DNA of 64,000 bases. Source: Geothrix oryzae (GTDB lineage: Bacteria > Acidobacteriota > Holophagae > Holophagales > Holophagaceae). Location: positions 868,001 through 932,000 of the forward strand of contig NZ_AP027079.1 of assembly GCF_030295385.1 (NCBI RefSeq). The letters are read 5' to 3'. The notes beneath the pieces were generated by a model. It was not told the DNA's origin and searched no databases. It saw only the letters and a list, made by a program, of their open reading frames with translations. The position numbers and the translations under genes were made by a program. Numbering within the stretch: position 1 is the first letter of the stretch; each line of letters begins with the position of its first letter. This document shows positions 1-64,000 of this stretch, piece after piece.

Positions 1-261
1 AAGGAGCTGGCGCGCCAGATCAGCGCGAAGGCCGTGCAGCCCTGCAAGCCCGAGGTGGCCAACCGCCACAGCGGGTACCTGGTCGGCGGCACCAGCCCCC
101 TGGGCACGAAAAAAGCCATGCCCATCCATGCCGAGGCCACGATCTTCGACCTGGACCGCATCTACCTCAACGGCGGCAGCCGGGGCTTCCTCGTCGGCCT
201 CAATCCCAAGGACCTGGACAAAGTGCTGAAGGTAAGCCGCGTGTCTGTGGCGGTCCCGTAG
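1..261 (+). CDS. ybaK: Cys-tRNA(Pro)/aminoacyl-tRNA deacylase YbaK family, C-terminal part
   Basis: The reading frame is already open at base 1, so the start lies outside the window; 86 codons are visible before TAG. The visible part contains the GYLVGGTSPLGTKK stretch, matching the conserved glycine-rich substrate loop of YbaK/EbsC proteins, followed by the usual DLDRIYLNGGSRGFLVGLNP end. YbaK hydrolyses Cys mischarged on tRNA-Pro in the cytoplasm. The gene is separated from the next by an inverted repeat and is probably the last of its transcript. Confidence 0.8.
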   Translation, partial: KELARQISAKAVQPCKPEVANRHSGYLVGGTSPLGTKKAMPIHAEATIFDLDRIYLNGGSRGFLVGLNPKDLDKVLKVSRVSVAVP

Positions 262-288
262 GCGTTGGCCCATCTGGGCGTGTGGTTA

Positions 289-359
289 ACCACAGAGGTC
301 GCAGAGATCGATTGGAAGGTTCACCGTTCTTTCTCTGCGTCCTCTGCGACCTCTGCGGT
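289..359. repeat. Intergenic inverted repeat (CACAGAGG type)
   Basis: Arms 289-306 and 342-359 are reverse complements over 18 bases with one mismatch, separated by 35 bases. Each arm is itself a repeated CAGAGGTCGCAGAG-like run. Similar repeats occur between genes in many unrelated bacteria. It lies between two co-directional genes with no T-tract, so a terminator role is not shown. Confidence 0.6.
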
Positions 360-399
360 AAAAAAGGAAGTTCGTTCCCCACCGTCTTCGGAGGTTTCC

Positions 400-1356
400 A
401 TGACGCACGCCAAGCGACCCCTGGGCCGCACCGGCCTCTCGATCTCGCCGCTGGTCTTCGGCGGCAATGTGTTCGGCTGGACCGCCGACAAGCAGACCTC
501 CTTTGATCTCCTCGACCGCTTCACCGGCGCGGGTTTCGAGACGGTGGATACCGCCGATGTGTACTCGGCCTGGAAGCCCGGCAATGTCGGCGGCGAGTCG
601 GAAACCATCCTCGGCGAGTGGATGCGGGCCCGCGGTTGCCGCGACCGCATCATCCTAATCACCAAGGTCGGCATGGAGATGGGGCCGGGCCGGAAGGGGC
701 TGTCGGGGACCTGGATCGAGCGCGCGGTGGAGGATTCCCTGCGTCGCCTCCAGACCGACCATCTCGATGTCTACCTGTCCCACAAGTACGACCCGGAGGC
801 GCCGCACGAGGAAACGCTCGCGGCCTACCAGAAGCTGATCGCGGCGGGCAAGGTGCGGGCCATCGGCGCCTCGAACTTCGATGCGACCCAGCTGGGCGCG
901 GCCCTGGAGGTCGCGGCGGAGAAGGGCCTGCCGCGCTACGAGATCCTGCAGCCCGAATACAACCTGTACGACCGCAAGAGCTTCGATGGCGCCCTGCGCG
1001 ACCTGTCGATGGCCGAGGGGCTTGGGGTCATCACCTACTACAGCCTCGCGCGGGGATTCCTCAGCGGCAAATACCGGGGCGAAGCCGATCTGGGGCTGAG
1101 CCCGCGGGGCGGCGGGGTCAAGGCCTACCTCAACGAGCGGGGCTTCCGCATCCTCCAGGCGCTCGATGAAGTGGCCTCCCGGCACGGGGCGAAGCCTGCG
1201 GAAGTCTCGCTGGCCTGGCTCATGGCCCGACCGGGGGTCACCGCCCCCATCGCCAGCGCCACCTCCCTGGATCAGCTGGACAGCCTGCTCCGGGCCGCAT
1301 CGCTGGCCTTGTCAGGCGAAGATGTCGCGGCCCTGGAGCTCGCGAGCCGGTATTAA
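400..1356 (+). CDS. Aldo/keto reductase
   Basis: A 318-aa protein of the aldo/keto reductase family, NAD(P)H-dependent oxidoreductases with a TIM barrel. The N-terminus has the family pattern LGRTGLSISPLVFGG. The catalytic tetrad is present: Asp and Tyr in DTADVY (about residues 50-55), Lys in LITKVG (about 89) and His in YLSHKY (about 128). The cofactor end is ASATSLDQL near the C-terminus. The ATG at 400 is preceded by GAGG; the frame is open further upstream to 265 but that part reads through the inverted repeat and is not protein-like. Substrate cannot be read from sequence. Confidence 0.88.
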   Translation: MTHAKRPLGRTGLSISPLVFGGNVFGWTADKQTSFDLLDRFTGAGFETVDTADVYSAWKPGNVGGESETILGEWMRARGCRDRIILITKVGMEMGPGRKGLSGTWIERAVEDSLRRLQTDHLDVYLSHKYDPEAPHEETLAAYQKLIAAGKVRAIGASNFDATQLGAALEVAAEKGLPRYEILQPEYNLYDRKSFDGALRDLSMAEGLGVITYYSLARGFLSGKYRGEADLGLSPRGGGVKAYLNERGFRILQALDEVASRHGAKPAEVSLAWLMARPGVTAPIASATSLDQLDSLLRAASLALSGEDVAALELASRY

Positions 1357-1389
1357 AGGCTTCCGCGAGGGCGGAGGCCGATCCACGGG

Positions 1390-2028
1390 CTACTTCCCGT
1401 CCCGCTCGAAGGCCTTCACCAGCCAGGGCAGGGCCGCGGCCAGATCGGCTGCCGACGAGAGCTCGAGCTTGTGGGTGAGGCGGTCCTTCTTCTTGGAGCC
1501 GCCAGTGTCCTTGAGGCGGCCGGAGAGATCCTTCACGGTGGCCGGGTCGCCCAGGGCGAGGCCCAGGTCCAGGCGGGAGACGAAGGGCCTGATCTCTGCG
1601 AAGACATGGTTCCGGTAGAAGGGGACGAGGGTCTCGCAGGGGCAGACCCTCACCTCCTTCCCGAGACCCCGGGCCAGCGCGACGACCTGCTCGAACAGGG
1701 GACGGAGGTGCGCCTTCTTCCCGCCGTACTGGGCGTCCACATACCCAGGGGCCGCGGCGAGGTAGCCTTCCGGCGTGTCGTCAAAGGCGTGGCCCGGTGC
1801 GGCCGCGGCCCGCTGGGCCACGAACCCGGCCTGGTTGGTGCCGAGGCCCTGTGTTTTCAGCCAGGCCAGGCGGGCCTTGGCCTCGGTCGGACCCTCGGCC
1901 TTCACCCGCGCCACCCAGGCCTCCAGGGAGTGCCCGGTCTTCGCCTCCAGGTTGGCCAGGATGCTCTGGACATAGGCCACGCTTGGGTGCAGGTCGTAGG
2001 AGGCGGAGGTGCTCGCTGGCTTGGACAT
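1390..2028 (-). CDS. DUF4287/DUF5655 domain protein
   Basis: A 212-aa protein on the minus strand. Residues about 10-75 resemble DUF4287 (SVAYVQSILANLEAKTG, TEAKARLAWLK, LGTNQAGFVAQ) and residues about 95-205 resemble DUF5655 (LRPLFEQVVALARGLGKEV, FAEIRPF, KLELSSAADL). These two domains often occur together; DUF5655 is often taken as a predicted transporter/PDDEXK-like unit and no reaction is established. I chose the ATG at 2028 because GGAG lies six bases before it; an upstream ATG at 2067 lacks this. It is convergent with the reductase gene. Confidence 0.75.
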   Translation of the reverse strand: MSKPASTSASYDLHPSVAYVQSILANLEAKTGHSLEAWVARVKAEGPTEAKARLAWLKTQGLGTNQAGFVAQRAAAAPGHAFDDTPEGYLAAAPGYVDAQYGGKKAHLRPLFEQVVALARGLGKEVRVCPCETLVPFYRNHVFAEIRPFVSRLDLGLALGDPATVKDLSGRLKDTGGSKKKDRLTHKLELSSAADLAAALPWLVKAFERDGK

Positions 2029-2156
2029 GGGGAACTCCGGGGCAAGTGTAGCTGTGATCACCGTCATCGTTTCCCCTCCTCCGGCCCCGGGGGCGTGCTA
2101 CCTTCCCTCCCAACCTATCCAATCCAATCCACCTCACCCCGTTCTCGGAGTCTTCC

Positions 2157-4088
2157 ATGAGCGATGTGGAAATCAGCATTACCCAGCAGAAGACCATCGA
2201 GGCGCTGCAGAAGGGCGAGGCGGCGATTCCCATGCGGGGCTGGCTGGCCAAGCAGGCCGCCATCAACTATGAGGTGGAGCGCGCCCTGGCCGAGGAGGAT
2301 CCCGCGGCCTTCTGGGGCGACAAGGCCAGGGCCCTGGATTGGCATGAGCCCTGGACGGAAGTCTTCCAGTTCAAGGCGCCCAACCACGCCTGGTTCGTCG
2401 GTGGAAAGCTCAACGCCACGGTGAACTGCATCGATCGCCATGTGCACAGCGACCGCCGCAACAAGGCGGCGCTGCTGTGGGTGGGGGAGGATGGCGACGA
2501 GCGGGCCTATACCTACAACCGGCTCTACCGCGAGATGAACCGCTTCGCGAACACGCTCAAGCGCCTGGGTGTGAAAAAGGGCGACCGGGTGATCCTCTAC
2601 ATGCCCCTCACGCCCGAGGGCATCATTTCCATGCTGGCCTGCGCCCGCATCGGCGCCATCCACAGCGTGGTCTACGCGGGCATGGGCGCGCTGGCCCTGC
2701 GCACCCGCATCGAGGATGCCGGGGCCAAGGTGGTGGTCTGCTCGGACTTCACCTACCGCCGGGGCAAGGCCATCGCCCTCAAGCCCATCGTCGACGAGGC
2801 CGTGCGCGACCTGTCCTCGGTGGACCATGTCATCGTGCACCGGCGGGGCTCCCGGCCCGGCGACGCCCCCGTCACCTTCGCCAGCGAGCGCGAGAAGGAC
2901 TTCTACGACATCCAGCAGGGGCGCGAGATCCACTGCGATCCGGAAATGGTGGATTCCGAGCATCCCCTGTTCATCCTCTACACCAGCGGGACGACGGGAA
3001 AACCGAAGGGCGTCGTCCACACCACGGGCGGCTATCTGGTGGGCGTGAACTACCTGAGCAGGGCCTTCTACCAGATCCAGGAGCGCGACATCTACTGGAG
3101 CACCTCCGACATCGGCTGGGTGGTGGGCCACAGCTTCATCGTCTACGGCCCCATGAGCATCGGCGCCACGATCCTCTGCCGCGAGGGGGCGCCGGACTAC
3201 CCCAGCCCGGAGGTCACCTGGGAGATCTGCGAGCGCTTCGGGGTGAATGTGATGTTCACGGCCCCCACGGCCGTCCGCATGTGGATGAGCCACGGGGCTG
3301 AGGCACCCGGGAAGTTCGACCTCAGCAAGCTGCGCCTCATGGCCTGCGCCGGCGAGCCCCTGAATCCGGAAGCCCACCGCTGGGCCCAGAAGCACCTGGT
3401 GGGGCAGGGCAATGGCCAGGTCGTGGACAACTGGTGGCAGACCGAGATCGCAGGGCCGGTCATCGGCACCTTGCCCACCTTCGAGGCCCGGCCGGGCAAA
3501 GCTGGCAAGGCCCTTCCCGGCGCCCAGCTCGCGGTGGTGAACCGGGACGGTTCGCCCGTGCCTGACGGCCAGGGCGGGCTGCTGGTCGTTAAGTTCCCGC
3601 TGCCCTACATGCTCCGCACGATCTGGAACGACCACAAGCGCTACGAGGACTACTGGAAGGACATCCCCGGCTGCTACAGCGCGGGCGATGTCGCGGTGAA
3701 GGATGCCGACGGCTACATCGCCGTGCTGGGCCGGGCCGACGATGTGCTGAATGTGGCGGGCCACCGCATCGGCACCGCCGATGTGGAAGGTTCGCTCATC
3801 CGCCACCCCGCTGTGGCCGAGAGCGCCGTGGTGGGTCTGCCCGATCCCATCAAGGGCGAGCGCATCATGGCCTTCGTGGTCGTGAAGGCGGGTGTGTCCA
3901 CGGGACCGGGCCTCATCGCCAGCCTCAAGGATCATGTCCGGGAGGACCTCGGCGGCATCGCCATGCCCAGCGAAATCGAGATCCGGGCCAGCCTGCCCAA
4001 GACCCGCTCCGGCAAGATCGTCCGCCGGGCCCTCCGGGCCGAGGCCCTGGGCCAGGATCCGGGCGATCTCAGCACCCTGGCGGATTGA
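2157..4088 (+). CDS. Acetyl/propionyl-CoA synthetase family (AMP-forming)
   Basis: A 643-aa cytoplasmic enzyme that activates a short carboxylic acid to its acyl-CoA through an acyl-AMP. The N-terminal ACS domain (FWGDKARALDWHEPWTEVF) is followed by the AMP-binding core with TSGTTGKPKG (about residue 278), DNWWQTE (about 425), which holds the acid-pocket Trp of acetyl-CoA synthetases, and the C-terminal LPKTRSGKIVRR with the lysine that is acetylated in this family. Length fits Acs (about 650). CGGAG precedes the ATG. Acetate is the likeliest substrate, but propionate cannot be excluded. Confidence 0.88.
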   Translation: MSDVEISITQQKTIEALQKGEAAIPMRGWLAKQAAINYEVERALAEEDPAAFWGDKARALDWHEPWTEVFQFKAPNHAWFVGGKLNATVNCIDRHVHSDRRNKAALLWVGEDGDERAYTYNRLYREMNRFANTLKRLGVKKGDRVILYMPLTPEGIISMLACARIGAIHSVVYAGMGALALRTRIEDAGAKVVVCSDFTYRRGKAIALKPIVDEAVRDLSSVDHVIVHRRGSRPGDAPVTFASEREKDFYDIQQGREIHCDPEMVDSEHPLFILYTSGTTGKPKGVVHTTGGYLVGVNYLSRAFYQIQERDIYWSTSDIGWVVGHSFIVYGPMSIGATILCREGAPDYPSPEVTWEICERFGVNVMFTAPTAVRMWMSHGAEAPGKFDLSKLRLMACAGEPLNPEAHRWAQKHLVGQGNGQVVDNWWQTEIAGPVIGTLPTFEARPGKAGKALPGAQLAVVNRDGSPVPDGQGGLLVVKFPLPYMLRTIWNDHKRYEDYWKDIPGCYSAGDVAVKDADGYIAVLGRADDVLNVAGHRIGTADVEGSLIRHPAVAESAVVGLPDPIKGERIMAFVVVKAGVSTGPGLIASLKDHVREDLGGIAMPSEIEIRASLPKTRSGKIVRRALRAEALGQDPGDLSTLAD

Positions 4089-4096
4089 TGCTGTCT

Positions 4097-4133
4097 GGGG
4101 GTGTTCGCGCCGCTTCGCTGCGCGAACACCCCC
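4097..4133. terminator. Strong hairpin after the acyl-CoA synthetase gene
   Basis: Perfect 14-base arms 4097-4110 and 4120-4133 with a nine-base loop, 9 bases after the stop codon. There is no run of T after it, so this may be an intergenic repeat hairpin that ends or protects the transcript and not a classical intrinsic terminator. Confidence 0.5.
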
Positions 4134-4312
4134 GGGCCCCCGCGCTCGGCCCGGCGGAGCCGTGCCTCGCTTCAGCTCTTCTCTATCTCAGGGTCGGGTG
4201 AAAAAAAGCGGACCTCGGCTCTGGCCTCCTCCCCTCTGATGGATCCATGCTCGGAGCGGGCCCGGGGACGCCGTCGATGGATCCCGGCTGGGCCTCCTCC
4301 CTTGGAGCCGTC

Positions 4313-4789
4313 ATGCCTCCTCTGAACCACCTCCACCCCGCGATCGTGCACTTTCCCATCGCCCTGCTGGCGACCGCTCCGCTGCTCTTCGTGCTGGGGG
4401 GCCTCTGGCCGGCCCAGCGCCGGGGAATCCATGCCTCGGCGCTGCTCCTGCTCCTGCTGGGCCTCCTGGGGGCGCTGGCAGCCCTGGCGACGGGGGAAGC
4501 CGCGGAGAACCTCGCCCACCGGACGCCGGAGCTGAGGGCCGCCCTGGATCAGCACCAGATCTCGGCGCAGTGGACCGTGGCCATCTTCGGCTGCCTGGCG
4601 GCCACCTGGCTCGGGTACCTCGGGCTGGTCCGCTTCCGCCGCTGGAGCCTCACTCCAGGTGTGGCCCGGTTCCTGTTCCTGCTCTGGCTGCTGGTCAGTG
4701 CCCTGGGGGTGGCCGCGCTGCTCCGCACGGGGCACCAGGGCGGCCACATGGTCCACGATCTGCATACCCACGGGGGCGAGGCGCCTTGA
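4313..4789 (+). CDS. DUF2231 four-helix membrane protein
   Basis: A 158-aa protein with four hydrophobic segments and the DUF2231 hallmark HPAIVHFPIAL near the N-terminus. A His-rich end (GHQGGHMVHDLHTHGG) could bind metal or haem. The family is membrane-bound with no proven enzyme activity and often sits near respiratory or haem genes. I chose ATG 4313 because GGAG lies six bases upstream and the HPAIVHF motif then starts at residue 8; the frame is open to 4247. It is 25 bases before the permease gene and may be co-transcribed with it. Confidence 0.75.
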   Translation: MPPLNHLHPAIVHFPIALLATAPLLFVLGGLWPAQRRGIHASALLLLLLGLLGALAALATGEAAENLAHRTPELRAALDQHQISAQWTVAIFGCLAATWLGYLGLVRFRRWSLTPGVARFLFLLWLLVSALGVAALLRTGHQGGHMVHDLHTHGGEAP

Positions 4790-4814
4790 GCGCCGCTCCG
4801 GTTAGGCTGGTGGG

Positions 4815-6029
4815 ATGAAGCCCCGCCAATACGCCGTCCTCCTGCTCCTCGGCTTCGCGTCGGGCCTTCCGCTCTTCCTCACGGGCTCGACGCTGAAGGC
4901 CTGGATGACGGATGAAGGACTGAGTCTCGCCACCATCGGGCTCTTCAGCTTCGTGACGCTGCCCTACAGTCTGAAGGTGTTCTGGGCGCCCTTCCTGGAT
5001 CGCTACGCCCTGCCGGGATTCGGCCGGCGGCGGGGCTGGATGCTGGCCATGCAGGCGGCCATGGCGGTGGCCCTGGCCCTGCTGGCGCTCAGCGAACCGC
5101 ACCTGGACCTCCTGCGCGTGGTGATCCTGGCCCTGGCCGTGGCCGTCACCAGCGCCACCTTCGACATCGCCGTGGATGCCTGGCGGGCCGAGGCCCTGGA
5201 CCAGAAGCACCTGGGGCTCGGCAACAGCATCCACATCGCCGCCTACCGCGTGGCCATGCTGGTGAGCGGTGGCCTGGCCATGATCCTGGCCCAGGTCTTC
5301 GGCTGGCGGGTCACCTACCTGGGCATGGCCGGCCTCACCCTGCTGGGGATGGTCGGCACCTGGCTGGCCATGAACACGGACGCTGTGGCCCAGGCGCCGC
5401 GCTCCTTGCAGGAGGCCGTCTCCGGCCCCCTCCGGGACCTGCTTCAGCGCAAGGGCATCGGCTACCTGCTGGCCTTCGCCGTGTTCTACAAGCTGGGGGA
5501 CTGGCTGGCGGAAGCCATGACCATGCCCTTCCTGATGCGGGGCATGGGGTTCACCAAGATGCAGATCGGCACGGTGCAGAAGACCACCGCCATGGTGGCC
5601 ATCATCCTGGGGGGCCTGATCGGCGGATGGATGCTGATGCGCATGAGCCTGCGCAAAGCCCTCTGGACCTGCGGCTTCGTCCAGGCGGGCAGCATCCTGG
5701 GCTTCTGGGCCATCTCCATGCTGGGCCGGCACCTGCCTCTGCTGGTGGCCGCGAACACCCTGGAGAACCTCGCCTACGGCATGGGCGGCAGCGCGCTCGT
5801 GGCGCTGCTCATGGGCAGCTGCAACCGCTCGTACACGGGCACCCAATACGCCCTCTTCAGCGCCCTGACGGCCCTGCCCCGCACGGTCTTCGGCGGCCTC
5901 ACGGGCTTCATGGCGGAATCCTACGGCTGGAAGCTCTACTTCCCCGTCTGCGCCGCGGCGGCCATTCCGGGCCTGCTGCTGCTGCTGCTGTGGGATCGCT
6001 GGGGGCTCCCTGAAACCGACGAGGCATGA
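4815..6029 (+). CDS. ampG: AmpG-like muropeptide MFS permease
   Basis: A 404-aa major facilitator protein with about 12 membrane segments. The N-terminus matches AmpG permeases: LLLGFASGLPLFLTGSTLKAWMTDEG, split here by LSLATIGLFSF, and FWAPFLDRY. AmpG brings GlcNAc-anhydroMurNAc peptides from the periplasm back to the cytoplasm for wall recycling. The end LPETDEA is soluble. No other cell-wall recycling gene is adjacent, so the substrate rests on similarity alone. Confidence 0.82.
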   Translation: MKPRQYAVLLLLGFASGLPLFLTGSTLKAWMTDEGLSLATIGLFSFVTLPYSLKVFWAPFLDRYALPGFGRRRGWMLAMQAAMAVALALLALSEPHLDLLRVVILALAVAVTSATFDIAVDAWRAEALDQKHLGLGNSIHIAAYRVAMLVSGGLAMILAQVFGWRVTYLGMAGLTLLGMVGTWLAMNTDAVAQAPRSLQEAVSGPLRDLLQRKGIGYLLAFAVFYKLGDWLAEAMTMPFLMRGMGFTKMQIGTVQKTTAMVAIILGGLIGGWMLMRMSLRKALWTCGFVQAGSILGFWAISMLGRHLPLLVAANTLENLAYGMGGSALVALLMGSCNRSYTGTQYALFSALTALPRTVFGGLTGFMAESYGWKLYFPVCAAAAIPGLLLLLLWDRWGLPETDEA

Positions 6030-6054
6030 CACAGTCGTCTCCACGGGAGGTTCC

Positions 6055-6654
6055 ATGATCCGCTTTGCCCTTCTTGGCGCCCTGGCCCTCGGCGGTCCGT
6101 CCCTGGCGGCCCAGGGGCCGCTGCCCAAGCCGCTGCCCAAGCCGGCGGCCGAGCCCGCCAAGCCGCCTGCGCCTCGCAGCTCGAATCCCATCAAGGAGGT
6201 GGTCCGGGCGGACCTGGGCCCGGCCGAGGTCGGAACCCCCGAGGCGCTCACGGCTTCGCTCTACGCCTTCATCTCGGGGCCGAAGGATCAGAAGCGGGAC
6301 ATCGAGAAGATCCGGGCGCTGTTCCATCCCCAGGCCCGCCTGATGGTGGCGGCCCGGCACCCGGAGCACGGGGCCTTCCTGCGCCCCCTGGAGCTGGAGG
6401 CCTTTCTGTCCTTCGCCATCCCCCAGTGGGAGAAGGGGTTCTTCGAACGGAGCACGGCCGTGTCCGTCCAGAAGCAGGACGGAGTCGCCCAGGTCTGGTC
6501 TCCCTACGACATCCGCCTCGCCGCCGACGGGCCCGCGATGTACACGGGCGTCAACGCGCTGCAGTGCGCCTGGGACGGGAAGCGGTGGTGGATCACCCAC
6601 CTCGCGTTCCAGAGCCAGGCCACGGCGGCCCTGGGCGCCGATCCGGGGAAGTGA
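6055..6654 (+). CDS. Secreted SnoaL/NTF2-like hypothetical protein
   Basis: A 199-aa protein beginning with a signal peptide (MIRFALLGALALGGPSLAAQG), then a Pro/Lys-rich linker (PLPKPLPKP) and a globular domain at about residues 60-190. The pattern ALFHPQARLM, FLRPLELEAFLSFAIPQWEKGFFER and WDGKRWWITHLAFQ is that of nuclear-transport-factor-2-like pockets. It would be periplasmic. Function is unknown. GGAGG precedes the ATG. It converges with the rhodanese gene, stop against stop without a gap. Confidence 0.7.
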   Translation: MIRFALLGALALGGPSLAAQGPLPKPLPKPAAEPAKPPAPRSSNPIKEVVRADLGPAEVGTPEALTASLYAFISGPKDQKRDIEKIRALFHPQARLMVAARHPEHGAFLRPLELEAFLSFAIPQWEKGFFERSTAVSVQKQDGVAQVWSPYDIRLAADGPAMYTGVNALQCAWDGKRWWITHLAFQSQATAALGADPGK

Positions 6655-7125
6655 CTACTTCGCCAGGGGCCGGCTGTCGCTGCGCCAGGCCTTCAACCCG
6701 CCCTTGAGGACATAGATCCAGCGGAACCCCCGGGCCAGGAGGAGGTCGAGGGCCTGGTGGGAGAGGAGATCCGTCTCGTCCACCAGGACGAGCGCGCGCT
6801 TGGCGGCCGGATCCGGGACTTCAAAGCGCCGGGTGAGGTCCGGGAAGGGGACATGCAGGCTGCCCCGGATGTGGCCTCCGCGGAAGGCCTCGGGGCTCCG
6901 CAGGTCCACGATCAGGACGCCGGGGCCCTGCAGCAGCTCTTCGACCTGCACGGGCGTCAGCACGGGGCGGTTCCTGCCGCGATGCCAGGACTGGATCCGC
7001 GGCAGGGCCACCACGATCAATACGATCAGGCAAAGGCCGGCAAACACCGCGCCCGGCAGAAAGGGGTAGGTCTTCATCCACCGTTCCAGGACGGACGGAT
7101 CGGCGAAGCAGGCGGTGGCAAACAT
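6655..7125 (-). CDS. Membrane-anchored rhodanese-like protein lacking the active-site Cys
   Basis: A 156-aa protein: one N-terminal membrane segment (about residues 22-44, PGAVFAGLCLIVLIVVALP) then a rhodanese domain (VLIVDLRSPEAFRGGHIRGSLHVPF and FRWIYVLKGGLKAWR). In active rhodaneses a Cys opens the loop after the central strand; here the strand reads ALVLVDETD, with Asp in its place. It is thus likely a non-catalytic binding module. ATG 7125 follows GAGGG; a GTG at 7143 is a weaker alternative. Confidence 0.75.
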   Translation of the reverse strand: MFATACFADPSVLERWMKTYPFLPGAVFAGLCLIVLIVVALPRIQSWHRGRNRPVLTPVQVEELLQGPGVLIVDLRSPEAFRGGHIRGSLHVPFPDLTRRFEVPDPAAKRALVLVDETDLLSHQALDLLLARGFRWIYVLKGGLKAWRSDSRPLAK

Positions 7126-7161
7126 GGGGCCCTCGGGATTCACCGCGAGGATGCGCCCGCC

Positions 7162-8178
7162 TCAGTACCCTGGCAAGCCCAAAGAGGCGGCCAGGGCCCG
7201 GAAGGCCTCGGGAATGGGGGCTTCCGCGTGGATGCGCACCCCGGTTTCCGGGTGGTCCACGGAGAGCTTCCAGGCGTGCAGGGCCGGATGGGGCAGCAGC
7301 AGGGCTTCGCCGTCCACATCCTTCCAGCGGCCCGGGCCGCCGTAGAGGGGATCACCCATGAGCGGGGCCCGCAGGTGGGCGAGGTGGACGCGGATCTGGT
7401 GGGTGCGGCCCGTGAGCAGCTCGCACTCCACCAGGGCGATGCTCGAGGTGCGCGCCAGCACGCGGATGCGGGTCTGGGCGGGACGCCCGCCCTCGGCCAC
7501 GACCATGCGCAGGCGGTCCTGCTTGTGGCGCGCGATGGGCTCGTCGATCAGCAGGCTGCCCAGCTGGGGCAGGCGCGGGGAATGGCGTACCAGGGCCAGG
7601 TAGCGCTTCTCCACGGTGCGGGCCTTGAACTGGGCCTGGATGGCGCGCTGGGCCTCGGCGGTCTTGGCCAGGCAGAGGCAGCCCGTGGTGTAGCGGTCGA
7701 GGCGGTGCACGAGGCCCGGCCAGCCCGTGGCCACATCTTCGGCCAGTTCCCCGGTCTCCTCCCCAATCTCCCCCTCAGTCTCTTCCGCTTCCTCGTCCCT
7801 GGCGTCAAGCACCACCGGCGTCTTGAGGCGATGGAGCAGGGCGTTCACGATGGTGCCTCCGGCATGGCCGGGGCCCGGATGCACGACCATGCCCGCGGGC
7901 TTGTCCACGATCCATAGATGGGCGTCCTCGAACAGGGAGGGCAGGTCGATGGCCTCGGCCTCCAGGTGCGCGGCCGGCACCGGGATCACCGGAAGCTCGG
8001 TCTCGACCCGATCGCCCGGCCGCAGGCGCACGCCGCCCTTGGTCACCGGCTGCCCGTTCACCTTGATCTCGCCCAGCCGCACATGGGCATCCCAGCGGGC
8101 GCGGGGAATCTCGGGGAAGCGGTCCGCGAGGAAGCGGTCCAGCCGTGGCGCGCCGTCCTCGGCGATGAGCTGCATCAT
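7162..8178 (-). CDS. RluA/RluD-family 23S rRNA pseudouridine synthase
   Basis: A 338-aa enzyme. An S4 RNA-binding domain (about residues 15-75, RARWDAHVRLGEIKVNGQPV) precedes the catalytic domain with HRLDRYTTG, whose Asp is the nucleophile that isomerises uridine in RNA. Length and domain order fit RluD/RluC. An acidic insert (about residues 135-155) rich in Glu lies before the active-site motif. The start ATG overlaps the lgt stop codon as ATGA, so the two genes form one transcript. Confidence 0.85.
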   Translation of the reverse strand: MMQLIAEDGAPRLDRFLADRFPEIPRARWDAHVRLGEIKVNGQPVTKGGVRLRPGDRVETELPVIPVPAAHLEAEAIDLPSLFEDAHLWIVDKPAGMVVHPGPGHAGGTIVNALLHRLKTPVVLDARDEEAEETEGEIGEETGELAEDVATGWPGLVHRLDRYTTGCLCLAKTAEAQRAIQAQFKARTVEKRYLALVRHSPRLPQLGSLLIDEPIARHKQDRLRMVVAEGGRPAQTRIRVLARTSSIALVECELLTGRTHQIRVHLAHLRAPLMGDPLYGGPGRWKDVDGEALLLPHPALHAWKLSVDHPETGVRIHAEAPIPEAFRALAASLGLPGY

Positions 8179-8969
8179 GTCGTCCCCTTGCGGCGGTTCC
8201 AGAAGATCCACAGGCCCAGGCCCAGCATCATGAAGGCGACCCCGGTGAGGCGCCCCGTGCTGAGCCAGGCCCAGCCCAGCCAGCCCGTGCCACGGTCGAT
8301 GTCGCCCCGCCAGGTTTCCGTGATGACGCGGCCCAGGCCCTCCACCAGGAAGTAGAGGGCGAAGATCTGGCCCTGGAAGGCCCGTTTCGGGCGGGCCAGC
8401 AGCAGGATGGCCATGACCGCCAGGTTGGCGGCGGTGTTGTAGAGCTGCACCGGGTGGAGCGGGATACCCAGGGGCGTGCCGCTGAAGGCGTGGGCCAGGG
8501 GATCCGTGAAGGTCGTGGCCCAGGAGGCGTGGCTTTCGGTGCCGTAGCAGCAGCCAGCGGAGAAGCAGCCCAGGCGGCCGATGGCCTGCCCCAGAGCGAC
8601 GCCGGGCACCAGGGCATCGCCCGTGATCCGCAGAGGGAGGCCCTGGCCCTTCCGGAGTTTCCAGAAGAACACGGCGGTGGCGGCGATGATGCCGCCGTGG
8701 ATGGCACCGCCGGCGCGCAGGGTGCCCAGAGAGAAGACCTCGCGCAGCGGCGCGCCGTTGATCAGATCCACCACGACCATGAGCAGCTTGGACCCGACGA
8801 TGGCCGCGATGAGCATGGCGATGGCCAGGTCCGTGATGGCGGCGGGGGCCAGGCCGTCGAGCCTGCCCTGCCGCTTGGCCAGGGCCGTTCCGGCGAAAAA
8901 GGCGATGGCCAGCAGCAGCCCGTAGGTGCCCAGGGGGAACGAACCTATCTCAAAAAGAACTGGATGCAT
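8175..8969 (-). CDS. lgt: Prolipoprotein diacylglyceryl transferase
   Basis: A 264-aa inner-membrane enzyme with about seven membrane segments that moves diacylglycerol from phosphatidylglycerol to the lipobox Cys of prolipoproteins. Visible family features are the HGGII motif (GGAIHGGIIAATAVF), the Lgt signature region GQAIGRLGCFSAGCCYG and the HPVQLYN segment. The signature differs from the enterobacterial GRIGNFING form, with Cys residues in place of Asn and acidic positions. The start at 8969 gives the usual N-terminus MHPVLFEIG; the frame runs open far upstream across the lpxD gene only as a shadow. Confidence 0.88.
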   Translation of the reverse strand: MHPVLFEIGSFPLGTYGLLLAIAFFAGTALAKRQGRLDGLAPAAITDLAIAMLIAAIVGSKLLMVVVDLINGAPLREVFSLGTLRAGGAIHGGIIAATAVFFWKLRKGQGLPLRITGDALVPGVALGQAIGRLGCFSAGCCYGTESHASWATTFTDPLAHAFSGTPLGIPLHPVQLYNTAANLAVMAILLLARPKRAFQGQIFALYFLVEGLGRVITETWRGDIDRGTGWLGWAWLSTGRLTGVAFMMLGLGLWIFWNRRKGTT

Positions 8970-8995
8970 GATGGATTCCGCACGGATGACTGGAA

Positions 8996-9023
8996 ACTGA
9001 AGACTGAAGACTGAAGACTGAAG
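8996..9023. repeat. Four tandem copies of ACTGAAG
   Basis: A perfect heptamer array of four units, with a partial fifth (ACTGG) following, in the short space between the divergent lgt and lpxD genes. It is close enough to the lpxD RBS (AGGAGAG at 9030-9036) to affect spacing of promoter elements if its copy number varies. Confidence 0.75.
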
Positions 9024-9041
9024 ACTGGATAGGAGAGCGCC

Positions 9042-10031
9042 ATGCCGATCATCACAGCCCAGGACTTGGCAGGGCGTCTGGATGGCCACCTCGACCATTG
9101 TCCCCCGGATCGCGTCATTTCCGAAGTGAAGCCCCTGGAAGAGGCCGGTGCCTGCTCCGTGTCCTTCCTCGCCAACCCCAAATACGCCGCCAAAGCCAAG
9201 GGGAGCGCCGCGGGCCTGATCTTCGCTGACGCGACGGCGGACCTGGGTGATCTCCCGGTGCTGCGGGTGAAGCATCCCTACTGGGCCTTCGCGCAGGCCA
9301 TCGGCTGGCTGCATCCCGAACCGGCCCCCGAATGGGGCGATGCGCCGGTGCATCCCACGGCGGTGGCGGGACCGGGTTGCCGCATCGCCCCCGGCGCCAC
9401 GGTGGGCGCACGCACGGTGCTGGGAAAGGGCTGCGTCGTTCATCCAGGCGCCCACATCGGCGACGACTGCGTGCTGGGCGACGGTTGCGAGCTGTTCCCC
9501 GGCGCGGTGCTCTATCGCCGGACGCGGCTGGGGAACCGCGTGGTCGTCCACGCCAATTCGGTGGTGGGCAGCGACGGCTATGGGTATGTGCTGGTGGAGG
9601 GCCGGCACGCCAAGATTCCCCAGGTGGGCTGGGTGGAGCTGGGCGACGATGTGGAGATCGGCGCCTGCGTCTGCATCGACCGCGGCGTGCTGGGCCCCAC
9701 GCGGATCGGCACGGGCACCAAGATCGATAACCAGGTGCAGGTCGGACACAATGTGCAGGTGGGGAACCACTGCCTGCTCGTGAGCCAGACGGGCATCAGT
9801 GGCTCCACGAAGCTGGGCGACTTCGTCACGCTGGCGGGCAAGGTGGGCGTGGTGGGCCACATCGAGATCGGCAGCCGCAGCGTCGTGGGCGGCAACAGCG
9901 TGGTGGCCAAGAGCCTGCCGGAGGGCAGCTTCGTCACGGGCTTCCCGGCGCGTCCCCACCGGGAATGGACCGAGGCCCAGGCCGCCCTGAACCGCCTGCC
10001 GAGGCTCATGAAGCAGCTGCGGAAGGGGTGA
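9042..10031 (+). CDS. lpxD: UDP-3-O-acylglucosamine N-acyltransferase
   Basis: A 329-aa lipid A biosynthesis enzyme, third step, adding an acyl chain from acyl-ACP to UDP-3-O-acyl-GlcN. The N-terminal uridine-binding domain (about residues 1-100; SVSFLANPKYAAKAKGS) leads into a left-handed beta helix of hexapeptide repeats. The catalytic-type His is in QVGHNVQVGNHC (about residue 237). AGGAGAG precedes the ATG. It shows that the host makes lipid A and so has an outer membrane. Confidence 0.93.
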   Translation: MPIITAQDLAGRLDGHLDHCPPDRVISEVKPLEEAGACSVSFLANPKYAAKAKGSAAGLIFADATADLGDLPVLRVKHPYWAFAQAIGWLHPEPAPEWGDAPVHPTAVAGPGCRIAPGATVGARTVLGKGCVVHPGAHIGDDCVLGDGCELFPGAVLYRRTRLGNRVVVHANSVVGSDGYGYVLVEGRHAKIPQVGWVELGDDVEIGACVCIDRGVLGPTRIGTGTKIDNQVQVGHNVQVGNHCLLVSQTGISGSTKLGDFVTLAGKVGVVGHIEIGSRSVVGGNSVVAKSLPEGSFVTGFPARPHREWTEAQAALNRLPRLMKQLRKG

Positions 10032-10070
10032 GGGCGGTCAGCCCCGCACCAATCCTGCGTCAGCTCAGCG

Positions 10071-10961
10071 TCAACCCAGGGCCGAGAGAGGCGTGCCTCC
10101 AGCCAGGGCCCGCAGGTCCGGGGCCGGGTCGGGCAGGGGCAGGATCTGGAGGTCCACGGGACGGCCCAGGGTGGCCAGCTCCGCCTCCAGGGTCGGGCGG
10201 AGGGCGGCGAGCTGGGCCGGATCCTGCAACCAGAGCCGCGCCCGCAGGCCCGCCGCGCGCTGTTCGAGCCCCAGGCGCACATCTCCCAGGGCGCTGAAGG
10301 GGACGCTGAGGAAGACGCGATGGACCGGCTCCTTCCCTTCCCCGGAGGCGGTGTCGCGATCGGCCTCGATCCAGAGGCGTAGCGGTTCGGCGCCCACGGC
10401 CCAGGGCAGGGGCAGCTCGAACCAGCCGGTGCCCTCCCGGGCCTGGAGTCGGTGGAAGGCGGACTCGGCCGGCGAGGCGGCGGGATCGGACAGGGCGCGC
10501 AGCGCCTCCTTCAGCCAGCCGGACCAGCTCTCGGGCTGGTCGGCGGCCCCGGCCGGCATCAGGGCGCGGAACAGGGCGGCGAGGGGCTCCAGGGCCGCGC
10601 CAGGCGTCTGAAGGCGGGCCAGCAGGGGGGCGGCCTCGCCCTGAGTGAGGGGGTGCAGCAGCGGCGAGGTCGGCGGCGGCGTGGCACGGATCACCTGGAG
10701 CCGAATGCCCGCGCCGCTGGGCAGGGGCAGGGCCTTCAGGGCGAGGGCGCTGCCGGCGGGAAAGGGTAGGCTGCCCTCGGCCACCAGCTCCTTGCCGTCC
10801 GCCAGCCGGAGGTGCAGCCCTTCCGGCCCGGTGGATTCCAGGGTGGCCTCCAGGGTCTGCCCCACCAGGGCCTTCAGCAGCGCGACGGCGGAAGGGGCCG
10901 TGGCGGCTGGGATCCTCAGGGAGGCGAGGACCGCTGGGGTGAGGGGAATGGAGCCGGTCAT
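10071..10961 (-). CDS. FliK-like hook-length-control C-terminal domain protein (putative)
   Basis: A 296-aa Ala/Leu/Pro-rich protein without a signal peptide. Residues about 215-290 (VFLSVPFSALGDVRLGLEQ, LRARLWLQDPAQLAALRPTLEAELATLG) resemble the Flg_hook C-terminal domain of FliK, where LxLxPxxLGxVxV is followed by a long amphipathic stretch. Its start overlaps the cheB stop by one base (TGATG), linking it to chemotaxis. The N-terminal two-thirds is not recognised. FliK homology is an inference from pattern only. Confidence 0.5.
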   Translation of the reverse strand: MTGSIPLTPAVLASLRIPAATAPSAVALLKALVGQTLEATLESTGPEGLHLRLADGKELVAEGSLPFPAGSALALKALPLPSGAGIRLQVIRATPPPTSPLLHPLTQGEAAPLLARLQTPGAALEPLAALFRALMPAGAADQPESWSGWLKEALRALSDPAASPAESAFHRLQAREGTGWFELPLPWAVGAEPLRLWIEADRDTASGEGKEPVHRVFLSVPFSALGDVRLGLEQRAAGLRARLWLQDPAQLAALRPTLEAELATLGRPVDLQILPLPDPAPDLRALAGGTPLSALG

Positions 10962-12070
10962 CAGATCCGGAAGTGGCGCCGGATGTGGCCGGCGATATCG
11001 GGCAGGGGCGCCACGAGATCCACGCAGCCCCGCTCCACGGCGGCGCGCGGCATGCCGTACACTACGCAGGATTCCTCGGCCTCGGCCAGGGTATGGGCGC
11101 CCTTGCGCTTGAGTTGCTCCATGCCCTTGGCGCCGTCCGCGCCCATGCCCGTGAGGATGGTCGCTAGGGCCTGCCCGTGGAAGAGTTCGGCCACGCTCAT
11201 GAAGAGCACATCCACGCTGGGGCGGTGCAGGGAGGACATGGGCTCGGAGCTCAGCTCGATGCAACCCTTGGGGGTCCTCGTCCCGTAGGTCATGTGGAGA
11301 CCGCCCGGAGCGATGTAGACCGTGCCGGCCTTGAGGGGCTCGCCCTGCTCGGCTTCCTTGACATGCACCTGGCAGAGGCCGTCCAGGCGGTCCGCGAAGG
11401 GCTTGGTGAAGGTGCTGGGCATGTGCTGGACGATGAGGCAGGGGACCGGGAGGCTGGCCGGCAGGGCCGGGAGGATGTCCTGCAGGGCCTTGGGGCCGCC
11501 GGTGGAGCTGCCGAGCACCAGCAGGTCGGCCTGGGGGGTGGCCGGAAGGGAGGTGCCGGCGGGTACGGCTGCCCGCACGGGAGGGGCCGCGGCCGGTTTC
11601 ACCGGGGCCGGGGCGGCGGCGGGGGGCGCCGGGTGGGGCGCCCCGCCAGGGAGCCGGTGGAAGCGGGGGCTGGTGGCCAGCCGGCGCACCTTCTCCTGCA
11701 GGTCGTGCTGGATCTGCAGGATGCTCATGCTGGCGAAGCTGCTCTCCTTGGGGATGAAGTCGAGGGCCCCGATGGAGAGGGCATCCAGGGTGGCCTGGGC
11801 GCCCTCCTGGGTGAGGCTCGAGACCATCAGCACGGGCATGGGGTGGTCCGCCATGATCTTCTTCAGGCAGGTGAGGCCGTCCATGCGCGGCATCTCGATG
11901 TCGAGGGTGACGATGTCGGGCTGGTGCTCCTGGATCTTCTCCAAGGCATCCACGCCATCGCGCGCGGTGGCCACCACCCGCAGGTCGGGGGCCTCCTCCA
12001 GCATCTTCTGCAGGGATTTCCGCATGAACGGGCTGTCGTCCACCACCAGGATCCGGATCGTCGCAGTCAT
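10961..12070 (-). CDS. cheB: Chemotaxis protein-glutamate methylesterase CheB
   Basis: A 369-aa response regulator-methylesterase. The receiver domain (residues 1-120) has the acidic pair DD, the phospho-Asp in DIVTLDIEMPRMDG (about 57) and Lys in FIPKES. An Ala/Pro-rich linker leads to the CheB esterase domain with Ser in LGSSTGGPKAL, His in VQHMPSTFTKPFA and Asp in TGMGADG. It demethylates (and deamidates) chemoreceptors in opposition to CheR, encoded three genes upstream. Length fits CheB (about 350). Confidence 0.92.
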   Translation of the reverse strand: MTATIRILVVDDSPFMRKSLQKMLEEAPDLRVVATARDGVDALEKIQEHQPDIVTLDIEMPRMDGLTCLKKIMADHPMPVLMVSSLTQEGAQATLDALSIGALDFIPKESSFASMSILQIQHDLQEKVRRLATSPRFHRLPGGAPHPAPPAAAPAPVKPAAAPPVRAAVPAGTSLPATPQADLLVLGSSTGGPKALQDILPALPASLPVPCLIVQHMPSTFTKPFADRLDGLCQVHVKEAEQGEPLKAGTVYIAPGGLHMTYGTRTPKGCIELSSEPMSSLHRPSVDVLFMSVAELFHGQALATILTGMGADGAKGMEQLKRKGAHTLAEAEESCVVYGMPRAAVERGCVDLVAPLPDIAGHIRRHFRI

Positions 12071-12079
12071 GGTCGTCCC

Positions 12080-12943
12080 TCAGGCCTGGAATGCCGCTTC
12101 GACGAAGGCCAGGGCATGGTCCACCTCGTCGTCGATGGAGAAGGTCAGCCGCTCCACATCCAGATCCTTGTGCAGGGCGCCGGCAAGAACGGCCTTGAAG
12201 GCGGGCAGCTCGTCCAGGCTGAACATCAGGCGCGCGTCCGCGGGGCCCATGGGGATGCGCGTCCGCACGAGCAGGTCCGCCAGGTGGATGAGGTTGGGGA
12301 GGAAGTCCTCGGGCCTGGGCTCGTGGTGGTCGCGGATGACCTCCACGATGGTCTGGGGGAAGGACCATTCCGCCGCGAGGAGGGCTCCGGCCTCGGCGTG
12401 GTCGAGACCGAGCACCGCCCGCTCCGCATCCACGAAATGGGCGCCTTCGGCGACCTTCTGGAGCACCTCTGCGTAGGCCTCGGGGAAGCAGGTGTCCAGG
12501 GCGATCTTCCCGATGTCGTGCAGCAGGCCGGTCAGGAAGGCAGTTTCCGCCTGGCCATGCCGCTTGGCGAGCACGCACACGCCCTTGGCCGTGAGGCCCA
12601 CGGCCACGCTGTGCTGCCAGAGCCGGACGGCATCCAGGTGGGCACCACCCTTGAGGGTGCGGATGACCGCGGCGCCGGTGCCCAGGTTGGAGACAGCGTC
12701 AAAGCCCAGCCGAAGCACGGCCGCGCGCAGGTCCATGACCGATCCGGTCCCGGCGTAGAGGGCGGAGTTGGCCATGCGGAGAAGGGCCGCGGAAAGGGGA
12801 GGATCCTTCGACAGGATGCTGAGGATGCGGTCCACGGTGCAGCGCTCGTCCTGGACGGCCTCGCCCAGCGCCACCACCGTGAGGGGGAGGCTCGGCAGGG
12901 CTTTGGCCTTCAGTCGCGAGGCAAACTGCTCCCGGGTGATCAT
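12080..12943 (-). CDS. HDOD domain signalling protein
   Basis: A 287-aa protein made almost wholly of one HDOD domain (about residues 10-210): LPSLPLTVVALGEAV, LSKDPPLSAALLRMANSALY, LGFDAVSNL and FLTGLLHDIGKIALD. HDOD is related to HD phosphohydrolases and mostly acts in protein interaction within cyclic-di-GMP and stress signalling. Here HDIGK retains the HD pair. It lies ten bases upstream of cheB, with a paralogue just before it, so a role in chemotaxis or motility is inferred from position. Confidence 0.85.
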   Translation of the reverse strand: MITREQFASRLKAKALPSLPLTVVALGEAVQDERCTVDRILSILSKDPPLSAALLRMANSALYAGTGSVMDLRAAVLRLGFDAVSNLGTGAAVIRTLKGGAHLDAVRLWQHSVAVGLTAKGVCVLAKRHGQAETAFLTGLLHDIGKIALDTCFPEAYAEVLQKVAEGAHFVDAERAVLGLDHAEAGALLAAEWSFPQTIVEVIRDHHEPRPEDFLPNLIHLADLLVRTRIPMGPADARLMFSLDELPAFKAVLAGALHKDLDVERLTFSIDDEVDHALAFVEAAFQA

Positions 12944-12964
12944 TCAGAACTCCGCGATCTTCAT

Positions 12965-13813
12965 CTAAAACTCCGCGATCATCGTCTTGTCCTGCTCGAT
13001 GGCGCTGCGGACCCCTTCTTTGAGACCGGCCAGGGCTTCGGGGCCGAGCTTGAGGATCTCCATGGCCTGCTGGGAGGCGCCTTCCAGGTGGGCGGGATCG
13101 CCGATGCCCACCTTCTCCTCCAGGGCCAGATGGTTGGCCAGGGCGACGATGGCCGCCAGGGGCTGGTGGTCGGCACCGGCCTGGATGGGGTCGTGGTGCC
13201 AGCGCACGGCGGCCTGCAGGCTGGGGGCCAGGTTCCACTGGGTCACCAGGGCCTCGCCCACCATGGCGTGGTCGAACCCGAAGGTGTCCAGCTCCAGCTG
13301 GATGCAGACGCCATTCTCGTTGTAGACGGTTCGGAGCAGGGATGAGTAGCGTTCGGGGAACTTCACGCCCATGACGGATTTCCCGATGTCGTGCAGCAGG
13401 CCGCCGATGAAGGCCTCTTCGACCCGGGCGAAGCGCAGGCTCTTGGCGAAGGCCCGGCTGGCGATGGCCGAGACCAGGGCGTGCTCCCAGATCAGGCGCT
13501 CCTGGAGGCCCACGGTGCCGCGGTGGTACAGGTTCTTGGCCGAGCTGGCGATGACCACGCTCTTGATGGTGGAGAACCCCAGGGTCATGATCGCCTGGGT
13601 CAGGGTGGTGACCTCGCGCATCATGCCGAACATGGCGGAGTTCGAGATCTTGAGGATCTGGCTGGTGAGGGCCTGATCCATGGAGATGACCTTGCGGAGG
13701 TCCTCGGCCGTGGCATCGGGATCGGCGGACACGCGCAGCACCTGGGAGGCCACCTGCGGAAGGGGCGGCAGGTCTCCGAGGTTGGCGATGAGTTCTTGGG
13801 GGGTGATGGGCAT
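12965..13813 (-). CDS. HDOD domain signalling protein, paralogue
   Basis: A 282-aa HDOD protein: LPPLPQVASQVLRVSADPD, ISMDQALTSQILKISNSAMF, LGFSTIKSVV and FIGGLLHDIGKSVMG, with a second His-rich stretch RWHHDPIQAG. It is a clear paralogue of the next gene downstream. ATG 13813 has AGGAG before it; the longer open frame overlaps the end of cheR. The last residues (IAEF) are encoded by a stretch that is almost repeated right after the stop codon. Confidence 0.85.
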   Translation of the reverse strand: MPITPQELIANLGDLPPLPQVASQVLRVSADPDATAEDLRKVISMDQALTSQILKISNSAMFGMMREVTTLTQAIMTLGFSTIKSVVIASSAKNLYHRGTVGLQERLIWEHALVSAIASRAFAKSLRFARVEEAFIGGLLHDIGKSVMGVKFPERYSSLLRTVYNENGVCIQLELDTFGFDHAMVGEALVTQWNLAPSLQAAVRWHHDPIQAGADHQPLAAIVALANHLALEEKVGIGDPAHLEGASQQAMEILKLGPEALAGLKEGVRSAIEQDKTMIAEF

Positions 13814-13829
13814 GATTGCTCCTGGCCGC

Positions 13830-14687
13830 TCAGGTCCGCTTCCGGTATCCCATGGCCTTGCTGAAGTGCAGCAGCTCGAAACCGGTGTTGAAAGCATGGA
13901 TGCTTTCGCTGTGTCCGACCAGCAGGTAGGCCCGCGGATGAAGCAGTTCGTGGAAGCCCTTCAGGACCTGGGCCTTGACCACCTCGTCGAAATAGATGAG
14001 CACATTCCGGCAGAAGATGACATCGAAGGAGCCCAGCTGGCGGTAGGCCGCGTAATCGACCAGGTTGAAGTGGCGGAGGCTGGTGAACCGCTGGACCTCA
14101 GGTTTCACCTGGTAGAGATCCTTGCCCAAGGGGATGAAGTGCCGCAGGAGCTGCTCCGGCGTCAGGTTCCGCAGGGTGTAGCTGTTGTAGACCCCGTCCT
14201 GGGCCTGGGACAGCACCTTCTCGCTGATGTCCGTGCCCAGGATCTCCACGGTGATCCCGCGGAGGACGGTGTCCTTCAGCTCCTGGCAGATCATGGCCAG
14301 GGTGTAGGGCTCCTCCCCGCTGGAGCAGGCCGCCGACCAGATGCGCAGTCGGCTCTGGCCCCGCTCGCGCGCCTGCTTGGCGGCCTCGGGGAGCACGATG
14401 TTCTGGAAGGCCTCGATCTGGGGCGGGTTGCGCCAGAAGCTGGTCTCGTTGGTGGTGATCTCCACGAAGAGCCGCTTCAGTTCCCCGGGCCCCTGGATGC
14501 CTTGCAGCAGGGACAGGTAGTCGCTGTAGCTCCTCAGCTTGAGTTCGCCGATGCGCTTGTTGAGGCGATTTTCCAAGAAGTACTGCTTGGACTCGCTGAA
14601 AAAGATGCCTGATTTTACATAGATGAAGTCCCGGAGGCTCCGGAACTCGGCGAGGGTCATCTGTTGCTTGGCCTGAAGGGGATCCAT
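13830..14687 (-). CDS. cheR: Chemotaxis protein methyltransferase CheR
   Basis: A 285-aa SAM-dependent enzyme that methylates glutamates of chemoreceptors. The N-terminal all-alpha CheR domain (MTLAEFRSLRDFIYVKSGIFF) is followed by the SAM fold with ITTNETSFWRNP, RIWSAACSSGEEPYTLAM, and FDVIFCRNVLIYF. ATG 14687 follows GGAAGGAC. It precedes the two HDOD genes and cheB on the same strand; no receptors or CheA/CheW are in the window, so the rest of the pathway is elsewhere. Confidence 0.92.
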   Translation of the reverse strand: MDPLQAKQQMTLAEFRSLRDFIYVKSGIFFSESKQYFLENRLNKRIGELKLRSYSDYLSLLQGIQGPGELKRLFVEITTNETSFWRNPPQIEAFQNIVLPEAAKQARERGQSRLRIWSAACSSGEEPYTLAMICQELKDTVLRGITVEILGTDISEKVLSQAQDGVYNSYTLRNLTPEQLLRHFIPLGKDLYQVKPEVQRFTSLRHFNLVDYAAYRQLGSFDVIFCRNVLIYFDEVVKAQVLKGFHELLHPRAYLLVGHSESIHAFNTGFELLHFSKAMGYRKRT

Positions 14688-14743
14688 CGGGTCGTCCTTC
14701 CCGAGGGATCGGCGGGGGGGGCTGATCCTTGAGTTTCCGCCGG

Positions 14744-15112
14744 TCAATCTTCCAGGATGACCACCGCCATGGCGAGGTCCCCGTCGTGGGTGAGGCTGCC
14801 GTGGAGCTTCTGGATGCCCCGGGCCGCCAGCAGCTCCGCCAGGGCCCCCACGGCCCAGAGCCGCCCGTTCACATAGCGCAGCTCCTTCCAGGACCAGCCG
14901 TCCAGCCCGGTGCCCAGGGCCTTGCCGAAGGCCTCCCGCAGGGCCCAGCGGCCCGCCAGGCGCTCCGGCAGCCGCTGCCGGTGGCCGTGGAGCAGGTAGT
15001 CCGCCTCCTCCGGGTGGAGGATCCGCCCGGCGCACTTCTCCGCCCCGAAGCGCTCGACCAGGTGCCGCCAGCGGCTGGGCGGGCAGAGGTCGGTTCCGAG
15101 GCCCCGGATCAT
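14744..15112 (-). CDS. acpS: Holo-[acyl-carrier-protein] synthase
   Basis: A 122-aa enzyme that transfers 4'-phosphopantetheine from CoA to a Ser of ACP. The magnesium-binding Asp is in GLGTDL at the N-terminus, and the second conserved block is RWALREAFGKALGTG (usual RFAAKEAFxKALGTG); the end has SLTHDGDLAMAVV. Length fits AcpS (about 125). Its start overlaps the stop of the acetyltransferase gene as ATGA. Confidence 0.88.
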   Translation of the reverse strand: MIRGLGTDLCPPSRWRHLVERFGAEKCAGRILHPEEADYLLHGHRQRLPERLAGRWALREAFGKALGTGLDGWSWKELRYVNGRLWAVGALAELLAARGIQKLHGSLTHDGDLAMAVVILED

Positions 15113-15606
15113 GCCGGCCCCCCGGCCAGGTCCCTGGCGAACCAGCGGTCACAGCCGCCGTGGCCCGTGTTCCCCATGGGGCTGCAGAGGGGACGGAAGC
15201 CCAGCTTCCCGTAGAGTTTCTGCGCCTGGTCCATGCCCGTGAGGGTCTCCAGGTAGCAGGTGCGGTAGCCCAGCCCCGTGGCCACCGCGAGGCAGTGGCG
15301 CAGCAGGGCCTCGCCCATGCCCTTCCCCCGGGCTTCCGGCAGGAAGTACATCTTCCGCAGTTCGCAGACGCCCTCGGGCCCGCCTTCCAGCTTCGCCACG
15401 CCCCCCCCGCCCACCAGGCGGCCGGAGGGATCCTCCACCACGAAGTAGGCCGCGCCCGGGGCCGCATAGGCCCGGCTCATGTGGTCCACCTCGGGGTCGT
15501 GGATGGCGAAGCCCGGCCCGTCCGCCCCGAATTCCGGCATCACGGCGCGGATGATGGCGGCCATGGCGGCGTCGTCCTGGGGCTGGATGGGACGGAAGGT
15601 CAGCAT
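15109..15606 (-). CDS. GNAT family N-acetyltransferase
   Basis: A 165-aa acetyltransferase. The acetyl-CoA-binding motif A is ELRKMYFLPEARGKGMGEALL (R/QxxGxG/A; split by chain position about 95-115), followed by GYRTCYLETLTGMDQAQKLYGKLGF. The end DRWFARDL is typical of small-molecule or protein N-acetyltransferases of the putative acetyltransferase family. The acceptor is not known. ATG 15606 gives the usual MLTFRPIQPQD N-terminus. Confidence 0.82.
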   Translation of the reverse strand: MLTFRPIQPQDDAAMAAIIRAVMPEFGADGPGFAIHDPEVDHMSRAYAAPGAAYFVVEDPSGRLVGGGGVAKLEGGPEGVCELRKMYFLPEARGKGMGEALLRHCLAVATGLGYRTCYLETLTGMDQAQKLYGKLGFRPLCSPMGNTGHGGCDRWFARDLAGGPA

Positions 15607-15675
15607 GGTTCCAAAGTAGCTCGAAAGCCCTCCCTCCGGGATCCGGTCCGGTTCAAGCTGGCGGGGAGGTATGCC

Positions 15676-16362
15676 ATGGCCCGACCCCCCTTTCACGACC
15701 GCCTCCGCGCCGGCGAACGCCTGCTGGGCACCCTCGTCCAGATTCCCCGCCCCGAGGTGGCCGTGCGCCTCGCCGGCCAGGGCTTCGACTGGCTGTTCCT
15801 CGACGGCGAGCATGGCGGCTTCGGCCCGGCCGAGACCTCGCGCACCCTGGCCGCCCTTGCCAGGGCCGGGGCTGGGACCGGGGCCGTGCCCTGCCTGCTG
15901 CGGGTGCCCTCGCCGGAGCCGGAGGTCCTCATCGACGCGGCCTCCTGCGGGGCGGCGGGCCTCATCGTGCCCCATGTGGACACGGCGACTCAGGCGGAAG
16001 CCGCCGTCCGCGCCGTGCGCGGCCGAGGCCTGGTGGTGGTGCAAGCCGAATCCCGGGAGGCGCTGGCGAACATCCAGGCCATCGTGCAGGTCGCCGGGGT
16101 GGACGCCGTCTTCGTGGGGCCCTACGACCTGAGCGCCAGCCTGGGGATCGCCGAGCAGTTCGACCATCCCGCCTTCCTGGAGGCCGTGGCCACGCTGGCC
16201 CGGACCTGCCGGGAGGCCCGCATGCCCCTCGGCATCTTCCGCATGACGGCGGCGGAGATCCGGACCCATGAGGCCGCGGGCTTCACGCTGCTGGCAACGG
16301 GCCTGGACGGCACCCTGCTGGAGGCCGGGGCGCGGGCGCTGCTGGCGGAGCTGCGGAGCTGA
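15676..16362 (+). CDS. HpcH/HpaI aldolase family protein
   Basis: A 228-aa TIM-barrel class II aldolase of the HpaI/RhmA group, which cleaves 2-keto-3-deoxy acids to pyruvate and an aldehyde with a divalent metal. Visible hallmarks: GTLVQIPRPEVAVRLAGQGFDWLFLDGEHG, written in family order with the metal-linked Glu; IVPHVDTATQAEAAV; VFVGPYDLSASLG. GGGAGG sits before ATG 15676; the ATG at 15671 is out of frame. It stands alone between divergent genes, so the natural substrate is unknown. Confidence 0.82.
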   Translation: MARPPFHDRLRAGERLLGTLVQIPRPEVAVRLAGQGFDWLFLDGEHGGFGPAETSRTLAALARAGAGTGAVPCLLRVPSPEPEVLIDAASCGAAGLIVPHVDTATQAEAAVRAVRGRGLVVVQAESREALANIQAIVQVAGVDAVFVGPYDLSASLGIAEQFDHPAFLEAVATLARTCREARMPLGIFRMTAAEIRTHEAAGFTLLATGLDGTLLEAGARALLAELRS

Positions 16363-16364
16363 GG

Positions 16365-18833
16365 CTACTCCGGCCAGTGGTGCTTCGGATAGCGCCGTGA
16401 CAGGCCCGGTCGCAGCTCCTTGTAGGCCCGCTGCCAGAAGCCCGCGAGGTCGGTGGTGACCTGCACGGCCCGCATGTTGGGGGCCAGCAGGTGCAGCACC
16501 AGCGGCACGGCGCCCCCGGCCACTGTGGGGCTCTTCTTCAGGCCCCAGAAATCCTGGAGGCGGGAGGCGATCCAGGGCGGATCATCCTCGTAGTGGACCT
16601 TGGCGGGCCGGCCTTTGGGCAGCTGGATGGCCTCGGGTGCCCAGGCGTCGAGCAGGCGCACGGTTTCCGCCGGGAAGGCCTGGCGCAGGGCCCTGGGCCA
16701 ATCCACATCCTGGACCTCGCGCAGGGTGGTCCGTCCCGCGCAGGCGCCGGCCAGCAGAGGGCCCAGCAGGTCCTCCGGCAGATCGAGGTCCTCGCGATGC
16801 CTGCGCAGGAAGGCCAGCCGGGCCAGGAGGCGCGCGGGCACCTCCTCGAGTGGGCGGTCCCGCAGCGCTTGTGCCAACAGCTCACCTACCTGCGGATCCG
16901 CAGGATCCGCGGGCCCCCGGCTGACATCGATCACCAGCCCATCAAATCGGATCTCGGAGCGCCGCTCCACGCGGCCGGCCGCCGCGTTGAACAGGACCTC
17001 GTCCGCCTCCTCCAGGCGCTCGGGGAAGGCATCCAGCAGCCAGTCGGCCTCGCAGCGGGAGGCCAGGCGGATGAGGGTCTGCCCCCCGGTGCCCTGCTTC
17101 ACGGCCTCGGCCTCCAGGGCGAGGATCAGGCCCGGCCGCCGGATGCGGGAGGCCGGATCCAGCTTCGCCCCCCCGCCTCCCGCAAAGGCGCAGGTGCCAT
17201 TGGCAGAGAGCTGCCCCACGCGGTCCGGGTAGGCCTGAAGCAGCGCTTTCAGCAGACGCGCCTCGGCGTCTGCCGGCTCGGCGGGGGAGGGCAGGAAGCG
17301 CGACAGGGACTGCACGGCCCGCTTGGCGCGGTGGATGGCCGAGGCATCCAGTCCCGCGGCCCGGCAGGCGCCCGCGCCGAAGCCCGCGGCCTCCGCCTCC
17401 TCGAACTGGTCGAGGCGCAACAGCAGATCCGAATCCGCGCCGTGGCCGGTCTTCACGGGCGTTCGATCGAGCCCCTGGCGCGCGGAGAGGTTGCCGGTCT
17501 CCAGCAGGGCCGCGGCGCGCAGGGCCAGCTGTGGAATGCCGAGGTCGCTCCCCGCGATGGCCAGCCGGGCCAGGCGGGGGTGCAGGGGCAGGTCGGCCAT
17601 GCGCCGGCCGATGGCGCTGAGGTTTCCGTGCTCCAGGGCGTCGAGGCGGGTGAGCAGGGTTTCCGCCGAGGCCACGGCGACCTCCGGCGGCGCCTCGAAC
17701 CAGTCCAGGTCCCGCGGCTCGGTGAGGCCCAGGCCGTGCAGGGCGAGCAGGGGCTCCGCCAGATCTGAGCGCTGCAGTTCCGGCGCGTCGAAGGCGGGGC
17801 GGGCGCCGAAGTCGGCTTCGGTGTAGAGGCGCAGGCAGCGGCCGGGCCCGGTGCGGCCCGCGCGCCCCGTGCGCTGGGTGCACCGGGCCTGGCTGATGCG
17901 CACGGTGCGCAGGCCCGAGAGGCCCGACCAGGGCGAGTGGGAGGCCTCGCGGCCCAGCCCCGAATCCACCACGGCCCCGATGCCGTCCAGCGTCACGGAG
18001 CTTTCCGCCACATTGGTGCTGAGGATGACCTTGGGCGCGTCGCTGGCTTCCAGCGCATGGGCCTGGGCGTCCGGTGACAGCTCACCGTGGAGGGGACGCA
18101 GGCTCAGGCCCCGCCGCGCCGACACGGCCTCGCAGCCCTTCAGGCAGGCCCGGATCTCCGCAGCGCCCGGCAGGAAGACCAGGGTGTGGTTCTTTAGTCC
18201 CTCGCCGTAGAGGCGGTCCAGTGCGTCCGAGACTTGCAGTTCGATGGGCCGGTCGTCGGGCCGGGGCAGGAAGGCCGTGTTCACGGGGAAGGCGCGGCCC
18301 TCGCTCTTCAGCACGGGCGCATCGAGGTAGGCGGCCACCGGGCCCGGGTCCAGGGTGGCGGACATGACCAGCAGCTTCAGGTCCGGGCGCGCCGCACGCT
18401 GGAGGCGCCGCAGCAGCGTGAGGCCCAGGTCCGTGTGCAGGTGCCGCTCGTGGAACTCGTCCAGCACGACGGCGGCGATGCCCTTCAGGTGCGGGTTGCC
18501 GCACAGGCGGCGCAGCAGGAGGCCCTCCGTGACAAAGCGCAGGCGCGTGGCCTTCGAGATCTTCTGCTCGAAGCGCACCGCGTAGCCCGCCCGCTGGCCC
18601 AGGGGCTCGCCCAGTTCCTCGGCCACCCGAGTGGCGGCGAGACGGGCCGCCAGGCGGCGGGGTTCGAGAATCCAGCACTCGCCATCCCCCAGCAGGCGGG
18701 CCTCCAGCAGGGCCGGGGGCACGCGCGTGGTCTTGCCCGCACCGGGATCCGCCTGCAACACCAGGTTCGGGTTGCCGCGCAGGCCGTCCACGATCTGCGG
18801 CAGCAGGGGGTCGATGGGAAGGCTCAGGCGCAC
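16365..18833 (-). CDS. hrpB: ATP-dependent RNA helicase HrpB
   Basis: An 822-aa DExH-box helicase. Walker A is DPGAGKTTRVP (about residue 30), motif II DEFHERH (about 125), motif III SATLDPG, motif VI QRTGRAGRTGPG; the C-terminal HrpB domain ends with RRYPKHHWPE, a hallmark of HrpB. Length matches E. coli HrpB (about 820). Function is RNA remodelling of unknown detail. It overlaps the upstream membrane-protein gene by ten bases, implying co-transcription. Confidence 0.92.
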   Translation of the reverse strand: MRLSLPIDPLLPQIVDGLRGNPNLVLQADPGAGKTTRVPPALLEARLLGDGECWILEPRRLAARLAATRVAEELGEPLGQRAGYAVRFEQKISKATRLRFVTEGLLLRRLCGNPHLKGIAAVVLDEFHERHLHTDLGLTLLRRLQRAARPDLKLLVMSATLDPGPVAAYLDAPVLKSEGRAFPVNTAFLPRPDDRPIELQVSDALDRLYGEGLKNHTLVFLPGAAEIRACLKGCEAVSARRGLSLRPLHGELSPDAQAHALEASDAPKVILSTNVAESSVTLDGIGAVVDSGLGREASHSPWSGLSGLRTVRISQARCTQRTGRAGRTGPGRCLRLYTEADFGARPAFDAPELQRSDLAEPLLALHGLGLTEPRDLDWFEAPPEVAVASAETLLTRLDALEHGNLSAIGRRMADLPLHPRLARLAIAGSDLGIPQLALRAAALLETGNLSARQGLDRTPVKTGHGADSDLLLRLDQFEEAEAAGFGAGACRAAGLDASAIHRAKRAVQSLSRFLPSPAEPADAEARLLKALLQAYPDRVGQLSANGTCAFAGGGGAKLDPASRIRRPGLILALEAEAVKQGTGGQTLIRLASRCEADWLLDAFPERLEEADEVLFNAAAGRVERRSEIRFDGLVIDVSRGPADPADPQVGELLAQALRDRPLEEVPARLLARLAFLRRHREDLDLPEDLLGPLLAGACAGRTTLREVQDVDWPRALRQAFPAETVRLLDAWAPEAIQLPKGRPAKVHYEDDPPWIASRLQDFWGLKKSPTVAGGAVPLVLHLLAPNMRAVQVTTDLAGFWQRAYKELRPGLSRRYPKHHWPE

Positions 18834-19822
18834 GGTGCCCCCAGGGCGGCCAGGAAGGCGGCGGGATCGTCTACGGAGACCGCCACGCGGTCCCGTGGGG
18901 CCGTGGGGCCCGCGAGACTCAGGGCCGGGACGGGCTCACGCAGGCGCAGTTCCAGGACGGCGGGCCCCGGCGTGATGAGCTTGTGGAGGCCCTTCATGTG
19001 GCGGTGCCGGGCCCAATCGTCCTCGAAGTCGGGCAGGGGCGCCGCCTCCAGGATCTGCTCGCGCCGAAGGCGGATCGATTTCGCCGGCCCGAGGTTCAGG
19101 GCCACCTCGTCCTCCGTCACCTGATGGGGACGGCCTTTCAGGCCCGCGTAGAGGCCGAACAGCCAAAACACCGCGTAGGCCGTGGACAGATGGAGACCCC
19201 ATCGCAGCCAGGACGGCGCCCCCGAGAACAGGGCGCGGATCAGCAGCAGGTCGCCTGGGATGAGCAGGGGAAGGGCGGGCAGGAAGCTGCCCAGGGCGGC
19301 CTCCCGGTGCAGGCTGTGGCCCGCGGGGGCGGGCTCGCGGAAGCCGCCGGAGAGGAAGCGCAAGGCGCCCCCCAGCATCACCAGTTCCAGGGCCATGAGC
19401 CGGGCGGCCCGGGGGGGGACGAAGGACTCGAAGGCCGCCGCGATGCGCTGCTCCGGCCACTCGCCCGGCAGGGCGCCCACGCCCCGCAAGGCTCGCACCG
19501 CGAGGGCGAGGAGCAGTCCCTCCAGGACCAGGGCGATTCCCAGGCGCAGGCGGAGCGCCAGGGGCGAGGCCCCGGGCAGGCGCAGCCCCAGGCCCTCCAC
19601 CAGGATCAGCGCCGGCAGGAGGATCCGCGTGCCGGGGATCCGTTCCAGCCGCCAATCGCGGATCAGCGTGATCACGCGCAGGGCCAGCAGGATCAGGAGG
19701 GCCGCGGTGATCGAGGGGAGGGCCCGGTGCCCGGGGACTCGCAGGCGCAGGGTCAGGGCCGCCACGCCCAGGGCGACGAAGAGGCCCCAGAACAGGGCGG
19801 AGGGGCGGAGGGACCGGGTCAC
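18824..19822 (-). CDS. Hypothetical multi-pass membrane protein
   Basis: A 332-aa protein with about seven hydrophobic segments in its first 250 residues and a soluble, charged C-terminal tail (KSIRLRREQILEAAPLPDFEDDWARHRHMKGLH). The tail resembles a small PH-like domain, which is a weak impression. I do not recognise a family. The ATG 19822 lies close to the divergent transketolase gene (61 bases between starts), so the two share a promoter region. Confidence 0.65.
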   Translation of the reverse strand: MTRSLRPSALFWGLFVALGVAALTLRLRVPGHRALPSITAALLILLALRVITLIRDWRLERIPGTRILLPALILVEGLGLRLPGASPLALRLRLGIALVLEGLLLALAVRALRGVGALPGEWPEQRIAAAFESFVPPRAARLMALELVMLGGALRFLSGGFREPAPAGHSLHREAALGSFLPALPLLIPGDLLLIRALFSGAPSWLRWGLHLSTAYAVFWLFGLYAGLKGRPHQVTEDEVALNLGPAKSIRLRREQILEAAPLPDFEDDWARHRHMKGLHKLITPGPAVLELRLREPVPALSLAGPTAPRDRVAVSVDDPAAFLAALGAPCA

Positions 19823-19883
19823 CCCTCCAGCCTACGGCCTCGGCGCCGGCTCGCGTAGAATGGAGGCTTCGACGGGAGTGATC

Positions 19884-20858
19884 ATGGCGGGTGCGGAAAC
19901 GGCGGGCGTGGGCGGCAAGGTCGGCGGGGTGATGGACAGCCTGCGGGACGCCTACGGCGACACCCTGGTGGAACTGGGAAACGAGGGCGCCAATCTCGTG
20001 GTCTTTGACGCCGACCTGGCCGGTTCCACCCGCACCAGCAAGTTCGCCAAGGCCTTTCCCGAGCGCTTCTTCAACATGGGCGCCGCCGAGCAGGGCATGG
20101 TGGCCGCCGCCGCCGGGGCCAGCACCACGGGCGTGGTGCCCTTCGTGAGCACTTTCGCCATGTTCGCCACGGGCCGCGCCTACGAGTTCGTGCGCCAGGC
20201 CGTGGGCGTGGGCCACCAGAATGTGAAGATCGTGGCCACCCACGCAGGGCTCACCGTGGGCGAAGACGGCGGCACCCACCAGTGCCTGGAGGACCTGGCC
20301 CTCATGCGCATGATCCCCGGCATGACCGTGATCTCCCCGGCCGATGCCCTCGAGACCCGGCAGGCGATCCGCGCGGCCTATGCCCACCAGGGCCCTGTCT
20401 ATGTCCGTCTCACCCGGGACAAATTCCCCCGCATCCACGCCGAGGACTACCGCTTCCAGATCGGCAAGGCCGTGGTGATGCGGCCAAGCGCCGGCAAGGA
20501 TGTGCTGCTGGTGGGCTGCGGCCTGGGCACCTCCATCTGCCTGGATGCGGCGGACCTCCTGGCCGCCGAGGGCATCGGGGCCACCGTGCTGCACAGCCCC
20601 ACGATCAAGCCCTTCGACCGCGAGACCCTGCTGGCCCTGGCGAAGACCCACAAGGCCGTTGTCACCTGCGAGGAGCACCAGTCCCACGGCGGGCTGGGCG
20701 GTGTGGTGGCCGAGTTCCTCTCCGAAGCCCACCCCATGCCCCTGCGCCGCGTGGGCGTGCACGATCAGTTCGGTCAGAGCGGCAAGCCCGAGAAGCTGCT
20801 GGAGGCCTACGGCATCACGCCCCAGGCGGTGGCCGCCGCCGCGAAGGGGGCCCTCTGA
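19884..20858 (+). CDS. Transketolase C-terminal half (split transketolase)
   Basis: A 324-aa protein corresponding to the pyrimidine-binding and C-terminal domains of transketolase: RTSKFAKAFPERFFNMGAAEQGM, GVVPFVSTFAMFATGRAYEFVR, THAGLTVGEDGGTHQ and a C-terminal domain with EEHQSHGGLGG. It moves two-carbon units in the pentose phosphate pathway and needs a partner carrying the thiamine diphosphate-binding N-terminal half. In most split systems that gene lies directly upstream; here the upstream gene is divergent and unrelated. GGGAG precedes ATG 19884. Confidence 0.85.
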   Translation: MAGAETAGVGGKVGGVMDSLRDAYGDTLVELGNEGANLVVFDADLAGSTRTSKFAKAFPERFFNMGAAEQGMVAAAAGASTTGVVPFVSTFAMFATGRAYEFVRQAVGVGHQNVKIVATHAGLTVGEDGGTHQCLEDLALMRMIPGMTVISPADALETRQAIRAAYAHQGPVYVRLTRDKFPRIHAEDYRFQIGKAVVMRPSAGKDVLLVGCGLGTSICLDAADLLAAEGIGATVLHSPTIKPFDRETLLALAKTHKAVVTCEEHQSHGGLGGVVAEFLSEAHPMPLRRVGVHDQFGQSGKPEKLLEAYGITPQAVAAAAKGAL

Positions 20859-21160
20859 TGGCCACCGAGACCTTCAAGGCCAGCCGCTGGACCCAGGGCA
20901 ACCACCTGTTCACGACCGTCATCGAGGTGACGGACACCGCCGTGATCCGCCGCAAGCGTGCCTGGTTCACGGTGAACGAGATCAGCATCCACCTGTCGAA
21001 GGTGGCCAGCGTCCGCATCGAGACCGGCCTGCTCTGGTCCGACCTCACCGTCGAGAGCACCGGCGGCAGCGACCCCCTCACCAGCCATGGCCACACCAAG
21101 GCCGATGCCCGCCGCATCAAGGAACTCATCGAAGCGGCACAGAGCCGGGGCATGAGGTAG
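20858..21160 (+). CDS. Small PH-like domain protein
   Basis: A 100-aa protein whose ATG overlaps the transketolase stop codon (TGATG). The pattern of short beta strands (HLFTTVIEVTDTAVIRRKR, ISIHLSKVASVRIETGLLWSDLTVEST) followed by a C-terminal helix (ADARRIKELIEAAQSR) is that of bacterial PH (bPH_2) domains. No membrane segment. Function unknown; translational coupling to the transketolase half is the only contextual hint. Confidence 0.65.
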   Translation: MATETFKASRWTQGNHLFTTVIEVTDTAVIRRKRAWFTVNEISIHLSKVASVRIETGLLWSDLTVESTGGSDPLTSHGHTKADARRIKELIEAAQSRGMR

Positions 21161-21204
21161 CCCGGAGGACGACCCTCCTCACCGCCCCCCCTTCAGGCCC
21201 GACC

Positions 21205-24018
21205 ATGCAGACCGCGACGCCATCGCCCTCGGATCCGGAGCTCCCAAGGCCTCTCAGGGCCGGTACGCTCGCCCCCGGGGCCCAGGTCGGCCGCTTCCAG
21301 GTTCAAGCGCTCCTCGGCCAGGGGGGCATGGGGGCCGTGTACCTGGCCTGGGATCCGGTGCTCGAGCGGAAGGTCGCCCTCAAGTCGATCCGCCTGGGGG
21401 ACCACGGGAAGGCGGCCGCCACGGCGCGCTTCCGCCGGGAGGCCATGGCGCTGGCTCAGCTCAACCACCGGAATGTCTGCCAGGTGCACGACTGGGTGGA
21501 GGCGCGGGGAAGCGCCTTCATCGCCATGGAGTTCATCGAGGGGGAGACCCTGTCGAGGCTGGCCGCAGGATTGGATCTCCGCCGGAAGCTCCAGATCCTC
21601 AGGGCCATCGCCTATGCCCTGGAGGCGGCCCACGCCAAGGGGATCGTCCACCGCGACCTGAAGCCCAGCAATGTGATGGTCGATGCCGCGGGACAGGTGA
21701 AGGTCCTGGACTTCGGCCTCGCGAGGCTGGTGGATTCCACCACGGTCCAGGGGAACGATCCGACCGGGAATGTCCCGAATCTGTCCGGCCTGGCGGAAGC
21801 CTTGGGAGATGGTCCCACCTTGCTGGTTCCCGCCTCCGAGGAGGCAGGGGGGAGGACCCGGATGGAGGGCTCCCAGGACTCGCCCTCTCCTTCGTCCTGG
21901 GGGGAGATGACGGAGGCGGGCGTCTTCATGGGCAGCCCCACCTATGCTTCTCCCGAGCAGATGCGGGGGAAGCGCGTCGGTCCGCCCAGCGATGTGTTCT
22001 CCCTGGGCGTGGTCGCCTGGGAGCTGTTGCTGGGGGACTATCCCTTTCCGGGCGAAGGCCAGGCCAGGATGGCGGCCACCATCGAGGGGGAGATCAAGCC
22101 GCTGCGGGGCCGGGGGCTTCCCCGGCCGGTGGGGACCCTGCTGCGGGCGATGCTCCACAAGAACCCGGATCAGCGGCCGACGAGCCGCCAGGTGGCGGAG
22201 AACCTCGGCCGCCAGCTGGCCGGGAACCCGGCCGCCTGGTGGGTGGGAGGCACCCTGGCGGCGCTCGGTCTGGTGCTCGGGGTGGGCTACTACCTGTTCG
22301 GCCGCAGCATCATCGCGGACCTCGTGAAGGAACATCCCCCGCGCATGGCGGTCATGCCGATCCGCAACGATACGGGAGATCCAGCCCTGGATGCGCAGGT
22401 GGGCGTGGGCATGACGGAGCTGCTCTCCACGGCGCTGCAGGGGTCGCCCCACATGGCCGTGGTGGAACCCGAGTCCGTGGCCCGGGTGATGTCCAACCTG
22501 CGGATCTCCCCGGCAGAGGCCATGGATCCCGCCAGCCCCAGCCAGCCCCGGATCGCGAATGCCCTGGGCGCCCACCTCTTCCTCAGGGGAACCCTGAGCC
22601 GGGATTCCGCGACGCACGCGAACCTGCTGACCTATGAGCTGGTGGATGGGGCGGGGCGGACCCGGTTCTCGGGCGCCGCCAAGGCTCCCCAGCAGGGGGC
22701 TTTCGCCCCCTACGCCCTGGTGGATCCGGCGGCCCACGACCTGCTGCACAAGGTGGATCCCCTCCGCTCCAACGCCGTGCAGAATGAGCCGGTCCCCCCG
22801 GAAGTCTTCGCCCTCTACGCCGAGGGGAAGGCGCGGTTCCTGAAGGGGGACTTCAAGGGCAGCGAAGCCTACCTCCGCGAGGCCTCCCTGAAGGCGCCCT
22901 CCTTCTCCAGCGCCGTGTCGGGCTACGCTGCGTGCCTGCGCCGGCTGGGCCGGGACCAGGCACCGGCGGTCGCCAACTGGGCCCTCATGTCCGCCAAGGC
23001 CACGGGGGACCGCTGGGCCGAGGGGCGCGCCCTGGGCCTGAAGGCCTACCTGGCCAAGGATCTGGGCCACCTCGATGAATCCCAGAAACTGCGGGAGGCC
23101 ACCCTGGCCCTGGCCCAGGCCATTGGCGACCGGGATGGGGAGACCATCGCCTACAACCACCTGGGCCTCATCGCCGCCGAGCGGGGCAAGTACACGGAGG
23201 CCGCCGAGTTCTACGACCGCTCGCTCAGGCTCAGTCAGCAGACCGGGGACAAGGTGTATCTGTCGCTGGCCCAGAACAACCTGGCGAACCTCGCCCTCAA
23301 GCGGGGTGATCTGGGGAGGGCGGAGGCCCTCTACCGGAACAACCTCAACCTTCAGCAGGGACTCGGGAACCGGTGGGGCGAGGCCCTGGCGCTGAACAAC
23401 CTGGGGGTGGTGGCCCTCATGGCCCGGGATCTCCCGACGGCCGAGGGGCGCCTGACGGCGGCCCTGGCGATCCGGCAGTCGGTGGGCGACCAGGGCGGGC
23501 AGGTCACCTGTCTGAGGAACCTCGGGATCCTGGCCTTGATGAAGGGTGATTCGTCCGCCTCCACGGCCTTCCACCGCCGGGCCCTGGATCTCGCGCAGGC
23601 CTCGGGCCTGCGGACCGTCGAGGCCGAGTGCCGGTTCTACGGCGCGGAAGTGGATCGGCTCCAGCAGCGGTTCAATCAGGCTCTGGCGGGCTACCAGAAG
23701 GTGCTGGAGCTCCTGCCGGCGGGCGTGACGCCGGAGATCCGCGCGAACGCCCAGGCCGCCAGTGCCGAGTGCCTGATCCGCAAGCCCAGGCCGGAGGTGG
23801 CGGAGGCCGATAAGCGCCTCTCGTCGCTCACCGCCGGCGACGCGGACTCGCCCTATGTCCACCGCGCCAAGGCCTGGCGGGCGTTCCGGGCCGGTCAACG
23901 CGAGACTGCCCTCGCCGAACTGGCCCGGGCGACGGAGGATCCGCGCCGACAGGCCCCGGAACTCCGGACGGAGCTCGAAGCCACCCGGGCGCTCTTCCTC
24001 GCGGGCGGGGGCCGCTAG
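21205..24018 (+). CDS. Transmembrane Ser/Thr protein kinase with TPR repeats
   Basis: A 937-aa protein. The Hanks-type kinase domain (about residues 25-335) has LGQGGMGAVY, VALKSI, HRDLKPSN (about 148) and DFGLAR (about 169); the APE-equivalent SPEQMRG is at about 249, so the activation segment carries an acidic/Ser-rich insert of roughly 60 residues. A membrane helix follows (about 344-367), then a FlgO/CsgG-like pocket (PPRMAVMPIRNDTGD) and about nine tetratricopeptide repeats to the end. The TPRs lie outside the cytoplasm if the helix is simple. The start has only a weak RBS. Confidence 0.88.
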   Translation: MQTATPSPSDPELPRPLRAGTLAPGAQVGRFQVQALLGQGGMGAVYLAWDPVLERKVALKSIRLGDHGKAAATARFRREAMALAQLNHRNVCQVHDWVEARGSAFIAMEFIEGETLSRLAAGLDLRRKLQILRAIAYALEAAHAKGIVHRDLKPSNVMVDAAGQVKVLDFGLARLVDSTTVQGNDPTGNVPNLSGLAEALGDGPTLLVPASEEAGGRTRMEGSQDSPSPSSWGEMTEAGVFMGSPTYASPEQMRGKRVGPPSDVFSLGVVAWELLLGDYPFPGEGQARMAATIEGEIKPLRGRGLPRPVGTLLRAMLHKNPDQRPTSRQVAENLGRQLAGNPAAWWVGGTLAALGLVLGVGYYLFGRSIIADLVKEHPPRMAVMPIRNDTGDPALDAQVGVGMTELLSTALQGSPHMAVVEPESVARVMSNLRISPAEAMDPASPSQPRIANALGAHLFLRGTLSRDSATHANLLTYELVDGAGRTRFSGAAKAPQQGAFAPYALVDPAAHDLLHKVDPLRSNAVQNEPVPPEVFALYAEGKARFLKGDFKGSEAYLREASLKAPSFSSAVSGYAACLRRLGRDQAPAVANWALMSAKATGDRWAEGRALGLKAYLAKDLGHLDESQKLREATLALAQAIGDRDGETIAYNHLGLIAAERGKYTEAAEFYDRSLRLSQQTGDKVYLSLAQNNLANLALKRGDLGRAEALYRNNLNLQQGLGNRWGEALALNNLGVVALMARDLPTAEGRLTAALAIRQSVGDQGGQVTCLRNLGILALMKGDSSASTAFHRRALDLAQASGLRTVEAECRFYGAEVDRLQQRFNQALAGYQKVLELLPAGVTPEIRANAQAASAECLIRKPRPEVAEADKRLSSLTAGDADSPYVHRAKAWRAFRAGQRETALAELARATEDPRRQAPELRTELEATRALFLAGGGR

Positions 24019-24049
24019 GGTCCCTGCCAGGGTCGGCCCCATTTTGATT

Positions 24050-24358
24050 TCAGGACTTGGCGGTCCGAGGGGCGCCCGCGAGCTTGGCGGCCACGGCAGC
24101 GAGGTCATCATCGGGCGCCAAATGGTGCCGGACCTCCCGCTCGCCGCAGGCCAGGGCCACGCAGATCCTTCCGAAGGGGCAATTCCGGAGGCAGGCCGTC
24201 CGAGCCACCTGGAGGTCCTGGAGGCGCTTCCGGCGGAGGAGGAGCCCGGTGAGGCAGGTCAGCGCCTCGGTCAGGGCCTTGCCCCGCTTGGGGTGCCGGA
24301 GGGCCTGGCGCTCGCAGTCGGCGCAGATCGTGAGGACGGTCGGCATGGATCCCACCAT
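24050..24358 (-). CDS. DUF1636-like Cys-rich small protein
   Basis: A 102-aa protein with Cys pairs in ICADC (near residue 13) and ACLRNCPFGRIC (about residues 55-66), the arrangement of small metal-binding DUF1636/thioredoxin-like ferredoxin proteins. An iron-sulphur or zinc site is likely. GGAGG lies six bases before the ATG at 24358; ATG 24346 is the alternative. It converges with the kinase gene and is a single gene between the kinase and enoyl-CoA hydratase genes. Confidence 0.6.
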   Translation of the reverse strand: MVGSMPTVLTICADCERQALRHPKRGKALTEALTCLTGLLLRRKRLQDLQVARTACLRNCPFGRICVALACGEREVRHHLAPDDDLAAVAAKLAGAPRTAKS

Positions 24359-24410
24359 GCCATACCTCCGGAGGTTTTTCCCAAGGGCGATGAACCGTCC
24401 AGATTTGCCT

Positions 24411-24461
24411 TCAGGCGAACCCCTCGGGCGAACCCCTCAGGCGAACCCCTCAGGCGAACTT
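24411..24461. repeat. 13-base tandem repeat, nearly four copies
   Basis: Units TCAGGCGAACCCC at 24411, TCGGGCGAACCCC at 24424, TCAGGCGAACCCC at 24437 and a partial unit at 24450. The last unit includes the stop codon and final three codons of the enoyl-CoA hydratase gene, so the array looks like serial duplication of the gene's 3' end. Confidence 0.75.
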
Positions 24462-25238
24462 GGGGGCGCGCTTCTCCAGGAAGGCGGCCAGCCCCTCGCC
24501 GGCGTCGGCGTGGCGCATGGCCGCCTTCATCTGGGCGCCTTCGGCCATGAGGCGGGCGCGGAGACCCTCGGCATCCAGCCCCTGGTTCCGCAGCAGGGTG
24601 GCCTTGATGCGGGCGAAGGTTTCGGAAGGCCCGGCGGCGAGGCGCTGGCCCAGGGCCGTCACCGCCGCCTCGAGCTGATCCGCGGGCACCACGCGGTTCA
24701 CGAGCCCCAGGACCAGGGCGCGCTCGGCGGTCAGGGTCTCGCCGAGCAGCATGAGTTCCCCTGCCAGGGCCGGATTCACCAGGCGCGACAGCATGACGCT
24801 GCCGCCCCAGTCCGGGTGCAGTCCGATCTTCACGAAGGCCATGCTGAAGGCGGCATCCGATGAGGCGATGCGCAGATCCGCGCCAAGCGCCAGGCTCATG
24901 CCCGCCCCGGCGGCCGGACCCTGCACCACGGCCACGACGGGCTTCGGCAGCGTGGCCAGGCCATGCGCCACCGTGGCGCCCAGGTCCAGCAGGGCCTCCA
25001 TCTCGGTCCAGCGGCCCTCGACGCGGGCCCGGGCCATCCATCCGATGTCGCCCCCGGCGCAGAACGCGCGTCCGGCGCCTCTCAGCAGCAGCACCTTCAC
25101 GCCGGGCTCGGCGGCCTTCGCCAGGGCCTCCTCGAAGCCCTCCTTCATCTCAGGAATGAGCGCGTTCAGCTTGTCCGGGCGGTCCAGCGTGAGGGTGGCG
25201 ATCCGGTCGTGGACCTCGAAGCGGATGGGAGCGGGCAT
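24450..25238 (-). CDS. Enoyl-CoA hydratase/isomerase family
   Basis: A 262-aa crotonase-fold enzyme. Features: TLDRPDKLNALIPEM, RAFCAGGDIGWM (oxyanion hole), VQGPAAGAGMSLALGADLRIAS and the C-terminal LEKRAPKFA. The position of the first catalytic Glu of true hydratases (about residue 113 in this alignment) reads SDAAFSMAFVKIGLHPDWGGS, where the second conserved acidic residue is Asp, so hydratase versus isomerase or methylglutaconyl-CoA hydratase activity is open. GGAG precedes the ATG. Its 3' end is duplicated as a tandem array. Confidence 0.82.
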   Translation of the reverse strand: MPAPIRFEVHDRIATLTLDRPDKLNALIPEMKEGFEEALAKAAEPGVKVLLLRGAGRAFCAGGDIGWMARARVEGRWTEMEALLDLGATVAHGLATLPKPVVAVVQGPAAGAGMSLALGADLRIASSDAAFSMAFVKIGLHPDWGGSVMLSRLVNPALAGELMLLGETLTAERALVLGLVNRVVPADQLEAAVTALGQRLAAGPSETFARIKATLLRNQGLDAEGLRARLMAEGAQMKAAMRHADAGEGLAAFLEKRAPKFA

Positions 25239-25268
25239 GGATACTCCAGGGAAAAGCGGAGACAGGGT

Positions 25269-25334
25269 GGACAGGGTTAGAAGGACGAACAGGGCCTTGA
25301 AACAATCCGGCCGTTCATCCTGTCAACCCTGTCC
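25269..25334. repeat. Intergenic inverted repeat (GGACAGGGTT type)
   Basis: GGACAGGGTT at 25269-25278 pairs with AACCCTGTCC at 25325-25334; the inner AGGACGAAC / GTTCATCCT segments pair imperfectly. The right arm covers the stop and last codons of the amidotransferase gene. Comparable repeats lie between genes in many bacteria. Confidence 0.55.
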
Positions 25335-26057
25335 CTGCCTTGCGACCCGCACGAACGCCGTGAAGAGGTCCCGGGCCGCATCGCCCGCGGGGCCCTTCAG
25401 GCCGACGAGGTTCTCGGGGTGCCACTGGACGCCGAAGACCCAGCGGCCGGGATCGACGGCTTCCACGGCCTCGACGAGGGGGCCGGTGTCGGCATGCACC
25501 GTGTCCAGGTGCCAGCCCACGGCCACCAGGGGCGGCGCCACGCGCCGGACGGCCTGGTGGTGGCGGCTGTTCACCAGGAACACATCTTCGCCCAGCAGGG
25601 CCCGCAGGCGCGACCCGGGCGCCAGCTGCACCCGGTGGTGCATGTCGGGATGCTCGGGCGTGCCATGCTGATGCCGCGAGGGCTCGCAGCCGTAGTGGTC
25701 GGGCACATCCTGGATCATGCTGCCGCCCAGGGCCACATTGAGGATCTGCTCGCCGCGGCAGATGCCGAGAATGGGCAGGTTCCGCTCCCAGGCCGCGCGG
25801 ATCAGGGGGATTTCGAAGGTGTCACGGTCTTCATCCACCTCGGCCTTGCGATGCACGGCCTCAGCGGCGTCCCAGTGCCGGGGATGGATGTCGGCCCCCC
25901 CCGTGAGCAGCAGGCCCGAGACATCCGCCAAGTCCGGCAGAGGATCGCCGGGAGCCACCAGGAGGGCGGAGCCGGTCCAGCCCGCGGCCCTGATGGCCGG
26001 AATGTAATGCTTCTCGGCGCCGGACTTGTTTTTGCAGCTCACCAGAATGCTTGACAT
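25323..26057 (-). CDS. Gamma-glutamyl-gamma-aminobutyrate hydrolase-like glutamine amidotransferase
   Basis: A 244-aa class I glutamine amidotransferase of the PuuD/peptidase C26 group. The nucleophile Cys is in ILGICRGEQILNVALGG (about residue 97) and the His-x-Glu pair in VFGVQWHPEN (about 205). PuuD-type enzymes release GABA from gamma-glutamyl-GABA in putrescine breakdown; no other puu genes are nearby, so the substrate is inferred from the family only. Confidence 0.82.
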   Translation of the reverse strand: MSSILVSCKNKSGAEKHYIPAIRAAGWTGSALLVAPGDPLPDLADVSGLLLTGGADIHPRHWDAAEAVHRKAEVDEDRDTFEIPLIRAAWERNLPILGICRGEQILNVALGGSMIQDVPDHYGCEPSRHQHGTPEHPDMHHRVQLAPGSRLRALLGEDVFLVNSRHHQAVRRVAPPLVAVGWHLDTVHADTGPLVEAVEAVDPGRWVFGVQWHPENLVGLKGPAGDAARDLFTAFVRVARQGQG

Positions 26058-26156
26058 GGAAGGGCCCCAGGGGAATCGTGATTACCCTACCACCCCCTCA
26101 GATGGTCTGAGTCGACGGTGAGGCGGAGAGCTCCGCCGATACATGAAGGAGGACAC

Positions 26157-26630
26157 ATGTCCGGATCCTTGAACAAAGTGCTGCTCATCGGCAACCTCGG
26201 GCGCGATCCTGAGCTGAAGGCCACCCCCTCGGGCCAGAGCGTCGCCCGGTTCTCCGTGGCCACCACGGAAACATGGAAGAACCAGGCCGGGGAGAAGCAG
26301 AGCAAGACCGAATGGCACAACATCGTGGTGTGGGGCAAGCAGGCCGAGATCGCCGAGAAGTACCTGCGCAAGGGCAAGCAGGTGATGATCGAGGGCCGCA
26401 TCCAGTACCGCGAATACACCGACCAGGCCGGCGTGAAGAAGACCGCCTGCGACATCCGCTGCGACAACTTCGTCATGCTTGGCCGCATGGAGGATGGCGG
26501 CACCCGCGATTCCGGCGGCTACGGCGGCCGCGCCTCCGGCGGCGGCTCCCAGGACTTCGAGGATCACGGCGCCCCCAGCCCGGCCGGCGGTGGCGGCGGC
26601 AGCTTCCCCGATGACGACATCCCGTTCTAG
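26157..26630 (+). CDS. ssb: Single-stranded DNA-binding protein
   Basis: A 157-aa OB-fold protein: SLNKVLLIGNLGRDPELK, TEWHNIVVWGKQAEIAEKYLRKGKQVMIEGR in order, then a Gly-rich tail ending in the acidic tip DDDIPF that docks replication and repair partners. Length and tip fit bacterial SSB. AAGGAGG lies before ATG 26157. It is monocistronic, followed by a clean hairpin. Confidence 0.95.
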   Translation: MSGSLNKVLLIGNLGRDPELKATPSGQSVARFSVATTETWKNQAGEKQSKTEWHNIVVWGKQAEIAEKYLRKGKQVMIEGRIQYREYTDQAGVKKTACDIRCDNFVMLGRMEDGGTRDSGGYGGRASGGGSQDFEDHGAPSPAGGGGGSFPDDDIPF

Positions 26631-26655
26631 ATCTCGACTGTCGGTCTCTGCAGAA

Positions 26656-26685
26656 GGAAACGGCGCCCGGATGGGCGCCGTTTCC
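26656..26685. terminator. Terminator hairpin between ssb and the M56 peptidase gene
   Basis: Perfect 13-bp stem (GGAAACGGCGCCC 26656-26668 against 26673-26685) with a GGAT loop, ending in TTTCC on the plus strand and likewise on the minus strand. It sits between two convergent stop codons and can serve both. Confidence 0.75.
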
Positions 26686-26695
26686 CTGTCCGGGA

Positions 26696-29371
26696 TCAAG
26701 GCCGGGGTGGCGGTGGCGGTGGCGGCGGTGGTGGTGGTGAGGGCCGGGTCCCAAACTGGTTCGCCCGGTTGACCTCGGGCAGGGCTTCGTTGGGGCGCTG
26801 CCAGGGATACGCCGTCCGCCAGTGGATCACACGGTCCTTGTCCATCAACAGGGTGAAGGATTGACGGCTGGTGAGCGCCGCGTTCCGGGGATCCTTGGAT
26901 AGGGTCTCGAAATCGATCAGCCAACCCTCGATAACCGGGCCGATGGCCTGGATCGCGCGCACCTTTTCGGCCTGCCTGGGCCAGTGGTCCGTGAAGGCAC
27001 GGTTCCAACGGTCCTTCCCCCGAACCTTCAAATTCACGATGGTTGCGGTGGCGCCCCAGGCGGTCTTGTCCACGATCGCTTGGACGAGCGGACGGACCTC
27101 CTCAGGCGTGGGTTGGGAGCCGCTGTCCAGGGTCACCGGCCCTTCCGGCGGCCTGGTCGTAGCGGGGGGAGCGGGCTGGGATTCCGGTGAAGGCGTGGCG
27201 TCGGGGGCCCAGGGTGCGGTGGTCAGCAGGATCTCGATCTTCCCGTTGCCTGGGTACCCGGGTTTCGCGGATACGACGAAGTAGACGGTCGTGGATGCGT
27301 CACTGGCATTGAGGAAAGAGGCCTCCGGGATTCCGAGGCTATGGTGGCTGCCTTCTAACGGGGTACCCCACTTGTTGAGGGCTCGGACCTGTAAGAAGGC
27401 CATGCTCGACTCGCTCCGGAGGGTGGCCCTGGCCAGGGACCGGCCGGGCACCTGCACCGCATAGCCCTTCGTTGACCATCTGGGCGATGCGTCCGTGATG
27501 AGGACTGGGCATGGGGGCGCCTGGAGGGTCTGGACTCTCATTCCCGGCAGGATGGGCAGGCTCTCCACATCGACCGTTGGAATGGCGATAGGCGCGGGGT
27601 GGGCCTTGGTGGGCGCGGGATAGGAGGTCCGGGGCGCGGCTACCCGGGGATCGAGCGCAGCCGCCACATGGACGCGGATCTTCCCATCGCCCGGATATCC
27701 CTTGGTGGTCCGGACGAAGAAGATGACGGAGACGGGCTGGTCGGAATCGTTGGCGAACGACGCCCAGGGCGTCCCCATGGAACCCTTCATGCCTCGCAGC
27801 GGGTTCCCCCACTTGTCGGCCACGCCCACCCGGAAATAGGCTTCTCCGGATTCGCAGGTGATGCGGAGCGAGACGGTGGTGTAGCCGGGGACATTGACGG
27901 CGTAGCCCTTGTTGGGCCAGGTGAGCAGCTCATCCACGACGACCGCCGGATACTGGGGGACCTTGAGGGTCCGGATGGCGAGGCCCGGGACGATGTCGAG
28001 ATCCTTGGCCTGGAAGACCGGGATCGAGGCTGGGGGATGGGCGGGAGCTGTCTCTGGAGCGGAGCCCTGGACCGGCGCGGGTTGGGGACGCGCGGCCGCG
28101 GCGGGCGGGGCGGTCGTTGGGGCTGAGGTGGGTGTTGAGGTGGGTGTTGAGGCCGGGGCAGCGGTGGGCGCAAGGGTGGGTGTCGTCACAGGCCCGGAAA
28201 CAGCGGGGAGGGGTGTGGTTTCCTGGCTTGGAGCCAGGTCGAGCCTGGGGAGGGGGCCGAGGGTGGAACCCTCAACCCGTTCGGGCGGCGAGGCTTGGTC
28301 TTCGAGGGCTGGGACGGTTTCCTCAATCGGGGGCTTGGCCTCGGATTTTTTGGCCTGGGCGGGCAGGGTGCCCATCAGGGCGAGGATGGCCACGAAGGCG
28401 AGGCTCGGGGTGGCAAGGCGGAGCTGGGGCGGGTCGGCCAGCAGCAGGCGGCGCAGGCGTTCCATGAGGTTGCCTCCTCTGGCGCGGAGCGCCAGGGACG
28501 GGGGCCGGTCGCGGAATTCATCGAGGCGGCTCAGGGTTTCGGCATAGAAGACGGCGTCTCCGCAGGCCAAGACGGCGGCATCGTCACAGCAGTGTTCCCG
28601 TTCGGTCCGGATCCGGCGGGAGATCCACCACACGGCGGGGTGGAAGAAGAAGAGCACCTCGATCACGCACTGGAGGCCGTTGACGAGGCCATCCAGGCGC
28701 TTGATGTGGGCGAGTTCGTGGGCCAGCACCGCCTCGGCGGCCAGGGGATCCAGGTTCGCGAAGAAGCCCAGGGGCAGGAGGATCACGGGACGGAGCAGCC
28801 CCATGCACATGGGCGTGATCACGCGGGCCGATTCGAGGAAGCGCACCGCGCGGCGCAGGCCTGCACTGCGGACCAGGCGCTCCAGCCACTCGGGCTCGAT
28901 CACGGGCGTGGCCGCGGCCTTCAGGCGGCGCAGCCAGAGCCACCCCCCCGCGGCCCGCAGGCTGAGGATCAGGACGCCGGTGGCCCAGGCGGCTAGGATC
29001 CAGGGCAGATACGGTTGCAGGCGGGTCCGCCAGGGAAGGGCGGCCCCCGGGGAAGCGGCTTCCTGCGGGGCGATGGGCCCGGTCAGGATGTCCGGTATTC
29101 CAGGGGCGACGGTGGTGGGATTCATGGGCTGACCCGCGGCCTGACCCACGGCCTGGAGGGGCGGGGCCAGCAGTCCGTAGGTGAGGATCGCGCTCCCGAG
29201 ACAAGCCAGCAGGAAGGCGCACCCCACCAGGTAGCGGAGCTGCGGGCGCTGGCGGCGGAAGAGCGCGAAGGCGGCCCAGGCCGCCAGGCCCAGCAGGGCG
29301 CCCTGCCAGAGGAAGTGGAGCAGGGTCCAGGCCAGACGCTGGGCCGCGGGGGATTCGAGCAGGGGGATCAT
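26696..29371 (-). CDS. BlaR1/M56-type membrane metallopeptidase with duplicated C-terminal domain
   Basis: An 891-aa protein. The N-terminal part has four membrane segments and the M56 zinc motif HELAH (about residue 217) with FFHPAVWW and EREHCCDDAAV downstream, as in BlaR1/MecR1. After an Ala/Pro/Thr-rich linker come two similar domains (about residues 451-570 and 597-713) sharing VPGLxIxTLKxP, TKGYAVxVPG, KWGxPL, and KGYPGxGKI. A further globular region and a run of about eleven prolines end the chain. M56 proteins cleave a repressor on signal sensing; the partner repressor gene overlaps upstream. Confidence 0.82.
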   Translation of the reverse strand: MIPLLESPAAQRLAWTLLHFLWQGALLGLAAWAAFALFRRQRPQLRYLVGCAFLLACLGSAILTYGLLAPPLQAVGQAAGQPMNPTTVAPGIPDILTGPIAPQEAASPGAALPWRTRLQPYLPWILAAWATGVLILSLRAAGGWLWLRRLKAAATPVIEPEWLERLVRSAGLRRAVRFLESARVITPMCMGLLRPVILLPLGFFANLDPLAAEAVLAHELAHIKRLDGLVNGLQCVIEVLFFFHPAVWWISRRIRTEREHCCDDAAVLACGDAVFYAETLSRLDEFRDRPPSLALRARGGNLMERLRRLLLADPPQLRLATPSLAFVAILALMGTLPAQAKKSEAKPPIEETVPALEDQASPPERVEGSTLGPLPRLDLAPSQETTPLPAVSGPVTTPTLAPTAAPASTPTSTPTSAPTTAPPAAAARPQPAPVQGSAPETAPAHPPASIPVFQAKDLDIVPGLAIRTLKVPQYPAVVVDELLTWPNKGYAVNVPGYTTVSLRITCESGEAYFRVGVADKWGNPLRGMKGSMGTPWASFANDSDQPVSVIFFVRTTKGYPGDGKIRVHVAAALDPRVAAPRTSYPAPTKAHPAPIAIPTVDVESLPILPGMRVQTLQAPPCPVLITDASPRWSTKGYAVQVPGRSLARATLRSESSMAFLQVRALNKWGTPLEGSHHSLGIPEASFLNASDASTTVYFVVSAKPGYPGNGKIEILLTTAPWAPDATPSPESQPAPPATTRPPEGPVTLDSGSQPTPEEVRPLVQAIVDKTAWGATATIVNLKVRGKDRWNRAFTDHWPRQAEKVRAIQAIGPVIEGWLIDFETLSKDPRNAALTSRQSFTLLMDKDRVIHWRTAYPWQRPNEALPEVNRANQFGTRPSPPPPPPPPPPPRP

Positions 29372-29754
29372 GGCCGCTTCTCCTTGGCCTTGGCCAGCAG
29401 CTGGGCGATCTCCTCGCGCTCGCTGGTGCCCAGCTTGCGGCTCGACAGGGTGGTCGCCAGCAGGTCCAGGGCGCTGCCTCCGAAGGCCCGCTCCAGCAGG
29501 TCGTCCACCAGGTGCTTCAGGGTGTGTTCCCGGGCCTGGGAGGGCCGGTAGATGTGGGAGCGGCCCGATTCATCCCGGAGCAGCAGGCCCTTGTCCACCA
29601 TGGTCTGCATCATCTTCAGCACGGCCGTGTAGGCCAGGTCGCGGTCCGAGGCGAGCACCTCATGGACCTGGCGCACCGTGGCGGGGCCGAGGTCCCAAAG
29701 GGCGCGGAGGATGGAGAGTTCCACATCCGTGGGGCGGTTCAGGGGGTGGCGCAT
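29368..29754 (-). CDS. BlaI/MecI/CopY family repressor
   Basis: A 128-aa winged-helix protein: PTDVELSILRALWDLGPATVRQVHEVL, then DLAYTAVLKMMQTMVDKGLLLRDESGRSHIYRP, and a C-terminal dimerisation tail. It fits the BlaI length (about 125). It normally represses its own operon until its membrane peptidase partner cleaves it. The stop overlaps the start of that partner gene as ATGA. The longer open frame upstream is not supported. Confidence 0.88.
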   Translation of the reverse strand: MRHPLNRPTDVELSILRALWDLGPATVRQVHEVLASDRDLAYTAVLKMMQTMVDKGLLLRDESGRSHIYRPSQAREHTLKHLVDDLLERAFGGSALDLLATTLSSRKLGTSEREEIAQLLAKAKEKRP

Positions 29755-29769
29755 GGGGGTTCCTGGGGT

Positions 29770-29807
29770 TACATCGGAAAGTCTACGAATGAAAGTGTAT
29801 GTGTCAA
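29770..29807 (-). promoter_or_regulatory. Likely promoter/operator of the BlaI-M56 operon
   Basis: On the minus strand TTGACA (29802-29807) is followed after 16 bases by TAGACT (29780-29785). TACA at 29770 and TGTA at 29796-29799 face each other around the -10 region, as TACA/TGTA half sites do in BlaI/MecI operators. Sigma-70 match is good; the operator assignment is tentative. Confidence 0.45.
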
Positions 29808-29980
29808 GGCGGCCCGCTCTTTTTTTTTGACGGGCCGGGGCAGGCCGGGATCCCTGCGGCTTCGGGGTGCCCTCCTCTCGATGGGCCTTCAGCGGAGCGC
29901 CGCATGAGCCGGAGCCCGGCGGAGATCCCTCCTCGGAGAACGCCCGCCCCCGCGCTACAATGACCGGTTCGGGAGTCTCC

Positions 29981-31606
29981 ATGCTTGCAGTGCAGAATGT
30001 CACCATGCGCTACGGCGCGAAGATCCTGTTCGAGGATGTCACCACGACCTTCAACCCGGGGCGGCGCTACGGCTTGACCGGACCCAACGGGGCGGGCAAG
30101 TCCACCTTCATGAAGATCCTCGCGGGCGAACTGGAGCAGCAGACCGGGAATGTGATCCGCCCCCGCAAGATGGGCATCCTGCGCCAGGACCAGTTCGCCT
30201 TCGACCAGTTCCGAGTCATCGATACGGTGATCATGGGCAATGCGGGACTCTGGAAGGCGCTGCAGGAGCGGGACGCCATCTATGAGAAGGCCGAGATGAC
30301 GGACGAGGACGGCATGCGCGTGGCCGAACTCGAGGGGGTGGTGGCTGACGAGGATGGCTACACGGCCGAGGCCGACGCGGCCGTGCTGCTGGATGGCCTG
30401 GGCATCCCCGAGTCCCTGCACGAGCGCAAGATGGGCGAGCTGCAGGGCGGCCAGAAGGTGCGCGTGCTGCTGTCTCAGGCCCTCTTCGGCAACCCCGAGG
30501 CCCTGCTGCTGGACGAGCCCACCAACCACCTGGACCTCGACTCCATCCACTGGCTGGAGGAATTCCTGGACCGCTACAAAGGCACGGTGGTGGTGATCTC
30601 CCACGACCGGCACTTCCTGAACAATGTCTGCACCCACATCGCCGACATCGACTATCAGACGATCATCCAGTACACGGGCGGCTACGACGACATGGTCATG
30701 GCCAAGATCCAGGTGCGCTCGCGCATCGAATCGGACAACGCCCAGCGCGAGAAGAAGATCGCCCAGCTGAACGAGTTCATCCAGCGTTTCGCCGCGGGCA
30801 CCCGCAGCAGCCAGGTGAACAGCCGGCGCAAGGAGGTGGAGCGCCTCCAGCCCAGCGACCTGGCCCGCAGCAACATCCAGCGCCCCTTCATCAAGTTCAA
30901 CCTCGGCAAGCCCGGTGGCCGCTACGCGCTGGAATTCGAGGGCGTGAAGAAGGGCTACGACACCAGCAAGGATGGGACGGGAGGCCGCCACGAAGTGATC
31001 AAGGGCTTCTCGGCCATGGTGCAGCGCGGTGAAAAAGTGGCCGTCATGGGCCGCAACGGCATCGGCAAGACCACGCTGCTGAACGCGCTGCTGGCCAACG
31101 CCCCCCAGGTGACGGAGCTGGGCCTGAAGCTGGACGGCGGCGAGGTGAAGTGGGGCCACGAAGCCAATGTGGGCTACTTCTCCCAGGACTTCGCTGAGAG
31201 CATCCCCAAGGGCTACGAGCTCGTCACCTGGCTGCACCAGTTCGATCCCGAGGCCACCAAGGAGCAGATCCGCGGCGTCATGGGCCAGATGCTCTTCCGG
31301 GGCGAGGAAGGCAACAAGATGACCGATGTCCTCAGCGGCGGCGAGTCCTGCCGGCTGCTCTTCTGCAAGCTCATGCTGCAGAAGCCCAACATCCTGGTGC
31401 TCGACGAACCCACGAACCACCTGGACCTGGAAGCCGTCATCGCCCTGAACGACGCCCTGCAGCGGTACGAGGGCACGATCCTCTTCGTGACCCACGACGA
31501 GGACATCATCGACGAAGTGGCCACCCGCATCTGGCACCTTACCGACGACGGCATCGAGGATTTCCAGGGGACTTACGCGGAGTACGGCGCGCCGACGGGC
31601 CGCTGA
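29981..31606 (+). CDS. ABC-F family ATPase (YbiT-like)
   Basis: A 541-aa soluble protein with two ABC ATPase domains and no membrane part. Walker A sites GPNGAGKST (about residue 35) and GRNGIGKTT (about 360); signature regions MGELQGGQ and VLSGGES; Walker B LLLDEPTNHLDLD and LVLDEPTNHLDLE. The linker between them is the basic, Gln/Arg-rich ABC-F type (RRKEVERLQPSDLARS). ABC-F proteins act on the ribosome. Domain order and length fit YbiT better than EttA or Uup. GGGAG precedes ATG 29981. Confidence 0.88.
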   Translation: MLAVQNVTMRYGAKILFEDVTTTFNPGRRYGLTGPNGAGKSTFMKILAGELEQQTGNVIRPRKMGILRQDQFAFDQFRVIDTVIMGNAGLWKALQERDAIYEKAEMTDEDGMRVAELEGVVADEDGYTAEADAAVLLDGLGIPESLHERKMGELQGGQKVRVLLSQALFGNPEALLLDEPTNHLDLDSIHWLEEFLDRYKGTVVVISHDRHFLNNVCTHIADIDYQTIIQYTGGYDDMVMAKIQVRSRIESDNAQREKKIAQLNEFIQRFAAGTRSSQVNSRRKEVERLQPSDLARSNIQRPFIKFNLGKPGGRYALEFEGVKKGYDTSKDGTGGRHEVIKGFSAMVQRGEKVAVMGRNGIGKTTLLNALLANAPQVTELGLKLDGGEVKWGHEANVGYFSQDFAESIPKGYELVTWLHQFDPEATKEQIRGVMGQMLFRGEEGNKMTDVLSGGESCRLLFCKLMLQKPNILVLDEPTNHLDLEAVIALNDALQRYEGTILFVTHDEDIIDEVATRIWHLTDDGIEDFQGTYAEYGAPTGR

Positions 31607-31642
31607 ACCTCCGTGGCCCAAGGTCAGGCTGAGGTTTGGAAT

Positions 31643-31660
31643 GGGGGCCTCCGGGCCCCC
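31643..31660. terminator. Hairpin after the ABC-F gene
   Basis: GGGGGCC (31643-31649), loop TCCG, GGCCCCC (31654-31660), 37 bases after the stop codon. No immediate T-run, but a T-rich stretch follows at about 31675-31690. A plausible but weak terminator. Confidence 0.4.
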
Positions 31661-31748
31661 TCCGCCCACATCAATTTGTTTGTTTTCACAGTTTTTGGAT
31701 CTCTCCTTGTTCGAGGGGGATGAATATCTATACTGAGTCCTGTTCTGG

Positions 31749-33389
31749 ATGCCCCCGAACCTGGAAAGAGAGCGATCCGTGACGCTTCGGCAGGGGAACA
31801 AGGACGACTCACCCGGAGGAGACGAGACTCCCGGGCAGCCCGGTCGACCCCTCCGGCGCATGGCGCGGGCCCTCCGAGAGCTGGAGGATTTCAAGCGCGC
31901 CCTGGATGAGCACGCGATCGTGGCCGTCACCGATGCCCGTGGCCGGATCACCTATGTGAACGAGAAGTTCTGCTCCATCTCGAAGTACTCCCGGGAGGAG
32001 CTGCTGGGCCAGGACCACCGCATCATCAACTCGGGTCACCACCCCAAAGCCTTCATGACCCAGCTCTGGAAGACGATCCTGGCGGGGAAAGTCTGGAAGG
32101 GGGAGATCCGCAACAAGGCCAAGGACGGCCGTTTCTACTGGGTGGACACCACCATCGTCCCCTTCTTCGACGAGGACGGAAAACCCACGCGGTTCGTGAC
32201 CATCCGGGCGGACATCACCCAGCGCAAGGACGCGGAAGATGTCCTTCGGCAGTCCCAGAAGCTGGAAAGCCTGGGGGTGCTCGCTGGGGGCATCGCCCAC
32301 GATTTCAACAACCTGCTCACCGCCATCCTGGGCAACGCGAACCTGGGCGCCATGCAGCTTCCGCCGGAGAGCCCGGCCCTGCCCTACCTGAACCAGGTCG
32401 AACAGGCCACGCTCCGGGCCGCCGATCTGACGCGGCAGCTGTTGGCCTACGCGGGGAAGGGCCGCCTGCAGATGATCGAAGTGGACCTGAACCGCCTGGT
32501 GGTGGAGATGACCCAGCTCCTCACCGTCTCCATTTCCAAGAAAGCGGTGGTCCGGTACGACCTCGCCCCGGGGCTGCCGTATCTGGCCGCCGATCCCTCG
32601 CAGATCCAGCAGCTGGTGATGAACCTCGTCACCAACGCATCGGAGGCCATCGGCGAGGAGACCAGCGGGCTCATCACGGTGCGGACCGGCATGCAGGCGG
32701 TAGACGAGGCCACCCATGGAGGCCTGCTTCCCGGCCTGCCCCTGGCCGATGGAACCTATGTGACGCTGGAGGTGAGCGATACGGGCTGCGGCATGACGCC
32801 GGAAGTGCGGGAGCGGATCTTCGATCCCTTCTTCACCACCAAGTTCACCGGCCGGGGGCTGGGCCTGTCGGCCATGCTGGGCATTCTCCGGAGCCACCAC
32901 GGCAGCCTCAAGGTCTACAGCGAGCTGGGGCGGGGCACGGTCTTCAAGCTCTTCCTCCCCGCCTTGGCGCTTGGGGAAGGCGTGGGCCTTCCCCGCCCGC
33001 AGGGATCGGGCTGGCGCGGCCATGGCCTCCTGCTGCTGGTGGATGACGAACCCGGCGCCCGGGCCGTGGCACGGGAGCTTGCCGAGTCGCTGGGCTTCCA
33101 GGTGCTGGAGGCGGCGGATGGGCAGGAGGCCGTGTCGATGTTCGAGCTCCGCCATGCGGAGATCACGGTGGTCCTGATGGACCTGACCATGCCCCACATG
33201 GATGGGCGCCAGGCCTTCCAGCACATGCATGCGGTGGACCCGCAGGTGCCCGTGGTGCTCTCGAGCGGCTACAACGAGCAGGATGTCCTCGCGGACTTCC
33301 TCGGCCGGGGGCTGGCCGGGTTTCTTCCGAAGCCCTACCAGAGCAGCCAGTTCCAGACCGTGCTCCGGGAGGCGATGGAAAAAGCCTAG
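31749..33389 (+). CDS. PAS-domain hybrid histidine kinase with receiver
   Basis: A 546-aa soluble sensor kinase. A PAS domain (about residues 50-165: VAVTDARGRITYVNEKFCSIS, and a PAC end VTIRADITQRKDAE), phospho-acceptor His in GGIAHDFNNLL (about 183), HATPase with NLVTNASEAI and DTGCGM, and a C-terminal receiver with phospho-Asp in VVLMDLTMPHMDG (about 476). No membrane segment, so it senses an internal signal. No partner regulator is adjacent. Its stop overlaps the convergent tcdA stop by four bases. Confidence 0.9.
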   Translation: MPPNLERERSVTLRQGNKDDSPGGDETPGQPGRPLRRMARALRELEDFKRALDEHAIVAVTDARGRITYVNEKFCSISKYSREELLGQDHRIINSGHHPKAFMTQLWKTILAGKVWKGEIRNKAKDGRFYWVDTTIVPFFDEDGKPTRFVTIRADITQRKDAEDVLRQSQKLESLGVLAGGIAHDFNNLLTAILGNANLGAMQLPPESPALPYLNQVEQATLRAADLTRQLLAYAGKGRLQMIEVDLNRLVVEMTQLLTVSISKKAVVRYDLAPGLPYLAADPSQIQQLVMNLVTNASEAIGEETSGLITVRTGMQAVDEATHGGLLPGLPLADGTYVTLEVSDTGCGMTPEVRERIFDPFFTTKFTGRGLGLSAMLGILRSHHGSLKVYSELGRGTVFKLFLPALALGEGVGLPRPQGSGWRGHGLLLLVDDEPGARAVARELAESLGFQVLEAADGQEAVSMFELRHAEITVVLMDLTMPHMDGRQAFQHMHAVDPQVPVVLSSGYNEQDVLADFLGRGLAGFLPKPYQSSQFQTVLREAMEKA

Positions 33390-34123
33390 GGACGCGGCTC
33401 GAGCAGGAGCCGCAGCACTTCCTCGGCCACCTTCAGCCCCACGATGCCAGGCATGTACGAGATGGTGCCCACGGGGCGGCGCTGCCGCCCCGGCCCGCGA
33501 TGGGGCTCGATGTCGATGGGGTTGGCGGGGCGCTTGTTGTCCGCGGGCTCCAGGGAATAGACGCAGCGGATGCCCTGCGTGATGCCCACTTTCCGCAACT
33601 CCTTGCGGACCCGCGCGGCCAGGGGGCAGAGCCGGGTCTCGCTGAGATCGCCCACGAGCAGCTGGCTGCTGTCCGTGCGCCCCCCGGCCCCCATGGCCGT
33701 GATGATGGGGATGCCCTGCTCGTGGGCGGTGCGCATGAGCGCCACCTTGCAGGTCATGGAATCGATGGCATCGACCATGACCTCGGGCCGGGGCGTGAGC
33801 AGGTCCGGGAGCGTGTCCGTGTGGATGAAGGTCACCCGGGGCTCCACCGCGCAGTCGGGATTGATGTCGCGCACGCGCGCCGCGGCGACCTCGGCCTTGG
33901 GCTGGCCGAGCGTGGAGCGCAGGGCGAAGAGCTGGCGGTTGAGGTTGCTGGGGCCCACCACATCGTGATCCACCAGCCGCAAGTGGCCCACGCCCGCCCG
34001 GGCCAGGGCCTCCACCGCGAAGGACCCCACGCCGCCCAGACCGAAGACCGTCACGCGCGCTCCGCGCAGCCGCTCGAGCGCTGCCTCGCCAAGCAGCAGC
34101 TCGCTGCGGGAAAACCACCTCAT
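33386..34123 (-). CDS. tcdA: tRNA threonylcarbamoyladenosine dehydratase
   Basis: A 245-aa ThiF/E1-like protein that cyclises t6A37 in tRNA using ATP. N-terminal FSRSELLLGEAALERL and the nucleotide motif VFGLGGVGSFAVEALARAGVG; DHDVVGPSNLNRQ; DAIDSMTCK; AMGAGGRTD; a Cys in RLCPLAARVRKELRK. All fit TcdA (CsdL). ATG 34123 overlaps the TatD stop as ATGA; the longer frame is a shadow of tatD. Confidence 0.88.
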   Translation of the reverse strand: MRWFSRSELLLGEAALERLRGARVTVFGLGGVGSFAVEALARAGVGHLRLVDHDVVGPSNLNRQLFALRSTLGQPKAEVAAARVRDINPDCAVEPRVTFIHTDTLPDLLTPRPEVMVDAIDSMTCKVALMRTAHEQGIPIITAMGAGGRTDSSQLLVGDLSETRLCPLAARVRKELRKVGITQGIRCVYSLEPADNKRPANPIDIEPHRGPGRQRRPVGTISYMPGIVGLKVAEEVLRLLLEPRP

Positions 34124-34833
34124 GCCATCAGCTCCTTGAAACACCGCTGCCCATTCTCCCAGGTCCGGGCGGCGAGGTCTTCGGCGGTCACCCCGCGCAG
34201 GCTGGCGGCCATCTCGATCACGCGGACCAGATCCGCTGTGCCGTCGGTCTCCAGGAGCAGGTGACCGTCGTCCACGGCCCGCAGCGATTCCCGGACCTTC
34301 AGGCGGTCCGGTTTCAAGAGCGCGCCCGAGAAGGACAGGAACACGCCCATGGATTGGAGCGCGTCGGCGCTCTCGGGACTGCCGCCATAGGCGTGGACCA
34401 GGGCCCCGGTCGGTGGCACCCCCTCTTCCCGCAGGAGGTCGAGGAGGGGGCCCCAGGCGCGCACCACATGGATCGCGATGGGGCGCCGGAGGGCATGTGC
34501 CAGGCGCAACTGGATGCGGAAGGCCGAGGCCTGGGCCGTCCAATCCTCATCCTTCCGGGCGAAATCCAATCCACATTCCCCCACGCCCGTGCGGCTGCCG
34601 CGCAGCAGCGATTCCAGCCGGGAAGCCCAGTCCGGCGAGGCCTCAGCCACCTGCCACGGGTGCAGACCCAGCATGGGGAGGACCTGGCCGTCGGAGGCGG
34701 CATGGGCGAGGACGGCCTCCCAGTCGGCTTCGCAGGTGCCACAGACGACCCGGTAGCGCCGGTGGCCCGGCTCCGCCGAAGGCGGTGCTTCGGCCGTCGG
34801 GAGGTGGCTATGGGCGTCGAAGAGGGCGTGCAT
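34120..34833 (-). CDS. TatD family metal-dependent hydrolase
   Basis: A 237-aa TIM-barrel hydrolase. Metal residues expected in TatD are present: DAHSHL at the N-terminus, the Glu in GVGECGLDF, His in IAIHVVRAW, HAYGG, and Asp in LLETDGT. TatD proteins are 3'-5' DNA exonucleases or related deoxyribonucleases. The chain is slightly short (usual about 260). It is the last backbone gene before the interrupted tRNA-Arg. Confidence 0.82.
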   Translation of the reverse strand: MHALFDAHSHLPTAEAPPSAEPGHRRYRVVCGTCEADWEAVLAHAASDGQVLPMLGLHPWQVAEASPDWASRLESLLRGSRTGVGECGLDFARKDEDWTAQASAFRIQLRLAHALRRPIAIHVVRAWGPLLDLLREEGVPPTGALVHAYGGSPESADALQSMGVFLSFSGALLKPDRLKVRESLRAVDDGHLLLETDGTADLVRVIEMAASLRGVTAEDLAARTWENGQRCFKELMA

Positions 34834-34974
34834 GGGGACCAGGCGGGGCCAGATGACCAGGATCCCCCCATTCCCGGGGGAAGCCCAGGATAGACGGGAC
34901 CAGGCCTTTCAGGCGAGGCGGGCGCGCCCAAGGGGGCGGGACCGGCCCCGGATGTGCGAAACTGGAGGCCCAGG

Positions 34975-35016
34975 GTCCCGTAGCTCAGCTGGATAGAGCA
35001 GCTCCCTCCTAAGAAG
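34975..35016 (+). pseudogene. 5' half of tRNA-Arg(CCT), interrupted
   Basis: The sequence from 34975 has an acceptor 5' strand GTCCCGT, a D-arm GCTCAGCTGGATAGAGC and the anticodon loop CTCCTAA, then diverges: the anticodon 3' stem is GAAGC in place of GGAGC and no T-arm or acceptor 3' strand follows within 100 bases. This is where backbone gene content ends. It is read as the chromosomal tRNA gene broken by island insertion at the anticodon loop. Confidence 0.7.
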
Positions 35017-35132
35017 CCGGTGGCTGTTGGTGTGGCCCGGCACAAGTGCTATTTAAAATATTGATTTCATTGCCCATGTGAAAGCATAAACTACGGGGCC
35101 ACCGAGTTTCATTTCATGCCGACACTGTTTGC

Positions 35133-35377
35133 TAAGTGTTGATAAATTCGCCCCCATGCCAGCACGGTGGACCAGATTTGTACCGGTCCTTTCCGTCTTG
35201 GGTGGCTGGTGGTCCCGGCGGGAATTGAACTCACGACCTACCGCTTAGGAGGCGGTCGCTCTATCCGCTGAGCTATGGGACCGATGGCAGCAGTCCTCAT
35301 TCTAGCCTGATCTGGCGCTCATCGAGGTGAGTTGTGCGAGCGCTGGTCCTTCCATCTGGGAGGTGCTGGCCGGTCGA
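35133..35377. repeat. Left copy of the ~245-bp island-boundary direct repeat
   Basis: Matches 54484-54727 with an exact offset of 19350 from about 35141 onward; I count about 14 differences in 237 aligned bases (about 94%). The similarity extends more weakly upstream to about 35050 (TTTCATTTCATGCCG shared). The repeat contains a tRNA-Arg(CCT)-like gene plus about 95 bases beyond its 5' end, and thus looks like an attachment-site duplication. Confidence 0.85.
35207..35282 (-). tRNA. tRNA-Arg(CCT), left repeat copy, two stem mismatches
   Basis: Reading the minus strand from 35282: acceptor GGTCCCA, D-arm, anticodon stem ACCGC-CTCCTAA-GCGGT, T-loop TTCAATT, acceptor CGGGACC, A, and an encoded CCA. 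Compared with the copy at 54557-54632 it has A for G at acceptor position 7 and A for G in the T-stem, each giving an A-C mismatch. It may be a decaying copy. Anticodon CCT reads AGG. Confidence 0.75.
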
Positions 35378-35505
35378 TAATCCTGTCATGGAAGCCCGGC
35401 CTATAACTTGGCCAACTGCCGAGACACTTATCCTGGCTAATCCAGTGAACCCTCTAGCTGTAACTGCCAAGGAGGTTGTTCCGTCTTGTGACTGGGGCTG
35501 ATCAC

Positions 35506-35550
35506 TAAGGCCGAATAGGGCCTGTGGTGATTGTAGTAATGGAGCCAAGC
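35506..35550 (-). pseudogene. IS481/IS3-type transposase C-terminal remnant
   Basis: On the minus strand 35550-35506 encodes AWLHYYNHHRPYSAL, the conserved end block of DDE transposases of the IS481/IS3 group. Continuing in another frame gives SDQPQSQDGTTSLAV, the usual position of the following QPPxxRL..N-LL block, so the fragment is frameshifted. Nothing else of the transposase remains. Confidence 0.6.
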
Positions 35551-35573
35551 GCTAAGTCACCAATATCAACGCT

Positions 35574-36179
35574 TCAATGGGCTTCGAAGGGTTCAGTCGC
35601 GAAGAGGCGGAAAGTCGCCAACGCGTCCTGCAGGGATTCTCCCCAGGGGTCCGCACCTTCCAAGGCCAGGACCTCGACGCAGCTCCCGTAGTACCAGAGC
35701 TGGTCCGATGGCCCAGCCTTGAAACGATCCCAGGCCTTGGGCCCGAGGAGCCGCAAATCGGCCACTGTGCACTGGAGGTTGTGCAGCTTATCGGAAGCGG
35801 CCACCAGCCGAGTGCTGCGATCTACCTTGCGAAGATGTGCCAGATAGGCCTCCTTCCGTTCCCGCCAAGGGGCCTTCCTGTCGGGATTCTCCGCCAGGCT
35901 GTCGCTGCAGCTTCGGACAATACGCTCTACGCGGTGACCCCACGATTCGCGGATGTGCAGAAGAATGGATTCTCCACCTCCATCTTCGGCCGTGTCATGG
36001 AGCAGCGCGGCGATCGCCTCGTCCTCATCCGCACCAAAGGACAAGGCCATGGAACAGACCGCCATGGGGTGAGAAAGGTAGGGTACGACACCGCCCTTGC
36101 GCACCTGACCATCATGAACGGTCCTCGCGAAGTCGAATGCCGTTGTGAACCGTGTCGTAAGCACTGGACTGGAAGCCAT
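35574..36179 (-). CDS. HD-domain phosphohydrolase, MESH1/SpoT-hydrolase-like
   Basis: A 201-aa protein. The N-terminus has the SpoT/MESH1-type arrangement AFDFARTVHDGQVRKGG, PYLSHPMAV and AALLHDTAED with the metal-binding HD pair; a later DKLHNL completes the site. Such stand-alone HD proteins hydrolyse (p)ppGpp or related nucleotides. GGAG lies before the ATG. It is the first gene inside the left repeat. In a defence island a small alarmone hydrolase could act as an antidote or regulator; that is inference. Confidence 0.72.
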   Translation of the reverse strand: MASSPVLTTRFTTAFDFARTVHDGQVRKGGVVPYLSHPMAVCSMALSFGADEDEAIAALLHDTAEDGGGESILLHIRESWGHRVERIVRSCSDSLAENPDRKAPWRERKEAYLAHLRKVDRSTRLVAASDKLHNLQCTVADLRLLGPKAWDRFKAGPSDQLWYYGSCVEVLALEGADPWGESLQDALATFRLFATEPFEAH

Positions 36180-36245
36180 GGGGTCTCCGGAAGGGGTGGG
36201 GGTTCTGCTTGAGGCGAGCAGGTTCTCCGTATCCGATGATTCTTT

Positions 36246-36572
36246 TCAATCGTCGAGATCAGGCAGTCCCCTCTGGTTCGATCCAGGCTGGAACATCCAG
36301 GATTCCTGGTCCAGCCTTAGGATCGATGGGTTGACCTGTTCCTCATCCTGCGATGGGAAGGGCAGGCACCCCTGGACCGCACCCTCCGGGGGCAACTCGC
36401 CGCGGGCATGGAGCAGCAGGCGCATGTCCAGGGCCGTAAGATGCGCGACGCCGACCCATGTGGCACAGTCCAGACAGTAGCCCTGAATTCTGTTGAGGCT
36501 TATGGATTCGGGGTAGAAGGCCCTGTGGGGGCAGGGAGGGGGAGTTGAGGCATCAGTGGGAGAGGAGGGCAT
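36246..36572 (-). CDS. Hypothetical Cys-rich protein
   Basis: A 108-aa protein from ATG 36572, which has GGAGG about ten bases upstream; the frame is open to 36659. It has CPHRAF and GYCLDCATWV (about residues 14-40), a CxH...CxxC arrangement like a small zinc ribbon, and an acidic C-terminus. No family recognised. It lies between the HD gene and the next minus-strand gene. Confidence 0.5.
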   Translation of the reverse strand: MPSSPTDASTPPPCPHRAFYPESISLNRIQGYCLDCATWVGVAHLTALDMRLLLHARGELPPEGAVQGCLPFPSQDEEQVNPSILRLDQESWMFQPGSNQRGLPDLDD

Positions 36573-36720
36573 AAGATCAGGTTCCTCCACAAGGAGGACG
36601 CCTACCCGGGGAGGCAAGGTTATTGGACAGGGCTGCAAGGGGATTCGTCGGGTAGTCATCGATAGGGCCCTTGCGGCGATACCTTGCGGTCTCCGTCTGT
36701 GCGATCAGGGCAGCGAATCC

Positions 36721-37254
36721 TCAGAGACATTGCTTTTCGCTTCCCTCGGTATTCCGTAGGCCTCGTGGGGAGCCTAATCCGTACACCGATTCAGCTACCC
36801 GGATACCCATGGTTGAAGGCACCCAGCGGATCTTGTATTTCGGTGGGATGAGGTGCAGGGCATTTCGGACCCTGAGCCAGGCATCATGTGAGTACACAAA
36901 AGCCGCCTCTCCAACATCCAGCCGCCCGGCTCGGAACCAGTCATGAAGCCCAACCTTCAGCATCCCATTCAAGGCTGTGTTGGCCTCGATGATGCGGACT
37001 CCCATCAGATCACTGGCGATGGTCATTCCCGCATCAAGCGCAAGCCCGATCAATTCCACTTCCGTCACCGGAATCGGCACCATCTCCAGTCTGCCCCGAT
37101 CCTTTTCTCGAGGCCGGTCCACCACGGACACCACCCCCGAAGCCCAGCGGACCTCCAGGACCCCGCCGTCCATGGCTCGATGCTCGGCGCAGGCATGCCA
37201 CCGCCTGGCATCCGCATCTGTTTGGATCGAGAGGACAATCTCAAACCGATTCAT
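36721..37254 (-). CDS. Hypothetical protein
   Basis: A 177-aa protein from ATG 37254 (GAGG seven bases upstream; the frame is open to 37389). Residues 1-70 form alternating strands (MNRFEIVLSIQTDADARRW, GVVSVVDRPREKDRGR), the rest is mixed (VELIGLALDAGMTIASDLMG, HDWFRAGRLDVGEAAFVYSHDAW). No signal peptide or membrane segment. No family recognised. It diverges from the vWA-phosphatase-kinase cluster with 240 bases between starts, so the promoter region may be shared. Confidence 0.55.
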   Translation of the reverse strand: MNRFEIVLSIQTDADARRWHACAEHRAMDGGVLEVRWASGVVSVVDRPREKDRGRLEMVPIPVTEVELIGLALDAGMTIASDLMGVRIIEANTALNGMLKVGLHDWFRAGRLDVGEAAFVYSHDAWLRVRNALHLIPPKYKIRWVPSTMGIRVAESVYGLGSPRGLRNTEGSEKQCL

Positions 37255-37494
37255 GGGCGTTTCCTCTTCTTGGGGTGGGTGCTTCTTTGTGGTCATCCCA
37301 ACGCCGGATGCCAGTGCTCCGGTTCGGAGGACTACCCGGAAGGGCGTTCCATCTGTCGAGGCCTGCGAGCAGAGCCTGATGGCATCCACCCTGGGCCATC
37401 ACCCACTATTAAGAGACGCAAGACAAAGTTGCCTCTGAATCCATACACAGGAGCCGCGGCCTAGGGTTGGAGTCACTGATGACGCCGAGGAACC

Positions 37495-38340
37495 GTGCTC
37501 TCTCCACCTACCCACGATCAACCGTTCAGCAGCCAGCATCCTGGTTGCATGCTTTTCCTGGTCGACCAGTCGACCTCCATGGCCGAACGCGTCACCGCGC
37601 CCAAGACGCCAGATCTCTCCAAGGCGCGGAGTGTGGCGAATCTGTTCAACAAGCTGGTATGGGATCTTATTCTTGCCAACTCGAAGGGAGAGGAGGTCCT
37701 TGATCGCTGCCATGTGGGGGTGATCACCTATGGTCATACCGGGGCTCGAACCGCACCTGGTTTCTCAGGGTTGATGCCGCTCCCAGCCCTGGCCACCTCT
37801 CCCAATCGGGAGGAGATCCAGATCACGCCCCGCTACGACGGCATCGGCGGGTTCGTCGATGTAGAGGTGAGATTACCTGTGTGGCTGGATCCCATGGCCT
37901 ATGGGAAGACGCCCATGTGCAGCGCTTTCCAGATGGCAAAGGCCCTTCTCGATCCATGGGTCCAGACACATCCGGGAAGTTGCCCACCCATCGTATTCAA
38001 TATCTCCGATGGAATCGCCACGGATGGGGATCCGCTGGCGGACATGCAGGCGCTCCAGAACCTCTCGACGGCTACAGGTCCCACGCTGGTGTTCAACATC
38101 CTCCTGGCCGGTGTGGACCGTCCCACAATCGCCTGGCCCACGGATTCCCAGGCAGTGGAAGCAGGGCCACTGCGCGGCATGATCGAGGGGTCCAGTGCAC
38201 TGCCCAATTCCATGAGATTGCGCGCCAATCAGGCCTTCGGGCTCCACCTCCAGGAGGGAGCGCGTGGGGTCGTGATCAACGCCGGGATCCTGGATCTGGT
38301 CCGGCTGCTCGACATCGGAAGCCCCGTCGCCCATGTCTAG
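37495..38340 (+). CDS. von Willebrand factor A domain protein 1 (TerY-like)
   Basis: A 281-aa single vWA domain. The metal site is complete: DQSTSM (DxSxS, about residues 24-29), Thr in GKTPMC, and Asp in NISDGIATDG. It starts with GTG (GAGG four bases before). It is a paralogue of the two vWA proteins downstream, but the most divergent (DQSTSM for DQSGSM). vWA proteins of this type are scaffold or target proteins in kinase/phosphatase triads. The stop overlaps the PP2C gene start. Confidence 0.85.
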   Translation: MLSPPTHDQPFSSQHPGCMLFLVDQSTSMAERVTAPKTPDLSKARSVANLFNKLVWDLILANSKGEEVLDRCHVGVITYGHTGARTAPGFSGLMPLPALATSPNREEIQITPRYDGIGGFVDVEVRLPVWLDPMAYGKTPMCSAFQMAKALLDPWVQTHPGSCPPIVFNISDGIATDGDPLADMQALQNLSTATGPTLVFNILLAGVDRPTIAWPTDSQAVEAGPLRGMIEGSSALPNSMRLRANQAFGLHLQEGARGVVINAGILDLVRLLDIGSPVAHV

Positions 38341-39223
38341 CATGCTCATCCTCCGGGCTCCCAAGTCCGACTACAGCCCCTCGACCTGCGAGGACGCCTG
38401 GGCCTTCCAAGACTCCGGGCAGGTGCGCCTCTCCAGTGGGATCGATGCCACGATGTTCCGCAGGTCCGGAGCTGCTCCATCTACCCTTGCCATTTCGGAT
38501 GGCGCCAGCACCTGCTCCGCCTCCGGAGCCTGGGCCTGCCTTCTCGCCAACCATGTCGTACAGACTGGACAAGACTTGGACTCGGCTGTAGAGCTTCCGG
38601 ATCGATTGAAACCCCTCCGGCAGCAGTGGCGACAGGCCGCGGAGGCGACCCTGAGTGCTCAGGCTTCGTGGAATGCCCGCGCCGCCCTCGAGAAGGGAGC
38701 CCATGCCACCCTCCTTCGGGTTCATCTCGATGGGCCCTGCTGGACGGCCGATGCCGTGGGGGATTCCAACCTCTTCCACATCCGACGGAAAAACCTCTGC
38801 CGGGCCTTCCCGGTCCTGGAGGCTGAAGATTTTGAGGCTGCGCCCTGCCTGGTCGCCAGTGTCGTCGGTTGGGACAATCTCCTGGCGGATGGGCTTCGGC
38901 ATGCCTCCGGAATCCTGGAATCGGGGGATGTCCTGGTCCTGGCCACCGATGCAGCCGCCCGCTGGCTGATGGAGGCCGAAGACTGGGCTTGGCCCGAGCT
39001 ACTGCTGGACATCCCCGATGCCGATCAGCTTTTCCTGGCGTGGGTACGGGAGGAACGTGCTGCCAGGCGCCTCAAGGACGACGACACGACCTTCGTGATT
39101 CTCCAGTGGTCGGGCTCATTGGACAACGACGCTGAGGTCCCTGTGACCCCCGGGCAAACTTGCGCCGACGCGACGAGCGAGCCGTGGCCTCCGAACCTGA
39201 ATACGAACCTGCAAGGAGAGTGA
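38333..39223 (+). CDS. PP2C-like protein phosphatase
   Basis: A 296-aa PP2C-fold protein. Expected metal positions are readable: CEDAWAF near the N-terminus, ISDGAST (DGxS in place of DGhG), AVGDSNLFH, LATDAAARW and the C-terminal DDDTTFVIL. It overlaps the vWA 1 gene by eight bases and is followed three bases later by vWA 2, so it is part of the same operon. Its substrate is likely the kinase or vWA proteins of the operon (inference from the TerY-phosphatase-kinase triads). Confidence 0.78.
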   Translation: MSSMLILRAPKSDYSPSTCEDAWAFQDSGQVRLSSGIDATMFRRSGAAPSTLAISDGASTCSASGAWACLLANHVVQTGQDLDSAVELPDRLKPLRQQWRQAAEATLSAQASWNARAALEKGAHATLLRVHLDGPCWTADAVGDSNLFHIRRKNLCRAFPVLEAEDFEAAPCLVASVVGWDNLLADGLRHASGILESGDVLVLATDAAARWLMEAEDWAWPELLLDIPDADQLFLAWVREERAARRLKDDDTTFVILQWSGSLDNDAEVPVTPGQTCADATSEPWPPNLNTNLQGE

Positions 39224-39226
39224 TCC

Positions 39227-40081
39227 ATGATCGGCGAAACTTCGACCACCCACGGCACCCACACGGCGGCCATCAGCCGCCAGAACCCTGGCTGCATCCT
39301 CTTCCTGCTTGACCAGTCGGGATCCATGGCTGGGTCTCTCTCCCTGCCTGACGGGACCGCCATCACGAAGGAACAAGGCGTGGCGGATGTCGTGAACCGC
39401 TTGCTGGGTGAGCTGGTGCTCTCCTGCACCAAGGGGGAGGAGGTCTACGATCGGTTCCACCTCGGGGTGATCACTTACGGCGAGGGTGTACGAACGGCCT
39501 CTGGTTTCGAGGGGCTTGTCCCGCTCTCCAAGGTGGCGAGCAGTTATGTCCATCTGGACAAGCGGTCGGCCCGGAATCCCGACGGCACCACGACCGATGT
39601 CGCCTTTCCGGTATGGTTTGTCCCAACATCGGGCGGAGGCACCCCCATGTGCGGGGCAATCCATCTCGCAGAAACCCTCCTGGAGCCTTGGATCAGCCAG
39701 CATCCCGACAGCTTCCCTCCCATCGTGTTCAACATCACGGATGGAGCCTCCACCGATGGAAGCCCTCTTCCGGGCCTCCTCGCGCTCCAGGCCATCGGAA
39801 CCGGCGATGGTCCGTGTCTGACCTTCAACTGCCTCTTGGCGGAGGATTCCGGTCCGGCCGTGGTCTGGCCCGCCGAAACCCACCAGGTTCCCAACGGCCA
39901 CCTCCGTGACTTGTTCGAGGGCTCCAGCATCCTGCCGGAATCCATGCGGGCCCGTGCGGCGTCTGTCCACAAACTGGCCTTATCCCCTGGTGCCCGGGGC
40001 GTGGTGCTCAACGCCACCCTGATGGACCTGGTGCGCCTGCTGGATATCGGCAGCACTCCCAATCCGGGTGGTGGCCGGTAG
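39227..40081 (+). CDS. von Willebrand factor A domain protein 2 (TerY-like)
   Basis: A 284-aa vWA protein with DQSGSM (about residues 27-32), GTPMC and NITDGASTDG. It is highly similar to vWA 3 (shared ISRQNPGCILFLLDQSGSM, GVADVVNR, SCTKGEEVYDRF-type blocks, GARGVVLNA end). Ends with LVRLLDIGSTPNPGGGR. AAGGAGAG precedes the ATG. The tandem arrangement indicates local duplication. Confidence 0.85.
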   Translation: MIGETSTTHGTHTAAISRQNPGCILFLLDQSGSMAGSLSLPDGTAITKEQGVADVVNRLLGELVLSCTKGEEVYDRFHLGVITYGEGVRTASGFEGLVPLSKVASSYVHLDKRSARNPDGTTTDVAFPVWFVPTSGGGTPMCGAIHLAETLLEPWISQHPDSFPPIVFNITDGASTDGSPLPGLLALQAIGTGDGPCLTFNCLLAEDSGPAVVWPAETHQVPNGHLRDLFEGSSILPESMRARAASVHKLALSPGARGVVLNATLMDLVRLLDIGSTPNPGGGR

Positions 40082-40169
40082 GTCAACATCCTGCCAATCA
40101 ATAGGGCAAATCGGCCCAACCACCTTCGGCTCCAGCCAGGAGCTTCCTCAATCATCCTCCGGAGTCTCC

Positions 40170-41024
40170 ATGGCCCTCGATGCACCCAGCCTCCGTGCCA
40201 CCCACACCACTCCCATCACCCGACAGAATCCGGGCTGCATCCTGTTTCTGCTCGATCAATCCGGATCCATGGCCGACCCCTTCACCCTCCCAGGGGAGCC
40301 TGAGATCTCCCGTGCGAAGGGAGTCGCAGATGTCGTGAATCGTGTCCTGATGGAACTCGTCCTCGCTTGTACCAAAGGTGAGCTGGTGTATGACCGCTTC
40401 CAAGTGGGTGTGGTTACCTATGGTGGAACTGCGGCCATGGCGCCCTATTTCCAGGGTCTCCGACCTCTTTCGGAGGTGGCGGAGAATCCCCTGGATGTGG
40501 AGCGGCGTCCGATCGTCAACCCGGGCGGGTCGACCAGTGACATCTTTTTTCCCTTCTGGTTCGAACCGCGGGCTGAAGGGGGCACCCCCATGTGTGAGGC
40601 GATCCGCATTGCCCATGGTCTTATCGCACCCTGGGTCGCCCAGTATCCAGAGAGCTTCCCGCCCATCATCTTCAACATCTCGGATGGTGAATCGACGGAT
40701 GGGAGTCCATTGGAGGGCCTGCGTTCGCTGCAGGCTGTGTCCACGCTGGATGGTCCCTGTCTCACCTTCAACTGCCTGCTCGCCAGTGGGTCCGGCCCGC
40801 AGGTGGTCTGGCCCGCCCGAGCTGAACAGGTGCCTGAAGGGAACCTCAGGGATCTGTTCGAGGGATCCAGTGTCCTCCCAGAGGCCATGCGCCACCGGGC
40901 CGCCGCCGCACACAAGCTGAGTCTGGAATCCGGAGCCCGGGGCGTGGTGCTCAATGTCGGGCTGCTGGATCTGGTCCGCCTCCTGGACATCGGAACGCCC
41001 GCCAATGACGGGGGCGCCCGCTAG
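40170..41024 (+). CDS. von Willebrand factor A domain protein 3 (TerY-like)
   Basis: A 284-aa vWA protein with DQSGSM, GTPMCEAI and NISDGESTDG, the same length as vWA 2 and differing mostly by conservative changes. GGAG lies six bases before ATG 40170; the frame is open to 40068 but upstream residues are not conserved between the copies. The 88-base gap to vWA 2 has no recognisable signal. It leads into the kinase gene 27 bases later. Confidence 0.85.
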   Translation: MALDAPSLRATHTTPITRQNPGCILFLLDQSGSMADPFTLPGEPEISRAKGVADVVNRVLMELVLACTKGELVYDRFQVGVVTYGGTAAMAPYFQGLRPLSEVAENPLDVERRPIVNPGGSTSDIFFPFWFEPRAEGGTPMCEAIRIAHGLIAPWVAQYPESFPPIIFNISDGESTDGSPLEGLRSLQAVSTLDGPCLTFNCLLASGSGPQVVWPARAEQVPEGNLRDLFEGSSVLPEAMRHRAAAAHKLSLESGARGVVLNVGLLDLVRLLDIGTPANDGGAR

Positions 41025-41051
41025 CTCCGGCCCCCCGAAACAGGAACCGCC

Positions 41052-42638
41052 ATGCCGATGCCATCCAATGGCGACTATGCCAAGGCTGTTCAGCAGCCCA
41101 AGCTGGTCTTCCAGAGAGCCGATCTCCAGGCGATGCTGCCGGACATGGGGAAGAATGGCACCCCCCTGAGCTGGAGTGGCGCCTTCGCCGTCGTGTTCAG
41201 GATGAACACACCCGCTGGCCGGAAGGTGGCCCTTCGCTGCTTCACACGGGAGGTCCAGCAGGTCCAAGATCGCTACCGGGCCTATGCCCGCTTCCTGGAG
41301 GGGGCCGTGCCTCCCATCCTGAAGCAGAGCCTCCTGGATGTGGAGTATTTGAAGGCCGGCATGCAGGTGGGGGTGACCTCGGTCCCGGTCCTTCTGATGA
41401 CCTGGCAGGAGGGCCAGGATCTTCTCCAGTGGGCCAGGACTGCTGCGAACAACCCCGGCCGGATCGAAGCCTTCCAGGGGCGGTTCCGGGCCTTGGCGCG
41501 GGCCATGCAGCAAGTCGGGTTCATCCATGGGGACCTCCAGCACGGGAACCTGATGGTCTCGCAGAGAGATCTCCCGGTCCTGGTGGACTATGACAATCTG
41601 CTGCTCCCGGGATCGCGTTCCCTCGGCGTCACGACCTTCGGCTTGGAGGGTTTCCAACACCCGGGCGTAGGGTCTGGGACACCTCATCATCTGCTCGACC
41701 GCCTGCCAATCCTGGTCATCGACACCGCCCTCGAGATCCTGAAGGTGAACAGGGCTCTCCTGCCTGGGTGGGAAACCATCGATGGGATGCTGTTCCAGGC
41801 TTCCGATCTGCGCCAGCCCAATGCCAGTGCGCTTTTCCAGGCCATGGAGGGAGAGCGCGCCCTTCAGGGTTGTGCCCGTCAGCTTGCGCTGGTACTGGCT
41901 GGGCCCGTCGACCAGATCCCCACCCTGGATGAATTCCTGAAGCGGGTTTCGGCCCATGCCTATCGGCCGCGCCTGATCTCCTGGAAACGCCCATCAGTGC
42001 GAGGCGCCTCCGCTGCTCCTGTGGCCGTCGCACCGCGGCGCTGGAAGGTGCCGGCCGCACCGTCAGGATTGAGCAGTCTTTCTCCCCGATTGGTCCAGCC
42101 CGGGCTTTCGTGGGCGCAAGCGAGCCTTCGACAGATCGGTCTGGGAGGCGCTCGGACGCCCCTGGTCTGGGCCATGGCATTGGCCCTGATCGTTGAGGTG
42201 GGGATGCACGCTTTTCAGGGGGGGCGCCCCGTCCCGACCGACCGCAGCGCCAAGACCGCCCCAGCCCGACCCGCTCCACTGCGGCTGCGCGAGGTTGGAC
42301 CTTCCAAGACCTACCCACATGCCTCAGGAACAACCCATCTGAGTGCCTTCGAAGTGCTGGAAGTACCCGCTGCCGGTACCTCAGCGGAACTTCCCCAGGG
42401 GGACGCCTACCTCCGTCCCTTCGAAGTGGCGGATCCCCCCAGCGCCCTGGATGAGGGAGCGAATACCCCCCCATCGCCAAGTCGAGGGGAGCTACCCGCC
42501 GAGCCTTCACCCGGAATGGGTCCTTCCAGGCGGCCATTGGGGAATCGGACCTCGCGGCGAGGTTTCAGAGAAGCCATGAGGGAGGCCTGGGAGCGGGGGC
42601 ACGCCCTCCTGACCCATCCCGACCAAAGGTTCAGGTGA
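41052..42638 (+). CDS. Membrane-anchored protein kinase homologue of the vWA/PP2C triad
   Basis: A 528-aa protein. Residues about 25-290 form a kinase-like domain: glycine-loop region SGAFAVVF, VALRCF with Arg in the place of the usual beta-3 Lys, the catalytic loop HGDLQHGN (about 160) and VDYDNLLLPG in the DFG position. A membrane helix (TPLVWAMALALIVEVGMHAF, about 375-395) is followed by a Pro/Ser-rich tail. The VALRCF form is, as I recall, usual in this kinase subgroup, so activity need not be lost. It ends the plus-strand operon. Confidence 0.8.
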   Translation: MPMPSNGDYAKAVQQPKLVFQRADLQAMLPDMGKNGTPLSWSGAFAVVFRMNTPAGRKVALRCFTREVQQVQDRYRAYARFLEGAVPPILKQSLLDVEYLKAGMQVGVTSVPVLLMTWQEGQDLLQWARTAANNPGRIEAFQGRFRALARAMQQVGFIHGDLQHGNLMVSQRDLPVLVDYDNLLLPGSRSLGVTTFGLEGFQHPGVGSGTPHHLLDRLPILVIDTALEILKVNRALLPGWETIDGMLFQASDLRQPNASALFQAMEGERALQGCARQLALVLAGPVDQIPTLDEFLKRVSAHAYRPRLISWKRPSVRGASAAPVAVAPRRWKVPAAPSGLSSLSPRLVQPGLSWAQASLRQIGLGGARTPLVWAMALALIVEVGMHAFQGGRPVPTDRSAKTAPARPAPLRLREVGPSKTYPHASGTTHLSAFEVLEVPAAGTSAELPQGDAYLRPFEVADPPSALDEGANTPPSPSRGELPAEPSPGMGPSRRPLGNRTSRRGFREAMREAWERGHALLTHPDQRFR

Positions 42639-42668
42639 TTGCGGGCGAGGCAGGGAAGGGCCTGGGCA

Positions 42669-43439
42669 TCAACAGGAGGCATTTGTGGCTCCGGTCGGCC
42701 GGACCTTCGGCCTGGCGTTGTCGGGCCGTACCTTCCGGTCAAGGGCTCTGCCTTTGGGGACAAGCCATGCGGCATCGAGCACCAGCACCCAATGAGGCAC
42801 TTTCATAAGCAGGGCCTTCAGGAACCCCAGGTCCAGCGTGCCCCGGCCCGGATCTGAAAGCGGGGCGTCCCAGGTGAGCAGGCGGGTACCCTCGCCACTT
42901 CCGAAGCCCAGGCCCGAGCACCAGAGGATGAAGGGGTGGACCGGATCGTGGTCATCAAGGAGGACCATCAGATGCTCCAGGATGGCAGTTTGGGTCGCCT
43001 GGTGGTCCACCAGGGTATGCACTTTGAATCCGCGTTCTTCAAGGCCAAGCCCGATGTACTGGGCGAGTTGCCTTGCGTTCCGTGGACCGGTGTAGTCGGC
43101 GGCCTGCAGGCTTTCCACCGCACCTTGGAAAAAGGCCGAGCCATAGGAGGCGAGGCCGATGCAGAGGGCCCGGCCGGCCCACAGTACGGGTGACCCGCCT
43201 TGGTGCCGAACCATGGGTGCCAGTGATGGCACCTCCGTGCGGACCACGAGCTGGATCCATTCCCCCACGGTGGCTCCAGCCGGCACGCACTCCAGGGCGA
43301 GCCAGAGGTCCCGTCCCAGCGAGCCCGCCCTCTCGCATCCTTGGTCCCGGATCAGTCGATCCACCGAAGGGGCCACGGTGAAACTCGAGCCCAGGCGGGG
43401 CCTGGGAATGAGCGGTCGGATGGAGGCGGGGTCGCCCAT
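42669..43439 (-). CDS. Caspase-like (C14) fold protein lacking catalytic His and Cys
   Basis: A 256-aa protein. Residues about 85-230 follow the caspase/metacaspase pattern: ALCIGLASYG, LQAADYTGPRNARQLAQYIG, RGFKVHTLVDHQATQTAILEHL split by position, then FILWCSGLG where active enzymes have SGHG, and WVLVLDAAW where they have LDACxSG. Both catalytic residues are thus replaced (Leu, Ala). It converges with the kinase gene and lies 108 bases downstream of the CARF-like gene on the same strand. Fold assignment is by pattern; confidence is moderate. Confidence 0.6.
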   Translation of the reverse strand: MGDPASIRPLIPRPRLGSSFTVAPSVDRLIRDQGCERAGSLGRDLWLALECVPAGATVGEWIQLVVRTEVPSLAPMVRHQGGSPVLWAGRALCIGLASYGSAFFQGAVESLQAADYTGPRNARQLAQYIGLGLEERGFKVHTLVDHQATQTAILEHLMVLLDDHDPVHPFILWCSGLGFGSGEGTRLLTWDAPLSDPGRGTLDLGFLKALLMKVPHWVLVLDAAWLVPKGRALDRKVRPDNARPKVRPTGATNASC

Positions 43440-43547
43440 GGGGAGGAGGCTCCTGGTTCTATTCCAGGGTCGTGCGTATCTCGTTCTGGTCCCGGAAAGA
43501 TAACCTTGCCCGCCCTCTCACGGTAGCCGCCACTGTGCCCGGGAACG

Positions 43548-44690
43548 CTATCGTCGGGAGAGGCCGAACCGGAGGGAGATCAGCCCCTGGGCATAGACAT
43601 CCTCGGCAAAGCCGAAACAGCCGGCCTGGGGCTGGCCCGCCTTGGGCTTTCGGCCCCAGCGGCTTTTGATGGTGAAGCGCTCCAGCGCCGGGTGGAGGTT
43701 CACGATCAGGTCATTGAGCTCATGCTGAATCGGGCCGATGGTCTTGCTCTCGGGTTCCACCCAGGCATCCACGACTCCGAGGAGCTTCTCCTCCTCATCG
43801 ATCCCGATGATTCCGGAGTCGCGCAGCCTCACGATGACCTCCTCCATGGCTGGGGCCATGGAGCTGCGGGGGATCGGTCCTCCGGCCTGGATCCACCCCG
43901 CCAGGAGCAGGCTCTGATGGTCCGATAGAACTGTGCTGGCGTCCCTTGCCTGATCGTCACCCCAGGCCAACTCCAGCCGGCTGGTCTTCAGGTCGAGGCA
44001 GAGGCGCGGGATGGCCGTGGCCTCATCGACGGATCTCTGGAGGCTGGTGATGAAGTCCTCCTCGAGGAGGCGCCTGGTGCCCGCACCCAGGGCGAAGTCC
44101 CGCAGGCGCACGATGGGGATTTCGAAGACGTCCAGCCGGACTTTGCCAACCAGATGGGGATGGGCCGGGTCATCGGGAAAGCCGTAGGCACCACTCTCCA
44201 GCACCTTCCTTGCTTCCTGGGGGAGATCTGGATCCGGTTGGAGCAGCACATGGAACGCCCAATCCTCCGGTCGGGCAAGCAGCGTCATGGCCTGCTGGAG
44301 GGAGCTGGACATAGTCTTGCGCCCACCGCTGATGCAGGCGATCACCGGGCCATCACCCTGCTCCTGGGCTACGCGGATCACTTCCCGGCAGGCCCGGTCC
44401 AGGGCCAGGGCCTGGGCCCGGTTGCGGTTGTCACTGGCCCGGAGGGGCTCATCGGCCCAGACGAGGGTGCCCTCAGCTCCGAGCCATTCGGCCGGTTTGT
44501 CCAACGCCCTGCGCAGCCGGTCCAGGGGGCCTTCAGAGGTGAAGATCTGCGCCACAGCCGTGGTCTTGGAGGCCTCGGTCCCGATGCAGGTCACCCGGTC
44601 CACTTCCAGGCCTTCCACCTGTTCGAGGTACCAGATGGCTTCGGTGAGAACGGCCGGGCTGGTGCCCATGGTTGCCACAAGCCAGGCCAT
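43548..44690 (-). CDS. CARF/ring-nuclease-like protein, Cas_NE0113 type
   Basis: A 380-aa protein. The N-terminal CARF-like Rossmann region has VATMGTSPAVLTEAIWYL (about residues 5-22) and VACISGGRKTMSSSLQQAM (about 117-135, after IACISGGRK), followed by HVLLQPD; these are the ligand-loop patterns of the Cas_NE0113 family of cyclic-oligoadenylate-binding CRISPR ring nucleases/Csm6-related sensors. The C-terminal half is not recognised and has no HEPN RxxxxH that I can place with confidence. No CRISPR array or cas gene is nearby. GAGGAGG precedes the ATG. Confidence 0.72.
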   Translation of the reverse strand: MAWLVATMGTSPAVLTEAIWYLEQVEGLEVDRVTCIGTEASKTTAVAQIFTSEGPLDRLRRALDKPAEWLGAEGTLVWADEPLRASDNRNRAQALALDRACREVIRVAQEQGDGPVIACISGGRKTMSSSLQQAMTLLARPEDWAFHVLLQPDPDLPQEARKVLESGAYGFPDDPAHPHLVGKVRLDVFEIPIVRLRDFALGAGTRRLLEEDFITSLQRSVDEATAIPRLCLDLKTSRLELAWGDDQARDASTVLSDHQSLLLAGWIQAGGPIPRSSMAPAMEEVIVRLRDSGIIGIDEEEKLLGVVDAWVEPESKTIGPIQHELNDLIVNLHPALERFTIKSRWGRKPKAGQPQAGCFGFAEDVYAQGLISLRFGLSRR

Positions 44691-44875
44691 CAGGTGTTCC
44701 TCCTCGTTCCGGGGTGAGCTGTTGGGACCCGTCCCTGGCGCGGCCCATCAGCCTGGGCAGACGGTCAGGGGTGCGGTCCCGGCTGATAGGGTTCAAGCAG
44801 TCAGACTACCCTGAATGGCCCCTGCCAGAGTGGCCTGGGCCTGGTTCAATGTGGCCAGTGGGCTTGGAGCCGAGC

Positions 44876-45670
44876 ATGGGGTGTGATTTCTTCTTCAGCG
44901 GCAACCTTCCTTCCCCTGAGCTGCAGGAGAAGGTGATTCGATTCTGGACCTCGGACCTTCCGGATCCACCGCGTCTGGTGGTTTCACCTTACGCCCTCCC
45001 ACCGGTCACCCCTCTTTTCATTGGGAGCCATGTGAACCGGGACCATGGCCTGTTCCTGGGGGGCCCCCAGGCATTCCAGCTCTTCGGTGTGATTCCATTC
45101 TCAACCGTGGGCGGAAGCCTTGTGGATCAAGGCCAGCTCGTCTTCGACCGGAGCCGCCGGGGCGCCCTGGTGCGAGTCCGCCGTCTTCCGCCAGTGTTTG
45201 GGCTCAAGGCCAATGACCGGGCGACGGATGGAGAGACCCTCCAGGCTTGGCTGAAGTCGGGTCGGGTCCAATGGACGGGCGGGGGGAGCCCCCGAATCGA
45301 TGTGGAGGTCGAAGAGGGCGGGCGCCTGCGGTTGCTCAGCGATCCCATGCCCATGGCCCTGCGGTTGAACATCATGCGGATCCGGTGGTGGCCGGATCTG
45401 GAGCATGGCGACGATGTGGAGATGTGCAGCTATGTGGCTGAGTCCCTCGCCGCCAATCCCGAGTTGGCTTCCAGCCTGCGGGATGAATCCATGGATTTCG
45501 ATGAATGCGAACGGCTGTTCATGTCCGTAAGACCCAAGCATCCGTTTGAGGATCTCGATCTTTCCTCACTCACTGAAGGTACGGAGGGTGAGGAATACCT
45601 GCGGCTGGCCAAGGAAGTGGAAGACCGGATGGCTCAATTCACCATCGACAGTGGGGATGAGGATCTCTAA
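44876..45670 (+). CDS. Hypothetical protein next to the CARF-like gene
   Basis: A 264-aa protein from ATG 44876 (GGAG seven bases upstream; the frame is open to 44672 but that part is not protein-like). It begins MGCDFFFSGNLPSPELQEK, has LFIGSHVNRDHGLFLGG, and an acidic tail rich in Asp/Glu. No signal peptide, no membrane segment, no family recognised. It is divergent from the CARF-like gene with 185 bases between starts, consistent with a shared control region. Confidence 0.6.
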   Translation: MGCDFFFSGNLPSPELQEKVIRFWTSDLPDPPRLVVSPYALPPVTPLFIGSHVNRDHGLFLGGPQAFQLFGVIPFSTVGGSLVDQGQLVFDRSRRGALVRVRRLPPVFGLKANDRATDGETLQAWLKSGRVQWTGGGSPRIDVEVEEGGRLRLLSDPMPMALRLNIMRIRWWPDLEHGDDVEMCSYVAESLAANPELASSLRDESMDFDECERLFMSVRPKHPFEDLDLSSLTEGTEGEEYLRLAKEVEDRMAQFTIDSGDEDL

Positions 45671-45674
45671 CAGG

Positions 45675-46034
45675 ATGGGGCACACCATCGAAGAATACTT
45701 TGACCAAGTTGAGCACCTCACAGCCAGTTACCAGCCAGAACCATGGTGGATATGGGATACAAGGGCCACGGTTTGGATTCAGGACGCAGCCAGGCCTCAT
45801 CGGCGTCACCGGAAGCTCAGCAAGATTCTCAAATGGGACCTACAGCGCAAATCCGCCATCGAGCCGGGACTGGGACACATGAAAGCGGGCGGGCTCCACA
45901 GAGGGAACTTCCTCAAGGACATGGTCGGGGACCTTCACGACATCATCCTTTGCGGCGCCTTACGCAACCTGAGGAAGATCCAGGCCGTCTCATGGGTCCA
46001 GTTGCCCCCTCTCAAAGTTAGGCAAGGAAAATAG
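45675..46034 (+). pseudogene. IS5-family transposase remnant, frameshifted
   Basis: Frame 1 gives GHTIEEYFDQVEHLTASY, matching the GHTLxETLEQVxxLTG block of IS5-group transposases. The expected VDxGYKGHG follows only after a frame change (from 45743), and the end returns to LQRKSAIEPGLGHMKAGG and NFLKDMVGDLHDIILCGALRNLRK, the usual RRxAIEPxIGHxK...NFL..GD..N...A..NLRK end. It is a 3' fragment with at least two shifts. The rest of the IS is absent. Confidence 0.7.
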
Positions 46035-46076
46035 GAAGATAGTCAGAGAGTTAATCGACTTCCTTAGATCCCGACC

Positions 46077-47375
46077 CTATTTCCGAGCGCTTCTTATACT
46101 TACATGATCAGGATGGGGGTGTGTTTTAGGGCCGAATAAATAGCCCTTTTTCCAATTTGTTATAAAATCTTCAATTCTAATTGCTTTCTTGTCTAAATCT
46201 GCGATTTCTCGATTCTTGCCAGGATGGCACGCAGAGTTTCCATCCTTCCTGATCTCATCGAACCACTTCCAATCTGACTTACTTATGATACTAAACTCAA
46301 GTAAATCATTAATTTGTGATTTGAGTTTCTCTGAAGAAAATGCTGGTTTAATGATAAAAATATCACAAATTAATTCCAATAAGATTCTTAGATTTCGAGC
46401 GCAATCTTCTATATGCTGTCTTTTTAGATGCCAGTTGATCTCATCAATGTAATTTTTGATATCGTTCTGTTGCTGTTTTGTGATGGATTCCCAACTAGGT
46501 ATTTGAATAGAAGGCTTGGAGTTTGTCATCCTACCGGGAAGTCCAGTCCCTCGGATATCCGGGTTCCTCTTGATTTGTGCTTCTGCAAGTGGGGGCACTG
46601 CTCGCTGAGTATTATTTGCATTGGATTGCGAGCTTGAACTTTTGGCCACACCCTGAACAAAATCCACCTTGATTGGTGGTCCAGTCGGGGGGAGCTCCAG
46701 GGTCTTCTTGGAATTGCTTGAGGGAAGTGATGACGGATGGCCAGAATGCTGAGACGGTGGTGGCACCACGGATGCTGAATCCACATTTCCAGACCCCTCG
46801 GTGATTGCCACGGATTGGACTGGCTTTTCTTGCTTGAGTTGGCGGGGCGACTGGTTTGTCTGGAAGGCCTGGGGGACATGATGTGGTTCTGTGAGGCTGG
46901 ATTCTAGAATGGACTCATTTGTTTCTCGGGGCCCGCGATTGAACTTTGCCAGCAAATCGGCCAGCGAAACCCCACTGGGCTGCTTTGAATTTGATGACTT
47001 GGGGGCCGTTCCCGGTCCTACCCCACTCGACGGAGGCATGACAGTCTTGCTAGGCATGGTTCCACTTTCGATTGGCTGGGATCCTGCTGTTGCATCCTTC
47101 GGCAGAAGCTCTGTAATTTCCTTGGGGTGTGCCCCCGCGCCTATTACCTGCCCTGCACGTATAAGTTTGACATGACCAATGGAAAGGTGAATATCAACCG
47201 GCGGGAGTCTCTTATATTCCTCCGGTCTGATTCGTCTTCGAACCGAATCGCATTGGTCATCCGTCAAATTGGAACTATGGCTTTTGCCCGGAAGCCCAAG
47301 GCACTTTTCGATGCATTCGAGCACAACATGGTTGCTCACACGGAGTTCATACGCCAACTGATTAACCCGTAACAT
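46077..47375 (-). CDS. IF2_N-like / DUF4145-like two-domain protein
   Basis: A 432-aa protein in a stretch clearly lower in GC than the rest. Residues 1-50 (MLRVNQLAYELRVSNHVVLECIEKCLG, then GKSHSSNLTDDQ) match the IF-2 N-terminal helical domain (RVxELAKELGVSSKELI...KSHxSSLxD). A Ser/Pro/Gln-rich linker of about 220 residues follows. Residues about 310-410 (LKRQHIEDCARNLRILLELICD, FDEIRKDGNSACHPGKN) resemble the HEPN-related DUF4145. Function unknown; the composition indicates recent transfer. Confidence 0.6.
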   Translation of the reverse strand: MLRVNQLAYELRVSNHVVLECIEKCLGLPGKSHSSNLTDDQCDSVRRRIRPEEYKRLPPVDIHLSIGHVKLIRAGQVIGAGAHPKEITELLPKDATAGSQPIESGTMPSKTVMPPSSGVGPGTAPKSSNSKQPSGVSLADLLAKFNRGPRETNESILESSLTEPHHVPQAFQTNQSPRQLKQEKPVQSVAITEGSGNVDSASVVPPPSQHSGHPSSLPSSNSKKTLELPPTGPPIKVDFVQGVAKSSSSQSNANNTQRAVPPLAEAQIKRNPDIRGTGLPGRMTNSKPSIQIPSWESITKQQQNDIKNYIDEINWHLKRQHIEDCARNLRILLELICDIFIIKPAFSSEKLKSQINDLLEFSIISKSDWKWFDEIRKDGNSACHPGKNREIADLDKKAIRIEDFITNWKKGYLFGPKTHPHPDHVSIRSARK

Positions 47376-47571
47376 GGCTCGGTGAACCCTCGAGATCAGG
47401 CTGGTGGAATTTCCGGGAGTGGAGTAGCTCGGGATGCGGATACTTCTAGCTATTTAAAATACCAGATCTAACCCCTGTGATGCGCTGTGTTGGATTTCTG
47501 AATATGAAAATGCCCCCGACAAATCGCATGGTCGAAGGGCATTCTCGATCTTGGCAAGATCGGGTATTGCG

Positions 47572-47775
47572 TCAAGACTCGTAACCGCTACCCCCGCAGC
47601 GATTGCACTCTACCTTTCCGCGTCCATTGCACTTATGACAGAGGCGTCCATCGCGCAAATTGCCGTCGCCCTGACATTTAGGGCACCTTACCTCGCCGTC
47701 ACCAGCCCCTTCCTGAAATAGGACAAAATCGATCACGCCGGGTCCGGTGTAGCACTTGCGACAAGGTCTGGACAT
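47572..47775 (-). CDS. Small DnaJ-type zinc-finger protein
   Basis: A 67-aa protein with four CxxC pairs: CRKC, CPKCQGDG, CHKCNGRG and CNRCGGSG, the CxxCxGxG repeats of the DnaJ central domain, ending in GSGYES. AAAGGAG lies eight bases before ATG 47775. Such free-standing zinc-finger proteins usually bind unfolded protein or help another factor fold. An inverted repeat CGATCTT/AAGATCG (47546-47562) lies just after the stop codon. Confidence 0.7.
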   Translation of the reverse strand: MSRPCRKCYTGPGVIDFVLFQEGAGDGEVRCPKCQGDGNLRDGRLCHKCNGRGKVECNRCGGSGYES

Positions 47776-48322
47776 ATATTGTTCTCCTTTTGGGGTGATG
47801 GGTTGTGGGGAGGGGATCCAATGAAGATTATTTGAAACCGAAAGGCTGGTGCAAGCCTGATGTAGCGGAGGTCTAACGCAGATAGAAACCACGCCTGCAC
47901 TAAGGCCCTGAGTGGAAACGAGAAAGCAGAAAGGGAGAGCGAAAGACATTACTGGTGGGGCCCGAGTTCAGCGAGAGGTTCGGCATGTCATGAACCTTTA
48001 GTCGATCTGAACTGCTGGGGTGATCGGTTTGGAACGGGCGGGAGGAATGCCGACCGAAGCGAGGACTGGCATTCAAGCAAACGAGCCCAAAGGCAAAGAA
48101 CCTAGATATTTGCGCCAGCGGTGGAGCGAGTTGGAGGAGGTCGAAAGCCGATCTACCATGCCACGGGAATCCGAAGGATTCAACACCACGCACGAAGGAG
48201 AATGGCAAAGAGAAAAAAAAGCGTAATTCTCTCGTTTACGGAAATTTGGAGATGAATCCATGCCGAAATTCACGCCGAACGAAGCCTGAAAGCCCGAACC
48301 ACGAACTGAATTGGTTTCTCGC
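47776..48322. other. No convincing gene
   Basis: Several short open frames overlap each other on both strands, with neither an RBS nor recognisable protein pattern. I see no tRNA, hairpin of note or repeat. It may be decayed DNA or hold a small RNA that cannot be recognised by eye. Confidence 0.5.
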
Positions 48323-48922
48323 TCATGGGCATGGTTGCTGATATTGCAAAAGGTGCCGGCCATGTCGTCCCCTGCGGATCGGAATGCCCCCTGAGAATGA
48401 TCTCGAAATCCGTTGCCAGACATGCATCCGCCTCGCCTCTTCCCGGAACGGCGGGACGGTCATGTATCGAGAAGCAGGTGGTTCATAATATTTGCAGGGT
48501 TCATTCGAGAACCGGCCCTCCGCCCCCAGCCTCGGCTTAGTGCGCCTGCCACCCGTAGATTGCAGCAGAAGGGACTCCCCGGGGCCAAGCACGACGAGCC
48601 CATAAGTAGATTGCTCTTTGCTGGAAGGACCCCGGGCATAGGGCAGCCTCATGTCATGTCCAATAGGGACTAGATACAGCCCGCATGAACCGATGTCCGA
48701 TGGATCGAGGGGATCAACAAAGAGCAGGACTTTCTCCCGCTGGTCACATTCCTCCATCATCCAGAGGAGATTCCCCGTGGCGATCATCGAAAGGGAACCG
48801 AGAAATCGCACATCCGAGGCGTCAGCAGCATGAGAGGGAACAACCACGAGTGGATGTAATTCGATGATAGGAAGGGCTAGCTCACGGCCCTCTTGCGCGT
48901 ACAAATGCAGTTCTGGTGACAT
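48323..48922 (-). CDS. Hypothetical protein (doubtful)
   Basis: A 199-aa open frame. The first 120 residues look protein-like (LALPIIELHPLVVVPSHAADASDVRFLG, with VLLFVDPLDPSDIG), the last 60 are Arg-rich and look like read-through. There is no good RBS before ATG 48922. No family recognised. It could be a real gene with a damaged 3' end. Confidence 0.35.
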   Translation of the reverse strand: MSPELHLYAQEGRELALPIIELHPLVVVPSHAADASDVRFLGSLSMIATGNLLWMMEECDQREKVLLFVDPLDPSDIGSCGLYLVPIGHDMRLPYARGPSSKEQSTYGLVVLGPGESLLLQSTGGRRTKPRLGAEGRFSNEPCKYYEPPASRYMTVPPFREEARRMHVWQRISRSFSGGIPIRRGRHGRHLLQYQQPCP

Positions 48923-49092
48923 TCTGAGTGATGCGATTTTGATTCCGTTGATCAGTATTAATTGGTTGTCTTATAAAAGGGTGAGCGGCACTCATGACAA
49001 GTCCTATGTTTTAAACATAAAGGATGACAAACCAGAATTGCAGGGTTGTCTGAGGTGGACCAAAATCCGCTTGATATTGCTCCACATCACCC

Positions 49093-49695
49093 TCAATGGG
49101 TCTGAGGCGCACCTGGCATCATGTTGAGGAAGGCGGCTCGCATTCGAGCGAATACGGCTCTCTCTTCGGGGCGCGGCGTGATTTGTTCCCAGGGTGCAGA
49201 GACGGTCGTTCGTTGGAGTTCCAGATCCCGGAGAGTCAGGGTGATGGTTACCGTCTGTGCCAGGACCAGCCAATTCACACGACTTCGAAGACGCTGCCAT
49301 TTGGTGGCCTCCCGTGACGAGACCGCTTCCCGATCGACCTCATGGTCCATGGCGGTCTTCATGGCCAGGAGAGAGGATGAGGGCGCGAACTTGTATCGGA
49401 TGAGCCTTTCTCCCATCGGGTCCCCTACCTGGATGGCCGTACAGGTGGGGAGGCCGAACTCATCGAGATCGAGCTGTTCAAAAACATGGAACCACTGCGA
49501 ATCATAGGGGCTGGTCAGGTGGCTCGAAAGAGGCCGCATGGCCTGGCCTGTGGTTTTCCGGACCTCCTCGATGAGGGCCCGCTCCTCGGTCGAGGTGCAG
49601 ACCTGGATCCTCGCTCCTTCTGGATGGAACTGCGAACCCGGTTGAGCCTCGGCCGGCAGGGCTAGCAACGAGATGGCGAGAAAGAGGATTTTCAT
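49093..49695 (-). CDS. Hypothetical secreted protein
   Basis: A 200-aa protein from ATG 49695 (GGAG six bases upstream) with a signal peptide MKILFLAISLLALPAEAQPG. The mature part is charged and has no membrane segment (EERALIEEVRKTTGQAMRPL, ATKWQRLRSRVNWLVLAQTVTITLTLRDLELQ split by order). It would be periplasmic. No family recognised; no clear link to its neighbours. Confidence 0.6.
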   Translation of the reverse strand: MKILFLAISLLALPAEAQPGSQFHPEGARIQVCTSTEERALIEEVRKTTGQAMRPLSSHLTSPYDSQWFHVFEQLDLDEFGLPTCTAIQVGDPMGERLIRYKFAPSSSLLAMKTAMDHEVDREAVSSREATKWQRLRSRVNWLVLAQTVTITLTLRDLELQRTTVSAPWEQITPRPEERAVFARMRAAFLNMMPGAPQTH

Positions 49696-50045
49696 GGGCA
49701 GCTCCACGGCAAGTGGGAAGTCCCTCAGCCTGCGAATACAGGGCCTGCGGTTCTATGAGGATGGCCCCAGACGGCTTCGTCACCCGAATCGGCAACTTTG
49801 TCTTGGCCAGCCTGGATGAGGACCCTCTTGATAGCGTGTCCAGGAGTGAAGAAAGGGCGTCTTCGTGTGCGCTGTATGGAATCCCTTGGAGCTTGCCAAT
49901 GGCAACCAATCAATTCATGAAATAGGTTTTACAAATGAATGGAAGGCGTTGAAGGGTACGATCGCCGAGAAGTTGTGTTTATCGGCGCAAAGGCCCAAAA
50001 CCCTGGAAAATGATTGAACACTGGAATGGTTTGGGGAGCGTCTGC
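49696..50045. other. No convincing gene
   Basis: About 350 bases between the divergent secreted-protein and exonuclease genes. Short open frames are present on both strands but lack an RBS or protein pattern. The promoters of both genes should lie here; none stands out. Confidence 0.4.
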
Positions 50046-50597
50046 ATGAGAGAGATCTACATCAGCACAGATGTCGAAACCGATGGTCCAATACCAGGGC
50101 CCCACTCGATGCTGAGTTTTGCTGCGGCGGCCTACACGGCTGAGAAGGATCTCATCAGCACTTTTACCGCCAATCTCGAAACGCTTCCTGGGGCTGTTCC
50201 ACATCCCAGCACTGCTAAGTGGTGGGCGTCGCAGCCAGAAGCCTGGGAGGCCTGCCGCAAGGATACAGAGCTTCCAGTACAAGCCATGTCGAGGTTTCTC
50301 GATTGGATCAAAGGTTTGCCCGGTTCCCCGGTCTTTGTCGCCTACCCCGCGGGCTTTGACTTCCTGTTCGTCTATTGGTACCTGATGCGTTTCACGGGTG
50401 AGAGCCCGTTCAGCCACTCGGCCCTGGACATCAGGAGCTTTGCCATGGCCCTCCTCAAGACGGATTACTGGGACTCCGGCAAACAGAACATGCCCAAACA
50501 ATGGTTCGATGACCTGCCCCATACCCATGTGGCGCTTGATGACGCCATTGAGCAGGGGGCCCTGTTTTGCAACATGCTGCAAGAGGGACGCAGGTAG
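50046..50597 (+). CDS. DEDDh-type 3'-5' exonuclease
   Basis: A 183-aa protein from ATG 50046 (GGGGAG upstream). The three exonuclease motifs are readable: ISTDVETDG near the N-terminus (DxE), [15 protein letters not shown] in the middle (the Asp of motif II) and [14 protein letters not shown] at the end (HxxxxD, the DEDDh type). The length is that of RNase T/DnaQ-like stand-alone exonucleases. In this island it could serve DNA or RNA degradation; the substrate is unknown. Confidence 0.8.
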
Positions 50598-50975
50598 CAA
50601 GTCACCTCGAAAAATAGGCTCATTTGAACAGAGTAGGGCGCCGTATCATCCGCTGCCGTAAGGGGCCTCCTTGTCGCCTCCGGGAAGTTGGTTTCAGAGG
50701 CCCTGTGGCAACTCAGGTCATCGGCGGATTCGCAAGATTGCCTTCTCATGAAATCCTGCGGCAGAAATCCATAGTGATAGTGAAGCGCGAGAGACAAGGC
50801 GCAGATCGCTGATGGATTCCTGGAGAGGCCCCAACCAAGCCAAGCTCAAAGGGTCCTTCACCCTTGGCGCCCTTCTGTGGAAAGAGCTGCCCCGAAGAAT
50901 CTCCATGGAAGATGTATGCGACTCCCACTGTCCCCTGGGCAAACGGTCTCTTACGCCACCTTCGAAGGAGGTCCC
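50598..50975. other. No gene seen
   Basis: About 380 bases after the exonuclease gene with only short overlapping open frames on both strands and no recognised RNA or repeat. Confidence 0.4.
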
Positions 50976-51164
50976 ATGGCCCACATCGCTCCGCTGGGAA
51001 TCACCTGCGTGACCATCGACGCGTTCTATTACGCGTTGATCGAAACGGATTGGGCCCTGTCCCGTCGGCTTGAAACCGGTCTGGAGGGAGTGTCCGCGCG
51101 GGACTCCCGCAGCGATTCTGTCGGCAGGAGCGGGCTGCCGGAGGAGCAGGACCACAAAGGTTGA
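50976..51164 (+). CDS. Small hypothetical protein
   Basis: A 62-aa open frame starting at an ATG preceded by AAGGAGG with five-base spacing, one of the strongest RBSs in the island. The product starts MAHIAPLGITCVTIDAFYYAL and ends in a charged tail. No family recognised. The RBS is the main support. Confidence 0.45.
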   Translation: MAHIAPLGITCVTIDAFYYALIETDWALSRRLETGLEGVSARDSRSDSVGRSGLPEEQDHKG

Positions 51165-51526
51165 TGGTTTCTGTCAAATCTTTGGGCGAAAGCTTCGAAC
51201 CGTACCGCCCTGTATTACACCGCGTCTACAAGGCTTCTACCTGATTTGCCAAGACAATTGGGTCATTGGCTTTCATCCCCCCGAGCTTGACTTCAAGACA
51301 TTCAAGCTCATCTGTTTCTTCGGGTGAATGTGTTGTCAGTGCGGCGGCCTTGCTCCATACCATCGTTCCGAGACTTCCGTCAGAGCCTCCCATAGCCGCA
51401 GCCCTTCAGACCGCTTCTCCTATAACCATCCCAAAAAATCTCAACCGACATTTCAGGGTGATCGTTTCTGCGGTCAGCTTTAACCCCTCAACTGGTCGCC
51501 GCCTGGCGAACATCACAAAGGAACCC
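51165..51526. other. Leader region of the TraG/VirD4-like gene
   Basis: About 360 bases. The frame of the following gene is open back to a TTG at 51266, but the translated stretch is Ser/Ala/Pro-rich and not clearly protein-like. No other gene is seen. Confidence 0.4.
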
Positions 51527-54043
51527 ATGTCCCCCGGAATGTCGGAATCTCCCCTGGTTATGACTCAAGCCCATGGCGGTTCATTTATTGCCATGGCCGG
51601 CGTCCGCCTGCGGCGAATCCTTTCCCTAGAATTGTTTTGTGACAACCTTGGGCCGAGCGTCGGGCAACCCGTTACGGATATGGTAGCCGCCTGCCATGCA
51701 CGATGGTCAGACCTCACGAGTGCCATCTCGACCCTTCCCACCTCCATTGAAGGGGCGATGGTCATCACCTCCGAGGGAGGCAAGATCCCCCTTCCCGAGG
51801 CCTGCACCTTGGCGTTGCTGGTCTTCGGTCGGGGGGACACGGAAACCCTCGCCACGGAAGCCTGCATGGAGGCCTACCACAGGCTCGCACCCCTCCTGAT
51901 CACCCGCCTGGATTACCTCAGCATCTACCCGATCGTCGATGATTCTACGCTGGCCAGGGTGGTCCTCTCATTGAGGGGTACCAACTGCCTCTGCATCTCC
52001 CGGCGACTGGAGCGCTTTGAATTGGTGAACGGCGATCTCGAGAGGCGGCCTCCTCTCGGATTCGGATCCGACCGCGCGGAGAATTCGCGCTTCAAGCGGC
52101 GCAGCGAGGAGACGGCCCTGGCGGTGACCCACTTGTTTCCCTGGACCCCCAGCCACGATAACTGGCAGGGATTGCTAGAAATGTTCCTGGAAGTCCCGGG
52201 ATCCACGCTCGCCATCCGGTTCCAGGGGCACTCTCTTGCCCCAGAATCTGCGCGGCTGGAGGCCAGGAACGCTTTGCATAATTCCGATGCCCTTGTGAAT
52301 GGAGACAATATGCGGGCGAGAAGCTACCTCGCAGAGGCGCTTCGCTCCGAAAGCCTTGGCCGGGTCGTTGCCGTGGAAGGGCCCATCATGGCCATGAGGG
52401 TCTTTCTTCTGTCCAATCAACCGCTCAACGAAGCCCTCGTGGCCACGGTCATCAACGCCATTGATGAAGCATCCAGTCCCTCCGGTCGCAACGGTGCCGG
52501 GGCTCTCTTCAGGGGCGGGGCAACGGTCCAGCCATCCAACCGGAACCGCGTCCTCGAACCGATGGATTCCGTAGATCTGGTGGATTGTTTCGGCCCCAGA
52601 GAAGCCACATCCCTGCTTCGCACCCCCATGCCCTCCACAGGAGACCTGCCTGGGCTCCCCCTTGAACGCGCTCGTACAGCGCCCCTAGGCGGCATATCTG
52701 GGACGGATGTGCCACTGGGCATCAATGGCTTCCGGAGTCGATTCAAAGAGGTGGCGCTGGACGCGGACATGCGAGATCGCCACATCTATATTCTTGGACA
52801 GACGGGGAGTGGGAAATCCACTCTTCTTTCCAACATGATCATCCATGACATCCACGCCAATCGGGGAGTCGTGGTTCTGGACCCCCACGGCCAGCTGGTC
52901 GATGATGTGCTACCGCACATCCCCCGGGAACGGCAGGACGACATCATCATCATCGATGTGGAGGATGTGGAGCGCCCTGTCGGTTTCAATTTGTTGTTGA
53001 TTGACGAGGATGATCCCGCCACCTACCGCCGCGGCAGAGATCTGATCCTGGACGACCTGTATTCATACCTCAGGCGCAGTTACAACTCCGATGTCTTTGG
53101 CCCCATTTTCGAAATGTATTTCCGTGCCTTCATGGGTCTGATGCTGGGTGCCGAGAAGCCCAGTCCAGGCATGACACCAAACTTGTCTCTTTTGCGGCTT
53201 CTCTTCAGGGACAAGGGAATCCGTGACCACCTCCTCAAGCAGGTCGAAGCCCACAAGGATGTTGCTCTAGAGGCTGCCATTCGTGAGGCGGAGGGCGCCA
53301 ACGGCGAGACCGCCCTCAAGAACATGGCTCCTTATATCACCAGCAAGTTCACCCGCTTCACCAGTGACGAGGTCCTACGAAATCTCACTTGCCAAAACCG
53401 CATGGTGGATCTCGCCTCCGCCATTGCAGAGCAGAAGATCCTTCTGATCAAGCTCGGCCGTGGCAGGATCGGCGACATCTCCGCGGGCCTCCTGGCCAGC
53501 ATGGTGATCTCTCGGCTGCGCTGGGCTGTCATGAAACGCGGGGCCCACAAGGGACCTCCCATCCATGTCTACGCTGACGAATTCCAATCTTTCGCGGACC
53601 ATCGTATTGGTGAACTGCTGTCGGAGGCCAGAAAGTTCGGGTTGCGGCTGACTTTGGCGCACCAGTTCGCTGCCCAACTTCCCCCGGAGATTCTCCAGGC
53701 GGTAGTCGGGAATGTCGGCACCATTATCGCTTGTCGGGTAGGTGCCTCCGATGCGGAGTCCCTGGAGAGAATTTTCACCCCCACCTTCAAGCGGCGGGAC
53801 CTGGTCGCCTTGCCCAACTTCAACGCCTATGTCCGGAGCCTGGGCAGCCTCGGGCAGTCCCCATTTAGCGTCATATTGCCTCCTCCACCTAAGGCCGGCG
53901 ACAAGGCCTTGGCGGCCGATCATATCAACGCCTCCAGAGCAAGGTACGGACGCGACCTCAAGACCATCCAGGAAGAATTCCAGGCTGTCTACGAACGGTA
54001 CCAGATGTGCGGAATGCCGATCCTACCCTTGAGCGAAATCTGA
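51527..54043 (+). CDS. TraG/VirD4/HerA-like DNA-translocating ATPase
   Basis: An 838-aa protein from ATG 51527 (AAAGGA before it; the frame is open to 51266). The N-terminal ~400 residues are not recognised. The C-terminal half is a coupling-protein-type P-loop ATPase: GQTGSGKSTLLSNMI (Walker A, about residue 425), VVVLDPHGQLVDD, IHVYADEFQSF (Walker B, about 680), and LTLAHQFAAQLPPE (sensor Gln-like). Such proteins pump DNA in conjugation or anti-phage systems. No relaxase or mating-pair genes are in the window. Confidence 0.75.
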   Translation: MSPGMSESPLVMTQAHGGSFIAMAGVRLRRILSLELFCDNLGPSVGQPVTDMVAACHARWSDLTSAISTLPTSIEGAMVITSEGGKIPLPEACTLALLVFGRGDTETLATEACMEAYHRLAPLLITRLDYLSIYPIVDDSTLARVVLSLRGTNCLCISRRLERFELVNGDLERRPPLGFGSDRAENSRFKRRSEETALAVTHLFPWTPSHDNWQGLLEMFLEVPGSTLAIRFQGHSLAPESARLEARNALHNSDALVNGDNMRARSYLAEALRSESLGRVVAVEGPIMAMRVFLLSNQPLNEALVATVINAIDEASSPSGRNGAGALFRGGATVQPSNRNRVLEPMDSVDLVDCFGPREATSLLRTPMPSTGDLPGLPLERARTAPLGGISGTDVPLGINGFRSRFKEVALDADMRDRHIYILGQTGSGKSTLLSNMIIHDIHANRGVVVLDPHGQLVDDVLPHIPRERQDDIIIIDVEDVERPVGFNLLLIDEDDPATYRRGRDLILDDLYSYLRRSYNSDVFGPIFEMYFRAFMGLMLGAEKPSPGMTPNLSLLRLLFRDKGIRDHLLKQVEAHKDVALEAAIREAEGANGETALKNMAPYITSKFTRFTSDEVLRNLTCQNRMVDLASAIAEQKILLIKLGRGRIGDISAGLLASMVISRLRWAVMKRGAHKGPPIHVYADEFQSFADHRIGELLSEARKFGLRLTLAHQFAAQLPPEILQAVVGNVGTIIACRVGASDAESLERIFTPTFKRRDLVALPNFNAYVRSLGSLGQSPFSVILPPPPKAGDKALAADHINASRARYGRDLKTIQEEFQAVYERYQMCGMPILPLSEI

Positions 54044-54193
54044 TCGGGGCCTGACCTGCAGCGCAACTGTGGCCGTAGAGGAGCAGGACCTCGCGGGTCA
54101 TGCCTCCCGTGAGCGGGTAATTGATCCTTCGGCTCCGGAAGAGGTCATCCGGGTCCCGTAGCAGGCGGTCCAGTCGCTGATCTAGGGGATGTT

Positions 54194-54397
54194 TCAGGCC
54201 AAGCCAGGTAGAGCTCATGGATTCTCTTGGCTTCCTCGTGGGTGCGAGGATCGCCGATATTCAGGAGGTCCGCGTGGATCAGCAGCGGGGGGCGCGATGA
54301 CTTCGGGGGCTTCCAGCGTGTGGGGGAAATCCCAGAGGACATCCAGCACTTCGATGGGACCCCGGGCGTCTGCTTGGAGCCGATGTTTCGCCAGAAG
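54194..54397 (-). pseudogene. Degraded coding remnant, possibly AbiEi-antitoxin-like C-terminus
   Basis: On the minus strand one frame reads LLAKHRLQADARGPIEVLDVLWDF, and after a frame change PPLLIHADLLNIGDPRTHEEAKRIHELYL. Together this resembles the C-terminal part of winged-helix proteins annotated as type IV antitoxins (PPLLVYADLLxxGDxRxxExAxxIxxxYL). No start or intact frame exists. The family name is a weak recollection. Confidence 0.4.
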
Positions 54398-54483
54398 GTT
54401 ATTCCTAAATTATTAAATTAATGCGTATGCAAAAGCAGAAGCCACGGGGGCGCTGAGTTCCATTTCATGCCGGCCCCGTTCGC

Positions 54484-54727
54484 TAGTGTTGATAAATTCG
54501 CCACCATGCCAGCACGGTGGACCAGATTTGTACCGGTCCTTTCCGTCTTGGGTGGCTGGTGGTCCCGGCGGGAATTGAACCCACGACCTACCGCTTAGGA
54601 GGCGGTCGCTCTATCCGCTGAGCTACGGGACCGATCGCAGCTACCCTCATTCTAGCCTGATCCGGCGCTAATCGAGGTGAGCTGTGCGAGCGCTGGTCCT
54701 TCCATCTACGAGGCGCTGGCTGGTCGA
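54484..54727. repeat. Right copy of the ~245-bp island-boundary direct repeat
   Basis: Second copy of the repeat at 35133-35377, offset 19350, about 94% identical. It contains the intact tRNA-Arg(CCT) gene. Accessory genes continue beyond it, so it is an internal junction between two tandem island units. Confidence 0.85.
54557..54632 (-). tRNA. tRNA-Arg(CCT), intact
   Basis: From 54632 on the minus strand: acceptor GGTCCCG pairing fully with CGGGACC, D-arm GCTC-AGCGGATA-GAGC, anticodon arm ACCGC-CTCCTAA-GCGGT with anticodon CCT, T-arm GTGGG-TTCAATT-CCCGC, discriminator A and encoded CCA. All stems pair, unlike the left copy. It reads AGG codons. Confidence 0.92.
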
Positions 54728-54872
54728 GAGGGAAGGGTGCCGCTCGCTGAATCGACATGACATCCATTCCATCCAAGGACACCTCTGAGTGGTCGGTCGG
54801 TGAAGGGTCGCGGTCCGCGGCAGGAAAACGGATGGTGCAGGTTGGCGTGTGCCGCCTGCATCGGAGCCTGCC

Positions 54873-55196
54873 ATGCCAAGATCTCAGCCACATACCAATG
54901 CACAGAAAGCGGGCACACAAATCCCTGGGATCCCGATTCCCGCATCCGGACCGGATGGCCTGCCCCCTCGCGTCATCCGCGGACTCCTGCGGATGCACGG
55001 CGTCACGGTGCGGGAGATAGCCCGGGATCTCGCCGTCACCGAAGGCTTCGTTCATCAGGTCATTTCCAAGCTCCGTCCCACACCACGGGTGAGGCGGGCC
55101 GTGCATAAAGCCATCGCGGGGTCCGGATTGGATTACCAGGCCGTGTGGGGAGGAGGCCCCGCGGAACCCGGCGATCGGGCAATGTCGCCGTCATGA
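54873..55196 (+). CDS. HTH DNA-binding protein
   Basis: A 107-aa protein from ATG 54873 (GGAG seven bases upstream). Residues about 38-95 form a helix-turn-helix of the Ner/lambda-repressor-like type: GLLRMHGVTVREIARDLAVTEG, then FVHQVISKLRPTPRVRRAVHKAI, and the closing IxxLD...VWG typical of this group. The N-terminal 35 residues are probably disordered. It lies 24 bases before the convergent HipA-like gene end, not in the usual hipB-hipA order. Confidence 0.68.
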   Translation: MPRSQPHTNAQKAGTQIPGIPIPASGPDGLPPRVIRGLLRMHGVTVREIARDLAVTEGFVHQVISKLRPTPRVRRAVHKAIAGSGLDYQAVWGGGPAEPGDRAMSPS

Positions 55197-55220
55197 CCGG
55201 CTCGCCTGGTCCCCGTTGCT

Positions 55221-56198
55221 CTACGGCCTGAGGCGATCTGCCCTCTCGCAGACCAGCCGCTCCAGCACGGCATCGTCGAGCCCCTGCCCCAGAAGCCCTG
55301 CCGCAGCCCTGTTGGCAGCGCCCGGGAGCTTGTCGCGGAGGAGGTCCAGGCGCTTGGTGAGGAAGGTCCTGTTGAGCCCGATGGCCTTGGCGCCGGATTC
55401 CAGGGCCTGCCGGTCCATGTCCGCGAAGCGGAATCGCCCATCGATGGACATGGCCATCCCCATGGACAGCCCCGGGTAGTAGACCGTGGAGAGCAGGTCG
55501 TACAGCGGGGCAAGGCGGATCCCCTTCGGTGTGAAGAGGAAGGAGAAGTTCTTCGCATGGGCATCGCCGTTGCCAACGATGAGGTTGAACATGACAGCGT
55601 CTATGAAGTCGCGTGCATCGGCGCCCGGCTTCTCGCTGTGGTCGAGAAGCAGCCTCCGGCACCGGGCCAGGCCGGGCCCCAGGTGGTTCTCGTACTTGTA
55701 GGCCGAGGTGAGGCCCAGAGCCTGGCAGAAGTCTTCCTGGTGGAGGCGGACCACCCTGCCGTGTTGGTGATCACGGTCGTATCTCTCTACAAGCAGAAAG
55801 GTCTGGAGGCCTCGCTCGGCGAACAGCCGTCGGGCCTCCACCTTGGCGACTGGAAGACCCATCTCGGCCGCCAGACGCATCACGAAGGCCTCGTTTGCCG
55901 TGGTTCCCGGGTAGCTGGGGATGGCGGGTTTCAGGATGTGGGTCGTGGGCTCGCCGGGGGCCGGGAGGCTCGCCTGTCGCTGAATGACGCTGAGGACAAC
56001 CCCGGGCGCGACCCCTGCCTTCTTGGCCACCTGCGTGAGCGGGATCCGGGTTCCCTTGAACAAAGCCCGGATGGTCTGGGCGTTCAGGCCGGGCAGGGAC
56101 CTAGCGGTTAGGGCAGAGGATGCCATCCCTCCGTTTTTGGTCGATCGGATGCTGTGGTTCGAAACCATGTGAACTCCTTGGTAGGCGCTCGGCGCCAT
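55221..56198 (-). CDS. HipA-like kinase with atypical N-terminus
   Basis: A 325-aa protein. The HipA catalytic part is clear: THILKPAIPSYPGTTANEAFVMRLA, the active-site region VMFNLIVGNGDAHAKNFSFL and LAPLYDLLST. Full HipA is about 430 aa; here the N-terminal beta domain is missing and in place of the glycine/Ser autophosphorylation loop region there is an HTH-like stretch (TIRALFKGTRIPLTQVAKKAG, VAPGVVLSVIQ). ATG 56198 or an internal ATG at 56126 could be the start. HipA phosphorylates a tRNA synthetase in E. coli; whether this form is active is open. Confidence 0.7.
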   Translation of the reverse strand: MAPSAYQGVHMVSNHSIRSTKNGGMASSALTARSLPGLNAQTIRALFKGTRIPLTQVAKKAGVAPGVVLSVIQRQASLPAPGEPTTHILKPAIPSYPGTTANEAFVMRLAAEMGLPVAKVEARRLFAERGLQTFLLVERYDRDHQHGRVVRLHQEDFCQALGLTSAYKYENHLGPGLARCRRLLLDHSEKPGADARDFIDAVMFNLIVGNGDAHAKNFSFLFTPKGIRLAPLYDLLSTVYYPGLSMGMAMSIDGRFRFADMDRQALESGAKAIGLNRTFLTKRLDLLRDKLPGAANRAAAGLLGQGLDDAVLERLVCERADRLRP

Positions 56199-56402
56199 GG
56201 AGAGTTCAAGGCCTCGGTAGCATCCGAATTCCCATCGGACCCTCTCAGTGGTTCATCTGTGGGGAAGTGGTTGAGCCTTGCCGTACCGACGGTTGCCAGC
56301 CTAGAGCATGAACATATCGATCAAGTGTCGACGATAAAATGCATGATCCGTGGCCCATAGGAGGCTCTTGGCACCAGGGGAATACCTTCGAGAGGATTTC
56401 TA

Positions 56403-57869
56403 TTAACGTGTCGAGCGCACAAGGCGATGACCAACGAGATGGCACCCTGTCTCATTAAGAACACGTTGCCATCCAGCTTGGGTGCCTATCGCTGATGGAT
56501 CGGCATAAAGCCCCCACTTTTCCTCTTGGGCTGTCAGTCGGTGATAGGTTTCCCAACGACTCGCACTTGTGGGAATGAACGTCTCTTTTCGATGGAGTAT
56601 GAAGCGATTCGTATGGTCTTTATAGTTCCTCCGTCGAATTTTTCGACCATCCAGCGAGACCACTACCGAGTCCAACAGCTCAGGGTGGGGATTCCGATCG
56701 AAATCCTCGTACGTTAAGTAGGACACTTGGGCTCCGTCCCGATGGAACTTGATCAGGTTCGCCCCTGAAACACCACCCACGAACGCTCTGGCGCAACCCT
56801 CATACAACCGAAGTACCGGTGGGAGTTCGTCGAGGTGATCGATGTGCACATACAGTCCCTTTGGCATCAGTTTTCCAAACGGGGATTTAGAAATGGCCTC
56901 TTCTCGCACCTCTATCTTTCCAATGCTCATGAGAAGGTTGTCAGCCTCTTCGCAGGCCCGCGTGTAAGCACTAAATAGCGCCTTGATGTCACGTTGGAGG
57001 AAGATTGGTAGGGTGGTGAATTGTGGCCGCATGTGAAACCTGGTGAGCGCTAGCCACACAAGCAGATCCAACCTGCGATCGGTCTGAATGTCGGCCCAAG
57101 GCTCATGACCCGTAACTGAGCGGATGACCTGGAAGGCCTTGGGGAATGACCCGAAGTGAGCCCTGAGGTCATCAATTAGGGGGAATTCATCCTCCTGAGG
57201 GAGCCTTCCCCGCTCCGTGAAAAATGCCATGACCGATTCGAGTAGAACTTTGTGTTCTTGGAACAAACGAAGTCGAGTAGAAACCCTTGGGAGAGCTAGT
57301 TTTCTCCTGAATCTTTGGGCTCTCCAGGTTTCTCGGACGGACTCGTCCCGGAAGACCAAAAATATCCCTGGAGCCATTGGGAGCGGATCCTGACCAAGAA
57401 CCTCCTGAATCCATTGTCGAAGCTCGGATTGTTCGTAGAACTTCTGGAAGCTACCGAGCCTGGTTACGTATCCATCTCCGAATGTGCCTGCACCTTCTTC
57501 GGGGCCGTCCTCAAGTGTGCATCGTGCAGAAACGATGAGCACCCGCTCGGTCAGTTGCCAGCATTCACGAATGACATCCGCACGCTCTTCTGGTGACTCA
57601 ATAACATTCAGTACATAGCCAAGATTTACGACATGAGATGGTGTCCGTTGCCCATGGGGGCGATGAACCGGGTCCCATCCCTCCACGTGCACCCCGATCT
57701 CACCTAACTGGCGTATGTCCTCGCCATGCCCACACCCAAAGTCCAACACGCGGACCTCAGGGGTGATGAGCCCATCCTGAACCGCCAGCCTGACGGGCTT
57801 ACTCATGGATTTCCGATGCAAGGCCGTCTTATGACGGGCCGATTCCCATCGAGAAGTGTCCGCGCTCAC
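56403..57869 (-). CDS. DNA phosphorothioation-associated putative methyltransferase
   Basis: A 488-aa protein of the type annotated with dnd loci (TIGR04096). It opens with ESARHKTALHRKSMSKPVRLAVQDG and has the SAM motif VRVLDFGCGHGED (about residues 38-50) then NLGYVLNVIES. The C-terminal two-thirds is a specific domain (GLYVHIDHLDELPPVLRLYEG). The start is GTG 57869, overlapping the dndA stop as GTGA; this keeps the conserved RHKTAL block, which the first ATG (57806) would lose. Its role in phosphorothioation is not established. Confidence 0.85.
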   Translation of the reverse strand: MSADTSRWESARHKTALHRKSMSKPVRLAVQDGLITPEVRVLDFGCGHGEDIRQLGEIGVHVEGWDPVHRPHGQRTPSHVVNLGYVLNVIESPEERADVIRECWQLTERVLIVSARCTLEDGPEEGAGTFGDGYVTRLGSFQKFYEQSELRQWIQEVLGQDPLPMAPGIFLVFRDESVRETWRAQRFRRKLALPRVSTRLRLFQEHKVLLESVMAFFTERGRLPQEDEFPLIDDLRAHFGSFPKAFQVIRSVTGHEPWADIQTDRRLDLLVWLALTRFHMRPQFTTLPIFLQRDIKALFSAYTRACEEADNLLMSIGKIEVREEAISKSPFGKLMPKGLYVHIDHLDELPPVLRLYEGCARAFVGGVSGANLIKFHRDGAQVSYLTYEDFDRNPHPELLDSVVVSLDGRKIRRRNYKDHTNRFILHRKETFIPTSASRWETYHRLTAQEEKWGLYADPSAIGTQAGWQRVLNETGCHLVGHRLVRSTR

Positions 57870-58996
57870 CGAAGCCCTAATAGAGCAGCTAGGACCGGGG
57901 TCCAATCCACAGGCTCAGTCAAATGGCACCAAGAGATGCGGAGGGCCTCTCGAATGCGGTCATCACCAAGTCCCATGCTCTTCAGGACGTGACTTGGTGT
58001 GTAGGACTGAGAGGTGCAGGCCGAGCCATTAGAAATGGCCACTAGTCCCTTCAACGCCACCATAGCTGCCTCCGAGCTCACGCCAGGGATGGACACGTTG
58101 AGCGTAGAAGGAACAAGCCGATCAGGATCCCCATTGATGGACGGATTCATCGGCTCCAAGGCTTTCAGCAGACCTTGGCGAAAGCTGAGGCAGGCTTGCC
58201 GACGAGGCTCGAATTCAGAAATGGCGATGGCAGCGGCCTCTCCAAGCCCTGCAACCAAATGGACAGGAACTGTGCCTGGCCTAAGCCCACGCTCCTGCCC
58301 ACCACCAAACATCAGGGGGCGGAGTGGAAGGCTCTTGAATCCGCGCCTCCGCGTGATCAAGGCCCCCACGCCCTTTGGTCCGAATATTTTATGACCGGAA
58401 ATGGAGATCAGCTCGATTCTCGGGTCCCTAAGGTTCTGGATTTCCTTGCCGAAGGATTGGGCGGCATCAACATGGAAGTAGGCCGCGTGGCCGTCGAGAA
58501 TTCTCGCCACTTGATCGATAGGCTGAATGACCCCTGTTTCGTTGTTCACGTGCATGAGCGAGACCAGAAGGGTGTCAGGTCGAAGAGCCTTCTGCACCTC
58601 CGCCGGATCAACCCATCCGCCCGCGGTCGGGTTGATCAGAGTGATGTCGAACCCTCGGCTGGCCAGCTCCTCTAGCGGCTCAAGCACGGCCTTGTGCTCC
58701 ATAGAACTGCTGATGATGTGCTTCCTGCCGTTTTCGGTTCCGTAATGAGCCAACCCGAGCAATGCCAGATTGTTGCTCTCCGTGGCGCCGCTGGTGAAGA
58801 TCACCTCCTCAGTCTTGCAACGCACCACGCTAGCTACCTGCTCACGGGCTTTTTGCACCACCTGCTTGGCTCGATTTCCAAACTCATGGGTGCGACTCCC
58901 CGCATTCCCGAAGTCTTCGACCAGGTAATTCCAAACCACCTCCTGAACTCGGGGCTCTAGCGGTGTAGTAGCGTTACAATCGAGGTACGTCGTCAT
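57866..58996 (-). CDS. dndA: Cysteine desulfurase DndA
   Basis: A 376-aa NifS/IscS-like PLP enzyme that supplies sulphur for DNA phosphorothioation. MTTYLDCNATTPLEPRV start, FTSGATESNNLALLG, MHVNNETGVIQP, the PLP Lys in ISGHKIFGPKG (about residue 202) and the catalytic Cys in NGSACTSQ (about 326). ATG 58996 follows AGGAG; the frame is open to 59116 through the dndB promoter. It diverges from dndBCDE, the classical dnd layout, and is followed by the methyltransferase gene. Confidence 0.93.
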   Translation of the reverse strand: MTTYLDCNATTPLEPRVQEVVWNYLVEDFGNAGSRTHEFGNRAKQVVQKAREQVASVVRCKTEEVIFTSGATESNNLALLGLAHYGTENGRKHIISSSMEHKAVLEPLEELASRGFDITLINPTAGGWVDPAEVQKALRPDTLLVSLMHVNNETGVIQPIDQVARILDGHAAYFHVDAAQSFGKEIQNLRDPRIELISISGHKIFGPKGVGALITRRRGFKSLPLRPLMFGGGQERGLRPGTVPVHLVAGLGEAAAIAISEFEPRRQACLSFRQGLLKALEPMNPSINGDPDRLVPSTLNVSIPGVSSEAAMVALKGLVAISNGSACTSQSYTPSHVLKSMGLGDDRIREALRISWCHLTEPVDWTPVLAALLGLR

Positions 58997-59011
58997 GCAG
59001 AGATCTCCTGA

Positions 59012-59052
59012 TTGACATTTTGACTCCGTACGTATCATATATGACGTAACGG
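59012..59052 (+). promoter_or_regulatory. dndB promoter with DndB-type palindromic operator
   Basis: TTGACA (59012-59017), 17 bases, then TCATAT (59035-59040) as a sigma-70-like promoter for dndB. A palindrome CCGTACG...CGTAACGG (59026-59052) with TACG at 59029 and CGTA at 59045 spans the spacer and -10. The published Salmonella DndB site is, as I recall, TACG-N10-CGTA; here the gap is 12. DndB would thus block dndBCDE and perhaps dndA. Confidence 0.6.
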
Positions 59053-59062
59053 AGCAATTGCC

Positions 59063-60181
59063 ATGGAATCTACTTTCACGTACGCCTTTCCCGCCATACG
59101 AGGAATCCAGGCACAAAGGGAATACTTTGTGTCGATGTGTCCCATGCGGATCCTTTCCCGGATCTTTGTATTCAACGAGGAAGAGGATATCCCCCCTGAA
59201 CTTCGAGCCCAGCGAGTTCTGAACCGAGGGCGTCTGCCCGAGATGGTGAGATACCTCCTGGACAACCCCACATCCTACGTATTTTCAGCCATCAGCGCTT
59301 CCATCGATGGCCCGGTTCGATTCGAGCCGTTGACTGAGAAGGGTGAAGGGCGGCGTATGGGCACACTCCACGTGCCGATGGATGCTCGATTCATCATCAA
59401 TGATGGCCAGCACCGGCGAGCCGCTATCGAGCAGGCCATCAAAGAACATCCTGACCTGGGGGATGAAACCATAGCCGTGGTCTTCTTCATGGACCGAGGC
59501 ATGTCCCGAAGCCAGCAGATGTTCGCAGATCTCAACCGTCATGCAGTTCGGGCCAGCAGCAGCATTGGCGTGCTCTATGACCAACGGGACCAGTCTGCGG
59601 ATATTGTGAGGCGTATGGTACTCAAGGCTCCAGTTTTTAAGGGGCTGATTGAGATGGAGCGTGCCACCCTGGCCCTGCGATCTCGGAAGCTCTTCACTCT
59701 GAGCTCTGTTTACCGTGCTACGAACAGCCTTCTCAGGGATCTTCCAGGGGCAGTTGAGGATCACCTTGCACTTGCAACCGCCTTTTGGATGGAAGTCGGT
59801 TCGCAATTCCCGGAGTGGGACGAAGTCCGTGAAGGGTCCCTCGCAGCTCAGGATGTAAGGACGGAATTCCTTCACAGCCATGGAGTCGTTCTTCAGGCCA
59901 TTGGGCGGGCCGGCAACGCGTTGCTCCACCAGGACTCCCGAACATGGAAGAGCAGGCTCAAGGCGCTCAGGAAGCTCGACTGGTCCCGGAAGAACCCCTA
60001 CTGGGAGGGACGGGTCATGATCGGCGGTCGTGTTTCGAAGGCAGAAGCGAATGTCATCCTCACGGTTTCGGCCATAAAGGGTGCTATCGGGCTCCCTCTC
60101 TCTGCGGAAGAAAAGCGCTTAGAGGACAACATCGCATCGTCTAGGACATCTTCTGCAAGGCAGGGAAAACATGGCCGGTAA
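59063..60181 (+). CDS. dndB: DNA phosphorothioation repressor/ATPase DndB
   Basis: A 372-aa DGQHR-family protein: TLHVPMDARFIINDGQHRRAAIEQA carries the family motif at about residue 114, with DLNRHAVRASSS following. DndB is a transcriptional repressor of the dnd operon that also lowers modification frequency; it is dispensable for the chemistry. GGAG lies eight bases before the ATG. The stop overlaps dndC by 11 bases. Confidence 0.93.
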   Translation: MESTFTYAFPAIRGIQAQREYFVSMCPMRILSRIFVFNEEEDIPPELRAQRVLNRGRLPEMVRYLLDNPTSYVFSAISASIDGPVRFEPLTEKGEGRRMGTLHVPMDARFIINDGQHRRAAIEQAIKEHPDLGDETIAVVFFMDRGMSRSQQMFADLNRHAVRASSSIGVLYDQRDQSADIVRRMVLKAPVFKGLIEMERATLALRSRKLFTLSSVYRATNSLLRDLPGAVEDHLALATAFWMEVGSQFPEWDEVREGSLAAQDVRTEFLHSHGVVLQAIGRAGNALLHQDSRTWKSRLKALRKLDWSRKNPYWEGRVMIGGRVSKAEANVILTVSAIKGAIGLPLSAEEKRLEDNIASSRTSSARQGKHGR

Positions 60182-61829
60182 GTCAGCCTTTAAAGAGCTT
60201 GGGCTCAAGAAGACGGTGGATCTCATCCATGAAGAGATTCAGGCGCTCTATGCCATGGATGATGTTCCCTGGATTATTGGTTACTCCGGGGGGAAGGATT
60301 CCACGGCTTGCGTTCAGTTGGTCTGGAATGCACTTACGGGTTTACCAAAGAAGCAACGCCACAAGGTGGTACACGTCATCTCCACGGACACCATGGTTGA
60401 GAATCCGGTGGTATCTAGCTGGGTGGAACGGTCGCTCAAAACCATGGGTGCTGCTGCGGAACGACACAGCATTCCGGTAGAGCCCCATCACCTCCGCCCA
60501 GAGGTAGCAGACACCTTCTGGGTTAACCTCCTGGGGAAGGGCTATCCCTCTCCGCGACACATGTTTCGATGGTGTACTGAACGCCTGAAAATAAGGCCAT
60601 CCAATGCCTTCATCACCAAAATCGTTAGAGAACAGGGTGAAGCGATTCTGGTGTTGGGAACCCGCAAACAGGAGAGCATTAACCGGGCTCGTACCATGGC
60701 GCGCCATGCCGCGAACCAGGTGAGGGACCGGCTGACTCCCAACGCCAGCCTCCTAGGTTCCTTGATATATACCCCCATCGAAGATTGGTCCAACGATGAC
60801 GTCTGGGCCTACCTGACTTCCATTGCAAATCCATGGGATTACCCCAACGAGCATCTCCTGGGGATGTATGCAGGCGCTACTGAGGGTGGGGAATGCCCAT
60901 TGGTTGTGGACTCATCCACTCCAAGCTGCGGTGACAGCCGTTTTGGATGCTGGGTCTGCACGCTGGTGGATAAGGACAAATCCATGAGCGCGATGATTCA
61001 AAACGATCAAGAAAAAGAGTGGATGCTTCCCCTTCTGGATCTCCGCAATGAGCTTGATATGCGTGATCGTCCTGAGGAGGAGCAGGGTACAGGGCTGAAG
61101 CGGGATCGTGAGCGACGTGATTTCCGTCGAATCGATGGCCGACTTCACCTCTATGCGCAAGATGAAAAGGTGAAGGAAGATCCAAAGCGTTCCAAAAAGA
61201 AACTCCGAGGCAATGAACTCGATCGCGCCCTTGTTCATGGCCCGTACCTGCAGGCATGGCGGGAAGGATTTCTGCGAAAGCTGCTAGCGGCTCAAATGGA
61301 AATCCGTAGGCAAGGGCTTGATATGTCCACCTTTGAGGTAATTTCCTTGCCAGAGCTGGAGCAGATTCGAAGAATCTGGGTTATTGAAAAGCATGAAATC
61401 GAGGATAGCCTTCCCCGCATTTACAAAGGGGTTACAGGAGATCAATATCCTGGGGTTCCCCTCGATGATCAATGTCCATTGGACCCCGGTGCTCTGGATT
61501 TACTTCAGGAGGTCTGCCAGCGGTTGGAAGGCCCTGAGGAGGATTGGCGCATGCGTTATGGAATGGTGCGTGAAATGCTCTCGCAGGAAAGCCGCTTCCG
61601 TACTCAACGCCGAAGAGCAGGTCTGTTCGAGGCACTAGAGGAGGGGCTTCAGCGCCACCATTACTGGAATGAGAGAGATGCTGCCTCTTGGGCAAAAGAT
61701 CGCTTAAGAAGCCAGAGAGCTCCGGGTGAGGACCTGCAGGCAATTCAGGACCTGTCCTCTGTTCTGGTTGTAAGCCCTGGCGGCGATGACGATTCTTTGG
61801 AACCGGGACTCCCGGGAGTATTCAAGTGA
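60171..61829 (+). CDS. dndC: Phosphorothioation sulfurtransferase DndC
   Basis: A 552-aa PAPS-reductase-like ATP pyrophosphatase. The PP-loop IIGYSGGKDSTACVQ is at about residues 35-49. Cysteines for the 4Fe-4S cluster are in RWCTERLK (about 136) and the cluster CPLVVDSSTPSCGDS / FGCWVC (about 242-263). DndC activates the DNA phosphate and receives sulphur from DndA. It overlaps dndB at its start and dndD (GTGA) at its end. Confidence 0.94.
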   Translation: MAGKSAFKELGLKKTVDLIHEEIQALYAMDDVPWIIGYSGGKDSTACVQLVWNALTGLPKKQRHKVVHVISTDTMVENPVVSSWVERSLKTMGAAAERHSIPVEPHHLRPEVADTFWVNLLGKGYPSPRHMFRWCTERLKIRPSNAFITKIVREQGEAILVLGTRKQESINRARTMARHAANQVRDRLTPNASLLGSLIYTPIEDWSNDDVWAYLTSIANPWDYPNEHLLGMYAGATEGGECPLVVDSSTPSCGDSRFGCWVCTLVDKDKSMSAMIQNDQEKEWMLPLLDLRNELDMRDRPEEEQGTGLKRDRERRDFRRIDGRLHLYAQDEKVKEDPKRSKKKLRGNELDRALVHGPYLQAWREGFLRKLLAAQMEIRRQGLDMSTFEVISLPELEQIRRIWVIEKHEIEDSLPRIYKGVTGDQYPGVPLDDQCPLDPGALDLLQEVCQRLEGPEEDWRMRYGMVREMLSQESRFRTQRRRAGLFEALEEGLQRHHYWNERDAASWAKDRLRSQRAPGEDLQAIQDLSSVLVVSPGGDDDSLEPGLPGVFK

Positions 61830-63859
61830 TCATAGATTCAGTAGATTTCTATAATGTAGGAACGTTCCGTGGCAGTCAGTCGGTGCAGCTCACACCGTCT
61901 TCCCCCGGCCACATTCCGGTCGTTCTGATCGGGGGACAAAATGGTCGCGGAAAAACCACACTTCTCGATTCGATCCACTACGCCCTATATGGACGGAATG
62001 CGCGCCTTGCTAAGCGAGGTGATCTGTCTTGGGAAGAGTTCCTCAAGGGTTTGATTCATCGTCACTCTCCAAAGGATGAAGGAGCAGCGATCACACTGCA
62101 ACTTCGCTTCCATGCTGAAGGAACCGAGAGACACCTTAAGATCCAGAGGGAGTGGAAGGCCAATTCAGGGAAGGTCAAGGAGACTCTGACCGTTTGGATG
62201 GATGGGTCACTAGCCCCAGAAGTAGCGGAGGAATGGACCGAATTTGTAGAAAATCTCATCCCGTCTAGGATCGCTCACCTTTTCCTCTTTGACGGGGAGC
62301 AGATTGCCGCACTTGCAGATCCGGATAAAAGCCGAGAGATCCTGCGAACTGGCATTTATGGGCTGCTTGGTGCGGATCTACTTGATCGCTTAGACAAGGA
62401 CCTATTGGCGTTAGGGCGTCGATACCGCATGGATGCAGCCCCCCAAGAGACAGCCAAGGAGGTAGAGCGTCTTCAAGGTGACTGCCTTGAGGCAAAGCAG
62501 GCGGTTTCTGACCTGGCGGCTGCAATAAAGAGTCTCCAAGAGGAAGTGGCCCGTCTGCATGAACAGCGAGAGGGCATCCAGTCTGAAATCCAATCTCAAG
62601 GAGGGCACCTCCTGGAACGTCGTAACGGACTTGAACAGGAGGAACGGCACCTACAGACCCAGATCACAGAGATGGAAGATGAAATTCGCAGGTTGCAGAG
62701 CGGGATTCTTCCCTTGGTTGGAGTCAGGGGCCTGCTTGAAGAGATTGGGCAGCAAGCAGCAAAGGAACAGATCCTTCGAGGAGGTCAGGAATGGCTAGAA
62801 CGGCTCACCGATAGGGATAAAAACCTATTGAAGGATATGGAAAAGGCTCGAGTATCTACGGTCATATTGAAACGCCTGGAGTCATGGCTAGAGAAAGATC
62901 GGGAGATCCTGGCTTCGGACCTCCGTGGTACCGAGGTGGAATATGATTTCTCACCCGAGGGATACGCCCAACTTCAACACCTCCTCCATGGTGGAATCCA
63001 AGAGACCTCCATTCAGTTCGAAGTCGTTCAAGTCCGACTGTCTGCTCATCGAGGTGCGCTCGAAAAGGTACAGAGAAGCCTGGCGCGCATACCCGATCCA
63101 GAGGCCGTTCGGCATCTGTTGGAAGCCCGAGCCCAAATCGAGCAAAAGATCGGGGCGCTGGCGTTCGAGATTCAGAGCAAGGAAAAGGGAAGGGCAGAGG
63201 CTGAAGGTCGGCTAACCCAGTTAGAGCGTCGGTTGGCCAAGGAGCACACAGACTTGGAGCTCAGTCGAATTGAAAGCGCCCTACAGCGCCGAAACATCGA
63301 ACACTTGGAGCGGGCGAAGGATACGGTTCGCGCTTTCAGGGATGCTCTGGTTGCACGCGACATTCACCGAATTGAGAAGGAAATTCTCAGGAGCGCCCAA
63401 ACCCTTTACTCCAAGAAGAAGCTGATTAGCCGGGTGAGTATTGACCCGGGCACGTTTCAGATCACCATCTTTGACTCGACCGGCGAAGCCTTCAGTGTCC
63501 ACCAGCTCTCGGCAGGTGAACGTCAGATTTTGGCAATCTCCATCCTTTGGGGCCTATGTGCCGCAAGCGGCAAATCGCTTCCTGTGATAATCGATACGCC
63601 ACTTGGACGCCTGGACCACAACCACCGGGAGAACCTAGTGGTTTCCTACTTCCACAAAGCAAGCCACCAGGTCGTGCTATTGTCCACCGAGGAAGAAATC
63701 ACCCCAGCCTTCTATCAGAGACTTTCTCCTTGGGTTGGCAGGGTCTGCTCTCTTATCTACAACGAAGAAACTCAATCAAGTCACTTTGAAGCAGGTAGGT
63801 TTTTCGGGGACTTCCAGCACCTGCCAATACATCCGTTGGTTGAGGAGGTCCTTCCATGA
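61826..63859 (+). CDS. dndD: SMC/Rad50-like ATPase DndD
   Basis: A 677-aa ATPase starting at GTG 61826, overlapping the dndC stop. Walker A GGQNGRGKTTLLDSIHYALYG region near residue 36-55 (GQNGRGKTT), a long coiled-coil region of about residues 200-500 rich in Glu/Gln/Leu heptads, the ABC signature QLSAGERQILAISILWG (about 560) and Walker B PVIIDTPLGRLDHNHREN (about 588). DndD is thought to nick or reshape DNA for sulphur insertion. Confidence 0.93.
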   Translation: MIIDSVDFYNVGTFRGSQSVQLTPSSPGHIPVVLIGGQNGRGKTTLLDSIHYALYGRNARLAKRGDLSWEEFLKGLIHRHSPKDEGAAITLQLRFHAEGTERHLKIQREWKANSGKVKETLTVWMDGSLAPEVAEEWTEFVENLIPSRIAHLFLFDGEQIAALADPDKSREILRTGIYGLLGADLLDRLDKDLLALGRRYRMDAAPQETAKEVERLQGDCLEAKQAVSDLAAAIKSLQEEVARLHEQREGIQSEIQSQGGHLLERRNGLEQEERHLQTQITEMEDEIRRLQSGILPLVGVRGLLEEIGQQAAKEQILRGGQEWLERLTDRDKNLLKDMEKARVSTVILKRLESWLEKDREILASDLRGTEVEYDFSPEGYAQLQHLLHGGIQETSIQFEVVQVRLSAHRGALEKVQRSLARIPDPEAVRHLLEARAQIEQKIGALAFEIQSKEKGRAEAEGRLTQLERRLAKEHTDLELSRIESALQRRNIEHLERAKDTVRAFRDALVARDIHRIEKEILRSAQTLYSKKKLISRVSIDPGTFQITIFDSTGEAFSVHQLSAGERQILAISILWGLCAASGKSLPVIIDTPLGRLDHNHRENLVVSYFHKASHQVVLLSTEEEITPAFYQRLSPWVGRVCSLIYNEETQSSHFEAGRFFGDFQHLPIHPLVEEVLP

Positions 63860-64000
63860 ACCCGCCCATCCAAACCATTCGTTTGAGCAAGAAGGAGGTT
63901 GATCTCCTGAATGTCATCAAGCGTCGGACGAAAATCAACCAGTGGAATATCCTATGCAGAATGGCCTTTTGTCTTTCATGCCAGGATCCATCAGAACCCT
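63856..64000 (+). CDS. dndE: DNA phosphorothioation protein DndE, N-terminal part
   Basis: The ATG overlaps the dndD stop as ATGA and the frame is open to the window end, giving 48 codons. The visible start MNPPIQTIRLSKKEVDLLN and RTKINQWNILCRMAFCLS matches the DndE pattern (IRLSxxAxxxLxxLKRRTGIxxWNILCRWAFCLSL). DndE is a small protein (about 120 aa) that binds nicked DNA. The 3' end lies outside the window. Confidence 0.92.
   Translation, partial: MNPPIQTIRLSKKEVDLLNVIKRRTKINQWNILCRMAFCLSCQDPSEP

Follow-up and report, generated by a model that had tools for sequence, protein, structure and literature searches.

The window analysed here, the whole 64,000-nucleotide stretch of Geothrix oryzae DNA from contig NZ_AP027079.1 (positions 868,001 to 932,000, forward strand), carries a block of eight genes at 37495-45670. 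In the ORF check all eight frames are open, with the coordinates and strands as first read, and all display a coding pattern of GC by codon position, with a maximum at the third position and a minimum at the second. These genes and the associated tRNA features are as follows.

34974-35021, plus strand: 5' part of a broken tRNA-Arg(CCT) gene, left island end (empty site in congeners)
35207-35282, minus strand: replacement tRNA-Arg(CCT), copy 1 (ARAGORN, Rfam)
37495-38340, plus strand: vWA protein 1, TerY family (PADLOC TerY, 1e-49)
38333-39223, plus strand: PP2C phosphatase, TerY-P type (PADLOC TerY-P PP2C, 1.2e-26)
39227-40081, plus strand: vWA protein 2, TerY family (PADLOC TerY, 9.8e-55)
40068-41024, plus strand: vWA protein 3, TerY family (PADLOC TerY, 4.3e-57)
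41052-42638, plus strand: TerY-P kinase, membrane-anchored by a predicted transmembrane segment (PADLOC STK_OB, 6.8e-49)
42669-43439, minus strand: pseudo-caspase, 256 aa (caspase profile, 16.1 bits, E 1.2e-4)
43548-44690, minus strand: CARF5/Cas_NE0113 protein, 380 aa (Pfam, 3.8e-15; PADLOC CARF5, 1.8e-21)
44691-44875, no strand: divergent intergenic region, 185 bp (from gene coordinates)
44876-45670, plus strand: 264-aa protein, no family found (open frame)
54557-54632, minus strand: replacement tRNA-Arg(CCT), copy 2 (ARAGORN, Rfam)

The plus-strand genes at 37495-42638 follow the order vWA-PP2C-vWA-vWA-kinase, corresponding to a TerY-P triad in which the vWA gene is tripled. The pseudo-caspase and CARF genes constitute a minus-strand two-gene operon, CARF gene first, which is convergent to the triad, the stop codons of the kinase and pseudo-caspase genes lying 30 bp apart, while the plus-strand 264-aa gene diverges from the minus-strand CARF gene. 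The original prediction of this arrangement was borne out with respect to gene content: the operon of three vWA genes, PP2C and membrane-anchored kinase by the ORFs, PADLOC matches and predicted transmembrane segment; the convergent caspase-fold protein without its catalytic pair and the Cas_NE0113-like CARF protein by the profile matches presented below; and the divergent 264-aa gene by its open frame, for whose product no family or credible relative was found.

The triad is a TerY-P module of a type already tested as anti-phage, and activity of the module in this genome is predicted from its gene families. Modules of this type have been reported to be anti-phage (PMC7699616, PMC10889362, PMC11090510), reports which, combined with the PADLOC TerY, PP2C and STK_OB matches, uphold the defence association initially suggested for the vWA-phosphatase-kinase genes. 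vWA1 retains the MIDAS residues D-S-S...T...D in alignment, and the three vWA proteins form one clade with a support of 100/100. vWA2 and vWA3, for the latter of which an alternative start is possible at ATG 40170, are 63% identical, and the corresponding DNA contains a repeat, 39697-40050 and 40640-40993, of 72%. The PP2C gene overlaps that of vWA1 by 8 bases; its product matches Pfam PP2C_2 at merely 0.012, and the acidic motifs SDG, GDS, TDA and DDD are legible in its sequence. The kinase domain occupies residues 1-300, with HGDLQHGN at 159 and DYD at 179, followed by one predicted transmembrane segment near residue 370, and low complexity is present. The STK_OB match covers the kinase part alone, stopping at profile position 298 of 562 (1-298), and neither an OB fold nor a zinc ribbon was matched on the kinase. 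Transmembrane tails are common among relatives of the kinase (70/96), and the missing OB fold is therefore a variant rather than a defining trait. Identity to triad kinases elsewhere is 25-30%, and does not exceed 35% for any of the 78 loci recovered. In a survey of 85 triad loci from many phyla, most contain the typical triad of one vWA, PP2C and kinase; the triad described here is unusual because its vWA gene is tripled. Several neighbour clusters recovered in the survey were antisense frames and were discarded.

The pseudo-caspase was compared with a profile built from caspase domains of the same phylum, using 250 decoys and shuffled sequences as controls. The match, at 16.1 bits, is collinear and spans the whole p20 unit, defining a p20-like domain at residues 90-241; the best decoy reached 5.4 bits and shuffles scored far lower. 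The catalytic pair is lost, Leu177 replacing the His of the GHG motif and Ala224 replacing the Cys of DxC, and no p10-like C-terminal half is present, as the protein ends 15 residues past the p20 match. That the 256-aa protein is unrelated to caspases would agree with the absence of a match in the curated libraries Pfam (caspase model included), PADLOC and NCBIfam or in the PDB, and with an AlphaFold model which, computed from the single sequence without relatives, failed with a pLDDT of 36, but is very improbable given a collinear, full-length p20 match far above decoys and shuffles. Plasmids and viral contigs contained no relative of the protein.

Assignment of the CARF protein rests on a score of 56.7 bits against Pfam Cas_NE0113 (PF09623; cut-off 23), while its score of 60.0 bits against the NCBIfam cas_NE0113 equivalog is below the cut-off of 80.65 and the PF09651 profile gave no match. 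The ligand motifs GTSPAVLTEA and SGGRKTM are retained. NE0113 proteins have been predicted to regulate transcription (PMC4012209), and the best PDB match of the family C-terminal profile is to OmpR-type winged helices (E 0.0016); the C-terminus of the protein encoded here, compared with the family winged-helix profile, yields a non-significant E of 0.75. Within the phylum, CARF relatives occur mostly in type III CRISPR loci beside Cas10 and RAMP genes. A profile search of the genome detected no type III match to Cas10 or RAMP, a weak Cas10 match being rejected as a GGDEF-hemerythrin protein, and no CRISPR repeat array was found in the window from 35000 on; viral contigs contained no relative of the CARF protein. 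The CARF protein thus resembles a type III sensor that has been orphaned. The initial suggestion of a cyclic-oligoadenylate signal is left without a source, as the genome gave no type III Cas10 or RAMP match. A CARF protein in a genome lacking Cas10 would raise the question of which nucleotide is sensed.

Neither Pfam, PADLOC, NCBIfam and the PDB nor viral contigs yielded a match to the 264-aa protein, and two weak genome matches, which fall in an apparent TolC-type protein, were taken as chance. A frame resembling a transposase remnant adjoins the gene. The 185-bp region at 44691-44875 is presumed to be a control region for the CARF and 264-aa genes; the only inverted repeats in it are weak (one of 13 nt, 85%, the other of 20 nt, 70%), and it has no sigma-70 consensus.

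The whole block lies inside a 40.8-kb island inserted in a tRNA-Arg gene which is intact, forming an empty site, in two congeners (G002 and G015). The island is delimited by an 18-bp att repeat, with a left copy at 35004-35021 and a right copy at 75836-75853 in coordinates continued past the window. Copy 2 of the replacement tRNA-Arg(CCT) sits in a 297-bp repeat that is 91% identical to copy 1. The dndABCD genes are on the same island, and the region is a defence island.

The CARF profile matched 0/85 triad loci, and among 396 genomes of the phylum the triad kinase occurs in 6 and the CARF family in 26, with both in a single genome, the one described here, against 0.4 expected. Triad, CARF and caspase occur together in no other genome examined, and the original proposal that they form one system was not supported. 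A caspase does recur near the triad, at a distance of up to about 1.4 kb, in seven Streptomyces/Kitasatospora loci, all from one actinobacterial family and in three gene orders, including a locus (L055) in which it is downstream of and convergent to the triad. This caspase is catalytically intact, of the EACC1 type, fused to an SF1 helicase and not an ortholog of the dead caspase. Thus the expected co-occurrence with the triad failed for the CARF gene and held for the caspase by analogy only. Triad plus caspase nevertheless looks like a real theme from these gene neighbourhoods, since seven loci pair them in three orders.

The explanation we favour, to which we give an even chance, is that separate defence modules are stacked as two neighbouring cassettes on one tRNA-Arg-integrated island. 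This is consistent with the typical triad loci without CARF, the single vWA clade, CARF relatives beside Cas10/RAMP in the phylum but no such match in this genome, the dead p20, the island and its empty site, the Dnd genes and the OmpR-like family profile, and is countered by the E of 0.75 for the CARF C-terminus. The first cassette would be a TerY-P phospho-switch in which the membrane-anchored kinase and PP2C phosphatase act on common targets. The kinase-phosphatase balance would be set by the three duplicated vWA proteins, each an alternative, metal-dependent sensor or adaptor subunit, and would be shifted by phage infection to phosphorylation, leading to arrest. To our knowledge, what the TerY-P phosphorylation switch controls is not established. 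The second cassette would comprise the CARF-pseudo-caspase operon and its divergent 264-aa partner gene. The CARF protein, from the type III ancillary family NE0113, may, in the absence of Cas10, bind a nucleotide and, as a one-component regulator, control the 264-aa gene as well as its own operon; the dead caspase may be a binding or decoy protein with no protease role.

Alternatively, all eight genes could form one integrated system, with CARF sensing a phage-induced nucleotide, the triad relaying a phospho-signal, and the roles of regulated effector and regulator falling to the dead caspase and the 264-aa protein. Adjacency of all parts within 8 kb, with closely convergent stops, agrees with this, as do the caspase-helicases near the Streptomyces/Kitasatospora triads and the CoCoNuT super-operons joined by TerY-P modules and CARF proteins (PMC11090510), but CARF is absent from every surveyed triad locus, its overlap with the kinase matches chance, and the CARF and caspase genes are opposite in strand to the triad with no shared transcript, making such a system unlikely. 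Joining of a CRISPR-derived nucleotide sensor freed from Cas10 and a dead caspase to a triplicated TerY-P switch, as a new composite immune pathway integrating second messenger and phosphorylation via the pseudo-caspase, is more doubtful still. Similarly doubtful is a unit of triad and pseudo-caspase, as possibly in Streptomyces, with the CARF gene a later, unrelated arrival driving the caspase gene. The recurrent adjacency, including the convergent case, and the inactive caspases known from vWA conflict systems (PMC7159879) point to such a unit, whereas the recurrent caspase is intact, EACC1-type, helicase-fused, non-orthologous and confined to one family. The CARF, pseudo-caspase and 264-aa genes could also be cargo that was stranded or is decaying on a mobile island and no longer serves a function, as suggested by their occurrence in this genome only, the absent Cas10 partner and an apparent transposase remnant adjoining the 264-aa gene. 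We consider this improbable: each of the three reading frames is uninterrupted and has a coding pattern of GC by codon position, and the CARF protein has kept its ligand motifs.

Also speaking against separate cassettes, and for some functional link between the two, are the closeness of the caspase-like gene's end to the stop codon of the kinase gene and the recurrence of caspases next to triads elsewhere. The repeated intact caspase-helicase in Streptomyces and the dead caspase here lead to the testable proposal that the triad kinase may have caspase-fold proteins as its partners or substrates. The favoured reading agrees, on the other hand, with the vWA-MoxR conflict systems, whose effector positions are commonly filled by inactive caspases, proposed to be dominant-negative or peptide-binding parts (PMC7159879).

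Compared with known systems, the locus shares with the anti-phage TerY-P triad (Gao et al. 2020, as described in PMC7699616 and PMC11090510) the three protein families, the operon and the transmembrane-anchored kinase, and differs in having three vWA genes split around PP2C and no OB fold matched on the kinase. With Cas_NE0113/CARF5 proteins of type III CRISPR loci, the CARF protein shares its domain, intact ligand motifs and similar length, whereas here the genome is without a Cas10 or RAMP match, the C-terminal domain has diverged and the operon partner is a dead caspase. Type II and III-A CoCoNuT super-operons take in TerY-P modules and CARF proteins (PMC11090510) and thus also place both in one defence region, but no McrB/McrC, coiled-coil, helicase-HEPN or Hsp70 gene is present among the proteins scanned here, and the CARF type differs. 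Finally, EACC1-caspase conflict systems (PMC7159879) and the Streptomyces caspase-SF1 helicase share with this locus a caspase-superfamily protein beside a vWA-PP2C-kinase triad; there the caspase is intact and helicase-fused, with EACC1 in some loci, whereas here a scan of nine proteins, accepting E values up to 1, detected no EACC1 partner, and the caspase is a stand-alone dead p20.

The source genome is complete (3.27 Mb, a single contig, with the window corresponding to bases 868001-932000), and all eight genes of the original prediction are present as described, each with a coding-type GC distribution by codon position.

Genes of the block (window positions)
37495-38340, plus strand, vWA1
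38333-39223, plus strand, PP2C phosphatase
39227-40081, plus strand, vWA2
40068-41024, plus strand, vWA3
41052-42638, plus strand, kinase
42669-43439, minus strand, caspase-like gene, downstream of the CARF gene
43548-44690, minus strand, CARF gene, upstream of the caspase-like gene
44876-45670, 264-aa protein gene, divergent from the CARF gene with 185 bp between them

Adjoining the 264-aa gene, a plus-strand frame at 45546-46034 without a Pfam match resembles an IS5-type transposase remnant in its C-terminal part, and at 46077-47375, minus strand, within a stretch of low GC (49%), lies the gene for a 432-aa protein that begins like IF2_N and ends in DUF4145.

PADLOC assigns the three vWA proteins to TerY, the phosphatase to PP2C and the kinase to STK_OB. 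MIDAS residues are intact in all of the vWA proteins, and the kinase, although it is without the OB-fold part of the STK_OB model (matching profile positions 1-298 of 562), retains the catalytic HGDLQHGN and DYD motifs. Its transmembrane segment near residue 370 is ordinary, as such a segment is predicted after the kinase domain in 70 of 96 related kinases. Scanning a kinase alignment against 84,980 species genomes returned 524 relatives, and 85 loci were read, comprising the best 78 of these relatives with flanks of up to 10 kb and seven from the phylum and plasmids. The window kinase is divergent, with a best identity of 35% to surveyed kinases. Most of the 85 loci contain a single gene each for vWA, PP2C and kinase, and three vWA genes were found at no other surveyed locus; in a tree, the window's three vWA proteins form one 100/100 clade separate from 60 other TerY proteins. 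Triplication of vWA is the out-of-ordinary feature of this triad. Elsewhere in the survey, an Obscuribacterales locus (L063, 9953-15703) carries a tandem array of three triad-type kinases, with a single vWA-PP2C pair diverging from it; several kinases are also present in other Melainabacteria loci. A small DUF4236 gene adjoins the kinase in mostly Bacteroidota loci (L041, L044, L054, L070 and L095, after the kinase, and also L027), and one genome from the phylum of the window has it next to the triad.

The triad, a dead caspase and a CARF sensor had been proposed to form one system, a claim for which recurrence provides no support. Genomes were compared as sets of 45 congeners and 386-396 phylum genomes chosen by relatedness ranking. 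The triad kinase occurs in 6 and the Cas_NE0113/CARF5 family in 26 of 396 phylum genomes, both together in the source genome only (one genome observed versus 0.4 expected). Neither the caspase-like protein nor CARF occurs in any other member of a set of 100 related genomes; a further phylum search, in which two candidates per genome were scored first so that weak relatives may be missed, returned essentially CARF-family matches only. Across the 85 triad loci, phmmer detected nothing related to the caspase-like protein, the CARF protein or the 264-aa protein, and the CARF-family profile detected no family member; as about 20 kb of sequence was available for just 39 loci, these absences rest on 1.4 Mb overall.

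The CARF protein belongs to the Cas_NE0113/CARF5 family with intact GTSP...TEA and GGRKTM motifs, scoring below the NCBIfam equivalog cut-off. Many Cas10, Cmr4, Cmr6 and Csm3 proteins are among the neighbours of 14 CARF-family genes of the phylum, and the nearest relative (genome G211, 34% identity) adjoins Cmr2 and Cmr3, while searches of the source genome found no RAMP and a sole Cas10 match, rejected as a GGDEF protein. On this evidence the CARF protein appears to have separated from type III CRISPR. NE0113 proteins are predicted transcription regulators (PMC4012209); the best PDB matches of the family's C-terminal profile are OmpR-type winged helices (E 0.0016), but the C-terminus of the window protein has diverged too far to match the family profile significantly (E 0.75).

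The 256-aa caspase-like protein matches no curated model, and a Peptidase_C14 scan of the genome hit a different gene. A profile made from the phylum's own caspase domains matches residues 90-241 across the whole p20 (16.1 bits, E 1.2e-4 in a 284-sequence set), versus 5.4 bits for the best of 250 decoys. Leu177 occupies the catalytic His position and Ala224 that of the Cys, and the p10 half is missing.

The triad-caspase half of the proposal does find support by analogy. The caspase profile detected a caspase domain in 9 of the 85 triad loci, seven of which are of one kind, encoding a ~1230-aa protein with an intact EACC1-type caspase (NF047832 at 1.3e-51 in L067) fused to an SF1 helicase. All seven are in Streptomyces or Kitasatospora, with the kinase at about 10000 and the caspase-helicase gene between overlapping and 1.3 kb from the triad, preceded in some by an EACC1-like gene. 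Its position is upstream and codirectional (L049, L056, L060, L067), upstream and divergent (L037, L084) or downstream and convergent (L055). In the one bacterial family sampled, adjacency is preserved across three gene orders, which suggests a functional tie. We found no paper naming this pairing in the open literature, a search which did not extend to the main Ter-system paper.

Comparison with congeners G002 and G015, in which the tRNA-Arg gene is whole and the site empty, places the block within 40.8 kb of inserted DNA that starts at 35021 and runs to about 75836, past the window's end. The chromosomal tRNA-Arg is broken after the anticodon (first part 34974-35021), an 18-bp repeat lies at both island ends, and two replacement tRNA-Arg(CCT) copies are carried by the island. 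Inspection by eye of the island frames listed revealed no integrase.

Island features (window positions)
35207, tRNA-Arg(CCT) copy within a 297-bp repeat, flanking the region
54557, tRNA-Arg(CCT) copy within a 297-bp repeat, flanking the region
55221-56198, minus strand, C-terminal domain of a HipA-like toxin kinase, located after tRNA-Arg copy 2 and before the dnd genes
56403-63859, dndA, B, C and D for phosphorothioation, with the Dnd-associated methyltransferase gene

The cargo also includes a HerA/VirD4-like ATPase and, past the window, genes for an SNF2 helicase, ParB and an ADP-ribosylglycohydrolase, the last adjoined by a PP2C-looking protein without a Pfam match (L183, 8659-11126, at the island's far end).

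Judging from the protein families, kinase and PP2C would set a phosphorylation balance controlled by the vWA proteins, the CARF protein would bind a nucleotide and control its own operon, perhaps also the divergent 264-aa gene, and the dead caspase may bind instead of cutting. The region is a real, tidy defence island, combining a curious CARF-pseudo-caspase operon with a variant of TerY-P, a module reported to act against T7-like phages (PMC7699616) and, in Pseudomonas, Autographiviridae (PMC10889362). In vWA-MoxR systems, ~70% of effector-position caspase domains are catalytically inactive, and these are proposed to be dominant-negative regulators or peptide-binding domains (PMC7159879).

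Follow-up and report, generated by a model that had tools for sequence, protein, structure and literature searches.

A putative free-standing caspase p20 protein with both catalytic residues replaced, encoded beside a CARF gene in Geothrix oryzae

A 64,000-nucleotide stretch of Geothrix oryzae DNA (contig NZ_AP027079.1, positions 868,001 to 932,000 of the forward strand; here called the window) contains an open reading frame in which caspase-like motifs lack the residues expected at the catalytic positions. The locus raises the question of whether the product, referred to below as the pseudo-caspase, carries a caspase (C14) domain and, if so, what a caspase without its catalytic dyad might do among the genes that surround it. 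The features under discussion are collected in Table 1.

Table 1. Features of the pseudo-caspase locus; positions are those of the window
Feature	Position	Strand	Description	Basis
Pseudo-caspase gene	42669..43439	-	256 aa; ATG start; AGGAG ~10 nt upstream	ORF, codon scores, start context
N-terminal ~89 residues of pseudo-caspase	43173..43439	-	No known relative	pLDDT mostly <50 in guided model
Caspase p20-like region	42771..43172	-	Residues ~90-223	Profile alignment; guided AF2 core; structural match residues ~78-231
Leu 177 (CTG)	42909..42911	-	At catalytic His position (SGLG for GHG)	Profile alignment, codon reading
Ala 224 (GCA)	42768..42770	-	At catalytic Cys position (LDAA for LDAC)	Profile alignment, codon reading
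CARF-domain protein	43548..44690	-	380 aa; Cas_NE0113 / Csm6-type CARF	Pfam PF09623, PADLOC, TIGR02584, GGRKT
TerY-P kinase	41052..42638	+	STK_OB-like N-terminal 300 aa; convergent with pseudo-caspase	PADLOC STK_OB 6.8e-49
TerY-P module remainder	37495..41024	+	TerY-like VWA 37495-38340, PP2C 38333-39223, VWA 39227-40081, VWA 40068-41024	

Coding frame and relation to caspases

The stretches quoted in the initial annotation (RALCIGLASYG, AADYTGPRNARQLAQYI, GFKVHTLVD, CSGLGFGSGEG, and LVLDAAW) are all present in the 256-residue frame. Under both codon models, this frame outscored the other five as coding sequence, and its codon score was similar to those of the adjoining island genes. No stop interrupts it, compared with three to six stops in each of the other five frames. 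The codon signal of the N terminus and of the tail was weaker than that of the p20 part. Codon windows placed the score of the first ~89 codons below that of the p20 part; the start of the gene is therefore uncertain, and the true start could sit further down, for example, at Met 76. The GC content by codon position in this N-terminal part (0.73, 0.57, and 0.78) is still coding-like.

No match to the pseudo-caspase was found in Pfam, NCBIfam, PADLOC, or PHROGs. The Pfam C14 model PF00656 did not report it, and a phmmer search against the PDB gave nothing meaningful. Since the library profiles were silent, profiles were built from other proteins. The main C14 profile consisted of 25 diverse sequences from acidobacterial genomes, with the pseudo-caspase itself left out. 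It scored the pseudo-caspase at 18.9 bits (E of 5.2e-8 for one sequence), against 3.0 bits for the best of 3,000 shuffles, and hhalign with the same profile aligned residues 90 to 223 with a probability of 95% and a P value of 3.4e-8. In the profile alignment, SGLG lies opposite xGHG and LDA lies opposite LDAC/LDS. When the 25-sequence profile was run on 10,341 real ORFs, drawn from 100 other loci as well as the window, the pseudo-caspase ranked first with an E value of 6.8e-4, and the runner-up scored 8.4 bits (E of 0.82). With a 28-sequence C14 set, the score was 9.9 bits, above all 3,000 shuffles (next, 4.8), and the hhalign probability was 83%. SGLG fell on GHG in both HMMER alignments, and LDA fell on the LDAC end with the broad profile. 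A narrow profile built from ten viral-contig caspases also placed the pseudo-caspase first of 3,001 but weakly, at 5.5 bits and an hhalign probability of 2.5%. From these sequence comparisons, the pseudo-caspase is assigned the p20 half of a caspase (C14). The description in the initial annotation of a caspase-like protein with both catalytic residues replaced (SGLG and LDAA) is thereby upheld.

Structure prediction, which had been proposed in the initial annotation as a check, gave a divided result. Folding of the single sequence produced no usable model (pLDDT 36), while a caspase p20 fold was obtained in an AF2 model for which ten caspases were supplied as alignment rows, so that the result was guided by its input. 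The guided model had a mean pLDDT of 59, with values per 10 residues of mostly 73 to 91 in residues 121 to 220 but 46 to 51 in residues 101 to 120, and its core strands and helices were confident. It matched the yeast metacaspase Yca1 over 125 residues with a VIA-align Z of 13.4 and an rmsd of 3.9, from an alignment that contained the ten caspases. The best Foldseek match was MALT1 (1.9e-5), and other caspases were also matched, over about residues 78 to 231. The fold of the guided model was taken as supportive only.

The stop codon falls 32 residues past the Cys position, so no p10 lies behind the p20 part. A metacaspase p10 is absent on both sides, the C-terminal side being closed by the early stop and the N terminus being not p10-like in the comparisons that follow. 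A circularly permuted caspase, in which the p10 precedes the p20 (the order of type III metacaspases), was considered, with the N-terminal 88 residues as the p10. These residues do look p10-like by eye, and hhalign chose the same register, but with a P value of 0.94. The order has a counterpart in an acidobacterial protein of 652 residues (genome G269; L219:4085-6040, minus strand), in which an intact C14 domain is followed by a p10 and then by a dead p20 with SFTGLG and a terminal LLDAS. The permuted arrangement was rejected on an HMMER E value of 0.21 for one sequence, on fractions of 0.61 and 0.68 in two profile-alignment shuffle tests, and on a p10 profile score of 12, compared with 55 to 124 for ten real p10s. 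The low pLDDT of the N terminus in the guided model (Table 1) also stands against it, and we regard a permuted caspase as hardly credible. A different objection is that the pseudo-caspase might be some other alpha/beta protein, not a caspase homolog, with motifs that resemble C14 by chance. The silence of the library profiles and the low values from the narrow caspase profile are consistent with this, but the E value and hhalign probability of the broad profile, the two motifs in register, and the top rank among real ORFs make chance resemblance very unlikely.

Catalytic positions and other altered caspases

The His-Cys dyad of active orthocaspases and metacaspases is absent from the pseudo-caspase, which has Leu 177 and Ala 224 instead, in motifs that start at residues 175 (SGLG) and 221 (LDAA). 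The Leu codon differs from CAC and CAT at two bases, and the Ala codon differs from TGC and TGT at all three. Because these differences involve several bases and the frame is still open, they suggest that the loss of the dyad may be old and no single recent change. Among 64 C14 domain matches from the examined loci, which were picked by strong C14 score and are hence biased to active ones, the dyad positions held His in 58 and Cys in 55; the exceptions were one Leu, one Gln, six Ser, and several gaps.

Dead or altered caspases of other kinds were met in addition to the G269 protein. In genome G105, a Sel1-repeat protein (L224:2692-4350, plus strand) has a C14 domain in which the Cys is replaced (LAEAAYA) and the His is kept, and its gene directly follows a caspase gene that seems to be active. 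Six same-genus genomes (L041, L042, L043, L044, L045, and L046) encode a C14 protein similar to the genus metacaspase in which the motif reads LDTSHSG, with Cys changed to Ser and with His kept, and a C14 protein at L047 has Gln for His. L041 to L047 form a natural series of single-residue losses. Two caspase-like proteins from viral contigs (L216 and L217) keep the Cys, and their GHG stretch is deleted or replaced.

No ortholog of the pseudo-caspase was found in any of the genome sets searched. Only its own copy was found among 150 relatives. In 396 genomes of the phylum, searched at an E value of 0.01, its own copy was accompanied by four matches at E values of 0.003 to 0.008, three of them with an internal stop, which is about the chance expectation over 396 genomes. 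Peptide patterns gave 95 matches in 84,980 species genomes and 14 in viral contigs, none of which was confirmed as an ortholog of the pseudo-caspase, and no ortholog was found on plasmids. The alternative named in the initial annotation, an ortholog with intact His and Cys beside the same genes, was thus not encountered in the genomes searched.

CARF neighbor and surrounding island

The gene upstream of the pseudo-caspase is on the same strand, across a gap of 108 nt, and encodes a CARF protein. This protein matched Pfam PF09623 (Cas_NE0113) at 3.8e-15, PADLOC CARF5--CARF at 1.8e-21, and TIGR02584 at 3.1e-16, the last being below the cut-off of that model, and the GGRKT motif of the CARF core was intact in the alignment. 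No R-x4-6-H motif was present after the CARF part; the sole match, at residue 140, lies inside it. Searches of the genome for type III CRISPR genes gave no RAMP (PF03787) and no Cas1. The single Cas10-palm match was below the cut-off, and the GGEE-type motif of the matched protein makes it look like a diguanylate cyclase. A ligand-making enzyme for the CARF protein was not found among these RAMP, Cas1, and Cas10-palm searches.

The pairing of the two genes was seen once, in one genome. No caspase was found beside CARF homologs at any of 94 loci, which comprised 14 of the 22 non-own matches of one search and the best 80 of the 442 loci of another. A type III cas gene was detected at at least 50 of the 94 loci with ten phmmer probes, a weak test that gives a lower bound. 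There were 27 CARF loci of at least 10 kb without a type III cas match, and the neighbors at 24 of them, one of which gave no CARF ORF, contained no comparable pair. Across positions 41000-46100, a promoter scan detected no sigma-70-like sites and a single terminator-like site, a lower count than in shuffled sequence, and it carries no information on operon structure.

On the other side of the pseudo-caspase lies the convergent TerY-P module. PADLOC matched its VWA genes to TerY (1e-49, 9.8e-55, and 4.3e-57) and its phosphatase gene to PP2C (1.2e-26). The STK_OB match of the kinase is limited to the first 300 residues (562-position profile), and a hydrophobic stretch at about residues 370 to 386, which resembles a membrane helix, is found in place of the OB-fold. 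No caspase was found beside TerY-P at the 6 loci taken from 28 non-own kinase matches, five of the six having strong kinase matches. No MoxR ATPase or VMAP-type component was seen among the proteins scanned with Pfam and PADLOC, which were a subset of the ORFs.

Several other genes of the window were also noted. Genes of the DndA, DndB, DndC, and DndD types (phosphorothioation) occupy its right end at 57866-63859, and a protein with a HipA-like C-terminal domain is encoded at 55221-56198 (Pfam HipA_C, 2.2e-47). A divergently placed ORF of 332 residues at 44672-45670 belongs to no family of Pfam, NCBIfam, PADLOC, or PHROGs, and a low-GC protein of 432 residues at 46077-47375 has an IF2_N-like start, just below the Pfam cut-off, and a C-terminal DUF4145. 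An HD_4 domain protein (35574-36179; Pfam, 4.3e-18), possibly a small HD hydrolase, lies at the island's left edge. Since the sampled same-genus genomes have neither the pseudo-caspase nor the CARF gene, and since the kinase matches in three same-genus genomes were only weak (E of about 6e-4), the island was probably acquired.

Interpretation and comparison with known systems

The missing p10 half and the CARF gene upstream on the same strand go beyond the initial annotation. Selection for a nonproteolytic role of the pseudo-caspase is plausible. We tentatively favor, with slightly less than even confidence, the interpretation that it is a free-standing p20 with a dead dyad and a probable nonproteolytic binding partner or output of the CARF sensor in a defense island. 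The CARF and pseudo-caspase genes would be co-transcribed, and the CARF protein would bind a cyclic nucleotide or a related ligand. The dead p20 would bind a partner or peptide via its retained sheet and substrate groove, with no cutting, and may thereby act as a scaffold, decoy, or regulatory output of the sensor. A two-gene signaling module outside CRISPR, in which the output of the CARF sensor is a dead, p10-less caspase fold acting by binding and the ligand comes from a non-Cas cyclase or from an invading phage, is an unlikely further reading. The orphan-CARF pairing is the only part of the locus that could prove surprising, and it rests on one genome.

The main rival to a binding partner of the CARF sensor is a truncated remnant: an effector that was once a caspase, is now without p10 and dyad, and is drifting in the defense island with no present function. 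The missing p10, the stop soon past the Cys position, the failure to find orthologs, and the lower codon signal of the N terminus and tail are what point to a remnant. The first of these is tempered by the reported absence of p10 from the majority of bacterial p20 proteins (PMC6426788). The stop-free frame, the island-like codon use, and the codon differences of more than one base at each dyad position, which together with the open frame would imply long retention, argue for a gene that has been kept, and we consider a remnant a serious if doubtful possibility. The pseudo-caspase could also be a dominant-negative regulator of the metacaspase at C1:543921-544721, binding either the metacaspase or its substrates. 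The Pfam C14 model matches this metacaspase and no other gene of the genome, both Cys and His are kept in it, and in other acidobacteria (G269 and G105) dead domains occur beside or within active caspase proteins. The two genes are about 370 kb apart, however, and C14 genes also occur in genomes of the genus from which the pseudo-caspase is absent, which renders such regulation highly improbable.

Bacteria are already known to contain dead caspases, which have received little study as a component of immunity and whose function is mostly unknown. A free-standing dead caspase and a CARF sensor that is not accounted for by any CRISPR genes detected in the genome make a small testable pair. Should the CARF protein prove to bind a cyclic nucleotide and then the dead caspase, this would demonstrate signaling by a caspase fold without cutting.

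Three known systems resemble parts of this locus. The vWA-MoxR ternary conflict systems (Kaur et al., 2020; PMC7159879) have in common with it a dead caspase domain in a conflict context and vWA genes nearby; section 12 of that paper gives about 70% of the caspase domains in effector position as inactive and reads them as dominant-negative or peptide-binding. Unlike in those systems, no MoxR or VMAP was seen here among the scanned proteins, the vWA genes are those of the convergent TerY-P operon, and the dead caspase stands on its own rather than being fused to vWA as described there. The CARF/SAVED effectors of type III CRISPR and their caspase-like partners, as presented in PMC9704534 and PMC12669027, share with this locus a CARF sensor adjoining a caspase-family protein, whereas here no type III effector genes or Cas1 were detected, and the caspase part is dead and encoded by a separate gene. 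TerY-P modules in which the kinase carries a fused OB-fold (Gao et al., 2020, as cited in PMC11090510) likewise combine VWA, PP2C, and an STK_OB-type kinase, and modules of this type are reported there as stand-alone phage defense. The module here is a convergent neighbor of the pseudo-caspase, and a shared system is not implied. In the literature, no paper was found that brings together TerY-P, caspase, vWA, and PP2C, and none that treats inactive, caspase-like proteins of bacteria under the name pseudocaspase. The papers listed for orthocaspases together with CARF and CRISPR did not contain the word "orthocaspase," and the pairing is not claimed as unpublished.

The closest known counterparts are the pseudo-orthocaspases (Klemencic et al., 2019; PMC6426788), which are likewise prokaryotic C14 p20 proteins with no p10 and a replaced dyad, and which keep the fold, as is predicted here. 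Bacterial pseudo-orthocaspases without the dyad are described as widespread in that paper, and according to an earlier survey cited in it, 16% of prokaryotic p20 sequences have a substituted dyad. By the definition given there, namely, a p20 present, a p10 absent, and the dyad substituted, the pseudo-caspase has all three attributes, its p20 homology being taken here from other profiles; the p20 cut-off score of 35.2 in that paper refers to the authors' own HMM. The dyads named in the cited portions of that paper are YS, YN, YA, FS, QC, and HA, compared with Leu-Ala here. The pseudo-orthocaspases in those portions are from a phototroph, and the present protein is from an acidobacterium, in a defense island and beside a CARF gene. 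Judged by its predicted domain content, the pseudo-caspase fits the pseudo-orthocaspases, a known kind of protein, with an unusual dyad and an unusual neighbor.
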